From Bryum argenteum (lineage: Eukaryota > Streptophyta > Bryopsida > Bryales > Bryaceae): 64,000 bases of DNA. Below the pieces are notes generated by a model. That model was given only the letters and a program-made list of their open reading frames with translations, searched no databases and was not told the DNA's origin. This document shows positions 1 to 64,000 of this stretch, piece after piece; the stretch's first letter is position 1; each line of letters starts with the position of its first letter. The DNA lies in contig CM073327.1 in the NCBI GenBank assembly GCA_037043015.1, forward strand, positions 6,554,727 through 6,618,726, read 5' to 3'. Made by a program: the position numbers and the translations under genes.

Positions 1-2283
1 GCGATACCCCGATCGTGTTCTTGAACACGTACTGTACCACATTTGTATACAATTCATAGTCCTTCAAGATCACCCACCTGCGCAATTGCCAGACACAAAG
101 CTTACAAAAAATGAACACTCAGAAGAAACGGAAACCTCACATTGATAGAGCACTCATTGATCTATCCTTATATGTACACAAGCACCAATGGTGGAACACT
201 ACTAACTCCTGTTTGAATGAACATTGCCTGATCACTAGTGCCAAAAAGACAACAAACATGTCATCCCCTTTGAGGATACTCACACAACAAGGATCTTGAA
301 CCTTATAACAGTTGAAGTGGGACTAGTTTATAGACATATTGATCCAAAACAAACATGACAGAATGAAATCATGTGGAGTGAGGCTTATTGTGGTTTTTTG
401 ATGCTGCTCAATTTTGCTCTGAATTTCGAGAATCTGCTTCTCAAAATCCTCCATCTTTATGAAGCCATTTTCCAACATAGACGACCATTGAGATTCAGAG
501 TGTAAATTCGATAATGAATATCAAAAGGGAAGATTGGATCATACCCCAGGCGGCTCCCAGCATGGCCGGTAATTTTGGACAAAGTGAACAACATGATGTC
601 GTGGTCGGAGGGGTTCGTCATCGGTGTGAGGTGAGGCCAATAATAAGCATGGTCGTATACAACAGGGCCACTCACATTCTTTGGCACTTCCTGAATCTGA
701 CCAGTTGGATTGTTCGGCGAGGCTATGATTTCAATCTCAAGCCCTCTATCGTTACCAGTGATGCGAGCAGGCTCGCCTGCAAACGTGTAGAGAGGTGAAG
801 AGAATAACTCCGTTTGGCTCTTGTATGACTGCAAACACAATTGAGAATCGCATCATGTTTTGTTCATGCAAGTCTCTCTCTATTCAAGTCTCTCTCTAAA
901 CTTATGGTGCAGGAACGGGTTTGCGTACGTTGTAATATGGTGCTTTGGCTACGACAGGAGTCACTCTCCCGGCGTCCTGGACAGCGAGCGAGTGAATTAC
1001 GGCGTTGATGAGTTGCATCGACCCTGTCCCGATTGCAATGTACCGGCCCTCCGTGACCGCGTTCCCTGCCAGGGCGTGCATGCCCCTGATGGCTGCCTCG
1101 AGCGCCTCTGTGCAGAAATCTGTGAAATCACCGTCCCTTGGTAGATAGCCTATTCGGTACCACCCTGGAATTACTGTCGTTCCCATCTCTGGATTCGCCC
1201 TCCAGTACGGCTCAAACAACAGGGGATTGCCACTGTGTCAACATGGAACCCCATATAGTTAGCCATCTCGGTGAGTGTGTGTGACGGGAACGAAAACCAT
1301 CTCTGTAACATGCAAGGCTCTCTCTATGAAATTTCTCTCTAGACATAAATTTCACTTCTCAGCCGTCTCAGTAGGCCGTGTGTGACACGAAAGATGCAGG
1401 AGCACATGACACCTCTGCAGAATGCAAGTCTTTCTCCATGCAAGTCTCTCTCTAAACTGATTTTCCACTTCTCTTTCCGTTCCTCCGTGATAGACGAGTG
1501 CTGCACCCCGTGAATTGTACACCTCTCCTACATTTTCTCCATAAATCGTACACTGATATAAGCACTCTACCCAGTTGTCAGCTAAAAGAGGGTGCCCTAT
1601 TCGAATTTGCAAGAAAGCAAGATGTGCAAGTCTCTCTCTAAACTTCTACTTCGCCATTCTTCGTCATTGATTATGAAACACAGCGACGGTGCCAAATTTG
1701 TGACCACAAATTGCTACATTTTCTCATTCATCATACACTGGGTTAAGCACTCCACCCACTTGCGAGCTAAAAGAGGGTACCCTCCTCGAATCTGCTGGAA
1801 ATACCAAAAGAAGCACGAGCAAGATAAGCAAGTGTCTCTCTTCGCCATGAACTCCGAAACAAAACGAGGGTACAAGAAAGATGTTCACTTCAGGTACACA
1901 AGATGCTTTTCCTCGAGTAAGAAGGGAAAGAGAGTGGGCAACCTGTCGGCATTTGAAGCGCAATTCGGCACAACGACAGAGCAATCTGGACCCGTGAAGC
2001 AGTCGTTGCATTCGCAAGCAAGCGAGCCATCAGCGTTCACACGCATGGTGTCCACGAACACATCGCCATGACCGGAACAGAGGTTCGCGGCAGCTTTTTC
2101 CGCAGCCTGAATTGCATCCGCCCACTGAGGCTTCTTATCGAAGTAGCCATAGCTAACAGAAAATGTTACAATCAGAAAAATCGCGTTCAACAGCAGCGAC
2201 AGAAGCAGGATCAGCGAGGGTTTTCTGCTCTTCCTACTCTCGTTAAATCCCAGCAACAGCCGCGCCTCCAAGGCATCCTCCAT
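1..2283 (-). CDS. TAR: L-tryptophan--pyruvate aminotransferase, TAA1/TAR family (3' end outside window)
   Basis: Converts tryptophan to indole-3-pyruvate, the first step of the main auxin pathway, before YUCCA monooxygenases (family knowledge). Exons on the minus strand: 2283-1943, 1232-929, 828-545 and 77-1; the last runs off the window. All junctions are GT-AG and keep frame. Residues 22-46 form one hydrophobic segment, probably an ER signal anchor. Residues 69-108 hold six cysteines (C69, C90, C92, C95, C101, C108), matching the EGF-like domain found before the alliinase-type PLP domain in TAR2-like proteins. The aminotransferase part contains the motifs ASPNNPTG and FTLSKITGHAGSR, whose SK lysine should bind PLP. 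The partial exon 4 reads VVQYVFKNTIGVS, as in the family. The ATG at 2283 begins the only ORF with the anchor. Divergent from RbcX. TAR-type rather than TAA1-type is inferred from the anchor and EGF domain. Confidence 0.9.
860..1780. repeat. Short repeats inside the TAR introns
   Basis: A motif close to GCAAGTCTCTCTCTAAACT recurs near 864, 880, 1437 and 1626, with weaker forms near 1312 and 1423, in introns 1 and 2. A longer imperfect duplication pairs about 1527-1608 with about 1715-1795; both contain GCTAAAAGAGGGT. They lie between exons and are probably intron growth by local duplication. Confidence 0.6.
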
Positions 2284-2639
2284 GGCTGCTACTCTTCACC
2301 TCCACCCAAAGAACAAAGACTGACTAAAGGTTTCATGAAACAATAGCTTTACTCAGGTGTTCTTGATCGTAACGATACCCACCAAGAATGTACGTAATTG
2401 TGATTGAAGAGTGATGGTCCCAGAAGCTATCACTGTCTCACACTTTTGTAAAGAGAATCCGCACGACTCTTTTGGTTCCGATGATTCTGTGTTTAGAATC
2501 AAGCAACCTTCTTGAGAAAGATCGCACGGTATTCTGTTTGCATGCAGATTTTTCAATGAGTTTGTTTTCCCCCCAGTTTGTTTGGAATACATGTCTCATG
2601 TCTCTCATAAAGGTATGATTGTTAAGTTATGATTGTTAA

Positions 2640-3132
2640 CCCTTAAACGCTCAAGGGGGGTATAGAGTCCAGAAACATAATTTTTTGTACAGTGTCATGG
2701 ATGAGAATGAAGGTAAGCTATGTAGATCTCAACCGTACAATCTTGTAGTATACTTGTTGTAGGTCATGTGGATCAAATTTGGAGAGATAAAGCCTCATAG
2801 ATTGCAAGATCATAGCATATTGGTACTCAAAAAAACATCATAGAATTTCAGCATTTTCACTGAAGTGAAATGCTAGCAACAAATATATTGCAATGAAAAA
2901 TGCTCAATGTTTGAAAACCCAAAAACTAAAGTTGCCTTCACTAAAATGCATGTTATTAATTCATACTTCATTGTATAAAACTGCAATTTTTTCCAAACAA
3001 ACCAACCTTGCTTTGGGACCCAATCCAAGTGATACAGTCCAAAACGGATTCCCGATGACGAAATTATGGCTCTTTCAAACTTTTTGCCCTTCATCCAAAA
3101 TGTCGTTTTTCAACATCTTGGACGTTTAAAGG
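2640..3132. mobile_element. TTAA-flanked miniature element (piggyBac-like)
   Basis: About 493 bp between TTAA (2636-2639) and TTAA (3133-3136). The ends are inverted: CCCTTAAACGCTC on the left and the complement of GACGTTTAAAGG on the right. TTAA target duplication with CCC-type ends is the piggyBac signature. No transposase is seen, so it is non-autonomous. It lies in the shared 5' space of TAR and RbcX and could affect either promoter. Confidence 0.7.
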
Positions 3133-3756
3133 TTAAGATAGCGGACGTAAAAGGATGATTTTTGGTCTGAAATGTGGATGCACAAATGTACAATAATTGA
3201 ATAATGGATTCTTATCAAAGGAAAATGTGCAAAGATAGCCTTACAAGTGAAAGTGCATTTAATGCAGCAACTTTAAAATTGCCGGATTTTGCCATGCAGG
3301 GCTGGAAAGTGGCTCGGAAGCAACCCAATAAGGATCTAGAAGCTCCGAAGATTCTGCTCTAACTGCCGTATATTCACCTATGGTATCTACACACAGTTGC
3401 GGCTACCGATCCCGGGAACGCGCGTCCGCGGCCGTCCCCCAACGAACGAAACCTAAACGATCGACGAACGGAAGCTTAACCGACGAGCTTAGTGCGCCTC
3501 CTTTTCGTCGGCAGCCACAAAGGAGCTCCGCTCACCAGCAAGAAAGAACGTGGAGGAGATCCTGCTGCGCCACGAGAGGTCACAGATCCCGCTCCAGCCT
3601 TTGAATGCAATCCCATGCAATGGCGATGGAACTGTACATTCAATAAATCGCCCTTCTTGACCACCCCTCGAAATTTTCCCCCCTGCCATCCAATTCTTCT
3701 CGCGCTTTCTAATACGATTGCTGTGAGTTGAGTGGCGATTGTGATCGAAGGTTAAT

Positions 3757-5747
3757 ATGGCAGAGGCGTTGTTGGTGCGAAGCAGCGCAGCAGCAGGTTG
3801 TAGTGCGATAGCGAGGACGATGAAGCGGGGAGAATTGGTGGCGCCAGGCTCGTCAGCTATGGGATTGAGCTCCGATTTCTTCTGCAAGAAGCTGGCGTCT
3901 CTTGTGCCGAAGCAAAGTAACACGACTGGAGCTAAGATTAGGGTTGGTCGTGGTGGTCCCATTCGCAGCAAAATGTTTGTGCCAGGTACCCATTTCCCTA
4001 CAGAGTTCAAGCACCCAGTTCTTCCTCTGCAAGGAGGCTGGTCATTGTCATAACATTCTTTCTCTTGTCACTGTTGATAGAAAATCTCTGATACATATCA
4101 AATGGTTCTGGGTTTCATCAATCGTTTATGCTCAATATTGGTATCAATAGTCATGAATTCGCTGATGCTTGTCAGTCTTCATGAATTGCCGATGCTCAAC
4201 ATTGCTGTTAGTTTTCATGGGTTTTAGTAATCACGTGAGGTCATAAGAACTAGCACCACTCAATCGACTGAGTACTGTTATCGATACATGTTTCCGTGAA
4301 CCATGGTATTGGTATCAACTGTATCTTGTCTCTGCCTCAGCTTTTTGATGTTTATTTAAGTTTTTCGGTACCGAATCAAACGTTTGTGGGTCTTAATAAA
4401 CGCTGATCCTCAGTGTTGGTATAATTTATATTCATGAAATCACTGATGCTATCAATATTCATGAGTTTCAGTAATCACATGAGCTCTTGATAACTATCAA
4501 TTGGTAGATTACATGTTTTCGTTAACCATGGTATTGGCATTTAAATTTTGCCTCCGCTTCTGGTTTCAACGTTTGTATTCAATTTGAAGGGAACCAGACC
4601 CAGCGTTTTGATGTTGTGAGTTTGTTCTTCAACCGTGTGTCCTAAAGGACTGGGTCTCATTAATCATGCAATTATCAAGTACTTGTATTTTGGATTGTGC
4701 CTATGTTCAAAGAGGAACTTAGTCCAGCGTTTCGATGCCATGGCTGTAACTCTCAACCATGATCAATGAATAGGTTACTTCAAGGTATAGATCAATTTTG
4801 CTCTTGCATTGAAAAGTACTCACTCACAATGGGTTGTTGCTTTGTGAGATTGATTTCACTTTTGCAATGAAATTGATAGGATTTGGGGAGGCGTCACCTG
4901 AAGGGCAAGCAGCTGCAGCGATGCACAACTTCTTCACGTACGTTGCAGTTAAAATAGTGTGCTCTCAGCTTGAGGTTTGTGCCTTTCCCTGGATTATGTG
5001 TAACAAAACATGAATAGTATGTAGGGCCCCGTCTTCATATCACTTATAACCTTGCAGTATACCGTAGAAGCAGTTGGTCCTCGTACTCCTCTTTGTAAAG
5101 CTCAAAACAGTATGATCTTCTTCCGAGGACCTATTTGTGGGATTCTGTATGCTTCTGAATGGTTGTGCAGGATTATAACAAGGAAGCATATGCCGACTTG
5201 ATGGACTTTGTAGAGAGAACACCATTGAAGGATGGTGATAAGTTCATTGCAACACTGATGCGAGAATCGTATAATCATAAAAATCTGGGTACGGCTCACA
5301 CTTTTCCTGTCTTTCATGGTACCAATTGGTGAAGTCTAGCAGTATTAACATCTTTTAACGGTGTGCTTGTTCGGCATGATACGTGCTCGGCCGTCTTCCA
5401 GCTCTACGCATTATGGAAGTAAGTCGACTCCTCTACTTTACTTTCAGTTTCATGGTTGTTCTACTATAGAAGTGAGTGGTTTTCTATACAAGTATCTTGA
5501 AGTGGGTGGCTTTCTGTGACCACAGGTTAGATCAGCATATGCGAACCAAGACTTTGAATGGGAAGCTCTTCAAGCGTTAACAGCTAAGGTTTGCTCTCGA
5601 GACCCTTCTACTCTTTCGATCGCAAGTGCGTTTTGTTTCGGCAATATGGATACTTACTTCGGTTGTTGTGCTTGCTGGCAGCAAGTGGAGACGGCTAATA
5701 CATCGCTCATGCGAAATTTTCTCACTGAGACTAGCAACATGGAATAA
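3757..5747 (+). CDS. RBCX: RbcX, Rubisco assembly chaperone (plastid)
   Basis: RbcX homodimers bind the C-terminus of the Rubisco large subunit and help it assemble into L8 cores (family knowledge). Six exons: 3757-3985, 4881-4975, 5171-5288, 5402-5418, 5526-5588 and 5682-5747, giving 195 codons in one frame. Residues 1-75 are basic, Ser/Ala-rich and poor in acidic residues, like a chloroplast transit peptide. The mature part starts near FVPGFGEASPEGQAA and holds the RbcX core motifs HNFFTYVAVKIV, DGDKFIATLMRESYNHKNL and LRIMEVRSAYANQDFEWE. Exon 4 is only 17 nt, yet supplies the conserved LRIME residues. Intron 1 is about 0.9 kb and holds internal repeats. Which of the two plant RbcX subtypes this is was not settled; the GFGEASPE segment may favour type I. 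Confidence 0.93.
4090..4570. repeat. Imperfect duplication in RbcX intron 1
   Basis: About 4110-4350 and 4400-4575 share an ordered set of motifs: TTCATGA..., CACTGATGCT-like, TTTTAGTAATCACGTGAG or TTTCAGTAATCACATGAG, then AACCATGGTATTGG. Spacing differs between the copies, so the duplication has drifted. Confidence 0.6.
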
Positions 5748-5805
5748 TCATGCGTGGAGGGTGTAGTAGGTATCATGATGTGAATATGAGCTTCTTTCAA
5801 TGTTT

Positions 5806-5915
5806 ACTTGCCCTGGTTCATTGACAAAGTGGTGCACATTCGTTGAGTGAAGCTGAGTGAGAAAATTAGTCGACGAGGACGAAGATGATTGATCATTCTG
5901 TAGATATTTGTTCCA
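5806..5915 (+). repeat. RbcX 3' flank segment, source-like copy of the mosaic repeat
   Basis: Starting 58 bp after the RbcX stop, this segment contains GGTGCACATTCGTTGA and ATTGATCATTCTGTAGAT-like sequence. Related sequence occurs at about 9630-9715 and 12443-12525, there joined to sequence resembling the NRDE2 last exon. It probably belongs to the RbcX 3' UTR or just beyond it. Confidence 0.6.
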
Positions 5916-6408
5916 CGCAGAAAGTATTTGTTCCCCGCAGAAGTATGTTCTGTGCACACAGTAAAAGTAAAGGAGGCTATGCAAATGCTAGCCAGATATT
6001 GCACATAATTCTTATTTTCATACTAAACAAATGATGGAAAATGCAACACTGTTTGCATGAATAGATCACGACCCTGTTGTTGTTGCAAAGTCTCTCTACT
6101 GTCCGAAGCACTTCCCAAGGAGATTAAGTGCTATGCACATTTGTATTACCCGTTTGTGGTAGCACTTGGTACCATTCTTGTGATTCCGATGCTTTGTGCA
6201 CGCTCTAGATTGTTTCTCACTTGGTAAATGTGGGATAGCAATTGTTGTTGAGGATTTCCCTCTTGTCATAGCCAAATGGGTATTATGAAACATTTTGAGG
6301 GATTAGGGGTTGTCTAATAGCCTATATCATATTAATTGTTAACCAGGTTGCACAATAAGATGCACAATAAAATGTACAATGGGAGACACAACCCCTTGAG
6401 TGCCTTTA

Positions 6409-6702
6409 AGGTAGACAGACCCAAAACCGACAGGCGACCAATAACCGATCTAGTCCAATTCCTAGATTTTGAAAGGACTGATGTACCTCATTTGTATATT
6501 TGAGCATGAGGTCGGTTTTAGGTCGCAAGCAACTTTTCACTTCAAACAATTATAACTATTTGAATAATGCAAATAAAATCACGAAACTTTTTGCATTCAG
6601 CAAGAACCTTATGTTTGCACACATGAAAAATTCTAAAAAATATATATACCTTAATATCATGTGCTAAAATCCTTAAGTTGTCGGTTATAGGTCTGTCTAC
6701 CT
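6409..6702. mobile_element. Miniature inverted-repeat element with TA duplication (Tc1/mariner-like)
   Basis: Ends are inverted over about 24 bp: AGGTAGACAGACCCAAAACC on the left and the complement of GGTTATAGGTCTGTCTACCT on the right. TA lies on each side (6407-6408, 6703-6704). Length is 294 bp with no coding capacity. TA duplication points to the Tc1/mariner superfamily, although the ends are not the Stowaway consensus. Confidence 0.65.
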
Positions 6703-6998
6703 TATATAGGCCGATGGACAAGGACAGTTGACAGTTAGTCATTTGTCAAGCCAAGGGTCCTGCCTCCACCATGACAATGTTATTCATTGTTAGCTCTCAA
6801 TGAATAACTTTTTGGGGAGAGGTTCGAACCCTGGAGACGCAAGTAGAACGAATTGAACAGAGATAGTATGACACATATATAATTTCTAAGAGAGGTGGAT
6901 ATCGCTACTTGAAAATCCCCTGCTTAATGGCAATTTCGTTCCAATGGTAACTAAACGGTCGGAGGTTCGACCCTCAGCACATGTGAAGTTGACATTAA

Positions 6999-7360
6999 CC
7001 CTTAAACGCCCATGGGGTGTGAAACGGGCAGCCCGAAAATGGATCACAGCATCTTTTGGACTTGGGCATCATGAATAGTGCACTTTTTGAACAAGGGCAT
7101 CATGAATGCACCAATCAATGATGAGCTTGCAACCTCCTACAAGGTTATGTACCACCCCAACCTCGCTACCACAATCCTTTCAAAGCACAAAAACACTCAT
7201 ACAAATTGTGATTTGAATTGTAAAATTTCACTTTTTGAATGCATCACAAGAAGGTGACCAGTTTGACATAAAAATATAAGAGAAAAGTTGAGTACAGTGA
7301 GAGCTACAGAGAAGATTCTGTTGGAAGGTGACCCCTCGGGTCACCTTGGGCGTTTAAGGG
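6999..7360. mobile_element. TTAA-flanked miniature element (piggyBac-like)
   Basis: 362 bp flanked by TTAA at 6995-6998 and 7361-7364. Terminal inverted repeats are CCCTTAAACGCCCA on the left and the complement of TGGGCGTTTAAGGG on the right, identical over 14 bp. The ends resemble those of the 2640-3132 element, so both probably belong to one family. No ORF of note. Confidence 0.8.
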
Positions 7361-7364
7361 TTAA

Positions 7365-9480
7365 GCAGGGGCCGTTCCAGTTTTTTCATACCCTTTTTGT
7401 GATGTCTTTTCATATTTTAGATATTGTTGGTACTAGTGTCTCTAGAGGGTTATACGACCCCTTGCTGCATTTTTTGAATAAAGGGCAACAGCTGAAATTT
7501 TAAAAGATGAACACTTGAAGTGAGGAGCGATAGGAAAAAGTGCTCTAACATATTATTAAAATGGTGATATCTATTTGCACCAAAGAACAAATAAAGTTCT
7601 CACTAATTTCCACTTAAAAACAATGTTTTGAGATTAGATTCCACTAGAAAGAATAAGTTTTCTTGCATAGTAAGTTTCTTTGACATACTCTGTGAAAAGG
7701 TTTCGTCATTTATGTAGAGCATCGAAAAAATTTCTCAGATTCTATTTGGAAACCTCTCTTGTGTCATCTACTCTCAATGGCGACAAAACTTGCAACTTGG
7801 CCCGTGGACCCTTTCTTCGCCCTTATTTGCCCCTTTTTTTTTCACTCATGTAAATGGGGGATGGAGGTACGCCCAATCGAATGCTCTCAAAATAATTAAT
7901 TCATTTTCCCTTTTGACAAGTGAATATGCACTTGAAACTCTGTTTGATTCAACACACTTCACAAATTTATAAAACGTAGCCCCTCGTTGATGTGAACATG
8001 CACTTACACTATTTTTGAATACAACACTCCACAAGATTATGAAAATTCTACAAAACTCTTTATGTAAACTTACCTTTTTTTGGTATTCTTATTTTGATTT
8101 AAATAAAAGAATGATTCTTTGATGCACTTACTAGCGAGAAATTACATATAGATGATACATGGATTAAAGAAAAAAAGTGATCAAATAACCTTAAGATAGT
8201 ACTGATGAAATTACTAACAGAGGTAAAAAAGTACAAAGGTTTTTGTTCAATTACAAGGAATTCTATCCTTTGCATTCTCGATCATTACGCCGAATAGAAT
8301 GCCTCGAGTTTTCTTTTCGTAAGAATTGTTGCTCTTTGGAGCCATTGGCCTAATGGGTTATGTTCAAGAGCCTCGCCAAATACCCCAGAAGTAATCGGAA
8401 GGTCAAGAAGAGGTCAAGAAAATTTTTAAAAATTTGAAAAGAGATTGTACCAAAAGTCATTAGCAAAAGAGAACCAAGACAAATTTGATTCACTAAATTA
8501 TCCAATGAAGACTTTTAATACCATTGTATGGAACAAAATCTGCGAGAAGATAATAAACCAATATTATCCAAAACACGAAGAGAAAAACCAATATTATCCA
8601 AAACATGAAGAGAAAACCAATATTATCCAAAACATGAAGAGATAAACCAATATTATCCAAAACATAAAGAGAAAATCCAATATTATCCAAAACATGAAAA
8701 AAAACACAAAAAAGTCTCGCTAAAACTTGAAAAGCCCCTACAACTTTACATGAGGTGAGGATCGATCCTCCGATGGTTGACCGCATGGTTGACCCTTACG
8801 TATCTTGAAACACCCATCCTCTAAAAGTTATCTTGAACCATATCCATATCTAAGAGCATAAATACATCTCTATATTGTATTTCTTCAACCTACTCTCTTG
8901 CTCTGACGACATAAAATACATCTTCATATTGTTTTTCTTCAATTTTCTCCCTTGCTTCTACACAGGGTCGAACCTCCGACAGCGAAGGCAAGTTTTGAAA
9001 GACATGCCATCTTTTTCTTGCCTACTGTCTTAGATCATAATGTTCATGTATTCTTCATATATTATATATATATCTCCATTGATACTTCTTTCTTTGCTTG
9101 TTTCACTTGCAATAGTTGTTTTTTACATTTCCGCTTAGCAATAGGCTTAATAAGTTGTTGTTTTACATAGATGGATGACAACAAAGATGTCCCGAAACCG
9201 AAGGTGGAGATCGGGTGGTTTCATATCCACGTTTGGTGGAACATCTTCATTTGAAATTGTCATCCGACAATCACCTCTTAGGATTGCACATGATCTCCAT
9301 GGAAGTTACTTCGGACACAATAAGACACTAGAGACCCTTAGCAACACCAGGGTCTAATCTTTTCATACAATGTGTATTGTGCTTTCCATCCATATGTTTG
9401 GTGAAACATGAAATGAAGATGTGAAGATTGTGTGCACTCTTTTGCGTGTAATGAATATTTGCAGATCAATAATCTCTGTT
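7365..9480. other. Gene-free AT-rich spacer with a short tandem array
   Basis: No ORF with recognisable protein character. The main structure is a five-unit tandem array at about 8552-8702 with a 29-31 bp period and core CCAATATTATCCAAAACATG. Units differ at a few positions and no unique spacers separate them. GGTTCGA-like B-box sequences near 6822, 6955 and 8965 hint at worn tRNA-derived SINE pieces but have no complete structure. Confidence 0.6.
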
Positions 9481-9502
9481 CTTGTCTTCAAACTTCAAAT
9501 AT

Positions 9503-9957
9503 TATGATATTTTCTCCTTCAATTTATGATCATCCAATCACGATACCAGTTATTTGTCTATGCAAGTGACTGTCATGTGGAATTCTGTGACCAGCTTGCC
9601 CAATTCCAGTTCAATTACAACACAATAGAGAAAGCGGTGCACATTCGTTGACCGAAGTTGAATGTGATGAAAATTAGATGAGGACAAAGATGGTTGATCA
9701 CTAGATATTCATTACACGCACTGTGGAGGATCGAGGCACACATTCCTCTCATCTAGTACTCTTTTGATTAAGAGCCAATGTTGCAACAAACGTATGAATA
9801 AAAACACTGAAAGTTTGTATAAACAGATTACGCGCAGAAAGATCTCATAAACATCTGAAAGTAGCCCTTTCTCTCGCATTATATGTAGAAACTCATGCAG
9901 CAACCTATCAAACAAGCTCTTCAATCGATGTAGTATACTATTACATCAAATGCTCAT
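9503..9957. repeat. Mosaic segment J1: RbcX 3' flank joined to NRDE2 last-exon sequence
   Basis: About 9630-9715 resembles the RbcX 3' flank (GGTGCACATTCGTTGA, GAGGACAAAGATGGTTGATC). About 9832-9912, read on the minus strand, encodes HIMREKG and SDVYEIF, close to EIMREKE and TDVYEIL in the last NRDE2 exon. A second copy lies at 12293-12866, so the TBP gene sits between two direct copies. The NRDE2 piece is a dead fragment with no surrounding exons. Confidence 0.7.
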
Positions 9958-10070
9958 TGATTTTCATAAACGCCCTGAAAAAGCAAAAAGCAATTGCTCC
10001 GTTGCCGAAAAGCAAGGGTATCCGCCCAATTGATGTGCACGATGGAAACAACCCGCTCGTCGATTCCTGA

Positions 10071-11798
10071 TCATGATCCTTGCGGGGGTCTCCATTGTGA
10101 GCCAACGGGATTGTAAGTCCCTTGCTGCGGCTGCCTGGCTTCTGAAACGGGATCCTGAACTTCTTGCGGGAGTCTCTGGACTCCGGAAACGGAAGCAGAA
10201 GCTCCTTGCGGAGGTCCCTGGACTCTGTGACTGGGATTAACAGATCCTTGTGAAGCTCCCATGGCGCTGTACCCGGATTTGGCAGATCCTTGCGGAGCTC
10301 CCGCGGCCCTGTAACCAGAGTTCGCATAGAATTGCTGAGCTCTCATGCCTCCGTTACCGGAATATGATCCTTGCGAAGCACCCGCAGCTCTGTAACCGGC
10401 ATTAACAGATCCTTGATGAGCTCCCATGCCTCCACTACCGGAACAAACAGATCCTTGCGGAGCTCCCATGCCTCCGTTACCAGAATAAACAGGTCCTTGC
10501 GGAGCTCCCACGGTTTCGTAACCGGAGTTGGCAGATCTTTGCGGAGCTCCCACAGCTGTATAACCAGAATTTACAGATCCTTGCTGAGGTCCCTGGACTC
10601 CGTAGGCGGTATTATGAGCGCCTTGAAACGCTCCCATGACTTTGTAATCCGTATTGACAGATCCTTGAGGAGCACCCCCGTTTCTGTACCCGGAATTGAA
10701 AGATCCTTGAGGAGCTCCCATGCCTCCGACATCAGAATAAACGGACCCGTGCTGAAGTCCCTCGACTCTGTAACCGGAATTGACAGATCCTTGCTGAGTT
10801 CCCACGCCTCCGTATCCGGAAGCTCCTTGCGGCGCTCCCATGACTGCGTATCCGGAATTAACAGCTCCATGCGGAGTTCCCATGGATCGGTTAATGGGAT
10901 TGACTGATCCTTGCTGGCGTTCCATGCCATCGTAAACGGAACTATGAGCTCCTTGCGGGTGTCCCATAACGTTTGAAAAGGATTTGCGATCTAATTCCGG
11001 CAATGTCATGTAACTGGCAACGGGATACATTGCTCCTCGCGGCGGAGGTTCCACGAATCTGGGCTTAAGAGCTTCTTGCGGCGAGGGTTCCATGACATTG
11101 GGAACGGCTTTCGAAGCTACTTTCTGCGATGATTTACCTTTCCTCGTTTCCAAACCAATTATGGGCCCAACGGGTTTCCTAACCAGCGTCAACACAGGAT
11201 AAATATTCTCGAAGGCTTGATAAAGATCCTCTCGAGTTTTGCCACCAGTGAGCACAACTTTTCCCGAAACGAAGATAAGCAAGCAACACTGCGGTGCTTT
11301 CATGCGGTAAATCAATCCCGGAAACAACTCCGGTTCGTAGGTCGTGAAGTGACCGTGCATGTAGGCCAATCCTTCCAGCTTGATAGGGAACTGAACGTCG
11401 GTAGAAGCAACCATGTTCTGGACCTTGAAGTCCTTAAATTCAGCCGGAAACCCTAGCTTCTGAATGATGCGCGCGAATTTCCGAGCAGAAAGCTTCGCGA
11501 GTTCCTCGCTTTTCGCGCCGGTGCACACCATCTTCCCTGAGGCAAAGATAAGCGCCGTCGTCTTTGGATCCCGGATGCGCATAATCACAGCGGTGAATCG
11601 GCGGGGATTGTACTCCGCGTTCCTTGCCTGCAGCGCGATCAACTTCAAGTCCAACTGACAATTCAAGCTCACGGTCGAAACCACGTTTTGTATGACGGGA
11701 ACTATTCCGGACGGGTGCCGAATATCCACACACTGCTCCATCGCTTCAGATTCCGAGCTTTTAAGCGTTGCGCCAAAAGCAAAGCTACTTATATCCAT
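10071..11798 (-). CDS. TBP: TATA-box-binding protein with a long repetitive C-terminal extension
   Basis: TBP nucleates TFIID and related pre-initiation complexes on promoters (family knowledge). 575 codons with no intron. Residues 27-208 form the two-repeat TBP saddle, very close to plant [85 protein letters not shown] and FENIYPVL. The four phenylalanines that kink TATA DNA are kept (F68, F85, F159, F176), as are the central asparagines N38 and N128. Plant TBPs usually end just after YPVL, at about 200 residues. Here a linker (209-277) leads into about 21 units of a 14-residue repeat running to the stop. The lack of introns suggests a processed copy, but the core has no damage, which argues for function. 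It lies between two direct copies of a mosaic repeat. Confidence 0.93.
10074..10967 (-). repeat. 42-bp coding tandem array in the TBP tail
   Basis: About 21 units of 14 codons, consensus [14 protein letters not shown], with conserved QG and frequent GY or NSGY. Two units are shortened ([25 protein letters not shown]). The unit length is a multiple of three, so other frames stay open too, including a 178-codon antisense frame at 10371-10907 that is a by-product. Composition (G, Q, S, Y, N; few charges) resembles low-complexity or prion-like domains. Confidence 0.92.
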
Positions 11799-11902
11799 GA
11801 TGGAGCTTTTCCTGTCAAAGTGTCAAGTGCTTCTTATACTCGATGCGGAGGAAGCTTTTACTGTCAACTGTGGATCTTTTACTATAGGAGTGCCTGTTCC
11901 TG

Positions 11903-11911
11903 CTATTTATA
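11903..11911 (-). promoter_or_regulatory. Consensus TATA box upstream of the TBP gene
   Basis: The minus strand reads TATAAATAG about 105-113 nt before the TBP start codon. That spacing would leave a 5' leader of roughly 75 nt. A weaker TATAAGAA lies near 11831-11837. A TATA box in front of a TBP gene allows autoregulation, which is an inference. Confidence 0.5.
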
Positions 11912-12049
11912 CTTGCCTAGCTATCGAAGCATCGGGAAGACCTCGGAAGTCCACTTTTGGTTTTATTGGGTCCCTCGGGGGAAGGGGAGGGCTGCGCAGG
12001 CCAAGGAGGTAGTGCAATACCGAGGCGACGCTCGCGGGTCCGGAGAACA

Positions 12050-12235
12050 AATGAAAAATACATGAAACAGTTTCTCTTATAGAAAGTGAATACTCTTCTC
12101 CGATTTCACGACTTTCTTAATTTCGAATGTCATAATTCAACATGTTATGTATATATATTCTCTATGTGGACTTTTACTTTTACTTTTACCTTTTGACATT
12201 TCCTTTTACTTTTTACTATATCCATGGTCCCTATT
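12050..12235. repeat. Segment shared with the UBC/NRDE2 spacer (copy 1)
   Basis: About 185 bp upstream of TBP that closely matches 17345-17550 upstream of the intronless E2 gene. Shared landmarks are TACATGAAACA, TTTCTCTTATAG, AATTCAACATGTTATGTATA and ATATCCATGGTCCCTA, in the same order and orientation. Two intronless minus-strand genes thus share a similar upstream block. Confidence 0.75.
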
Positions 12236-12239
12236 ACTG

Positions 12240-12866
12240 GTTCAAACCTGAAACACAATGATATTAATTACAGGTTCAAACCTGAAACACAATGATATTT
12301 TGTCCCTCAATTTATGATCATCCAATCACCATACCAGATAGTTGTCTATACAAGTGAACCAGATATTTGTCTATGCAAGTGACTGTCATGTGGAATTCTG
12401 TGACCAGCTTGCCCAATTCCAGTTCAATTACAACACAATAGAGAAAGCGGTGCACATTCGTTGACTGAAGTTGTGATGAAAATTAGATGAGGACAAAGAT
12501 GGTTGATCACTAGATACTCATTACAGGCACTGACACAGTACAAGGCACACATTCCTTGAACATCTACTCTTTTAAGAGCCAAATGAATGTTACAACAAAC
12601 GTATGACTAAAAACCCTGTTCAAATGTATGAACAGATCACGCAGAATGATCTCATAAACATCGACTCTTTCTCTCGCATTACATGTAGAAACTCAACAAA
12701 CTATCAAACAGAATTAAGTGAGCTTGTTCATACCCAGCCCGGCCACGAAAAAAACCATAACTACATTTCAGTATCAGCCTTTACTACATCGATCACTCAT
12801 CCTTTGCTACAGAACAGTTACCAAGCTCTTCAATCTATGTAGTACACTATTTCATCGAATGCTCAT
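12240..12866. repeat. Short tandem repeat followed by mosaic segment J2
   Basis: 12240-12300 holds two copies of a 36-bp unit containing GGTTCAAACCTGAAACACAA. From 12293 the sequence is a direct copy of J1: TTTATGATCATCCAATCAC, ATGTGGAATTCTGTGACCAG, GGTGCACATTCGTTGAC, then the NRDE2-like TTTCTCTCGCATTA piece. J2 carries an extra stretch of about 70 bp near 12730-12800 before the shared end TCTTCAATC(T/G)ATGTAGTA. Confidence 0.75.
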
Positions 12867-13297
12867 CTCATTCTCTAAATCCTCTTCCTCATCATCCTCG
12901 ATCGATCGATTTTCCAGCGGGTCCTTCACCTTCCTCTGTTGATCAGGAGCAGGAGCGTCCAGTGCCACAGTCAAGGGCACGAGATTGTTCCGATCTCCGA
13001 CGTTACGAACTCGCCCATGATTCCCGAGAGCCGGATTCATCTTCGTTGCAACACTTGCGACAACGCCTGGCACCATGTTTGTGAATGAGATTCCTATACA
13101 TGTTACCAGACTCTCCATCTCCAGCGTGCACTCTGGAGTCCAATTGAAAGTAGTCGGGCCTAGCAATGCCAGGATGCTGTTGTGGGCTGGAAGTTGCTTG
13201 GTAGGGCTGGCGTCTTGCCATAACCAGACGTGCATCAGGAACCATCCCAGCTCCACCTTCGTTCTCCGTCGGGACTTCTTCCATTTCCTGCACTAAA
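12852..13297 (-). CDS. Unassigned 3'-terminal exon-like ORF
   Basis: A good acceptor (AGTGCAG then GAAATGG, near 13290) opens two overlapping frames. The frame ending at 12852 runs through FNWTPECTLEMESLV, ISFTNMVPGVVASVATKM and GRVRNVGDRNNLVPL, and ends in a highly acidic tail (IEDDEEEDLENEMSIR) that looks like a true C-terminus. I do not recognise the family. No upstream exon could be placed, so this may be the last exon of a small gene or a duplicated gene fragment like its neighbours. Local GC content is clearly higher than in the spacers on either side. Confidence 0.35.
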
Positions 13298-13319
13298 CGC
13301 AACATAGTGGAATCGTTGG

Positions 13320-16300
13320 TGTAACTTCACCAACAACGGAAGCGAAGGAAAGCAAACAAACAAATGCAATATGGAGATATATATGGAAAATAGTAAACAA
13401 ATTTCTCTTTTCAATTATAAAGATTGAAGAAATTCTTGAACTAGTGAAGAGGTCTCACTTCTACTCCCGAGCTTTAACACATTAATTAAGCTTCATAAAA
13501 GAAAGTTTGGAGCAATCATCTTCAATAGGACCTTTCAATTGAGTCTCTAGAAGGCCAATTTTTTTAAATTTTTTTTTTAAATTTTAAAACTCCAAGTTTT
13601 GTTCTTTATGTGAACAAGTGCGGCGAGACCAACCGGGTTGGCTGTAACTTGTAAGTGCACGTCTTTTGTACTTGTAGTGGGTGAATAGCCTCATGTTTAT
13701 ACAAGTAAAAGAAAGAGATATCATTTATTGAAGCAAAGATTTTGATCAATCACAACCCTTTAAGGTCGACCAATCACAAATCTTGAAAAGTCGACCAATT
13801 ACAACCCCTAACAAGTTGATCAAGCACAATTCTTAAAAGGTTGGCCAATCAAAAGCCGTCAAAGGTCAACCAATCATGTTTTCGGAAAGAAGGTCATGGA
13901 CATCATGATTGTTATATTCTTTTGTTGCTTTGACACAAAAGACTTAAGTTGTAGTGAGGAGTTGCGAGGTATTTGTCGAGGGCTTTGTCAACTTTTCAAC
14001 ACGCTCTATTTGCGCATTCTTAACTTCCTAGTATTGAATGTTTGTAAGCTATTCAGTTCTTTACTTTCAAGTGTTAAAGGTTCATCTTGTTATTGAATTT
14101 TGGGGTCTTTATTTGATTATCTCTTTAGGAATCACTTAACTAGTTTTGGTCTATTAATCATTCACTTCTCGGTCGTTGAGCAAGGCAATTCAGCGTGACT
14201 AATTGAGACTAAGTTTCTTCTCAATGTTTGATTGATTCAATCTCAAGTTCTTTTTTTCTTTTTTTCTTTTTTTTTTTTTTTTTTTTTTTTTCTTTTTCTT
14301 TTTCTTCAAAAAATAAAGAAAACGGGAAGCACACTAAAGCTTGCAATGCTCTTGTAACATCAATTAACTCCTAAATGTAGATGATACATTAAATTTGTTA
14401 AATTTGTCAAATTTGGAAATGATTGGTGGAATGATGTTACCTCAAGAAACTACACGAAGTCAATCTCACGAAGTCAAATTGACCCTTCGGTGCCATTAGA
14501 TCACCTTCCATTTGTAGTTTAACTCCTAAATGTCCAAGAGATAAGAAGTTTAAACATTTTCTAAAATGAGCAAAGTGATAAGTAAATTTTAGATCATCTA
14601 CAAAGTGATTTAAGAATTTGTAATTGTAGGATCTTGTGGTATGAGAAGTTCCACTAAAGATTCAACTTTGTTCACAACAACGATTGTAATTCATGCATAT
14701 AATGAAAAATGGGCATTCTTGAAAAGAATTGGGTAGTTGACTTTGACTAAGCATTAAAACTTATTATAGTTTCCAAAATGAAGCCTCTTTTAAGAGTTTA
14801 TTGCACAAGAGGATTACCTAAAAATCTCTATCCATCTTGAAATTATTAGAGATTTACAAAATACCATTTATAAAGTTTGCAATAGATGAAATCTTGAGGC
14901 CTTTTTGCAGGACCCCATGGCCAGGTCACATAGGAATTTTGTAATTTGAAGAATGTCATCCCTTCATCAATACCTAAAGGGACTAGAAATTGATTTTCTA
15001 TTCCCTTCGTTGAGATAGATTCAAAACTATATATGTTTTTTCTCTTTGAATTTTTGAACAAGTGATAATACTAATTTTTTATGCTTGTATATAAATAAAG
15101 AAATAAAATGGTTGTCGAAGAAAGTAATTAGTGAAGATACGTATTAAAATAAGACACGATGGGAAAAGAAAATCACTCACCTTTGATTCAAAACTACCCT
15201 AACTCGTAAGCTCCCAATTATCATGCTACTTTCTGTGCCACCTATTGGAAACCGTAGAGCTTTTGTACTATAATTTTATTGGAGAATTTATGTCATAGTG
15301 CCGTAAAAGAATATAGAAAGGTCCTCTAATCATTCCATTGTAAAATGGTGTAAAATCAAAAAGGTGCTATATTCCGTTGAGAATGCATTTCAATGGAGTG
15401 GCTAAAGAAAGATTGCTAAATATAGGACCTCTTTGAATTTACACCCTTCCACAATGAACTTGTTAGAAGACCTTGCTATGATCTACCTTCTCCCACACCA
15501 AGACAAAATTCCAAAGTACTTGAAGTCCAAAAGAAAAGTTTTGAGGTAGTTCCAAAAGGGGGGTTGAAATCTTCCCAAAAGTTTAAGTTTACTTTGAGTA
15601 AAGGATGTATTTGGATGGAAGTTGGATGGGTAGGAGGGATGTGCTAGCCGCAACCTTTGGCACGTCTTGTTTGGGAGCCGCCAAAAGGTAGTCCACCGAG
15701 AAAGAAAAAAGACCTTTGCTGAACTATATTTAATGAGCCTTGTCTTTTTAGCGAGTTAATCTGTTGGAAATGTTCTCCACTGTTAGGAACTGGAAGAAAG
15801 TCTTTTGATATAGATTTTGAATTTCATCTTCCGATCATGCTCAATGATAAAAGAGAAATTTAATCACCACTTAAAAACCTCTTATAGAAACTAATTTTTA
15901 TATCTTAAGATTTTTTTTTTTTGAAAACCTATTGTTAGAAGTTAGAACGTCCTCCCACGCAATTTTAGTTCAATAAACAACTATGACATCTTGTAAAGTT
16001 AAGGATGAAGGGGTATTTAATCAAATGCATTAAAAATGAAGAAGTTACCTACTTTTCCTTCTTAGAAGCTCTCCGTAACCTTCATCCAAAGTTGTAAGCT
16101 CACCAACTTTGGCAAAAAGTCTCCAATGAAATTATAGTACAACATGGAGGATCGGATATGGAGGTTTTGGCCACCTATTATGTTATTGGAAGAGTCCCCT
16201 ACATAGATACTATTGCTCATGTTATATATACAAGATTATTCAATCGAAGTTCAAATTTTTGAAACTAGTAATTACTCCCTCATATCTATTAGGTAAATGT

Positions 16301-16760
16301 CGTTTTTTGACATTCAGCTCGGTCAAGGGTTAATGTGTGGTTACAATACTGCCTTTTATATTCAGATCAAGATAAGTCTGAATAAACATTATCCTCACAC
16401 CATTCCTCTTAAGACAACCAATTAATTTTAACTTTAACCTCTTGACATTAAAATTCCCCATCTTTCCGAAGTACAAGAAGAGTGAAAAAATTTAAAAATT
16501 GAAAAATCTAAGTAATAGTATTTTATATATATGGTAAGTACTAAAGAAGATCATAAGGAAATGTCTCAAACCCTCAATTTTAAATGATTACAAGCCCAAA
16601 CAACCCTATTTCATGAGCCCATGCAACAACCAATATTGTATCGCTCAGTGAAAGGAAAACCATTATAGTCTACATTGAAACATCATGCACAACTCCTCCG
16701 CCGCCATAACTTTCCTAATTCCACCTATGTTGTGTCCTCTAAGAACCCATCTATGAGCTT
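13320..16760. other. Gene-free AT-rich spacer
   Basis: No convincing coding region. It contains a degenerate tandem array at about 13735-13880 with a period near 30 bp and core GACCAATCACAA...AAAGGTC, and a long T-rich run at 14245-14310. A lone TTAA next to a CCCTTGACC-like end occurs near 16325, with no partner end found. The rest is unique-looking AT-rich sequence. Confidence 0.6.
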
Positions 16761-16767
16761 TGCTATT

Positions 16768-17244
16768 TTATTTCTCGTTTTCACAAGAGCTACCCTTGGC
16801 AAATTTCTTAGTCCAAGAGCGTGCGGTTTCTTCAAAGCTTGCATAGTCTCGTATATACTCGTCTGCAACCATTGCATCTTGAGGATTGTTTGGTTCCGGA
16901 GTGGCCAAAAGTAATTGAAGTGAGACTAGAGTAGTCTTGAGCGTTAAAGCCGGACTCCATTTGTTCTTCAAAAGGTCCAAACAAATAGCACCGGTTTGGC
17001 TGCTGACATTTGGATGCCACACTCTCGTAACAAAATGCATTTTCGGTGGCTCAAATGGATAGTCAGAGGGCAAGTGAATGTCAACAACAAACACACCACC
17101 CTCGTATGGGGTATCCACAAGTCCCTTGATAGTGCCACGCAAATGCATTAAGTCTTCATCTGAAAATTCGATGCTCACTCCAAACAATGTATTGTCACAT
17201 CTAATCTCTGCAATCTCCTTCTGGAATCTCCTTGTATTCAACAT
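16768..17244 (-). CDS. Ubiquitin-conjugating enzyme E2, UBC27/UBE2K type, without UBA
   Basis: E2 enzymes carry ubiquitin as a thioester and pass it to substrates with an E3 (family knowledge). 158 codons, intronless. The UBC fold is complete: DTPYEGGVFVVDIHLP, DYPFEPPKMHFVTRVW, the HPN triad at 77-79, the catalytic cysteine C88 in GAICLDLLKNKWSPALTLKT, and EPNNPQDAMVADEY. The SSQTGAICLD and TPYEGG features point to the UBC27/UBE2K group, whose members carry a C-terminal UBA domain. This protein stops after FAKGSSCENEK. Past the stop, other frames give faint UBA-like strings (KLIDGF, IRKVMAAEELC), suggesting a decayed UBA. The ATG at 17244 is preferred; the upstream in-frame stretch is hydrophobic and unlike the family. 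No introns plus the lost tail suggest a processed copy. It may still be active, because the catalytic core is intact. Confidence 0.8.
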   Translation of the reverse strand: MLNTRRFQKEIAEIRCDNTLFGVSIEFSDEDLMHLRGTIKGLVDTPYEGGVFVVDIHLPSDYPFEPPKMHFVTRVWHPNVSSQTGAICLDLLKNKWSPALTLKTTLVSLQLLLATPEPNNPQDAMVADEYIRDYASFEETARSWTKKFAKGSSCENEK

Positions 17245-17344
17245 GATGAACAATCCAATGATAATGGTCTCAAAAATAAACTTAAAGGCAAGAAGTGCTC
17301 GGAAGAGGCACCTTGGAAGTAACAAGGTGTGCAAATAGGAAGAA

Positions 17345-17550
17345 CAGATGAAGTATACATGAAACAAGTTTCTCTTATAGGAAGTGAATACCCTCCTTCC
17401 GAGTCACAACTTTCTTAATTTCTACACATGCTGATTGTTATAATTCAACATGTTATGTATATATATTCTCTACATGGACTTTTACTTTTGACTTTTGACA
17501 TTTGCTTTTACCTTTTGACATTTGCTTTTGCTTTTTGTTATATCCATGGT
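17345..17550. repeat. Segment shared with the TBP upstream region (copy 2)
   Basis: Matches 12050-12235 in order and orientation. It lies about 100 bp upstream of the E2 start codon and downstream of NRDE2. It holds T-rich stretches such as CTTTTGACATTTGCTTTTAC and a TATATATA run. Confidence 0.75.
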
Positions 17551-17933
17551 CCCTACTTGTATTACTTTTCTACATGTTCACGTATCGTTTCTTACACTTT
17601 TACATTCTAACTCTTTGAATTCTCTTATCTACTTAGATCCATGTTGTGTTCTTGTCTACTTCCTTCGTTCAAGAATATATTTCCGAATGAAAGAAGTGAC
17701 TGCCTGCTTTGATCTAGTGCTAGCAAGTTTCCATTCTGAAAAAGAAAAAAATTGTGTGCACACATTTCAAGTAGAGGAAGGTGAGAAATGGTATCCGAAT
17801 ATTCCACGCAGTCCTCAAAATCTACTCTATTGGAACATGATGTTACACCAAAAATATGGATGGAAATAGCAACACTCATTCTATGAACAGATTACAGAGT
17901 GTCTCCCACCCAGTGCGTCCCACGGAGTTCAGA

Positions 17934-20900
17934 TTACGAGTTGTCTCCAGTGTCCTGCAGTAGGATTTCATAGACATCAGTGCGGAGGCGCAACTCTTTC
18001 TCTCGCATTATCTCTTGAAACTCAGCAAGCTGTTTTGCTGTCAACACAGAATTGAGCATTGTGAACCCGTCCAGCCATAGCTTCTTCGACCTGCATCAAA
18101 TACGATGTTTACAGATGAGATTCCACTTTTGAGAGAAAATAGGATGATTGTGTTTGTAAGTCTGAGATGGGAAGATCAGCTCTATATTGAGGAAGAAAGC
18201 GTATACCAGGGACAGGCATGTATAGCTCGGAAATAAATGCGGCGAGCACTTTCAAAATTTCGATGTATTTTACATTCGTAGGCAAGATATGTTCGCCATA
18301 GTAAAACAGAATGTTGCGTAGCCTTCGCTTCCAGTGCTCGCTCGAATAAGCATTGTATGCGAGATGGGTTTCCTTTATCGGTACCAAGCTCTGTAGCGAG
18401 GGCGAACATCCACAGCAATGTTGATGGATTCCTGGAGACACAACACGGAACTCGTAAGAAAAATTGTGAAACATGTAAGAATGAAAGAGGAGAACGATTA
18501 CTCAACTTGAGAAGGAAAGTAACATTCTGTGTTCACCTTTTCACAGACTCGTCAAAATAACGGCGCAGATTATACGTCGTTGATGAAGACGATTGAACAA
18601 GCGTCTCCAGCAGCACAGAATTATGTGGGTAGTTTTGTAATCCCCTCATTGCAATTCCTCGAATCTGTGCAGGCTTCGCGGCAGGCGTGCTCCTTTTTAG
18701 CAAACCAACGTACCGTTCCATAAGCGCTTCACACTCTTTACTCTCTTTCCACTTACCTGCATTGATATCATGTAATGAGCAATGATGCAGATTCTATCAC
18801 AGAGGGATTCACACTTCCGTATTATAATCACTGCACAAGTAGAATCCGTAACATAATCAAGCCATTAAGAAACGCTCCTGTATATAGTACTGCTTTCCTG
18901 AGGATGCGGTCCTCACACCAGAAGCAGAACTGATGTACTGAAATAGGGTCCAGAAAAGTACCTGGAAGAGTGAAAGCAAAGCCCTCCTCGAAGGTAGAAG
19001 CTGCAGCTTTCCAACCAGAGCTTAGTTCCTCAAACAAACCAACGCAGGCAATCACGGCCACGCCTCTTTCGTCAAGGTCTCGCCCAGAACTCGGCTTTGT
19101 ATTTAATGAAGCCGCGTCCCGAACGTACGTCCGTCCTCTGCGCACATTTTGTAGATGCTGTTGGTACCCAACTTTGGCCTTCAAAAGGATGGTAGGTGGG
19201 ATAGGATCCTCCACGTTAGATGATGCGGTGTATGGTATTCCACCTCCGAAGTGGCATAAGATGTAGAGAGCACGGTTCCTAGATCCGTGTGACATTTCCA
19301 TGTCTGCGCACGCCAAGTAGAGAAGCGGAGCATCATCTTGCGATTCCTGTATGATTTGCATATGTCAGATAATATCCTTCCCTCTCATTCACAGCCACAG
19401 ACCCCCAACCTTCCTCAAAAAGCTAAACTTCACTACTACTAATAATACTACATCTCGCTCATAATTACAGCATAAAAAAACAGAGTACGACCGTTCCTTG
19501 ACTTTCACCCATTCCTGGTGAATCAGAACCTCGCATCTCAGTAACTGAACGCGCAAAAAGAACCATCATAAGAGGGTTAAGCATGGCATGCTACCGTACA
19601 TTTGGCAGAGCCAGAATAGAGGCAAGTGCTGTGTCGAAGACTTTCCTCGCGGTATCCATATGTCCTGCTGCCCCCTCTACCAGTGCATAAGCAGTCCATA
19701 ACGCAATATCCTGTACGAAGAACAGATGTATATCAGTTTCATTACATGAAAGTTTCGAAAACACTGAACCTTCCTTCATCAAACCAAGGACCCTTTATTG
19801 CAGGCTTTCCAGACTGATGCAAAACCTATCTCATTCATGCCTCTCAGGTTATGGAAGGTTCAGTAGCCTAAGATATGCGTTCTGTCTCTGACTTGTCATA
19901 ACTGAAGCTTGTTCACTTCTGGATGATTAGAAGGAGAAAATACCTGAGAATGTGTCTTCAGAAGTTTCTTTGCTAGATTACGTGACGCTTTCACTCCAGT
20001 GTCCGATGCTAGAGATTGGACGAGTATAAGCGTTTCAGTGAGGTCCCAGTGCCTGCCGGGTAGAGAATTGAGAGAACTTGTTGAATGAAGCAGCAGTAAG
20101 GCGTTGCCAGCGAACTGAGCTCGATCATGGCTGTCTAGAAACCATTCTGACTCTCCTACAAGCTCACTCAACGCAGTCTCTCCAGGTCTCAGTTGCTGGA
20201 TTTCTCTGTTGCTACCAACGTAATGTGAAATATTACTCCCTGTCGATCTGATTCCTCGAAGTCTGCTTAAGGTATCAGTTAGAGAATCTAATCCCTCAAT
20301 GCTTTGTTGTGACTTAATATCATTTGATGAACACCTGCAGGGAAGCAAACGATACTTCTCTCCATCAGAATTTCATCACACTTGGTTTACTCAGAACGGA
20401 GTGTGTCCTTCGATAAAAATGACATCGCATCAAACGTCACTGAAGCAAACTATTCCATCGTAGAAAAAAATCGGCTCCAAGCGTGTAGAGGATATTTTAA
20501 AACCATTTTTCTTTTGTAGATGTACAAAAGAAGCAAATAGAAAGAGTACAGCACTCAAAATTAGAAGTAGCAAGCCTTACCAGTTAGAAAGTGGAATATT
20601 ACAAACGTTAAAGAAGTGCCCTATCAACCAACACAGTGCCTCCTCGGAATAGATAGAAACAAGGGCGTTCCTGATATCTTCGAACATCACCACTCTGTCC
20701 AGTTGGTCATCTTGCTCCTCATCAACCTCGGGTTGTGCTGCAAGAATCACGGCCTTCTCAAAGCTTTAGGGACTTTGTCGGCTTCTCAAGCAAGAAAGAT
20801 CAATTTTACCAGTAAAGCAACACAATCCCCGAAGCAGCGAAAAAGTGAACTGGACTTGCTTAACAAGATACATTACCTCGAGTAGGTAACCATTGCTCCC

Positions 20901-23900
20901 AGCTTCGCTTCCTCTCCTCTGCTGCCCATCGTAACCAGACTCCCGGATCTGTGGCTTCCAGCTCTTTACCGGCATCCACGGAAGACAACCCGAGCTTGGA
21001 AAGCAACGTAGCTTCATCTTCGTCACTTTCTGCTCCCACTTCCTCGTCCTCATCCCCTTCATCGCTAGATTCGTTTCCAGCATTGGCCTCATCGTTCGTT
21101 TTATTGGCTTCACTTTTCTTAACTGGCTCGATCCACCCTGACCAACCGCCTGCGAAGAAATGCCACCTATTAACGATCCCGAAAAATCTGATTTCTCGTT
21201 CCAGAGAATCTCAATGAAATCACTTGCGAAGTGAAATGAAACTGACGTATTTCAATCAAACCGCACAATCCTGATGTTGGAAGGACTGGATTGTTTCATT
21301 ATATCAAGATTATCAGAATGTCTTCGAACATGCTAATAATAAACCTCAAGAGTTCACTCTTCAATCAACCGAGGAATGTGAGTGGAAACTCATTGGTACC
21401 TGGTGCTTGCTCTTCTTGCGCAGCCTCATCTGCTTGAGCTCTTTGAAATTTATATTCTTCATTTTCTAGCCACAAAGCCCAACCTAATGCTCCCTTCTCT
21501 CCTATTCTAGAGGCTTCACTATCCCAAAATGCCTCAAAAAGCCTCCGTTTATTGTTCTCACTCGTCTGAATCAGGGGCGGAAACAATGAATACTCTATAG
21601 CTGCCTGAAAGATTCCCAATCCCAGCTCGGCATGACCTGTCTGCAACTCAAATCGACACCTGTCTACCAAGATGGACACCATGGCAAGCTCTGCACTTTT
21701 AAGGCTTGCCGAATCCCCGCCTTCATTTTTCTGCAAGTCACCAATCAGACCAAAGATAAGGATGTGCACCCTCGTCTTCCTAGGGCGACCTCAACAGCAA
21801 AATATAAATTCCACCTTCTGACTCCTGACTCTTATCTCCAGATCCTACTCAAAGCAGATGATGTGCCATGGCAATGCGTGAGAAATTTCACTCTTTGAAA
21901 CACATTCTATCCCAATTTGCTTGTAAGGAACGATAACAATCAGGGGATTATGTACGAAGGTTAAAATCACTGAAGATTTTCAACAAGGACGAGGAATAAA
22001 CGCCATGATCCCACTCACCAGTCGATCGCGTACTGTAGTAAGAGCCCCCAGAGCTCGAATATACATGGCACGGACAGTTGCAACAGTGAATAGCGAGAAT
22101 TGTGAACAAACGTACTGCAGAAACTCCTTCCAGAAGTGGTAGTTTCCCCCAAGTACAAGCGCTGCCTTCTCCCACTCAGCGAGCATTTTCGGAACCGTGT
22201 CACGAAGACTACAAGCCTCTAAATATGTCAACGTTAAGGGCACACTGTCTGGATGATGTTCTAGTGCTTTCTCTAACACTGCGATCTTTTTCTCCACTGC
22301 TTGCTGTTTCACACCCTTCCTTTGCGCTATATGAATCAGTTCATCCTGCCAAGTCAAAAACCAATGGTTATTTTACTGAGAGCGATCGAGTAAGGCATCA
22401 CAATCAAGGAACGCAATGTGAGGGAACAACGTAGCAACCTGAAACTTGGCGAACTCAAGCCACGAATTTTCATCGTCGGGCCGTTCCCGAGTTAAGGTGT
22501 TGAATTCTCTTGTTCTTCGAATGATATAATCATTCCCGTTTTCACCCTCTTCTTGCGCATCCCCTTCTCCTTTCTGAAATTTGTAAGCCACCAGTGAACA
22601 AATAAAATTAGAGCCGTAGGTAAAGATGGAGTGAATAATATATCAAATGAAGACATAAGGTGCAGCATTGATCAAGACCTTCAGGCTAGCAGAGGCAACG
22701 AAAGATCACCATAACCAATACAAAGTTATATACTGACAAGATGCAAACTGTTCAAAACACTTAAATAGAAGTTCATTCTTCAAATGGGGCAGGTTGCAGC
22801 TTACCTTGTTGGTCTCCTTGGACGCAAGTGGAATGTAATCGTCGAGTTTCTGATCTACCATTTTATTGGCAGAAGGATTTGGGGGTCGTATACGAAGCCG
22901 CCGGATATCTCGCCTCAACTCAAGCGCCATAGCATCTCCAGACCAATAACGATATGCTTTGGTTTCTGGCACATAACCATCTGGTTCTGTATCCAAATGT
23001 GCTGCGGTTCTTTTCCTTGAACCCTCCCTCACACCTTCACATTCCTGCCGGAAATACCTCGCAACATCCAGCCTAATCTCCACCAAACAGAATAAGGATA
23101 AATATCATTCATTCGATGCTCCAGCTTGACAACTACTTGATTTTCGTACAAACACAGAAGACGCCAAAACGACGGGGTCGATTGCTGAGCGGACCTGTAG
23201 AGCGAGCCAAAGGCTAAGTTGTCACGGTCTCCCCGAGTATCCACATAATACTCTTTCGCCACATTCTCTTTCGCATCAGCCCAGGCTTTCACACCAGCCT
23301 TTCTATCACCTGATTGAGCTTCCAGGGAACCAATCTGTAAGTCATCCCCTGTTTGCTTCCGTTTCTTCCGCCTCTTCCGCTCCTCCTCTTTCTCCTTTTC
23401 CTTGCGCTTCCTGTGTCGCTTTTTCTTATGACGAGGTCTCTCTCCGTCACTGGATTCTGGATCGGAGGCGGAGCTGGTCGCCTCAGGCCTAACTCTGCCC
23501 CCCTTGACCTCCCTTTTCTCAACCTCGTGCACAACATCCTTAGCAGGCAGCTGCTCATTTGCTTTGCTACCTAAGAAACTTGAGGGAGGAGGTAGAAGAC
23601 TCTCAGAGAAGCTTGAGGGAGGAGGTAGAGGATTCTGAGAGAAACTCGAATTGGATAACCATGAGTGTGTCGCATATGGTACCTGCTTGGACAAAGACTA
23701 AAATTTAGGACCAGATCACTTCTGTAGCTAGACAACTGATCCGATCGAGTATTGATTTTCAACTCGCGTTAACAGAAACTTGAAAAGTTCGTTTTCCTGC
23801 GTAGCTCTAAAGCCAAGTAACGACTACGTAGAACTGCCAATCATGTAACCTCGTCCACCAATTTCCGAACATCTCCTCAGTAAGATGCTACCCTACGTTT

Positions 23901-24677
23901 CTCTATGAGGCTTTTCGCACTTAAACGGAGATAAACCTTTCAACAGGGCTTCCAGATTACTAAACTAAACAGTGCAACTTAATCACCAGGATCGCAAAAC
24001 GAAGTCGGCTGCTAATTCAAGAACAGAAAGACTGGTAACATTTTCCGATCAACGGTAAAGCTCTGAAGCAATAGCGGTAAAGGATGCATTCGAAGACAAA
24101 AAATACCTAGAACAAGACAAAAATTGCGAATCGTCCAAGGACTGGATTCCGATCAATTTCTTAAAAGTGCACGTCCACAGGCACTCCTCTATATTTTCGA
24201 ATTCAATCCGTTAATCGAATTACTTAAATCTACAAATAGTAGAGCTTCAATTTATATCGAAATGGAAAGGATCAGTGCTGAGGCGGAGGTAGAGGCGATT
24301 TCTGTGCTCAAGTACAAGCAAATTAAACTGCTGATCGCTCTTGCATCCAATTTCCGATTATCGCTCAATGCATATGGCTCCCTTCCATATTTCCGCGTCC
24401 AGAAGGTTCATAAAATTACTGGTAATTTCTAGAGAAGTGACCTAAATTTCGGAAACTGAATATAAATTTCAATGAGATTACTTACATTTCCGGAGATAGG
24501 AAATAGGGATGGCACAGACGCTGCGGTGATTCTTGAGGCGTCGAATGAGCTGCTCTGCCCCGCTTTCAATGAGCTCCGAGGTTGCTCCTGCTCGACTTCC
24601 TTGGGCGCTAGCTCACTCTTAATTTCAGCTTCACCATCGTCGGAGGCTGCTCCTTCTTCTCGAGCGAGGTCCGCCAT
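17934..24677 (-). CDS. NRDE2: NRDE2 homologue (nuclear RNA-surveillance HAT-repeat protein)
   Basis: NRDE2 acts in nuclear RNAi in worms and binds the exosome helicase MTR4 in animals (family knowledge). Fourteen exons (minus): 24677-24486, 23682-23195, 23072-22805, 22573-22439, 22345-22019, 21730-21400, 21149-20877, 20737-20581, 20334-19944, 19710-19600, 19346-18962, 18756-18537, 18431-18207, 18090-17934. All junctions keep frame, giving 1219 residues against about 1160 in human. The N-terminus is acidic, then a Lys/Arg-rich stretch (KKKRHRKRKEKEKEEERKRR) that could be a nuclear signal. The family block NLAFGSLYR-LDVARYF follows. The middle and C-terminal thirds are HAT/TPR helical repeats: NSWLEFAKFQ, EAFWDSEASRIGEKGALGWA, VVMFEDIR, NPSTLLWMFALATEL, LWRTYLAYE and EIMREKELRLRTDVYEIL at the C-terminus. 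The ATG at 24677 is the first in frame. Shares a 1.15-kb divergent upstream region with the PPR gene. Confidence 0.93.
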
Positions 24678-25173
24678 AGCCCGAGCCTCGATCACCTGCT
24701 CTGCATACTGCGGGAATCAATCCCAAAGGATCCTGAATGCAAGTATGATTTCTAGATACACCTTTTGATAGTTTTTGGCAAGCAAAATTGAGAAGAGCGT
24801 CTCCCGCAATGCCCCTTTGATCATATGAATTCCGTTCACGACGAACGGATGATATCAGGAGTTTATCATCCAGATACATCCATCACCGATCATCCATTGG
24901 ATTGCTGGGAAGAGTGAAGGTTTAGGGTTTAAGGACCGTCCGAATGGGTTGAAGCCCATCCACGGCGAGGCAGATTCACTGCTTTATGAATCTGTTGCAG
25001 GATCACCTTCACTTGTCGGTGGTCGCGTACTCACCCAATCACTCGGACGATGCATTAGACCGCGCGGCATCTTCACACGAGGTGAGATTGACGTTCAAAT
25101 TCTGAACTTCGCTCATCTATTCCCTTCCCTCGCTATAGATTGAACTCCTGCAATATAACCCCTCATTTCCAGG

Positions 25174-25774
25174 ACACAGTGGTAGTCTCTGCTTGAAGCG
25201 ATTGCAACTTCACAAATAGGTCATCTATTCGTTCCCCACTGAGGATTTTGGACTTCTACTATTTCTCCAAGGCACAATGCTGGATTCTCTAGTTTCGACG
25301 AACCCAACATCTTCGAGTGGAGAATTGATATTAGCTTGATAGGCAATCTAATTCAAGTTGTGAAAGGATTCCGGAAACTTACAACGTTTTATGAGGCACA
25401 TTTGTAGATACCCAGACAGTGCTCATCGGAAGCCTTCTTAGATATGGAATTAGGTCAGAACTTGAGGCTATTTCTTTGAATACAGTGGTAGTCTCTGCTT
25501 AGAGCTTCCTCGAGAACGATTGCAACTTCGCAAATCGGTCGTCCATTGTTCTCTACTGAGAATTTTGGTCTATTACTATTTCTCTAAAGGCATAATGCTG
25601 GATTCTCTAGTATCGGTGAATCCAACATCTTCGAGTGGCGTATTGATATTAGCTTGATAGGCAATCTTTTGTCAAGTATTGAAAGCATTCAGGAATCTTA
25701 CTACGTTTTTGGGGCACATTTGTAGATACCCGGCGACGAATCCAGATATGCAATCAGGTCAGATTTTGAGGCTC
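25174..25774. repeat. Direct duplication between the NRDE2 and PPR start codons
   Basis: About 25174-25471 and 25482-25774 are imperfect direct copies with a 308-bp offset. Shared strings include ACAGTGGTAGTCTCTGCTT, AATGCTGGATTCTCTAGT, ATTGATATTAGCTTGATAGG and GCACATTTGTAGATACCC. They occupy most of the bidirectional promoter region, so regulatory sites or leader exons may be doubled. Confidence 0.85.
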
Positions 25775-25831
25775 TTGCGAAGTGGAGCACATGACATGCA
25801 GGGGCGCACATGAGGCGTGTGTGGGGGTGTG

Positions 25832-28026
25832 ATGGCGAGGCGGGATGCCGTGCTTAAAATTCTAAAGTCTCAGCCACTTTTGTTACTCTTCAAAAGGCTC
25901 AAACCAGGGGAACCTTTTACCGACCTTTTGAAGGTTAGATCCAACAACGACAATAGGATTTCCTGTTCGGGCATAAGACTAGCAAGCAGTGTAGTCGAAG
26001 TAGTAAGCGAACGGGATTCCGAGGAGCAGCAAGGTGCAGCGCGTCCAGTTCGAATAATACGCCATCAACAACCTTCCACTCCGAAGCTTCTGATAGGCAA
26101 AGTATGTCAAGTGCTTCGAGATACCAAATGGGGTCAAGGAACAGCCGAGGCATTACAAGACCTCGGCATCTACTTCACTCCGAGTTTAGTGAACGAGGTG
26201 CTGCGCTGCCAGCAAGATGTAGACACAGCCTTGGGTTTCTTCGAACACGTGAGGAAGCAACCGTACTACAAGCACAACTCCCGGACTCTAGCCAAGATGC
26301 TCACCCTTCTTGGAGGTGCGAGGAGATATGATGAAGTCCATAAGCTTGTTGAGTCAATGCAGAAGGATCGAATTCAATTGGACACGCAGTTGTTCAATAC
26401 CCTTATACACATATATGGTGATGCTTATATGGTAGAGAAAGCGCTCGCCACTCTTGCTGTGTTTCGAAAAGGAGGAGGCAAGCCCACTGCTTACACTTAC
26501 GGCTCCATGATTCAAATGTTTATGAAGCTGGGCGATGTGCAGAATGGTATGGCCATGTACCAACAAATGTTGGAAGCTAGATTTTTGCCTGATCATACCA
26601 CTTTCAACATCGTCATCGATAGCCTCGCTAAGGCTGATCAGGTTCGCTTTTGCACCACAACTTCATCTGTTCCTGTTTAGATAACCAAATGCAATCAAGG
26701 GTTTCTTACTGAATTGCAAAACAGTGTTTGGTTGGGACACCTGGATTGGTGGCGAACCACGTTCAATTTTAGTTTTGTCAATTCCAATGGTATAAAGTAG
26801 GCGCAGTAGATGCGCGTCTTGCTTGATGCCGGTTACTGAGTTGTGCTCAGGTTGATGAGGCGTGCAGAATTTTCGGTGATATGTTCAAGTTGAAAGTGTC
26901 ACCCGACGTATACACATACACGATTCTGATTCGGAGCGTGGGGAACGTTGGGAGGTTGGACGCAGTTATGAAGCTTTACGAGAGCATGATTTCAAACGGA
27001 ATCCAACCGAACTTATTTACATACCATAGCGTGATGCATGCACTCGGGAGTGGAGGAAAAGTCGCTGAGGCCATCGAGATTTTCAACCAGATGCTACGAA
27101 GAGGACTTGAACCCGACACAGTAACCTACAACATCCTGATCGACGCCTTTGGAAAAACAGGGCAGCTCGAGAAAGCATTTGAGCTTGTCGGCAAATCTCA
27201 AGGCTTCACAAACGAGGTCACGTACAATAGTTTGCTCAGCAGCTTGGGTCGAAAAGGAGACATCGAAGGGTTGATGGAGCTTTTCAGCCAAATGAAAGCG
27301 AAAGGGCTGGTATCAAATGAGCTCACATACGCAATTTTGATAGAGCGTCTTGGCTGGGCTGGTCGAGTGGAAGATGTGTGGCAGTTGTATCAAGAAATGG
27401 CAGAGAATAATGTTAACTACGACATTGTTACCATCAACAACGTACTGGATTGTTTGAGCAAAGCAGGTCGGATCGAAGCTGCTTTCGAGCTTTTCGAGGA
27501 CATGAAGTTCAAGGGACTCGTTGCAGATACCGTGACTTACAACATACTTATCAACGGACTCGGTAGAGCTGGGAAGCTGGATGCAGCCGGAGCTCTGCTA
27601 ATGGAGATGGAAGAGAATGGCTGCTCTCCCAACATCATTACTTACAACATTTTGATCAGCAGTTATGGGAAATGGAGCAATCTGCTTGCAGCAACGAGGC
27701 TGTTCCATGAGATGAAAGAACGAGGATTTGTCCCGAATGTCGTCTCGTATTCGTCCCTGATTGAAGGCTATGGGAAAGCAGGAAGAACTGATGCTGCTAT
27801 CAACTTGTTTCAAGAAATGAAAACGCAAGGTTGTGCTCCGAATCATGTTACTTACAACATGCTCATTGATTGCCTTATTCGGGCTGGTAGATATGGTGTT
27901 GCGGTTGATTATCTTCGTGAGATGCGAAACTCTGGCTGTCAAATGGGCGCCGTGACCAAAAGCTTGCTTGTGAGATTACCTTCTCAGTACATGGAAGAAG
28001 CTCTCAGTTTTTTTGCATTATCATAA
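25832..28026 (+). CDS. P-class pentatricopeptide repeat protein (organellar)
   Basis: PPR proteins bind organellar RNA, one base per 35-residue motif (family knowledge). Two exons, 25832-26641 and 26851-28026, give 661 codons; the 209-bp intron (CAG/GTTCGC ... CTCAG/GTTG) splits one PPR motif. The first true ATG is at 25832. The N-terminus MARRDAVLKILKSQPLLLLF is basic and hydrophobic, like a mitochondrial or plastid presequence. About 14 PPR motifs run from near residue 155 to the end, such as TVTYNILIDAFGKTGQLEKA and IITYNILISSYGKWSN. No E, DYW or SMR domain follows, so this is P-class, probably in RNA stability, splicing or translation. Position 5/35 pairs in motifs 4-13 are ND, TN, HD, NN, NN, AD, ND, NN, NN, SN. 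By the published code that suggests U-A-?-C/U-C/U-?-U-C/U-C/U-A. Confidence 0.92.
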
Positions 28027-28642
28027 TTTGAACACCATTCTTTCATCTGGAGAGCCTTCGTAATCGTTCTTTGGGAGCTTTGAAATTGCTTTCTGTTCAT
28101 AAGGATCTCGTCATTGTTTGTAGCCGTCTCAATCATCGCCCCTCCCGATCTACTACAGCGACAAACCAGAGATTCTCACGAGTGAAGCCTTGTTTTGCTC
28201 CAGTTCCAATAATGCCCGGTACTTTCACCGTTATTTCAGGACATCTTTCACGAAAGCATTCTCAATGAAATCTATGTTACCTTACCATAAGAAACACCAT
28301 ATCAATCACTTCATTTTAGTTAACTTGTGGTTGCCTCTTGTATTCATACAATATATACATGGTGGAAAAGCTCTTTGCTTATTTAATTCTATCCTGCTCA
28401 TTTGCTTGTTGTGTCCTCTCTTCCTTCTCCTTCTCAACACGTTATCAGCACCATGAGCTCTTTCTTATTCTTGCTATGGCTCTATTCTTGCTATGGCTCC
28501 TCCGCCACAGCTTTTCATAGCTTGTTGCTGACTTCGCATGTGTTATTTATACACTCTTTTTGTTCTTTTCACCTTCTTTTAGATCATTTTTCTGCTAATC
28601 ATTTGTTTTCACGCTTGTTGCGAAGTGTTTTTTGCAATTTTT

Positions 28643-29293
28643 GGAAAGAGCTTGCATAGGGTTAGATACATAGCTTTTTGTAAAGAGCTTGCTTAGAGTT
28701 TGCATAAGACCAGAGCGGGCACCACTGCACAACACCTACACCAATTCAATACAACAAAGCTTCAATCAGGCTCGAATTTCTCACCCCCATTTTTATGTTA
28801 TTTTTTATTATGCAATATACTATACTTTCTAGTATAAATCTTATGTGTAAATTGATTTTTTTCCCTTACTCTACACAAGTAGCTGGATTCTCTCTATGAG
28901 TGTTATGGCAAGAAAATGATATGAACTAGTTGTCAAAAGATTTTGAAGATTTTGACTCTTCTCTCCTCTGAATCTCCAAAATCTTTTGTCAACTAGTTCA
29001 TATCATTTTCTTGCCCCACCACTCGTAGAGAGAACCCAACAACTTGTGTACACTTAGAGGATTAAAAGCATTTTATTGATAAGGTTTTTACTGGAAAATA
29101 TAGTATATTGCATCATAAAGCAAATCAAGGAACTAAAATAATATAAAAATAGGGGTGAGAAATTCGAGCATGATTGAAGCTCTGTTGTAGTGAAGTAGAG
29201 TAGGTGTTATGCGGTGATGCGCTTTGATGCGCTTTAGTCTTAGGCAAGCTCTCTACAGAAAGTTATGTACGAAACCTTATGCAAGCTTTCTCC
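28643..29293. repeat. Large foldback (inverted repeat with almost no loop)
   Basis: Two arms of about 310 bp, 28643-28951 and 28970-29293, are inverted copies. Near the centre they pair almost perfectly (GATATGAACTAGTTGTCAAA against its complement); outward pairing is looser (CTTCAATCAGGCTCGAATTT against AAATTCGAGCATGATTGAAG). It could be a foldback transposon or two pieces of one element inserted head to head. No target duplication is obvious. Confidence 0.8.
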
Positions 29294-31327
29294 AAAAAAA
29301 ATTATGATGACGAACAAAATCAAAAGTATCTCAGCTCTTACATCTTTGGCCACACTTCGGACCTTCACTAATCCATTCACTTTCTAGAACTTACTAGTAT
29401 CTTGATAACATAGTTTCTTCACTTTACTTACGTCGTGATTAAGTGGTTGTATTCATATATTGTATTCATATATGTGGTTTTAGAAAGCTTTACCTTACGT
29501 TGAGTTCAATGTGATTTTAGAAAGATTTACCTTCTCTAGAATACCCTACACAGAATAAAACCCTATCTAAATTATAACCAAACAAATAATCAAAACTGTA
29601 AGGTAGAGTATTGTCAACCACCTACTCCATATAAAAAATAATCAAGATTTTGAGATGAGATACTTCTCTTTGAGTAAAAGATTTCTCCACCTCTATCATC
29701 ATCGTTGCTACCATCACCACTAATACTATTTGCGGTATCCGTTCCAAACCAATCTATGTGTGAATCTTTTATTAGCCTAAAGTTTTGAAGAGTTGGATGA
29801 ACTCTTTCTCTAATAGCTTCCCAATTAGGTATAAAACAATCTTATAGTCACTGATGAGAATTTAAGAATTGTTTCTTTGACAAAATCTTATATCTCAAAT
29901 TTTGTTGCTAATTAATACTTCCTTCATTATATAGGAAAAGAAAAATAGAAAGTCAAAGTGATTGTTATCAAAAGACAAAGTGGTTGCGATGATTGCTTTG
30001 TCTACAATAAATGCTTGAATCAATACTTGCTCTTTTTACACAATAATAAGACTAAATAGTGTATTTCTAATATGCCCTTTATAAAACTTGTCAAGAGTGC
30101 ATTGTCCGCGGCCTCTACAACTTTTCTCGCACCTGTATTATGATTTTTATTTTACTTATAAATATTCTTAGTTTGACTTCTTATTGCAAAATTTTTTCAA
30201 AGTGATTTTTGATAGTTTATTATTTATTGATTTAAAAATCTTGTTGACATTCTCTGACCTACATATGTATTGAGGTATTTGACAAGACACTTGTACATAG
30301 CCCATTTGATTACCGCAACAACTATTACAATAGTGCAAGGAAGTGCGTGAATTATTGTAGAACAATACAAGTGTCATGGCTTCAAGATGATATCCAATTC
30401 CTACTAGTTTCTTTAATTCCTAAAAGTCCAAGGGCTTTGGAAAGAAACTTAGATGTGTTATAAAATGTGTGATTCCGTGATTCTTATGACAACTTTCTTA
30501 AATGACAATTTGAAGATCTCAATGCTTGATTTAGATAATACAATTAGATTTTTAAAGATATAACTTATTTATTTTATGATGTACTTTAGACACTAAGTAA
30601 TTGACAATCAATTAAACAAAATATATTTTTAGTAATTCAAATCTGATATACTTAGCTAACATTATCTATTATACAATAACATTGAGAAAAGCCACTAATA
30701 ACCTAAGAGAAACACCACCTATTTCCCAAAATAATAAGTTTTTTAATACTAAGTAAACCTTGTCGTGTTTGTGTTTGGAGGTTTTTAGTGAACAATCTAT
30801 GAATCCAAACAAGGTTTTCAAATTGGATGTGGTACCTAACTCACCAAAAAACTTGAAAACAAAAATACATTCCAAAAAAATTATTTTTTTAGTCTGGTAC
30901 AACTTCTTAAAACTCAAAATTGACCATAAAATAATTGATTGGGCTCTCACAGATTAATATTGATGCAAGCCCAACTATGGTAATGATATCTTAATTGTTG
31001 TGATAAATTTGGCTAAATAGAAATATGTTGCTTGCGCATGTTAAATAAGGTGTGTGAAGATTCTTGTTAAATGACATTCAATTCTTTGTTATTTAATAAA
31101 TTGTTTAGAAAAATGACCTCCTTTTATCTTAAGGCATAGTGTCTTGATTTTCCTGAGACCATATACATATAAGCCATACAAGAATCACATAGACTTGTAA
31201 ATAATTTCTTCAATTTATGAAGACATTCATACATAAGAACATCCTTTGAGATATTTTAGCAACAAATACGGTTTCCCCATTGTTTGTTGTTTCACTTGCT
31301 TGCTACGAGCAAGTTTGAGGCCATTGT
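29294..31327. other. Gene-free AT-rich spacer
   Basis: I see no gene, RNA gene or clear repeat in this stretch. ORFs are short and of random composition. Confidence 0.6.
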
Positions 31328-31331
31328 TTAA

Positions 31332-32266
31332 CCCTTTCATGACCACTCCTGTTTTGGAAGTCGAGGTTTTTTTGAGGTGTCTGGATGTATTTTGGAGTGC
31401 ATCGAACAAATGAAGGGTCAAAATTAAGATTGACCGTATAAATGTGTAGTGAACTTCATATACATGCTAGTGGCCAAACATGGGTCAGATCTACCTTATG
31501 AACTAGAGTATTATGATGTTCCGAGTCAAGTGTAGCACATAGCGTATACATGACCTCGAAGCTTTTTACTAGAATTAGAGACCAGAATATCCATATTTGG
31601 GCAAAAGACATGTGGTCAATATTGTAGAGAGTTTGAAGATCTATCCAACAACACCATGAGCGTTTCAGCGTTGCATTTCGAGCATTTATGGAACTTAAAT
31701 TGTGAAAAGAGACCAAGAACCCAGTTCCTTGTATACGGTAGCGTACGAGAAATACATAGGATATCGTAGCAAATATGGTTTGATTGAAAAATCAGACATG
31801 GTCACATTCATCAAACGTCGAGCCTTGACGTAGAATTAGTGTGCAAACAACATGTGGTTGATTCTTTTTGGGGAAGATTTCAGGTTGTACAAAAGTATAC
31901 ACTTCGGTAGACGGTGTTGGGTTGCCAAAAGAAATCAACGGAGCCAATTGAGTAGTACCCCCCATGTTCCCATGTTCCCAAGGGACCCTTAGAATTGGTG
32001 TCAGGTGTCCTTGACAGTTGTATTTCATGAATCTTTCTCACTTCTTAATTTCCAGACCAGCTACCGTATCTCATACTCATCACCATGTATAAACAGCTCT
32101 ACCAGGCGGAGTACGAGTCCAAATGCATCGTTGTTTTGTGTAGTAGATCCAACACACACTCCTAACGGCGTTGTTCTCTAACATTTTGTTGTTTCTACAT
32201 AGATTCTACTCATCATGGAATAACCACACTTCATCGACCATATTTGGTTGATTGGTCATGAAAGGG
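31332..32266 (-). mobile_element. TTAA-flanked 0.94-kb piggyBac-like element (copy 1)
   Basis: 935 bp between TTAA at 31328-31331 and TTAA at 32267-32270. Ends are inverted: CCCTTTCATGACCA on both sides, read inward. A second copy in the opposite orientation lies at 54787-55727 and is about 90% or more alike by eye. Both keep a short coding-like stretch, here on the minus strand: FGNPTPS, YTFVQPE, PHVVCTLILRQGS, ECDHV. No full transposase is present. Strand is given by that relic. Confidence 0.85.
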
Positions 32267-32999
32267 TTAACTTGAACAAGTTATTTTAAAAATTTGCAAA
32301 AAAAATAAAAAATGTTGCAAATCTTCGCTCCTTTGTAAAAGTGTTTTATCACCGCTATGTGCACATGCTATCAATTTCTACATACTTCGTATAGTAAGAA
32401 GCAAATGATTGTTTAAAGCACTACAAATGATTTTTTGGATTTATTCCTTCAAAACATTGTTCATAAATATGAAGAAGTATCATTACAACACACAAATTGT
32501 AAAATAACCACCCTACCTTTTGCTATGGTGTTACAAAGCTTTTGGGTGTCCTTAGCAACCTAGAATTTAGAATCAATTTCAACAAGGTTACCTTCTCGTT
32601 TTGTTCCCCGAGACGAGAACTAAAACCCATAAAAATTTGGCAAGATTGTTATATGAAATTGAAATCTGAAAGTGATTTTGCCAGAAGTGCACCTTGGGTT
32701 CTTTGCCTACTTTATGAAAGTACTCATCAATTAAAAATTTAATGAATTATTCTAAGTCCTCCAAATACTTCTAACTCGAATGTTCAAGTCTTACCCTTTG
32801 TGTCAATAAATTTATATCCTCCGCGACTCTTATTGAATTCGTAATTTGACTCTGTGTATTAGTTGACCACGTTGACAATTGTGTAAATCCTCAAATAAAT
32901 GTAGGGCATACATGTATTGTTATTCTGATATATAAATATAGGGTATTAAACTTTTTGCAACCTTGCAATGTTCCACAACAAATAATGAAGGATAATGTT

Positions 33000-33220
33000 T
33001 TAGGCGGACTAGGCAAAACAATGTTTTAGGCGGACTAGGCAAACCGATCTACAATGATCAATCCTTGACGTTTGAACGGCAAACCCATGACATACAATGA
33101 TCAATCCTTGACGTTTGAATGGCATACCAATCAGATACAATGATCAATCCTTGACATTTGAACGACAAACCAATCTACAATGATCAATCCTTGACGTTTG
33201 AACGACGAACCAATCTACAA
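33000..33220. repeat. Two adjoining short tandem arrays upstream of family copy A
   Basis: 33000-33046 has two copies of a 24-bp unit (TGTTTTAGGCGGACTAGGCA). 33047-33220 has four copies of a unit near 43 bp with core ACAATGATCAATCCTTGACG and TTTGAACG(G/A)C. The second resembles the TTAACGTC-type arrays upstream of copies C and D. Confidence 0.7.
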
Positions 33221-33339
33221 TATATTTGATTCTATCCTCTCGACCCTTTCATGGCTAATCGACCCAAGTTGAGCTTCTTCGGCGTTAGAGAGATAATAAA
33301 CTTGGTTTTAGTTTCCTTCTCGCGTAAAAGTGCACAATA

Positions 33340-33800
33340 AAGAGTAGCGTAATTTGCATTGACTATTGGAACCGCAACAAGTCATTGTCAAATTGTCGTG
33401 GCTTCATGCGAAAGCCGGAAGCCTCTTGATCACCGGGACTTGGAAATGCAAAATGGCGGATCTTTACCGCCATGCCCCGCCGAACGTTCTTCCTCTCCGC
33501 CGCTGACGAGCTTTGTCACAGATTGCATTGCTACCAAACATTGTTCCACTCCGCCGAGGAGCTCCGTTGATTGAAATTGTAGCTCGCAATGAGCCATTGA
33601 GTAATTTTTCTACTTGTGCTTGTTTCTGCAATGGCGATGGATGGTCAAACTACTTTGTTTTCTAACTATGAGGCGTGCTCAACATAATGTCGTAAAAGAT
33701 TCAGAGCACCGTTTACTTAAGGATGCGATGACAAAGCTTGGGAAGGTAAAGTTCCAACTCCTTTCTTTTTTTTCAAATGACATTGTCCTTATTCTATGAG
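33340..33800 (+). pseudogene. Copy A: promoter and exon-1 fragment of the coiled-coil/UBP12-like family
   Basis: Matches the upstream region and first exon of the intact gene at 45126. It includes GCAACAAGTCATTGTCAA, AAGCCGGAAGC, the palindrome GGCGG...CCGCC and ATGGCGATGGATGGTCAA. The first exon has an extra T in TTGTTTTCTAACT, so the native start does not stay in frame, and no second exon follows. The fragment ends after AAGCTTGGGAAGGTAAAG, at the exon-1 donor. Confidence 0.75.
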
Positions 33801-33959
33801 AATCAACTTATCTTGTGATTCCTTAAATATTATTCTCCTTTTTGACTTCCTAGTTGACCACATTGTCAACTTTGTAATTTAGTATAGAAGTATGGCATGG
33901 ATATATTGTAGTTCTCGTGATATAGAGATGAGTTATAGACCTTTTCGCAACCTTACAAT

Positions 33960-35790
33960 GTTTCACCACAAATAATAAAGATAATGGTTCAAAACGCCCA
34001 GCTAGAACATTGAACTTCAATGTCTATGAATGGCCGTTCCTGAACATAACGAGATTGAAAACGATACCAAACAAAATGATTTTATGCAACAAGTTTAATA
34101 AAGGATGGTGTCTCAGATTGCTTAGCTAGAACATTAAACGTCAATGTCTATAAATGGCCGTTCCCGAACATGACGAGGCTGGAAAACAATTCATAATGAA
34201 ATTCAATGTCAATGAACAGTTGTTCCCGAATATCACGAAGCTGAAAACGATTCAAAAGAAGATGATTTCAAGCAACAAGTTAAATAAGCTAAGATAGATA
34301 AAATGGTAGATGTATTTTACACTCAAGGTTATGATTACATTGGAACTGTTATTGTTATTATTGTTATTGTTATCTATCACACTTCGCACCCTTTAACGTC
34401 GGAACTATTGTCACCTCATCACACACCGCACCCTTTAACGTCGGTCACCTCATCACACTTTGCAAGCTTTAACGTCCTATAAAGTTTGAAGGTTGCTGCT
34501 GTAGAATTGGTAGACTTTTTGACATAAGGCTCTTTGGACCTGAAATACTTATTTGGTTATGAACATTTTCGAAAAAAGAAAAGAAAAAATACCAAAATTA
34601 TAAAGTTTATTCTTGTCTGATTAGGGTGTGAAAATTAAAATTTGCATTAAAGAACACTAGAATTAACATTTGAATTTTCAATCTGCTGCACACCTACCTT
34701 GTAATATAAGGAACACTTAGTGAAGATCTTAGAAAAAAATAGTGATTTTAGCATCTTCATCTATCCTGCCCAAAATGAATAAACGCCTATTTGGCTTATA
34801 AGGATACTAAGGGGTTAAGTCAAAGCGACAAACATTTATTCAACCTATTCTTGAATGTACACCTTCCTATCATTATACAAATGAGTAGACTTCTAACTTC
34901 TCTCAAAGAGAAGACTATGCTATTTTCCTACCTAGCTACTAGTGCATTGAAGATATGAGACATGGTATTTACCAAGCGGACTTTTTAGTACCCATAAAAG
35001 AGGGTATAGAACACCCCACCTTAGCAAGGTCACTATAATAATGAACACTACTCGGACATGGAGAATGGAGCCAACAACCTCCTTATAGAAAACCATGAGG
35101 TTCAATTACCAAGCCAAAGCTTATGGTGCCTTATTTAACCCACAACATATTAAACTCAAATTAAGAGGAGAACTTCGGGCACATTAAATAAATGAAGAGG
35201 CCTTCAACACTTTGAGAGGGTGATTTGAAGGGTGTGTTGGAGATGCTTCATGCAATCATAAGCTTGAGTATAAAATACATCTAACCATATTTATCTATCT
35301 TAGCTTTTCAAACTTGTTCTTTGAAATCATCTTGTTTTTAATCGTTTTCAGCCTTGTTAAGTTCGGGAACGGGTTCTTAGACAATGAAGTGCAATGTTTG
35401 AGCTCGCCGTTTGAAACATTATCATTTATTATTTGTCGTGAAGAATTGTAAGTTATGAAATATTGATGGTTGGATGTTTATCATTGCAAGATCACAACAT
35501 TCAAAGTTTGTGCAAAAGATTTTATTGAAATTTCTAAAGACTTTGAAGCTTGCTCCTGTAAAGTTTAAAGGCTGCCCTTGCAAACTTCGTAGACTTTTTG
35601 ACTTAGGGCCCCTTTGGAACTCAAATAGCTATTTGGTTTATGAACATTTTTTGAAAAAATAATAATCTAAAATCTCAAAAAATTTAAATTTTATATTTGC
35701 CTCTCTAGGGTGTGAAAACTAATATTTGCATTAAAATACATCAAAACCAACACTAATCAATGATATATTGGGGGCTATATTGAATATAAC
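33960..35790. repeat. Inverted and direct repeats between copies A and B
   Basis: 33990-34320 holds three imperfect units with CAATGTCTATGAATGGCCGT or a variant. Sequence at 34180-34310 recurs inverted at 35290-35400. 34480-34680 recurs directly at 35555-35755 (GTAGACTTTTTGAC, GGTGTGAAAA, ATTTGCATTAAA). 34370-34475 carries units of the CACACTTCGCACCCTTTAACG array. No gene here. Confidence 0.6.
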
Positions 35791-35815
35791 AAGATTGAAG
35801 ATAGCTTCATAGCAA

Positions 35816-36510
35816 CTCATTCCTCAAAATAAAGAAAGGAGTTGGAACTTTACCTTCCCAAGCTTTGTCATCGCATCCTTAAGTGAACCGTGCTCCCAAT
35901 CTTTTACGACAGTACGTTGAACATGCCTTGTAGTTAGAAATACAGTAGTTTGATGAAAACAAGCACTATTAGAAAAATATTCAATGACTTTTGTGAGTTC
36001 TCTGTCACCCTTTGTATCCTCATTGCAACAGAGTAAGCAACAATTAGTGAGGAAGTCCAAACAAAATTATTCCTCACTCGATACTCAACACCAATCAACG
36101 TTATGCTTGCTGCAAGTGGGGGTACTACCCTGAATTGAAATAAACAAGAAAGGAGTTGGAAATTTGTCTTCCCGAGCTTTGTCGATCGCATCTTTGAGTG
36201 AACGGTGCTCTAAATCTTTAGCGACACCTCGTAGTTAGAAACATAGTAGTTTGACCATCGATCGCCATTGCAGAAACAAGCATCAGAAGAAAAATTACTC
36301 AATTGCTCATTGCAAGCGAAAATGTGAATCAACTAGGCTCCTCGGCCGAGTGGAACAATGTTCGGGCCATGGCGGTAATGAGCCGTCATTTTGCATTTCC
36401 AACTTTCCCGGTCACCAAGAGGCTTCCGGCTTTGCATGAAGCCACGACAATTTGACAATAACTTGTTGCGGTTCTAACAATCATTGCAAATTGCGTTATT
36501 CTTTAGTGTG
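35816..36510 (-). pseudogene. Copy B: nested exon-1 fragments of the coiled-coil/UBP12-like family
   Basis: On the minus strand, 36510-36010 matches the upstream region, exon 1, intron 1 and the very start of exon 2 of the intact gene. Its exon 1 has lost about 10 bases after CTAACTACGAGG, so the frame stops early. A second exon-1 fragment (35990-35816, GTATTTCTAACTACAAGGC ...) is joined to its 3' end. Both are dead pieces. Confidence 0.7.
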
Positions 36511-36654
36511 CACTTTTACGCGAGAAGGAAACTAAAATTAAGTTTATTATCCTTCTAACTCGGTCGATTTGCCATGAGAAGGTCAAAGGAGACTATCAAA
36601 TGAATCGTACATTGGTTTGCCCTTAAAAGATCAAGGATTTGATTAGATAAACAA

Positions 36655-36775
36655 TTCAACGTTAAACGGTGGGAAGTGTGATCGGGTGACAGTTCCGACG
36701 TTTAAACGTGCGAAGTGTGATCGGGGTGACATTTTGGACGTTAAAGCGTGCGAAGTGTGATCGGGTGATAAGGGC
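36655..36775 (-). repeat. Inverted units of the AACGTCGGAACTGTCACCCG array
   Basis: Read on the minus strand, three units of about 40 bp contain TCACACTTCGCACG and AACGTC(C/G)(A/G)AA. They are placed upstream of copy B just as related arrays are upstream of copies C and D. Confidence 0.65.
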
Positions 36776-37293
36776 ATGCTTGAAGGTTTTTATAAATTTC
36801 AGCAAATACATTTGCACAAATATTAGATGTACAATTTTGCAAATGGTTAGGATCCAGGAGTCGATCTTTGGACAAGTGACTCAAAATAGGCTTATCTATA
36901 AGATCTTACGGTTTAAATTCTAAAAATAGCTAAAAATTTGGTTCACACTCCCAAGAGTGCATAGAAGAAAAAAAACTAGAGTTTTGAGGTTTCAAGCTCT
37001 AAAAACACCCAAAAAATGTAAGGATTAATATGAAAAATGCCGTAAAGTGAGTTTTGATAACCTTTAGTTTATGATGTAAGAATCTTGTTGACTGTATTTT
37101 GTTTAGATATAATTTAGTCCATACAACAAGGCACTTGAGTGTTTTCGACTACGCCTAAAATAACAACAATTTTACAAACACAACATGTCAAATAGACTTT
37201 GGCGTGCCTATTTAGCGTTGGTTTACACTAGGGAGGAGAAGGCCACTGTTCGTTGAAGAGGTTCATCTTTAACCAATCACATTTGAGATAATT

Positions 37294-37435
37294 CTTGATT
37301 TTTTGACCAATGGACATCTTTATTGTAGTGTGAACGGGCCCGTAGAGTAGAAATGGTAAAAAATCTTGATATCTTGACCAATGGACATCTTTATTGTAGT
37401 GTAAATGGGCCCATAGAGTAGAAATGGTAAAAAGT
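37294..37435. repeat. Two-copy 71-bp tandem duplication
   Basis: Both units carry TTGACCAATGGACATCTTTA and GTAGAGTAGAAATGGTAAAA, with only a few differences. The surrounding spacer (36780-39180) shows no gene. Confidence 0.8.
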
Positions 37436-39189
37436 GATTTTGATATAGAATCGTGTATAATCACTAATTTCTATAACCTACTAATTATTTTATGTTAAAC
37501 CGTATTTATGATTCAATGCCTTGATTGTTTACACTGATTGGTTAAACAAACCCATATTGCTTGTGTGTGTGAAAATATTGTGGGTAAAAAATTTAGTAAA
37601 TATCATATCTTTGTTATTTTGTGGTAATGGTTGTGGTGACTAGTATGTGCAGTTTGTCCGAGAAGAGCTTGTTCTATTTATCATCAAAATAGGGAAGCTT
37701 GAGGCCCTAGCTTCCTTCGAAATGGCCGGAAGGACCTAAACCATCGATTCATTCGCTTGTATCGACAACATTGCTCCCACCTTAGAGGTAGACTTTTTTG
37801 CAAATGCTTGATACTCTACACGTAGGAGTTGTTGCATGGTCGTAAGTATTGCCAACCGCTCTACAACAAACTCTCCTCTCAGCTTTGAAGGTCTTGATCC
37901 ATTGCCTTCTTTTTCTCCTTGTCTTTGGTTTTGATAATCACCATCCTTACAAGATGGCTATAGATCTCTCACTAGTACGTAGAGAAGGGGGTTGATTCCT
38001 CCCTTATCACCTTCAATTATCCTTTTCCTTTATCCACTACATTGTTAATAAAATAAGTGCCTAAGTCGTAATGGAGTATCATACTCATACACGTTATGTG
38101 ATACACTTAAGACTTAGAAGATTACCCTTATCAAGAAGAGCCTTCAGAACTTCTATTTGTACATCTTTTGAGTTTTGGTCATGCTTTTCCTATCTCTCAA
38201 CTTGATTTGTAGCTGCCTCAAAGACATTCATGGTTTTTTTTATGGTTCAAGTAGGGAAAGAAAATGTTATTGGAAGTATCGATTTGAGTTGCATATGTAG
38301 ATGCAACTCCAAAATATCTTGAATAATGAACATGTAAAATTGATTCCATGTTTTGAACATTGATTGCTTGTTGCCATTGGGATATGGAGTTGTCAAAAAG
38401 CAACACTCCTCTCAAGTCAAGGAGTACATATAAGGCCAGGTCTCACATGCGGTGTCAGGGTAATTTGAAATTGAAGTATGAACATGTTGTGTAAAATTGA
38501 TTTCATGTTTTGAGCATTGATTGCATGTTGTTATTGGAATATGAAGTTGTTGAGTACATATAGGGCAAGGTCAGACATGTGGTGTCAGAGTGACTTGAAT
38601 TTTGAGGGAGATTGTTGAGAAACGGGTTGATTGAGATTTGAACTTTGAACTAGATTGTTGAGATTTTGGTAGCTTGAGATTTGAATTTCAAACTACTTTG
38701 TATGAGAATATTGAGTTATTTGGGGTATTGATGTGTTAGATTTCAGAAGTGCATGAAGTAGGAAAATTGGTCGTGACAAGTTGTGTGAATGTCTTTTATG
38801 GCTATCATGGGTGTCCTTTCCATATCTAAATTCAGAATAGGGGTAGCCCAACTACCATTGCAAAAGCCCCAAATTCTTTCCACTATTTTCTTTGAAAATT
38901 TTGCTCTTTCCAATCCTAAACCATCTTGATAGTCACCTCTCTATTCCTAAATTTTTTTCCCACCATTCTAGCCACTACTTGCGCACTCCTAACTCATCTA
39001 TACATCCTCTAAACCAAAAGCTCCATGACTGCGAATAAGTGATATCACTCTCAAAAAGACCCAAAAAAATAAAATAATAAAATAATAAATCATAGAAAAT
39101 ATTTTAAAAATAAATAAATTAGTAACAACATTTATAGTAAACTACAACTAAGGTAAGAGACTATAAAAATTAATGAATAGAAAAATCTG

Positions 39190-39640
39190 TGAATGAAGAA
39201 ATGACAACCATCCTCTTGATGCTCAGTATCGGTTTTGCTTCGTCTTCTACAAAGAATAAACCTTCTTATTTTATTTGTTTATTTAGTAAATTCTCTTCAC
39301 TATTGCTTTTGACATCAACCCATGAACCAATAGCCTTGAAGACTTTGATCTTTGTTCGCATTTTGATATTTCGTGTTTACACATGCTCACTCCTCTTCGG
39401 ACGATGCGTTCTTGTGTGTCGTTGGAATAAATTATTGCAAAGAGGTCACAAAACTACATATTGTAGACTAACTAAAGTAGACATACAAATGCGAATGCAG
39501 AAATATTCATATGCAAATAAAAATCATGTTGATAAGGTGATTTTGAGTGGGTGCAAAACATAGCGCCGGTGAAGTTGGCTTCCGCATGCAACTCGACATA
39601 ACTCTCTTACTTCTGGCTTGACTCTTCTAACTTCATTCCT
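39190..39640. repeat. Segmental duplication, upstream block of copy C
   Basis: Direct homologue of 42790-43320. Shared strings are CTTATTTTATTTGTTTA, ATCAACCCATGAAC, TTTTGATATTTC and ATTGCAAAGAGGT. The duplicated unit continues through the tandem arrays into the gene copy, so the C and D loci arose by tandem duplication of several kilobases. Confidence 0.75.
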
Positions 39641-39709
39641 CCAATTGTTTGATAAATGACCCTCTTCTTAAAATAGGCTAGGTTTTTTGTTGGATCATAT
39701 ACTTAGTCC

Positions 39710-40265
39710 TCAACCCTTTAACGCCGAACTGTTGATTTGATCAAACCTTAACCGTCAAACAATGTCGCATTGCTCTTAATCTATTTTAAACCTTCTACGT
39801 CAATACTTGATATATGCTCAATCCTTTTACTCCAAATTCTTAATTTGATCATATTGCACTTGATCTGTCATGAACCCTTTAACAATCTGTTCCTCAGATG
39901 AGTATTGAATCTTTTAACCTCCATCTTTTAACCTTTTAACTGCACTTGATCTACTGTATCTTAAATCTTTTATCATTCAATCCTTCATTTGAATAGACTA
40001 CACTTCATCTATTGTTGACCTTTTAATGTTAAACCTACCACTTAATCAATCCCTCAACCCCTACGTCCGACGAAGAGTTAATTCAATCTATATTTAACGC
40101 TCTTTTACATCGGACAGCCTCGTTATCATTTTATCTAGCTTCAACCCCTTAACGTCGAACACGCTAATCTGTTGATTTGATCGATTTATAACTTTTTAAC
40201 AACAAACTCTACTTAGTCTATCTTTAACACTTTAACGTTGGACTATACTTGATCTATTCTTAACC
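39710..40265. repeat. Degenerate TTAACGTC array upstream of copy C
   Basis: More than ten units of about 40-50 bp built from CTTTTAACGTC(A/G)AAC and ATTTGATC or TTGATCTAT. The matching array upstream of the intact gene is at 43925-44450. No coding character. Confidence 0.75.
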
Positions 40266-40271
40266 TTTTAA

Positions 40272-40532
40272 CCCCTAAACGACCACGGCCACCGATTTGG
40301 CTTTTACAGTCAAGGCCAAAAAAAGTTTACAGTCAACTTCAAATGTTATGATCTCACATCCAGTGATGATCCAACGGTTGAAAATTTTCACACTACTACC
40401 TATGGTAGTCTACTTCAAGATCCTACACTTGAAGTTATCAAGAATTTCCAAAAATATTGGACGTACCCCCATTAGTACATAGTGGTCAGTGTTGGGATTT
40501 CAAGCTCCCAAAACATCGTGGATCTTTAGGGG
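40272..40532. mobile_element. piggyBac-like miniature element in the copy C upstream region
   Basis: 261 bp; left flank TTAA (40268-40271), right flank TTAG (40533-40536), probably a mutated TTAA. Ends are CCCCTAAACGACC on the left and the complement of GGATCTTTAGGGG on the right. Its interior matches that of the element at 57690-57951 in inverse orientation, near ATGATCTCACA and CAACGGTT. Confidence 0.7.
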
Positions 40533-40569
40533 TTAGCGTTGAATTTTTCATCTATTCGTCCTTAACCCC

Positions 40570-40850
40570 TCTTATTGTTATGTGATTACACTTCGTACCC
40601 TTTAACGTCGGAAATGTTGTCACCTGATCACACTTCTCACCCTTTAAAGTCGGTCACCCGTTCACACTTTGCATGCTTTAACGTCCGAACTGTTACTCGA
40701 TCACACTTCGCACGTTTTAACGTCCGAAATGTGACTCGATGTCACCCGATTACACTTCGCACGCTTTAACGTCGGAACCGTCACCCGATCACACTTCACA
40801 CGCTTTCCACCCTTCAACGTTGAATTGTTTATATAATCAAATCCTACACA
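40570..40850. repeat. CACACTTCGCACCCTTTAACG array upstream of copy C
   Basis: About six units of roughly 40 bp. A unit reads TCACACTTCGCAC(C/G), then CTTTAACGTCGGAA, then a TGTCACCCGA spacer. Related arrays lie at 34370-34475, 36655-36775 (inverted) and 44455-44690. They always lie upstream of members of one gene family. Confidence 0.75.
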
Positions 40851-40884
40851 ATAAAAAAAATAGAAATAAAGAGTAACGTGATTT

Positions 40885-41762
40885 GTAATATTGTTGGAAG
40901 CAACAAGTCATTGTCAAATGGTTGTGGCTTCTTGCGAAAGCCGGAAGCCTCTTGATGACCGGGAAAGTTGGAAATGCAAAATGGCGGCTCATTACCGCCA
41001 TGGCCCGAACCTTGTTCGACTCCGCCAAGGAGCCTCGTTGATTCACATTGTCGCTCGCATTGACCCATTGAATCATTTTTCTTCTGGTGCTTGTTGCAAT
41101 GGCGATGGATGGTCAAGCTACTGTGTTTCTAACTACGAGGCGTGCTCACCGTTCAGATGCGATGCCAAAGCTCGGGAAGGTAAATTTTAATTCCAACTCC
41201 TTTCTTGTTTATTTCAATTCAATGTAGTACCGCCACTTGCAACAAGATAGCTTTGATTGGTATTGAGTACCGAGTGCGGAATAATTTTGTTTGCACTCCC
41301 TCACTAATTGTTGCTTACTCTGTTGCACAACGAGGAGTGGCAAATCGTGATGATACAAATGACGACAGAGAACTTCCAAAACGACGGATGCTCGAAGCTC
41401 TCCAGGAGGTGGTGAGAGGTGTTGAGGACTGGGACGTACTTTCACGCACGAGGGAGAAGAAGTTTCTCAAGGAACTTGACGCTCTGAAGAAGAATGAGGC
41501 ACTTCTTCGTGTAAGACTTGAGGCTGTACACGAAGAATGTGAAGCTCGGGAGAAGCTAGAGTCACAACTTAGGGAAGAGATTAACACACTAAAGAAGAAG
41601 CTTGCAATGAAAGAGGAGGAAAAAGACCAAGAGCGCAAGAAATTCGAGTACGATATTGAGCACAGAAAGAAGATGAAAACTCTTCTTATTGGTAGTAGCT
41701 CGCATTATCAAAACAATTTGGAACACTTTCAAAATGCTTCAAAATATTCTGTTACATTCTAA
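40885..41762 (+). pseudogene. Copy C: truncated coiled-coil/UBP12-like gene
   Basis: Exon 1 (41099-41179) is intact: MAMDGQATVFLTTRRAHR to KLGK with a GT donor. The exon-2 acceptor, TTGCAG in the intact copy, reads TTGCAC here, so normal splicing should fail. The exon-2 coiled coil is well kept (RRMLEALQEVVRG, VHEECEAREKLESQLREEI) up to KTLLIG. Sequence then jumps to the equivalent of the intron after exon 2 (GTAGTAGCTCGCATTAT), losing the rest of that exon and all later exons. Probably a pseudogene; a short coiled-coil protein could be made if another acceptor is used. Confidence 0.7.
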
Positions 41763-42789
41763 ACAACTTTGAGTAATGTGCAATCATGTGGTATTTATTA
41801 TAAGAAGCTTATGTCCTTGGTCTTATCCAAATTACATCGCATATATTTAAATATAAGGTTACTTTTTTGAAGTCACACATATCTTAAAGCGCCACCGTTG
41901 ATGCTCTTAATCAATTTTGTTTGGTCTTCTCTAGAAAAAAGCAAGAAGATGTGATTGCATATGGAAAAATAGAAATTCATATTTGTATTTGTATTCAATA
42001 CAAATATCGTGAAGGTAGTTGTTGTTGACTAAATTATTTTAAAAATTGTTTCAAACATATCCATCTCAAAAGCAAGAGGTGCGTCATCATTGTAGTATAA
42101 CCTTTGATAACTTAAGACATATTATTTGATTACGTTGTAATGGATTTTTGTTATTTCACTCAAGTAGATTTCAATTTTTTCTTTAAGACTTCAGATGTAG
42201 ATTCCTTCTCATTAACAATGTTATTATAGCGTGATTAGTAATGCCCTCATAGCCCTTATAGCATGCGACATATTTGCCTCCTATCAGTTGTTGACTAAAC
42301 GGCTAGAAATGCATGGCAAACGTCGCCATCGCTGGGTCTAGCAACACCCTCCCTTTTAACAAAACGTGCCCACACACCCAACTAAGCAAACCACATATAC
42401 AAGGAAAATAGATTATTAAGAAGCATAAGTGTAGAACAACCTTAAAATTGACTATGGGAGCAGAAAAACTAGAAGCAACTACATCTATATTTTTGGCAAG
42501 TAGACCTTTTCGCGTGCTAAGAGTCCCTTCTGTGTGCCCATGCTAAATTGACTTGGTCTTGACGTGTGAAGCCACTTCATCCTACTTTTTTCCACACAAA
42601 TTGGTCCCTTATGTGCACAATTACTTTTTATCACATTAATTACCAACTTGACTTGGTCTCCAACAAGTACAATGACTTTGTACTAGACATACACAATCTA
42701 TTCATGTCAACCATGCAAAAAGAGAGATGAACTACGCTAAATCTAATGCATCATTGAGGAAGATCTAGATACTCGCTCTCTTGTGAAAC

Positions 42790-43320
42790 CACCCCAAATA
42801 TATCTACTTATTTTATTTGTTTACTTAGTGAATTCTCTCTACTGCCACCCGTATCATCAACCCATGAACTAATAGCCTTAAAGACTTTGATACTTGTTTG
42901 CATTTTGATATTTCATGTTTTCAAATGTTTACCACTCTCCGATTAATGCGTTCTAGTGTATTGTTGGAAAATAAATCATTGCAAAGAGGTTACAAAACTA
43001 TATATTGTAAGAAAACTAAATCTGCTACAGTAGGATCTTCATCCGAGGCCGAAGCAGCAGTCCGATCTTCGGGATAATAGCATTACGAACGGACACTTCA
43101 TTCACGCCCGCCCCTTAGAAAGGGACCGGAGTTTCTATCTATCTAAAGAAACTAAAATATGCATACCAAGGCAAATACAGAGATATACAAACGTGCACAT
43201 AAAAATCACATAGGCAAAGTGGTTATGAGTAGGTGCAAAATATAGGGCCCGTGAAGTTGCCTTTCGCATGCAACTAGAACGTGGCTCTCTTATTTCTCAC
43301 TCGACTCTTCTTACTTCATG
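42790..43320. repeat. Segmental duplication, upstream block of the intact copy D
   Basis: Direct homologue of 39190-39640, interrupted at 43022-43145 by extra sequence. The preceding 41763-42789 shows no gene. Confidence 0.75.
43022..43145. other. GC-rich insertion absent from the sister repeat
   Basis: About 120 bp with far higher GC than its surroundings (GATCTTCATCCGAGGCCGAA, TTCACGCCCGCCCC, GGGACCGGAG). The sister repeat at 39190 lacks it. AAACTAAA occurs at both junctions, like an 8-bp target duplication. The style recalls plant mitochondrial DNA, but I cannot name a gene. Confidence 0.5.
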
Positions 43321-43924
43321 AAATCATTAAGCGATTTGAAATAATATCAAAAATGAAAAAAAAATGAAAAAAAGAAGAAGAAAAAGAAAAAGAACAAAAA
43401 ACTAGCCTATTTCAAGAAGAATGTTTGTGTTTGATTTTATTATTTTTATTTTTTAATTCTTGTAAATGTTGCAACAATGTCTATTAAGACTTGTTGGTGG
43501 TGAATATATATGATTCTTGAAACAAATTGCAGATAAAAGTTCTCTTCTTTCAAGTTCATATGTATCGAGTTTATGTAGTCATTATGAATTTTGGATTTGG
43601 CTTTCTTTATCTGTAAGAGCACAATAACTTTTCATATTCTCAACAAACTTGGCTTAGGCTTTTTTCTTTTGTAAGAGCACAAATAACTATACAAAAATTA
43701 GTTTGTTAATTAGCAAATGAGTGTTGGAATCCCTCTCTAATATATTTATTGCAAAGTGACGCCATGGCAAACACCTTCTTCGAGCTTCAAGCAAAGCTCC
43801 ATTATTCATACACCGAAATGAAACTTGTTTTTAAAATTATTCTTTCTTCAAATCCGTTGCTCCAGTACCATTTGTCTTTCTTTGTTTCGGAACAAGTTTT
43901 TTTCTCAAATTGTAGCTTGGGATC

Positions 43925-44690
43925 AAGAGTCTTTAACTCTTTAACGTTGAATTGTTAATCTGTTTTAAACGTATTACGTCGATCGTTGATATATGCTCAA
44001 TCCTTTAACGCCAAATTCTTCATTTGATCATATTGCACTTGATCACCATGAACTTTTAATATTATGTTCGTGAATCAATATTCAATCCTTTAACCTCGAA
44101 CAACACTTGATCTATCCAGAATCTTTTAACGTTAAATCCTTCATTTGAATAGACTACACTTAATCTATCTTTGAGCCTTTAATGTCAAACCTATCATTTG
44201 ATCAATCCTCAACCCTTTAGCGTCGGATGAAGCTTACGCTCTCTAACATCAGACTACCTCCTTATCATTATATCTATCTTTTATTCTTAACGTCAAACAC
44301 ATTGATCTGTTGATTTGATCGGTTCTTAACCTTTTAACAACAAACTCCATTGAGTCTATCTTTAACACTTTAACGTCGGACTACACTTTATCTATTCTCA
44401 ACCGTTTAACGTTGAACTTTCCATTTGATTAGTACTTAATCCTTTTATGTTATTGTTATTTCATCACACTTCGCACCCTTCAACGTGGGAATGATCACAC
44501 TTCGCACCCTTTAACGTCGGTCTCCCAATCACACTTTGCACCCTCTAACGTCGGTCTCCCAATCACACTTTGCACCCTTCAAGGTCGGAACTGCTCATCC
44601 GATTACACTTTCGCATCCTTTAATGTCGGAATTGTCACGCGATCACACTTCCTACCCTTTAACGTCGAGCTGTTTATATGATGAAATCGT
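43925..44690. repeat. Tandem arrays upstream of the intact gene
   Basis: 43925-44450 is the TTAACGTC / TTTGATC array. 44455-44690 is the CACACTTCGCACCCTTTAACG array, about five units. Order matches that upstream of copy C, but the TTAA element found there at 40272-40532 is missing here, so it inserted into copy C after the duplication or was lost here. Confidence 0.75.
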
Positions 44691-44916
44691 TGACCATTTA
44701 AGGGCGAACCAATGTACAGTTCATTTGAGTCTATCCTTCGACCCTCTCATGGTTAATAGAACGAGTTTGAGGGATAATCAATTTAATTTAGTTTCGCATA
44801 AAAGTGCACAATAAAGAGCAACTTAATTTGCAATGATTCTTGGAACTGCAACAAGTCATTGTCAACTTGTCATGCGAAGCCGGAAGCGTCTTGATGGCCG
44901 GGAGTCGGAAATGCAA

Positions 44917-44937
44917 AATGGCGGCTCATTACCGCCA
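44917..44937. promoter_or_regulatory. Conserved palindrome ATGGCGG-N7-CCGCCAT upstream of the intact gene
   Basis: A 7-bp inverted repeat around CTCATTA about 190-210 bp before the start codon. It recurs at the same place in copies A (with a changed spacer), C and, on the minus strand with one mismatch, B. Retention in broken copies may only reflect recent duplication. Confidence 0.4.
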
Positions 44938-45125
44938 TGCCCCGCCGAACATTCTTCCACTCCTCCGCTGACGAGTTGCTTGATTGCATTGCTACCGAGC
45001 AGTGTTCCACTCTGCCGAGGAGCCCCGCTGGTTCACATTGTCGCTCGGTCGAGGAGCCCAGCTGATTCACATTGTCGCTCGCAATGAGCCATTGAATCAT
45101 TTTTCTTCTGGCGATTGTTTCCACA

Positions 45126-48100
45126 ATGACCATGGATGGTCCTACTACTGTGTTTCTAACTACGAGGCGTGCTCAACGTACTGCCGCTAAAGATTTAGAG
45201 CACCGTTCAGTCAAAGATGCGACGACAAAGCTCGGGAAGGTAGTGTTCCAACTCCGTTCTTGTTTATTTCAATTCAGAGTAGTACCCCCACTTGCAGCAA
45301 GGATAACGTTGCTTGGTGTTGAGGATCGAGTGCGGAATAACTTCCTCACCAATTGTTGCTTACTCTGTTGCAGCGAGGAGCGACAGATCGTGATGATACA
45401 AAGGATGACAGAGTATTCCCAGTATTCCCAAAACGACGGATGCTCGAAGGTCTCCAGGAGGTGTTGAGAGGTGTTGAGGAATGTGACGTACTTTCACGCA
45501 CGAGGGAGAAGAAGTTACTCGAGGAACTTGACGGTGTGAAGAAGAGTGAGGCACTTTTTCGTGAAAGACTTGAGGCTGTACATGAAGAATGTGAAGCTCT
45601 GGAGAAGCGAGAGTCACAACTTAGGGAAGAGATTAGCGCACTGAGGAAGAAGCTTGCAACTAAAGAGGAGGAAAAAGACCAAGAGCGCAAGAAATACGAG
45701 TACGAAATTGAGCACAGGAAGAAGGTAAAAACTCTCCTTATTGGTGAGCGCAAGGAGTTATTGAACAAGATATCTACATTGAAGGAGAAAGAGTCAGTTT
45801 CTCAAATGCAAATGAGCAATGCGCTAAGGAAGGCAGAGGCATTGCATCTTCGAGTCCAGAAAAGGTTACTCTGTAACATTGACAGGCGGAAGAAAACTGA
45901 GACGGTTCTTCTCCAAGACCGTGGAGAAATCATCAAAGTTATGTCGAAGAGAATTCATGCATTGAAGAGGAGAGAAAAACAACTCCTCAGAGAGGGTAAG
46001 AAAAGTGAGGTAATTGTAGACCTATTCCCAATTTCTGTTTGCCCGAAGTGAGACATATCATTGCATTCAAAATATCAGTAGTAGTAGCAGCTCGCATTAT
46101 TAAAACTTTCATATATTTCTCTTATGGCTTGTTTTTGTCTCAGGTTAAGCTGCGCAAAGCCATGGATAGGACCATCAAAATATTATGTGATGTGACTCAG
46201 AAGGTCCGTTCCCTTGCCGTGACTGTTGAGGAGGCCCATCAGGTTGTATTCCAAACCCATATTACTTACTTTACATTGTCTAGGTTTTACCACCTTCGCT
46301 GTGGAAGTGAATTTCAAAAGGAGAGGTGAGAAAGCCTTCCAAGCTAACGAAGAAATATGAATAGCTTTTTGGAAGTCAGAGGACCGAGTTGCCTATGGGA
46401 GTACCAAGTACTTTGACAAAATCTTGGAAGGAAGCGAAGAATGCCATCAAGTGTGCAGAAGTTGCCTTTACTGAAGCTGCCATAAGTTCGAAAAAATCTC
46501 TCGACACCGTCGAGATCATGAAATCCTCTTGTCGAGAAGGCATACTGGATAGAATCATGGGACGCAAGGAGTATGTTCGGGAGCACGCTTCTGAAGTAAA
46601 TGCTACCCTTGCTCAGGTATATCATATTTTCCTTCTCGCATCACGAATGGTTGAGACTATGTGAACACACCATTGCTACTTCCGTTGCATTGTGTATATC
46701 GAGCTTGGGTTCTTTTGCAGGAATGTCTGCACCCATGTGACCAGCCAGAGGTGACACTACACCCGGAGGCTACATTGCGGCCATGTGACGAGCCAGAGGT
46801 GACACTACACCCGGAGACTACATTGCGGCCATGTGCCGAGCCAGAGGTGACACTACACCCGGAGGCTACATTGCGGCCATGTGACCAGCCAGAGGTGGCG
46901 CTTACTGAGCCGAATGAATTGGACACAGTCAAAGTTGCTTACCACAATGCCAAAACAGAGGAGGTATGCAGTTTGTTTCTTGATCCTAGCTATTCACGAT
47001 GCATACTACCTGTCTAGTATGTAAATTTTGACATGTGACCTTCATATTGCAGGTATCAACTCACAAATTTAGCTTTCCGAAGAACAGTTGTGTAGATGAC
47101 CTTATCAAGGAGTTAAGAGCGAAGGTAAAATGACTTTTCAATTTTAGGATTTTCGTCTCAGTATTTCTCTTTTTCATATTTTGGAGGATATTGATTCATA
47201 CCCTTGTGCGACCTACTGTTTGAGTGGTGACAGCAAGGATAATCGTGTTGGTTTTGGTTAGGTGGAACTCTCAAGCCCAAACGCAGAATTGAGAATTCTT
47301 GCCGTTTTTTATCACAAAATTTTTAAGGTAAGCGCGTCTTAAGTTCTTGTGAATCTTACAACCAATGTATAAGAATTTTGATATCAGAAGTGTGAAAGGC
47401 CCTCAATCAATCGAATTAGAACAGGGAACGTAGCATGCAATTTTGTGACTGACATCATCCGTCACATGGTTCTGGTTCTTAGCTTGGTTGAGAATTGCAG
47501 ATTCTCTCCGTAGATGAGAAGATTAAGAGCATCACCGACGACTTATGGACCCTGCGAGCTGAAGAGGTTTTTCAAGACCTTCCTTTTTTCCTTGTTCTTA
47601 CATTGTGCTATAAAATGTCTTAAAATGTCATTCCTTAGTTTTGTTCTCGCTAGTTGTTAATTTGTTACGAAGAGATGCAGGTTCCAGTCGAGGAGAAAGA
47701 AATGGGTGTCAACGATCGTTTGATTCATTGTTATCATTTCCTCACAAATGCCGGACAAAAGCACAAGGTACATGGACCTTAACTGCAATTAAATTCTTCT
47801 TTTTCTGTACACTTGGTTTTTCTGAATATCTGGTTGTGAAATGTTGATCCGACCTCTCCATTCTCAACTCTTCCCACTTATTATTGAACCGATAATTTTC
47901 ACCCTAATATGAAACGATCACTGTGACACGTTTATATCATTATCCTTTCGGTCAAGATGCTTGCTATATGTTTCATTTTTTGCAGATACAGAATTTTGGT
48001 GAACCGTTCTTTCTGGTCGTGAGGGAAAACGAGACGCTGGCGGAGGTTAAACTCCGAGTCCACCAGAAACTACAAACACCGAATGAGAAGTTTCTGAAGG

Positions 48101-49566
48101 TTTGCTTTTAATCATCTCCATTATCAATGCATTGTCCTGGTACTGAATCATAGTAATGAAGTTCTTGTCTCCGAGCACTACTTTATTGCAAAGTGTGTTA
48201 TCTTGTATTAGATGTTGTGACTTCCCCATTTTACTGATTAAATATGTGAACTGACAACTCTTTTTCTTGTGCAGTTCAAATTTGCATATGTGTCATTAGG
48301 TCGCCCAGAATATTTAGTAGACGATGTTGTTGTGGCAAGCCTTTTTGAGGTACGTTTGATTTGGGTGACATTTGTAAGATTCTCGGTTCGCAGAATTAGA
48401 GCTCTGGACATGAAGTATTGATGTGGCTTTGGTTTTCCAGAAAGAGAACACCTGCAGTGCATGGGAATTTTACCTGGGTTTGGAGCACAGCGACAATTCG
48501 CCCAATCGAGCCCATCAAACCACCAGGTACTATTGTTGACATGACTGAACAAAACTCCAATACCCTAAAACCATGATGCTGAGCTCTAAGTAACCCCAAG
48601 ACAGAAAAGTTAGAAATAGCCGTGAAATGGAGGCTCCGCAACTGGAAGTCGAAGAGTTCGTTGTAAGTGGCGATTGAGGATAACTACATTGTCAATACCA
48701 CGTTCTCCATGATTTTAACTCAAGAATAACAAGGAAATTGTGTTAGTTTAAAAACAACCTGCAATATGCTTCTTTTGCACTAGTGGAAAATTGTGGTATG
48801 TCCACCAAGCTCTCCACCGATGGAAATTTTGGTGGAGAGACTGGTGGGTATGCCACACTTCTCCACTACTGTACACTCTATGTAAAATAGTCACTCAAAT
48901 AGTAACATCCACAGCATCCGAGGTTACACTCCAGAACCTGTGTCATTTTGACATAAAGAATCGTGAAGAGTGTGATTTATTGTGCTTTTCTTTGCCAAAT
49001 CTCAATCTGCGTTCTCTTGCAATAAGCTACGTTATTTGCAATTCACTTTCCGTAGGCTTACTTCACTCAGGAATCCACCGTCTTTTCTTCCTTGTTATTG
49101 TGCCACATCTCATGTTTTATGAGGTGGATTTTAAGAAAACGGGGGTTGATGATTTTGTTCATGCCATAACTGTAAGTAATCAGATTAGTTTATCTTCTCC
49201 TTTTGTTTCAGACGGTCCTCTTGTCCGAACGAGCAGACGAAGAAGCAGAAAAACTCTCCTCCGAATGAGCAAGAGAAAACTAGAAAACCACGAAAACAGA
49301 AAATGCCTAGAAGATTTGGGATTAGCGAGGAAATTCCTCGTTCGAATGAGCAAGAAAAAACGAGATCGCCACGAAAGCAGTTGAAACCTCGACGACTTCA
49401 GATTAACGAGGAAGTATCTCCTCAAGATCTGAAAAAGTCACGGACATGTGCATCAAGCCCTCAGAGGGAGGATGGGAATGCAAGCTGTCCACCATCAATA
49501 AGAGAGGAGATGCCAGTGGGATCCCGCATCCGAAAACCAACGAAAAGGTACGGGTTTTCACCCTAA
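45126..49566 (+). CDS. Coiled-coil protein fused to UBP12/13 (USP7) C-terminal ubiquitin-like domains
   Basis: Exons: 45126-45239, 45374-46009, 46144-46242, 46365-46616, 46721-46963, 47053-47124, 47262-47327, 47501-47566, 47681-47767, 47986-48099, 48275-48349, 48441-48526, 48620-48662 and 49237-49566, about 760 codons with frame kept throughout; the last two exons are least certain. Residues 39-250 are a long charged coiled coil (EELDGVKKSEALFRERLEAV). Exon 5 has 3-4 units of a 16-residue repeat, PCDQPEVTLHPEATLR. Exons 5-12 match the C-terminal domain of plant UBP12/13: VKVAYHNAKTEE, VELSSPNAELRILAVFYHKI, DDLWTLRAEEVPVEEKEMG, NDRLIHCYHFL, IQNFGEPFFLVVRENETL and YVSLGRPEYL. No TRAF or peptidase domain is present. 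The tail is basic, with two copies of NEQEKTR(K/S)PRKQ. In USP7 this region binds partners and activates the protease. This protein may be a UBP12/13-like adaptor or competitor; that is inference. Confidence 0.8.
48778..48871. mobile_element. 94-bp hairpin element with CACTA-like ends, in the last intron
   Basis: Almost a perfect palindrome: CACTAGTGGAAAATTGTGG at the left pairs with CCACACTTCTCCACTACTG at the right, and CTCTCCACC pairs with GGTGGAGAG near the centre. CACTA-type tips suggest a miniature En/Spm-like element. It would fold as a long stem in the pre-mRNA. Confidence 0.65.
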
Positions 49567-49854
49567 ACAGGAACTACTACTCTACTCATGAGGAGGAAGA
49601 AACATGAGTCTTTAATTTCTCCTCTCAATTCTCCAAACTGCTACTCTTTGTACACAAGATGATTCTGTACTGTTGTGTTGTTTTTCATTGAGAGATTCCA
49701 TGGATTTTGTCATTCTTGTGAATTCAACACTTCTGAATATTTTTCAACTTCTTTTTCTTACCTTTCTGAGGACAAAGTTATGGAGGATTTATTTATAGAG
49801 GATTGATTTCGGTTTGAGGTAATCTGTTAAACTTGTGGTGGGTTGTTTGGGCTT

Positions 49855-50345
49855 CTGAACGATATAGTTAGAGTGGAAGTGGAGTCGGTTTTAATTTCAG
49901 TGCAGGATGTTCTGGTAAATCTCTGAGTCTTCAAGCTGCTTGTGATTCAGAAGTCAACCTTCGAGATGTGAAAATGACGCTGTTGAGTGTGGGCACAATG
50001 ATTTTGGAACTAGTCCATTGCTAGGACAATGAGAATTGTGAGTGGCAATTCTTCCACTAATTTTGTATGCAGATTGTGTGGACACCCACACACAAACGAG
50101 AGAATATGAAACATTCCAAAAGCAGTAAAAACAAACAATCCATAAAAACAACGTAAAAACTTTATACGTCTTTCAGCCTGCGGAGATGAATCTCCTCTCC
50201 GTGAGAGCCTGGTACAAGTGAGCAATAGCCCGTAATCACGAGCTCCGATCGCTACGACACGAACCAGAACAGACAATCCTGTTTTTAACTATCCTCGATC
50301 GAAAAAATGGTACAAGTATACAAGCCGGAATCACAAGCAATCTTG
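49855..50345. repeat. Spacer between the convergent UBP12-like and membrane-protein genes (source of a duplication)
   Basis: Closely matches two blocks, 54336-54560 and 55745-55990. Shared strings are AGTGGAGTCGGTTTTAATTT, AGTCTTCAAGCTGCTTGT, ACTAGTCCATTGCTAGGACA and AGCAATAGCCCGTAATCAC. It contains the 3' flanks, perhaps 3' UTRs, of both genes. Confidence 0.8.
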
Positions 50346-50385
50346 TAATACAGCCAGAAATTTGGACTGGCAATCATTCGCCGCA

Positions 50386-52293
50386 CTAGAGAATCACAAT
50401 GCAATCTTGGTACACTTGTGAAGTAGCAGCAGCAGGATTCGAGCGGCAAATATCATCGTGCAGGGTGGCAGCGACTTGGAGTCCCCGCTCCGAATCATCA
50501 AGTCCCTGGATGATGGCATACCCACTCTTGTTCTTCCGTTTCCAGAACGCATGAGGCTGCTTCGACCCATCCAACGAGTGCACAACCGAGTCTTTGTTCT
50601 GCGCAATCTTCACGTGCTCAAGCACCCGCTTCCCGAGCACCGAGCTTTGGTGCACAAGGTAATTCAACACAGCTTTGTCATGGAAGCAACGGCGACTCTT
50701 CTTCTCCAAAGCTATCCGGACGATCTCAGTCGCCATCTTGTTGCTCAGTTTCCGCACCCAGTCGAGCCTCCCCATCGCAAAGCTGGAGCTCACCACCACT
50801 TTCTCCCGAAGCTTCCGCCATAGCTCGTCGTTGTAGAAGAGGCTGGGAGAGTCTGGCCAGGATTGATCCTCGCCTGAGAGGTAGAGGTGGTGGCGGCGCC
50901 GGACTGGGGAGAAAGGATCCCCGACTATGAGCACTCCGTTTACTGGGGTAAGGATTACGTTTTTGTACTTGGTGCGAACCATTCCGAGTATCATGTCGTA
51001 GCAGACCCAGCGGCGAAGCTGTGCGTCGGGGTCGTCGAAGAATCCGCTCATTTCGTTGTGTGCGTCGAGTTCTTGCATTGCGAATCCGACTATGCTACCG
51101 TAACGGGAGCGGGTGCGCTTTGGGGGCTTCGAGTGATTGCCCCACATCACTTGCTCCGCTCGTGACTGATCATCTTTGAATGACATTGGATTGAACGGCG
51201 ACAACGTTGAATTCGAGGTAGAATCTGAAACAAAAACACCCACTACTTCGTTAATATTGGTTACGATGGTAGAATGAGCACTACACTACTTTCTGATCCT
51301 TGTCATAAGAGTGATTACTAGGCCCTATACTAGTTTCAACATATCCTTGATAATCTCGAAGCAACAATGGTGAGACTACGAACCTTCAACACTACACTCT
51401 CACAAGATTTCTCGACAAGGCCTGTTTCGAAGCTAAAATAGATGAATTTGATAATGTGGTAACAACAATGATGGGAGTACTATTCCTTACGAGGGTGAAA
51501 TATTGCTAGTTCCTAGTGAGGAGTGCGAACCTGATGCAATTGACGAAGCCAACAAGCGTTGGAAACTAGCTTCTTCTTCCACGATAACATCCACAAGCTC
51601 TGGAGGAGCGAGGGAAGCAGTTCCGGGGAAAAGCACCACCACATCCGCGCGCGCAGTGGCGCCGCTTCGATGAAGCGTCCGCAGAAACAAACGAAGATCA
51701 GCACTGGTCGTATTCTCGGACAGATGCGCCACTAGCAACTCTCGCATCACTCGCGTCCCTCGCCGAAACAACGTCCCCATGCCTTGTAACGCCCGCTCTG
51801 TCGGCGCCAATGGTTTCATCACCGGGTGGCTCATCATCACTACCACCTTGCTGCTGCTTTTCAATCCCCTCCATCTCCTCGAACTGTTCCAACCAATCCC
51901 AAAACCCCGACGTTAAAACCAATCCCACAATCCCGAAACCAATCCCACAATCCCGAAACCAATCCCACAATCCCGAAACCAATCCCACAATCCCGAAACC
52001 AATCCTACAGACAACTCCAACAGTTCTAATCTTATACCTCAATCATATCAAGCTCCATCAGTACTAATCCTAAACCTCGATCATAACTAGTACGCCAGCA
52101 GTTACCCTAGACAATCGGAGCAAGGCAGCTACCTGGCGGGGCTTTGCAGGGTCGGCCATGGCGGGGGCTGGTTGTGGGGATTCTCGACGTCGAGGACGTT
52201 GATGGAGAACGCAGTGAAGGAGCAGTAAACGAGGAGGCTGATTCCGAGGAAGAACGTGAACAAGTAAGGCGCTCGGAATGGAGAATCGCCCAT
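50386..52293 (-). CDS. Membrane-anchored plant protein of unknown function (DUF7780-like)
   Basis: Three exons (minus): 52293-52133, 51883-51531 and 51224-50386, giving 450 codons. The start is the ATG of MGDSPFRAPYLF. Residues 8-34 form one hydrophobic segment, suggesting a type II membrane protein of the secretory pathway. Exon 2 encodes APTERALQGMGTLFRRGTRV, TTSADLRLFLRTLHRSGATA and RADVVVLFP. Exon 3 encodes RYGSIVGFAMQELDAHNEM, RRWVCYDMILGMVRTKYKNV, PVNGVLIVGDPFS, RCFHDKAVLNYLVHQSSVL and QVYQDCIVIL at the end. From memory this resembles an uncharacterised plant family including Arabidopsis At4g12700. The layout recalls Golgi glycosyltransferase-like folds, but no catalytic motif is certain. 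Convergent with the UBP12-like gene, whose stop is 820 bp away. Confidence 0.75.
51921..52000. repeat. Four identical 20-bp tandem units in intron 1
   Basis: AATCCCACAATCCCGAAACC is repeated four times without a change, followed by a partial unit, within the intron between exons 1 and 2 of the membrane-protein gene. Exact identity implies recent expansion and likely length variation between individuals. Confidence 0.9.
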
Positions 52294-53869
52294 TGAGAAT
52301 CCCGCTCGCTCGCTCACATACTCAATCAGGTTCTACCTCTCCCAGCAGCAGGCAGGCTGCTAGCTAATTATGTGCAGATGATCAAGACGACATCGTCAAA
52401 TTCTGAGGAACCAAAAGCAAACCAGGACATGGTCAAGTTCTATCACAGGAATCACGGTGTTTGAAAGAGGGGGAATGGGGAGTGTGAGTGAGGGGAAGCA
52501 CAGAAGTCACGGAGGCGGCGACGAGGGAGGGAAAGGGAAATTGCAGACCACCGACTGTGAGGAGGAGCTGGAGGGCGCGTTTTGCTAAATCCGGCGAAGT
52601 GACGGCGAAAGTGATTGTTTGTTACGTCCCCACCAGCCTTGACTGCATCGGACGGGGGGAAGAGGAAAAGAGGAGCTTTTGACTCGTGCCGGAGATTCAA
52701 AGCGACAATTGTGCCCCCATGCTTTTGGGAATAAAAATATGATGGTAGAAGTTGGTGGTTCTAGGTTTTTGTTTGTGATATTGGTATTTAATTTATAGGT
52801 GTGGGGTATTTTTTCTTTTTTATTTTGGAGGTTGGTGAATCTCGGGAGTAGGAGAAATTCTATATGTGTATGATTTTTATTGTTTTATTTGTGGTCATAA
52901 AATGAACAAGTATGTCTATGTGGCGTTGCCACGCTTATGGAAATATGGGGCCAATATTCTGAAGTTTGGTATTTTGGTTACCTTTGACCCAATTTGCAAT
53001 CCAATTGTTTCCTGCAACTCTACGTAAAATCTCGTTCCATGAGCACTGACTGACGGTGCTTGATGTTGTAATGTGACTGCCAACACGAACTACATGCCTT
53101 GAATATTAGATTGTCAGTAGTCGTAATATGGGAGGCCCCAGGCTCTTAAAGATTCCTAAGAGCAACTTCAAAATTATATTATACCTCTTTGTGACCTCTA
53201 TGAGAAAAAATAATTGGGTTAATATTTGAATGCATTTCAACGAGGAGATTCTATTTAGCAATAATTATTTATTTTTTCTTTCCAGACCCTTCAAATGGTG
53301 ATGAAGAGATGGCATTTACCAAATTAGAATATTCCTGTTGGAACCGGGTCCCACCAAGAGGTTTATGTTATGAATACACTTATATAAGGCTAGTTTACTT
53401 TCTCGAGAATTGTATTTGTGGATAAAGAGTTTTTGCCCAAGACATGGTTATTTCAGGTAAGGGATATCGTCTTAGAGAATATGTACAACCAATTTAATTT
53501 TATTCATGATTGCAAGCCATTGGTTGTGATGGATACAAAGCTATCGTTCTTTTCAAAAAGTAATTGGTGATAAATTTAGTGAGTCTACTTTTATATCAAC
53601 AAACAAGGTTCAATCCAATGTTTATTTTTAATCCAAAGTCCGATTTCCACTATTTTGGAGGGTGCAATTTGGACACGTAAGAATTAAGTACATCATTTCA
53701 ATGCATTTGATGATGTACCTCCATACCCCTCTTCACATGGGTGGCAAGGAAAAAATTGTCCACATATGTGATAGCATTGAATCTCTATGGCATGTTTTCA
53801 AGCAAAAGTCGAGAATTTTTGTTATTACTTAGCGTGATGGACAAAACTATTAACCTCAATTCTATTAAT
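52294..53869. other. Upstream region of the membrane-protein gene and AT-rich spacer
   Basis: 52294-52700 is relatively GC-rich and likely holds the promoter and 5' leader. ORFs seen there on both strands lack protein character. From 52740 the sequence is AT-rich with no gene found. Confidence 0.5.
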
Positions 53870-54335
53870 TAAAATGGCCGGTATTCTTTGTGCCATTTTG
53901 CTAAAGCCTTGATGTGTCATTTTGTCTTTGTTCTAAAACGTGCCATTCCTGAACTGCAGTTCTCAAATATTTATCCCTATAGAATGGCACATTCTTTAAT
54001 ATCGCGTACACCCTCTGTAGAATCAACTTATTCCTATATTATCACCAAACATTCCATGATATCAGACATTGTTCATGGTTTTTGATCTTTGAACGCACTC
54101 AAGGGGCAATATTTCTGAACGGCCGTTAAAAGAAATTTACCATTTTATGTCAAAGATCAACAAAAATCAATGTTATTTTTTCATTTTAAGCACCTCAAAC
54201 TCTACCATTTAATAAGATTTAACAGAGTCGAGGTTTCTTCCAAAAAGAAAAGACCATGGGTTGATTGCGGAATTTGAAATATTGCCATGCCTAAAATTAG
54301 TTTTTTAGAAGGTTTCGCTATAAAGTACAAATCTC
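53870..54335 (+). repeat. Direct repeat R, left copy
   Basis: About 465 bp repeated directly at 56005-56480. Shared strings include GGTATTCTTTGTGCCATTTT, GAACTGCAGTT or CAACTGCAGTT, TATAGAATG(G/A)CACATT, GGCAATATTTCT and ATGCCTAAAATTAGTTTTT. The pair encloses the duplicated gene spacer. No coding region. Confidence 0.8.
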
Positions 54336-54560
54336 TGAACAATTTAGTTAGTGTGGAGTGGAGTCGGTTTTAATTTTAGTGCAAAATGTTCTGGTATATC
54401 TCTTAGTCTTCAAGCTGCTTGTCATTGAGAAATCAACCTTCGAGATGTGATAATGACGCTGTTGTGTGTGGGCATAATGGTTTCGAAACTAGTCCATTGC
54501 TAGGACAATGAGAATTGTGTGCGACAATTCTTCCACTAATTGTGTATGCAGATTGTGTGC
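54336..54560. repeat. Duplicated gene spacer, left half
   Basis: Matches about 49855-50080 (GTGGAGTCGGTTTTAATTTT, AACCTTCGAGATGTGA, TGTATGCAGATTGTGTG). The match breaks here and resumes at 55745; the gap holds a TTAA element. Confidence 0.8.
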
Positions 54561-54786
54561 TTAAAGTCTAAGTTGGAGCTTATTGGTGAGAGAGGAATGT
54601 TAATTTAAAGAATTAATAAGTGACTTTGAAAATATGATTAACTCAAATGAATCTTAACTTGTTTTTTTTTTTTTTTAAAATGGCTAAGTGGAATGAAAGT
54701 TGACGTAGGTAGTATTGATTGTCATTCAACTTTAGGCTAGAAAGAGCATCTCCACCCATATGCTCTCAAGTAACATATACGATTAA

Positions 54787-55727
54787 CCCTTTCATGACCA
54801 ATCAACCAAATATGGTCGCTGAAGTGTGGTTATTCCACGATTGAGTAGAATCTGTGTAGAAACAGCAAAATGTTAGAGAACAACGCAAGAAGAGGAGTGT
54901 GTGCTGGATCTACTACACAAAACAACGATGCATTTGGACTTGTACTCGGCCTGGTAGAGCTCTCTATACATGGTGATGAGTATGAGATACGGTAGCTGGT
55001 CTGGAAAGAAGTGAGAAAGATTCACGAAATACGACTGTCGAGTACACATGACACCAGTTCTTAGGGTCCCTTGGGAACATGGGAACATGGGGGTACTACT
55101 CAATTGGCTCCGTCGACAAAAGAAGAGTTGATTTCTTTTGGCAACCCAACACCATCTATCAAAGCGTATACGTTTGTACAACCTGAAATCCTCCCCAAAA
55201 AGAATAAACCACATGTTGTTTGCACACTGATTCTACGTCAAGGCTCGGTGTCTTATGAATGTGATCATGTCTGATTTTTCAATCTAACCATATTTGCTAC
55301 GATAATCCATGTATTTCTCGTACGCTACCGTATACAAGGAAATGGGTTCTTGGTCTCTTCTCACAATTTCACTTTCATAAATGCTCGAAATGCAACGCTC
55401 ATGGTGTTGTTGGATAGATCTTTAAACTCTCTACAATATTGACCACATGTGTTTTGCCCAAATCTGGATATTCTGGTCTCTAATTCTAGTAAAAAGCTTC
55501 GAGGTCATGTATACGCTATGTACTACACTTGGCTCGGAACATCATAATACTCTAGTTCATACGGTAGATCTGACCCATGTTTGGCCACTAGCATGTATAT
55601 GAAGTTCACTACACATTTATACGGTCGGATCTTAATTTTGACCCTTCATTTGTTCAATGCACTCCAAAATTCATCCAGACACCTCAAAAAAACCTCGACT
55701 TCCAAAACAGGAGTGGTCATGAAAGGG
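54787..55727 (+). mobile_element. TTAA-flanked 0.94-kb piggyBac-like element (copy 2)
   Basis: 941 bp between TTAA at 54783-54786 and TTAA at 55728-55731. Ends read CCCTTTCATGACCA inward. Inverted relative to the copy at 31332-32266 and very similar along its whole length. The shared coding-like relic is on the plus strand here (FGNPTPS, PHVVCTLILRQGS, ECDHV). It lies within a duplicated gene spacer, with about 220 bp of further extra sequence to its left. Confidence 0.85.
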
Positions 55728-55744
55728 TTAAACTTGCAAGCGAG

Positions 55745-55990
55745 GTACACCGACTGCACACCCACACACAAAGTAGAGAATACGAAACATTCCAAAAGCA
55801 GTAAAAACAAAAAGTCCACAAAAACAACATAAAAATTTATAACTTTTCAGCCTGCGGAGATCAACCTCCTCTCCATGAGAGCATGGTACAAGTGAGCAAT
55901 AGCCCGTAATCACAAGCTCCAATCGCTACAACACGAACCATAACAAACAATCTTGGTTTAACTATCGCAAAAATGGTACAAGTATACAAG
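55745..55990. repeat. Duplicated gene spacer, right half
   Basis: Matches about 50085-50335 (CACCCACACACAAA, GAAACATTCCAAAAGCAGTA, CAGCCTGCGGAGAT, AATGGTACAAGTATACAAGC). Continues the left half after the inserted element. Confidence 0.8.
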
Positions 55991-56004
55991 CTGGAATCAC
56001 AAGC

Positions 56005-56480
56005 ATTCAAAATGGGCGGTATTCTTTGTGCCATTTTGCCAAAGCCCTTGTTGTGTCATTTTGACCGTATCCTAAAACGTGTCATTTCTCAACTGCAGTT
56101 TTCAAATATTTATGCGTATAGAATGACACATTTTTTAATATCGCGTACATCCTTTGTAGAATCAAATGATTTCTGTAATATCACAAAAGATTCCATAATA
56201 TCACATTTTTATGGTCTTTGATCTTTGTATGCGGTCAAAGGGCAATATTTCTAAACGGCCATTGACAAACATTGTTGTTTCGATTTAATGTCAAAAATCA
56301 ACGAAAACAATGTTATTTTTTTCTTTATAAGCACCCCAAAATGCACCATGTTAGCAAAACAACGTCATTTTAACGGAACTGAGCTTTCTTCCAAAAAGTA
56401 AACAATCATGGGTTGATTCTAAAATTTAAAATGTTGCTATGCCTAAAATTAGTTTTTAAAAAAGGTTTTCGTATAGAGCA
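56005..56480 (+). repeat. Direct repeat R, right copy
   Basis: See the left copy at 53870-54335. Starts immediately after the duplicated spacer, as the left copy ends immediately before it. The ends are not typical TG...CA retrotransposon ends. Confidence 0.8.
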
Positions 56481-56934
56481 CAAATATGCTAGGTTAGTTA
56501 CTTATAAAACTTGGGAAACTTCATTTAAATTTGTCGTAGTGTTTGACATTTGCCTTCAAACTCAAACATGACAAGATAAGTAGTTTGGAGGCCAAATTGT
56601 GAACCCCTCAAATTTGAATAATGGTACAAGATGAACGCCAACTCCAAAACTCAACCTAAAATTAAAATTAAAATCCAAGGAAAAAATATTTACACATATT
56701 CTATTTGTGATTTTACCTTTATTTTTTTCATTGGAATTGCAAGACTTTGACATTCTTATTTACTTGTCATGAACCCACTCCTTTGTGTCAAACTACAACA
56801 AGTGGTTTACAACCTCCTGCTATACGAAACTATAGCCCCATGATAAGAGTTACTCAAATTTGACCACATGTAACCAAAAGAAAAAGAGCTGTAGCTTGTT
56901 CTTCCCTTGAATACCAATATAACCTCATTCTTAA

Positions 56935-57501
56935 CCCGTAAAGAAGAAGCTCTATAGTGCACCTCCATATCTGAAATCGGTGAGCAATTAAGTTGATTTT
57001 GAGAAATTCAATAGTAGGATTTTTTTTCTAAACTATCTATGGTAGAGCAGCCAAAAATGGCGCAGTGCCGAAAATGGAGCCCTAGTAATTTTCACTGTCA
57101 CGTACATAATAGCTTCTCCTTACAATAGTACCATGTACACTCTGCAAAGATTATAGGGCGTCACTTTAGGGCACCATTTTAGGAACACCTATATTTCCAT
57201 CTTTAAAAATTCATTACTCACTGTAGAAGAGTCGAAAAATGATGATTCCACTTGCTCTAGTTTTCTACTAATTTTCCCCATGCACCAAAATTGCGTGCAC
57301 TGGCAACATTCCAGTAGATTTTCTGTGCTGAAAATTGCGCCATTATAGGACACCTTACCATAAATGGTTTACCTACTAATTTTTATCAAGTATGACCACT
57401 CGGATCTTGAGATATGTTGAGTCAAAGTTTAAGTTTTTGTAAAAACAACATACCTTTTTCAAACAAATTGACCTAATTTGGGCTTCTCTCTCCTTTAGGG
57501 G
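56935..57501. mobile_element. TTAA-flanked miniature element (piggyBac-like)
   Basis: 567 bp with TTAA at 56931-56934 and 57502-57505. Ends are CCCGTAAAGAAGAAGC on the left and the complement of GAGAGAAGGAGATTTAGGGG-like sequence on the right (GGCTTCTCTCTCC then TTTAGGG). No transposase. Confidence 0.65.
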
Positions 57502-57689
57502 TTAAAGATAATGTGAGTTTTGTTTACAATCCACCATGTGGTATCAAAGTCAAGATGGTCATGTGGACAATGCAAATTTCCCGCAAGTTCCAACTCTTTT
57601 CTTACAAAGAAGTCAAGGCATATGCAAGGATTATCAATGCATGCTAGTAACCTATTTCTACCACTTATAGATTCCCTTTACCCCCTTAA

Positions 57690-57951
57690 CCCCTAAAGAT
57701 CCTTGGTGCAAAATCGCCTAAATTACAGAAAATGACCTTTGTCTACTTCAGGCCAAAAAGAAAGCTTGATCTAAGTATCAATTTGAAGATCCAATGCTAG
57801 GATCTTAAATTTAACTTGCCATCTTACTTGCTTCCGGAATTTGAACCGTTGATTCTTCTTCATTTGTGAGATCATAATGGTCGAAATTGGGTGATCTATT
57901 TTCCTACAGAATCTCCAAGAAGCCATTCCGGCTTTCTTGGATCTGTAAGGG
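57690..57951. mobile_element. TTAA-flanked miniature element (piggyBac-like)
   Basis: 262 bp with TTAA at 57686-57689 and 57952-57955. Ends are CCCCTAAAGATCCTTGG on the left and the complement of CTTGGATCTGTAAGGG on the right. Its interior is related in inverse orientation to the element at 40272-40532. Confidence 0.8.
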
Positions 57952-58452
57952 TTAAGAACCAAAGGCCCATCTCAAGTTATTTTGAAGCTTTGGTATTTTG
58001 GGTATTAAAATGTTGGAATTTGTATATAAATTTCCCATTTTTTTTTCCCCCTTTAAGCATTACTATTCAATGATTTTTACAATTCATGCTTTGTTAATTT
58101 TGGATACCTTCAACATTCCAAATAGTTACTAATCACTTATACTTCAAAAATTCTCTAGACTCCAAAAAATTTATGAACAAGATTTTCTCACATTTGTAAC
58201 TTGGTGCAAAACCCACATTCTAACCTAAAATTCTATAAACAAGGAAGTGATTACAAAATTGTCAAAGTGCCCATGATGTGAGAAATGCCAACAATTTCAA
58301 GAAGCATGTTTTCATGGCTTGAAACAAATCCTCAATCATGGCATTCCTTTTCTAAATTAGGCTTTTTGCTGATTCACTCTTGTCACGCTTGTCAACTCAA
58401 ATGATAAGAGTATCCATGTCAACTTAAGGTACACAAATTTCCCTAAAAGTCC

Positions 58453-58666
58453 GGGTAAGCGTTCGTAGCAGCTACCAAGGAGGATGGAGGAGGGGTAATG
58501 GGCCCCCTAATTTTCTGATGTATAGACATTAAATGCCAAGGAGTAGGCTTCCAAGGGTAATTTGGGGTTGCAGACCTCAAATTTGAATTCAAAATTATCA
58601 AAAACAGCCTTGGGTGGTCCCCATGGATTCTAGGGTGCCTCCTTGGTAGCTGCTACGAACCATTGC
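58453..58666. mobile_element. Miniature element with long target duplication (Mutator-like)
   Basis: Inverted ends share GTTCGTAGCAGCTACCAAGG. CCTAAAAGTCC occurs directly on both sides (58442-58452 and 58667-58677), a 9-11 bp duplication as made by Mutator-like transposases. Length about 214 bp. Confidence 0.8.
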
Positions 58667-58679
58667 CCTAAAAGTCCAC

Positions 58680-60870
58680 CCAAAGATGACACTTATCCTA
58701 AAAGTAAAAGAGTAGCCGAGGGAATCAAATCCAAAAATTGCTAAATGTGTGCATAGATAGAATCAATTGGAATCATAAATTTTGGATTTATCTTGACTTA
58801 GTTATAGATTTTGGGAATGTATGTACCAAAAATTGCTCACTCTAAAACGTTTGTCAACTCAAATTAATAGAGAATTTACGGTACACGAGTTTCCATTATA
58901 GTCCACCCAAAGAAAATGCACCTACAATTCGTTCTAGCGGTGGGAATCAAACTCAAAAAATGCTAATTGTGTGCATCGATTGGAATCATAAATTTTGAAA
59001 TTATCTTATGAATTTTGGAAATAAGAGTCGTATGTATACCAAAAAATGTTCACTCTAAAATACATATAAATCTAAAATTTGAGGGTATAATTTACATCTT
59101 GGTAAGATGTGATTTCTAAAACCATGTGATTTTTGAGCCTCTTACCTTTTTACCCATACCCACTAGAGCCCATATTTATTAAAAAACTAAAGGCATTAGA
59201 AACTCATATGTATTGGAGAATGAAGCTTCTTAATGAGATCCTTTACCTAATATCTAAACCTCATAATAATTAGAGAAACCTAATCATCTGTTTGATGTTA
59301 ATTATGCTCTTTAAGTGAACATGTTACATTTGGTGAAGACATGAATAATAGGTAGTTAGTTGAAACATTTAATTTGAGCTTCCAACCTTAACCAGTCCGA
59401 ATTAATTTTATAGCCAAATCCTCAAAATATAGTCACTAGTTACCAAATCCAATTAATTTGCTTACACGGATATCCTCGATCTTAAAGGGGAATAAAATCT
59501 AGGCTCGAAAACTAGCTAATGTGGAATTAAATGGCGTTTGTACAATTGTATACATTCATATGATGTATACATCAAAGTTTGAGATTCTAATGTACTTCAT
59601 GAGGGACAAAAAATGGGTATGGTTTCTCATGATAAGTCTACGTATTTCCCATATGAGCATAGAATAGTACTTATGGGAGATAAGAGTGTAGTCAAGGACG
59701 AGATGGAGAACGAGAAAGGTAAACATCCGCTTAACAATCGTGTTGTGAAAATACGGGCTAATTGGGTGCGCAAGAGAAGTTTGGCGTTTTATGTTTTATG
59801 TTATGAGAAAATTTAGAAAAAGTGAAAGCACCAAAAAAGAAATTGCAAGAAAAATTAGATTGGCAAGCTCATTTGGAAGTAGAGAAGGAAAATGAATTCT
59901 TTGAGAATTTTTTAAATATGTAGGGGATTATATCAACTATGGAATTATAAATTTTGAATCTAATTTAGATTAGTTATGCATTCTGAAAGCAAGAGCAATA
60001 TGTTTCTAAAACCGCGCACTACGGATTGTACAATAATGGTGCATTGAAGTTGGACGCTACAAAGTACCTCTTACTTAGATGCCCTTAGTATGCGGTTTTG
60101 ATCCTTTGTTCCTGTAAATTGTTCCTATAAAATGATCCTAGTTCCCATCCTCCGTTGCTAGTTCCCATCCTTTGTTCTTGGTTCCTAGTTCCCCTCCTCT
60201 ATTCCATGTTATTCACCCTCAAAGTCATGTACATTTGCCCAAACCTCAAATATGATCACCTCTTACATAGTACATACTTGTACCACACACCTCCAAGGTG
60301 TTAGAATCCTCTTAAGTACCGAGTCAAGGGTCAAAAAAGTCCATCACCTATCATAAATACAAAACCATAGCTCCACTAAAGGGAAGTACTTCCTCTCTCC
60401 GACGATGTTGACATGGCTTGAGTGGGTGGCCGGGGCGCTCCGACGACGGAGGAGAGTTACATGATGGCGGACCATTAGTGCGATGCAGCCAATGTAATGT
60501 ATGTACGAGTGAATGGGTATATGGCGGGTAGTACTGGGCAGCTTTCAACAAGGAAAAAATTATCACCAGAATGGCAGCAGCTGTGTGTGAAGCAGAGGGT
60601 CACATGGGGTCATGAGTGAAGCTCCAGTAGAATTCAAACCCACGCTTGTACTGTCCTTCTTGTCATCATACATCCGTTGCGAACTGGACATCCCCTAACC
60701 ATTGGCAAAACATGATGGGGGCTCCTTACTACTTGGAGATTGTTTTTCATTTTTAGATGAACGAAAAATAAAGCATCCTAAAGGGCATCGTCCATCTTGA
60801 AACGGCAAAGTACCCCATCACCTTGCATTTGGAGGGGGAATAAAATTGTCCTGTAAATATGGCGGGTCAT
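58680..60870. other. Spacer without a supported gene
   Basis: AT-rich. A weak coding-like stretch at 59593-59939 (for example KSVVKDEMENEKGKHPLNNR, then in another frame KKKLQEKLDWQAHLEVEKEN) looks like an eroded coding relic of unknown origin. 60130-60200 has short CTAGTTCCCATCCT-type repeats. Confidence 0.4.
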
Positions 60871-60877
60871 TACCATA

Positions 60878-61085
60878 GGGTAAGGGCATGATATGGGTAT
60901 CCCCGCTAAACATGGTAATATTGTAAAAATATTTTAACGAGATGGTATTATAGGTGACATGACTATAGTTGTATACATGGGGTTAACAAAGGTATTTCTA
61001 AGCTTTTAGCACATGTATAATGAATTACACATAGGTTTCACATAATGAGACGCATCTTAGTGGTACCCGTATCATGCCCTTGCCC
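60878..61085. mobile_element. Miniature inverted-repeat element
   Basis: About 208 bp with inverted ends: GGGTAAGGGCATGATATGGG on the left and the complement of CCCGTATCATGCCCTTGCCC on the right. Target duplication is unclear, so no superfamily is assigned. Confidence 0.6.
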
Positions 61086-61089
61086 CGTA

Positions 61090-63720
61090 GAACCTACCCC
61101 AACCTAGCACGCACAAATGAGAGATTCACGATGATGTGGATGGAGCATTCTCCATAGAACTTGACATAACCATTAGACTTGCGGTAGATGCAGGAGTCTT
61201 GGCAAAACGGCAAAACCAACAGACTCTGTAGCTCTGTAGTTGAACTTTAGTACCGTTGAGCTTCCACAAAAAAGTCAAATACACCGGTCATAGGAGTTGA
61301 CTTTTTGTACAGTTGAGCTTCAAGAAAGAAGACAAATACACCGGCGAGAGGAGGGGATGTGGCGTGGCGGGAAGAGTGCAGTTGCTTTTGTATCGCGGGA
61401 TCGGGACGAAGAGTTGTTGTTGCCATTCGGCAAAAGTGTCGTTCGCGAGGTGATGTGACGTATAGATTGAGGATTGCCGTGAAGTCGTCACTTACCAATG
61501 AGTGCTTTTTATGAAAAAGAGTAAACGCACAAATGAAGTATCTAGTACATACTAAGCTTGTACTAGAGAGTGTGATTAGTGAAAATTCGATGAGCATTTA
61601 TGGAGAGTTTGACACAAGTTTTTGGTGGTGTCCATGTACTCAAGTTGATACATCCAAGCTCATAGTGACTTGAAAAATGACAAGTGGTACAATTCTTGAT
61701 GAAAAAAAATCAGTTCTTTACATGATTTTCCAAAGAATTGATCATGAAAGGGAAGTGATTCATATTTTGGTACACATACGATGTTGAATTGAAGTGTGTT
61801 AGAGAGGTTCAAAACTTAGAATGTTGTTCATTTGAAAGATGTTTATTGTCACATTAACATTCAAGTCAATCCAAGTTATATATTACTTTGTTCATGTCTT
61901 TTGTATTTGTGAGCTTCAAATCCTCTGATGTGCATGATTAAACATGTTTTCATTATAAAGCATTGAAGTTTTAGAATCATGCTCGCCATATTTGAGGTTG
62001 TCATCACTCAATATCTTCAAGTTGTTGAAGTCATGCTTCTAAATTTCATCCTAAAAAAAATCCTTCTATTAAGATGATTTACCATTGAATTTGAATGAGG
62101 TGGCTTTCAATTTGCAAGAAAGTAGCATCTAGAAGCACACCAAAGAAAGAATTTGTGTGTGTATCAGTTCTCTTCAACCTAGATTCCAATAAATCCCCAC
62201 TAACCCATGTGCCATTTTAACATATCTTTTTCTATAATGCCATGTCAAATACAACTAAGACAACATATCTTTCCTGAACCAAACTTGATTTATTTAGTAC
62301 AATTCTCTCCTCATTCAGTATATAATTTACAAAGTAATTTGTCTTTCCTTTCCTAGAATCAATCCACTATCCAATTGTGCAACCTTTAACGCCATTGTGC
62401 AACACAAGCCGCCAATACAACAGAATTGTGGTTCAATCAATCAACTCCTCTTACGTCTCATTCATACTAAATGACGATCTTTTTTCAGTTCACGAGAGTT
62501 TTGCAGGTTCACATGCAGTAAGTCCAGTAACGTATTGACAGATTGTGATCTCGGCAAAACCAATTTTCTTGATCTCCAATTCAGCAGTTGATATAATCCA
62601 TCTCTTCAAACCCTAGATTGATTACAATTCACGAATGATCCTACACCACACTCATAAAAACCAACACAGATTAAGCCTGGAAAAACTAAACTTGCGGAAT
62701 CTGAGCTTGTACAATATCGAGTGAGTAGGAAGCAACTTGGTCTGAAACTCTGAATCGGCAGACAAGATTGGCGAAGTGTTCTCGAAGATAGGAAGTTAGA
62801 GATTCATGCCACTGATTGCATAACTTTCACTTCGTGCTCAGACTGCAAGTGAATGAAGATCTAGTGCGAGATTCTGCATGAATGTCTGTCAGCCATTGTG
62901 TTGCAGAGAGTGAAAATACAGCAACTTTCAGAAGGATCAGACTTGCAATATAGTTTCAGCCTACACGACGAATCAGAAACGAGCATGAAAGTCTCCTCCA
63001 GGGAGCTTTTGAATGTCTTGCATACTTTCATATCCTGTACTTCCACCAAAAAACATGGGTATCTAGATTGCAGAGCTGCTTTCTTAGTACCTAGCAGAGT
63101 GAATGTATCTTGAGGATAGTCGCATGTATAGTAAACTAGGCAGTTACAAATATTGGATCAATGAAGAAATCAATGAAAACATAAAATCAAGCATTAATTT
63201 GTGACTGAAAAGTCTCAATTTAACGAATATGGCCATTTTTGTGCATCTGGTACCTCAACTAAAATAAAATTCTTGACAAATTTCTCAAACTTTACACTAG
63301 ATAAATCCTGTTTTAGATATTTGGAAATATTAGACTTATGGCTGCATCTTCACCTCAATTTAAGAGGAATGTTCGTGAGTAAAACTTCCCGTGATATGCA
63401 CAATCCTCCACATCGTACTACTGAAAAGTGATAATAAACCATACACTCAAATGCTTTGATTCCGAGTTGAAATTGCATCCTAGTCTAAACAAAGGAAACG
63501 GTGAAATAACATGTCATGAGTACTTTAGAGAGACCAACTTGCATGTTTGTCTGGGTACATGCAATTCTCCACCACAATGCATGTGAAAAATTTGCAACAT
63601 GTACTCCAATATTGTAGTGGTCACATTCCTTAGTCCTATGCTGCCACATTCCTGGTCACAAGACGGGCACTTCAAGACGGAACTCGCTTGATGCGTTCAC
63701 AACTGCACAGTCCTACCTCT
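61090..63720. other. Spacer without a supported gene
   Basis: An ORF at 61247-61597 (-) has an internal duplication (GVFVFFLEAQLY / GVFDFFVEAQRY) but no family resemblance. 62460-63115 is somewhat richer in GC and could hold a leader or exon of a gene beyond the window. I found no domain in it. Confidence 0.4.
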
Positions 63721-63724
63721 TGCC

Positions 63725-63995
63725 ACTACTAGAAAAGAAGATGGGGGTTTGCAACGTTACAAAAGTTTTTTTTGTGTAAATGTTGCTCAAGTCTAGCAAC
63801 GTTTTGAAACTTGCTAGAGCAACGTTTTCAAGAAAATAAGTAAGGTTTTCAACTAAATTATGAATAACGCAATTTAGTGATCCGATAATGTTGCTTATTT
63901 TCTTGAGAACGTTTCTCAAGCATGATTCAAAATGTTGCTAAACTTGAGTAATGTTTAAGAAGAAAACGTTGCAAACCCCTCAAATTGTAGTAGTG
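63725..63995. mobile_element. CACTA (En/Spm-like) miniature element
   Basis: 271 bp. Starts CACTACTAGAAAAG and ends in the complement of CACTACTACAATTTG. Inside the tips GGGGTTTGCAACG is inverted at both ends, and AGCAACGTTTT-like units recur throughout, so the whole folds into a hairpin. Three-base flanks (TGC, TAG) do not match. Confidence 0.75.
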
Positions 63996-64000
63996 TAGCC

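What the first reader, a model, noticed from the sequence alone, without database searches (positions are those of the whole stretch)
10071..11798. TBP with a 21-unit, 14-residue C-terminal low-complexity tail
The sequence shows an undamaged TBP saddle with all four DNA-kinking phenylalanines, then a linker and about 300 residues of [14 protein letters not shown]-type repeats before the stop. Canonical plant TBPs end right after the second repeat, and known variable tails (as in human polyQ) are N-terminal. A Gly/Gln/Ser/Tyr repeat fused behind the saddle could drive condensation or recruit factors at promoters. The gene is intronless, suggesting a retrocopy that gained a new domain.
Basis: partly seen in the sequence, partly recalled or inferred. 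Interest (0 to 1): 0.82.

Follow-up and report, generated by a model that had tools for sequence, protein, structure and literature searches.

The report
TBP paralogue with repeat-grown tail
A plant-like genome carries an unbroken, intronless and unusually divergent copy of the TATA-binding protein with a long repetitive tail at its end; the DNA-binding part looks maintained, while the tail looks like an expanded repeat kept open but not finely tuned.

Summary
An intact 575-codon ORF (10071-11798, minus) encodes a TBP core (residues 30-208), a linker and a tail of 21 units of about 14 residues plus a part unit. The core is unusually divergent: 135 of 179 positions identical to Arabidopsis TBP1, against 145 for human-yeast, with 21 changes among 139 sites identical in all three. 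The four kinking Phe and 23 of 23 positions checked (roles recalled) are kept, and the 21 changes are conservative (P about 5e-5): a fast but constrained paralogue. Between tail units pN/pS is 1.03 (0.80-1.38): no sign of residue-level constraint. Yet there are 0 stops where neutral drift predicts about 6 (P about 0.006). The tail looks like an in-frame minisatellite kept open, not a finely selected domain. The gene lies in a GC-rich island among duplicated fragments of its neighbourhood. Retrocopy origin is plausible; no poly-A run or target-site repeat was found. Expression, a second normal TBP and orthologues could not be tested: no genome is held. Condensation or factor recruitment remains conjecture.

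The parts
10071..11798 (-). Intronless TBP-paralogue ORF, 575 codons plus stop
11712..11798 (-). N-terminal extension, residues 1-29
   Evidence: the best PDB chains match from residue 24 on
11175..11711 (-). TBP core (saddle), residues 30-208; 135 of 179 identical to Arabidopsis TBP1
11094..11174 (-). Linker, residues 209-235
10968..11093 (-). Three very degenerate 14-residue stretches, residues 236-277 (assigned by spacing, weak)
10095..10967 (-). 21 tandem units of 14 (19 of them), 12 (one) or 13 (one) residues, residues 278-568
10074..10094 (-). Part unit of 7 residues before the stop
11904..11911 (-). TATAAATA box 113 nt upstream of the ATG (candidate promoter)
   Evidence: sequence match only
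11136..11137 (-). GT of the only 5'-splice-like site (AAAG|GTAAAT) that one narrow pattern found in the ORF; use not shown
12044..12233 (-). Promoter-like segment B, 79.6% identical to 17341-17555 upstream of an intronless E2 ORF
9487..9957 (-). 3' flank A, matching 12275-12866 in two pieces (79.8% and 91.1%); includes a stretch that resembles the last exon of NRDE2

Best explanation
This is a diverged, intronless paralogue of TBP whose saddle was kept under protein-level selection after duplication and which therefore most likely still bends TATA DNA and receives TFIIB. It carries a C-terminal, presumably disordered tail that grew by tandem expansion of a 42-nt unit in frame. Shown: the anatomy, retained contact residues, conservative core changes, the open frame, no residue-level constraint detected between tail units. 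Inferred: that it is expressed; that it acts as a second, specialised or partly redundant TBP; that the tail acts by bulk properties (length, low charge, Gly/Ser/Gln/Tyr content), as a flexible appendage, rather than by a precise binding motif. The gene probably arose by retroposition or another copying event that put a GC-rich segment of about 2.1 kb among duplicated fragments of the NRDE2-E2 neighbourhood.
For: Intact 575-codon ORF. 23 of 23 positions checked for recalled roles are identical to the yeast and Arabidopsis residues. Differences from Arabidopsis avoid sites identical in three kingdoms: 21 of 44 against 34.2 expected, hypergeometric P 2.6e-7. The 21 changes are conservative: mean BLOSUM62 1.0 against -0.42 for random single-nucleotide changes, 1 in 20,000 draws as high. 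Tail: 0 stops in 291 codons while the five other frames have 2, 10, 5, 25 and 10; neutral simulation gives 6.1-6.5 stops on a star tree, P 0.002, and 6.2 on a distance tree of the units, P 0.006; both length variants are multiples of three. pN/pS between 19 units 1.03, 95% 0.80-1.38; inner 14 units 0.85; nearest pairs 1.06. GC 0.475-0.57 from 10000 to 12000 against 0.34-0.395 in the 600 nt below and 400 nt above.
Against: No expression data. The normal TBP of this species is unknown, so part of the core divergence could be lineage-wide. Stop-codon tests assume a simple substitution model; homogenisation by unequal exchange would purge or spread stops and weaken them. From the 3.4% stop rate of random core substitutions I estimate by hand only 1-2 stops expected in the core, so their absence there says little. 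Disorder of the tail was not measured: the fold predictions were too poor to use.
Confidence: 0.55

Rival explanations
1. A young, non-functional or weakly transcribed retrocopy that has not yet been hit by a stop; core divergence and tail expansion are drift.
For: Intronless; core less like Arabidopsis TBP than yeast TBP is (135 against 153 of 179); tail pN/pS about 1; locus built of duplicated fragments.
Against: Core changes are conservative and avoid invariant sites; tail stops absent, P about 0.006; 23 of 23 checked residues kept.
Confidence: 0.22
2. The tail is a selected, multivalent Tyr-bearing domain (works like the repeat tail of RNA polymerase II or FUS-type domains, both recalled) that drives condensation or recruits factors at chosen promoters.
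For: 17 Tyr, 38 Ser, 63 Gly, 32 Gln in 298 residues, 14 Lys/Arg and 9 Asp/Glu; Gln enriched over neutral expectation from the consensus (0.109 against 0.044, 0 of 1000 simulations as high in each of two runs), charged and aliphatic residues and Cys/Trp somewhat lower than expected, at the edge of significance; a polyQ expansion in human TBP is reported to lower its phase separation (PMC10047669, passages).
Against: pN/pS about 1 between units; Tyr, Gly, Ser, Pro and aromatic content not above what neutral drift from the consensus predicts; Tyr at unit position 12 in only 11 of 19 units.
Confidence: 0.13
3. The tail is not in the main protein: splicing from the AAAG|GTAAAT site at 11137 removes it and the product is a near-normal-length TBP.
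For: The site matches the 5' splice consensus (recalled) well and lies about 12 codons behind the core.
Against: Two presumed introns of NRDE2 next door, bounded by eye, have GC 0.38 and 0.37, the tail 0.546; 291 repeat codons have no stop. No 3' splice site was looked for.
Confidence: 0.07

Closest known systems
Canonical plant TBP (Arabidopsis TBP1/TBP2)
   Same: Two-repeat saddle sequence, four Phe, TFIIB stirrup residues
   Different: 75% identity to TBP1 only, an N-terminal extension of another sequence, 367 extra C-terminal residues; intronless, where plant TBP genes have introns (recalled)
TBP-related factors TRF1, TRF2, TRF3 (animals)
   Same: Diverged paralogue of TBP; PMC10005294 (passages) says that TRF1 and TRF3 can bind a TATA box and TRF2 has lost an intercalating Phe
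   Different: All four Phe kept here; orthology to any of them not tested
N-terminal variable region of TBP, incl. human polyQ
   Same: Low-complexity Gln-bearing repeat attached to the saddle
   Different: Other end of the protein, 14-residue unit instead of a homopolymer
RNA polymerase II C-terminal repeat domain
   Same: Works-like analogy only: Tyr/Ser/Pro-bearing tandem repeat at the C terminus of a core transcription protein (recalled)
   Different: Another unit, and no residue-level constraint seen between units

Membership tests
TBP family (Pfam PF00352) | Two TBP repeats above the curated cut-off | tested here: met
   216.9 bits against cut-off 22.9, 2 stretches
TBP family (Pfam PF00352) | Four DNA-intercalating Phe | tested here: met
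   residue roles recalled
TBP family (Pfam PF00352) | TFIIB stirrup residues E186, E188, L189 (yeast numbers, recalled) | tested here: met
TBP family (Pfam PF00352) | Predicted saddle fold | tested here: inconclusive
   Single-sequence AlphaFold2 gave mean pLDDT 33 and 37; not usable
TBP family (Pfam PF00352) | Binds and bends TATA DNA | not testable with these tools
   needs protein
Canonical plant TBP | Ends shortly after the second repeat | tested here: not met
   367 residues follow residue 208; the six best PDB chains, all taken as Arabidopsis TBP1, align to within 3 residues of their end
Canonical plant TBP | Core as conserved as among kingdoms (145-153 of 179 in pairs of Arabidopsis, human, yeast) | tested here: not met
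   135, 130 and 130 of 179
Retrogene | No introns where the parent has them | tested here: inconclusive
   No break in the core alignment; the parent gene is not available, plant TBP introns are recalled
Retrogene | Poly-A remnant and target-site duplication | tested here: not met
   Longest A run 4 in 601 nt behind the stop; longest word shared by 302 nt of 5' and 221 nt of 3' flank is 7, as in most of 200 shuffles. Not filed as a retrogene for that reason; an old copy would have lost both marks

The most novel reading that the evidence does not exclude
A plant-lineage TBP paralogue that evolved a repeat tail behind the saddle, a CTD-like multivalent appendage that rewires initiation at a subset of TATA promoters, selected for composition and length rather than sequence.
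Probability: 0.15. Interest if true: 0.75.

Novelty: new variant of a known kind. Interest (0 to 1): 0.42.

Why it matters
TBP is among the most conserved eukaryotic proteins, and its variable part is normally N-terminal. A kept paralogue with a 367-residue C-terminal addition would show that promoter-bound TBP tolerates, or uses, a large flexible appendage at that end, and would give a natural case for asking whether disordered tails on general factors are selected for bulk properties. If it is only a drifting copy, it is an ordinary example of a minisatellite growing inside a dispensable ORF.

Tried and rejected
Whole-genome search for a second TBP: no genome is held. No second TBP-core match in the window itself (tblastn, E up to 10). 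Relatives in viral contigs: core alone, no stretch matched a pattern; tail, 8 stretches matched a pattern, 0 were relatives; core alignment, 60 stretches matched, 2 were relatives at 49-51% identity with no such tail in the ORFs seen (L001 is open at its 3' end). Core alignment in prokaryote genomes: 30 stretches matched, 0 relatives. Tail against PDB: one chance-level match, E 0.035; tail against Pfam: none at E 1. Structure prediction of the whole protein and of residues 1-208: too poor to use. Plant origin of the core from private residues: weak, 4 of 16 Arabidopsis-private, 3 of 24 human-private and 4 of 20 yeast-private sites shared; the 'plant' label rests on the PPR gene in the window and on Arabidopsis chains being the best PDB matches. 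Poly-A remnant and target-site duplication: not found. Ten paper searches; searches returned nothing; in the other listings, of which I saw titles and the start of abstracts, nothing pointed to a TBP with a C-terminal repeat tail; one search was about chimeric retrogenes, not TBP. The library is open-access only.

Rows dropped: the units of 12 and 13 residues, the part unit and the three degenerate stretches were left out of the pN/pS, codon-position, composition-simulation and stop-simulation counts (19 of 21 units used); the six-frame stop counts used all 21. The inner-unit figure used 14 units.

Full report
OBSERVATION. The ORF at 10071-11798 (minus) is exactly as described: ATG to stop, 575 aa. 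Pfam gives TBP at 216.9 bits. phmmer against PDB aligns residues 24-208, best with chains taken as Arabidopsis TBP1 (about 312-313 bits, E down to 2.8e-92), then animal and fungal ones (most at 283-292 bits) (the organism behind each chain is recalled). Behind residue 208 come a 27-residue linker, three 14-residue stretches that I assign to the array on spacing alone, 21 units and a 7-residue part unit. Tandem Repeats Finder sees the array independently. No other TBP-core match lies in the window (tblastn).

THE CORE. The core (179 positions) is identical to Arabidopsis TBP1 at 135, human at 130 and yeast at 130; those three agree pairwise at 145, 149 and 153. So it is farther from any of them than they are from each other. 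Of 139 positions identical in the three, 21 are changed. The 23 positions that I checked because of roles that I recalled are all kept as in yeast and Arabidopsis, among them the four Phe, N69, N159, V71, V161, T124, T215, E186, E188 and L189 in yeast numbering. Of 44 differences from Arabidopsis, 21 fall on three-kingdom-invariant sites against 34.2 expected (P 2.6e-7). The 21 are conservative, 14 with a positive and 4 with a negative BLOSUM62 score; mean 1.0 against a null mean of -0.42 (P 5e-5). The four negative ones are C164T, I202C, V203C and F237V; K151E and K167Q change charge. This is what a duplicated TBP evolving fast under protein-level constraint would show. The caveat is that the species' normal TBP is unknown.

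THE TAIL. The tail (residues 278-575) has 298 residues: Gly 63, Ser 38, Gln 32, Ala 31, Val 25, Pro 21, Tyr 17, Lys/Arg 14, Asp/Glu 9. No Pfam family matches it at E 1. Among the 19 units of exactly 14 residues third codon positions are not more diverse than first or second ones (0.410, 0.386, 0.322). pN/pS is 1.03 with a bootstrap interval of 0.80-1.38, 0.85 for the 14 inner units and 1.06 for nearest pairs. The same measure in the five other frames gives 0.80-1.16, so the coding frame does not stand out. Composition is mostly what neutral drift from the consensus would give; Gln is higher (0 of 1000 simulations as high), and charged and aliphatic residues and Cys/Trp are somewhat lower, at the edge of significance. 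Against drift, the frame has no stop in 291 codons, where the other frames have 2, 10, 5, 25 and 10, and neutral simulation expects about six (P 0.002 star; P 0.006 on a tree). Both odd-length units are in frame. I read this as selection for an open frame, by length or bulk properties, without detectable selection on the unit sequence. The last units are the most decayed (units 20 and 21: 2 and 3 of 14 matches to the consensus); next are inner unit 6 (5), unit 19 (6) and units 1 and 2 (7 each). So decay at the edges, the usual mark of an array that is renewed from the inside by unequal exchange, holds with an exception.

SURROUNDINGS. The region 10000-12000 is GC-rich (0.475-0.57 per 200 nt) in a GC-poor neighbourhood (0.34-0.395 in the five adjoining 200-nt windows). 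The edges of the duplicated flanks put the unique segment at about 9958-12043. Upstream, 12044-12233 matches 17341-17555 at 79.6%; the latter lies about 100 nt upstream of an intronless ubiquitin-conjugating-enzyme ORF (16768-17244; UQ_con 1.4e-42). The gene beyond matches NRDE2 (PF08424 in 2 of 6 ORF pieces given). The 3' flank of the TBP gene (9487-9957) is a second copy of 12275-12866, and both contain a stretch that aligns with the presumed last exon of NRDE2. So the TBP segment lies among local duplicates of the NRDE2-E2 junction. A TATAAATA box lies 113 nt upstream of the ATG, inside the GC-rich stretch; segment B has its own CTATAAGAG stretch, shared with the E2 gene. Retroposition fits the missing introns, but the longest A run behind the stop is 4 and the flanks share no word longer than chance. 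The TATA box would have to be a later gain, or the copy was DNA-borne.

ORGANISM. No genome is held. A PPR protein with 11 PPR_2 stretches in one ORF points to a land plant; the species is not established.

LITERATURE. Passages of PMC10005294 describe TBP as a conserved C-terminal core with a variable N-terminal domain, and name TRF1-3 as the known paralogues. Passages of PMC4972966 say that retrocopies can survive by recruiting regulatory elements at the insertion site, and that ten algal candidates probably gained new UTR exons. Passages of PMC10047669 report phase separation of human TBP and its decrease by the disease-associated Gln expansion. Ten searches listed no paper whose title or abstract start pointed to a TBP with a C-terminal repeat tail; subscription papers and sequence databases of plants were not searched.

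VERDICT. A real, intact, divergent TBP paralogue with a real C-terminal repeat array. The core is probably functional. The tail is probably a tolerated or loosely used appendage. The strong claim (a new condensation or recruitment domain) has no direct support yet and mild evidence against it; a selected composition is not excluded.

Noticed in passing
16768-17244 minus, with 17341-17555: Intronless ubiquitin-conjugating-enzyme ORF (158 aa; HPN and a catalytic-type Cys by eye) that shares its upstream segment with the TBP gene: two unrelated intronless genes behind copies of one promoter-like segment.
   Followed up: partly
9487-9957, 12275-12866; in part 5820-5919: Copies of a mosaic; the first two contain a stretch like the NRDE2 last exon, the third repeats another part (9625-9720). 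The locus was built by repeated local duplication.
   Followed up: partly
13223-13392 minus and 9058-9237 plus: Two short related stretches (58 nt at 74% and 43 nt at 77%) in opposite orientation on either side of the TBP gene, in the presumed exon of an unknown gene without a Pfam match.
   Followed up: partly
31326-32270 and 54783-55733: Inverted copies, 91.4% identical over 964 columns, some 22.5 kb apart; possibly a mobile element.
   Followed up: no
28638-29298 and 63744-63979: Long self-complementary stretches (75.8% over 681 and 70.9% over 251 columns).
   Followed up: no
41020-41693 and 45044-45745: Duplicated stretches, 81.5% identical, with ORFs that look coiled-coil, in a region of several further repeats (33-45 kb).
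   Followed up: no
50386-51285 minus: ORF of 299 codons that matches PF25002 (DUF7780), E 1.5e-37.
   Followed up: no
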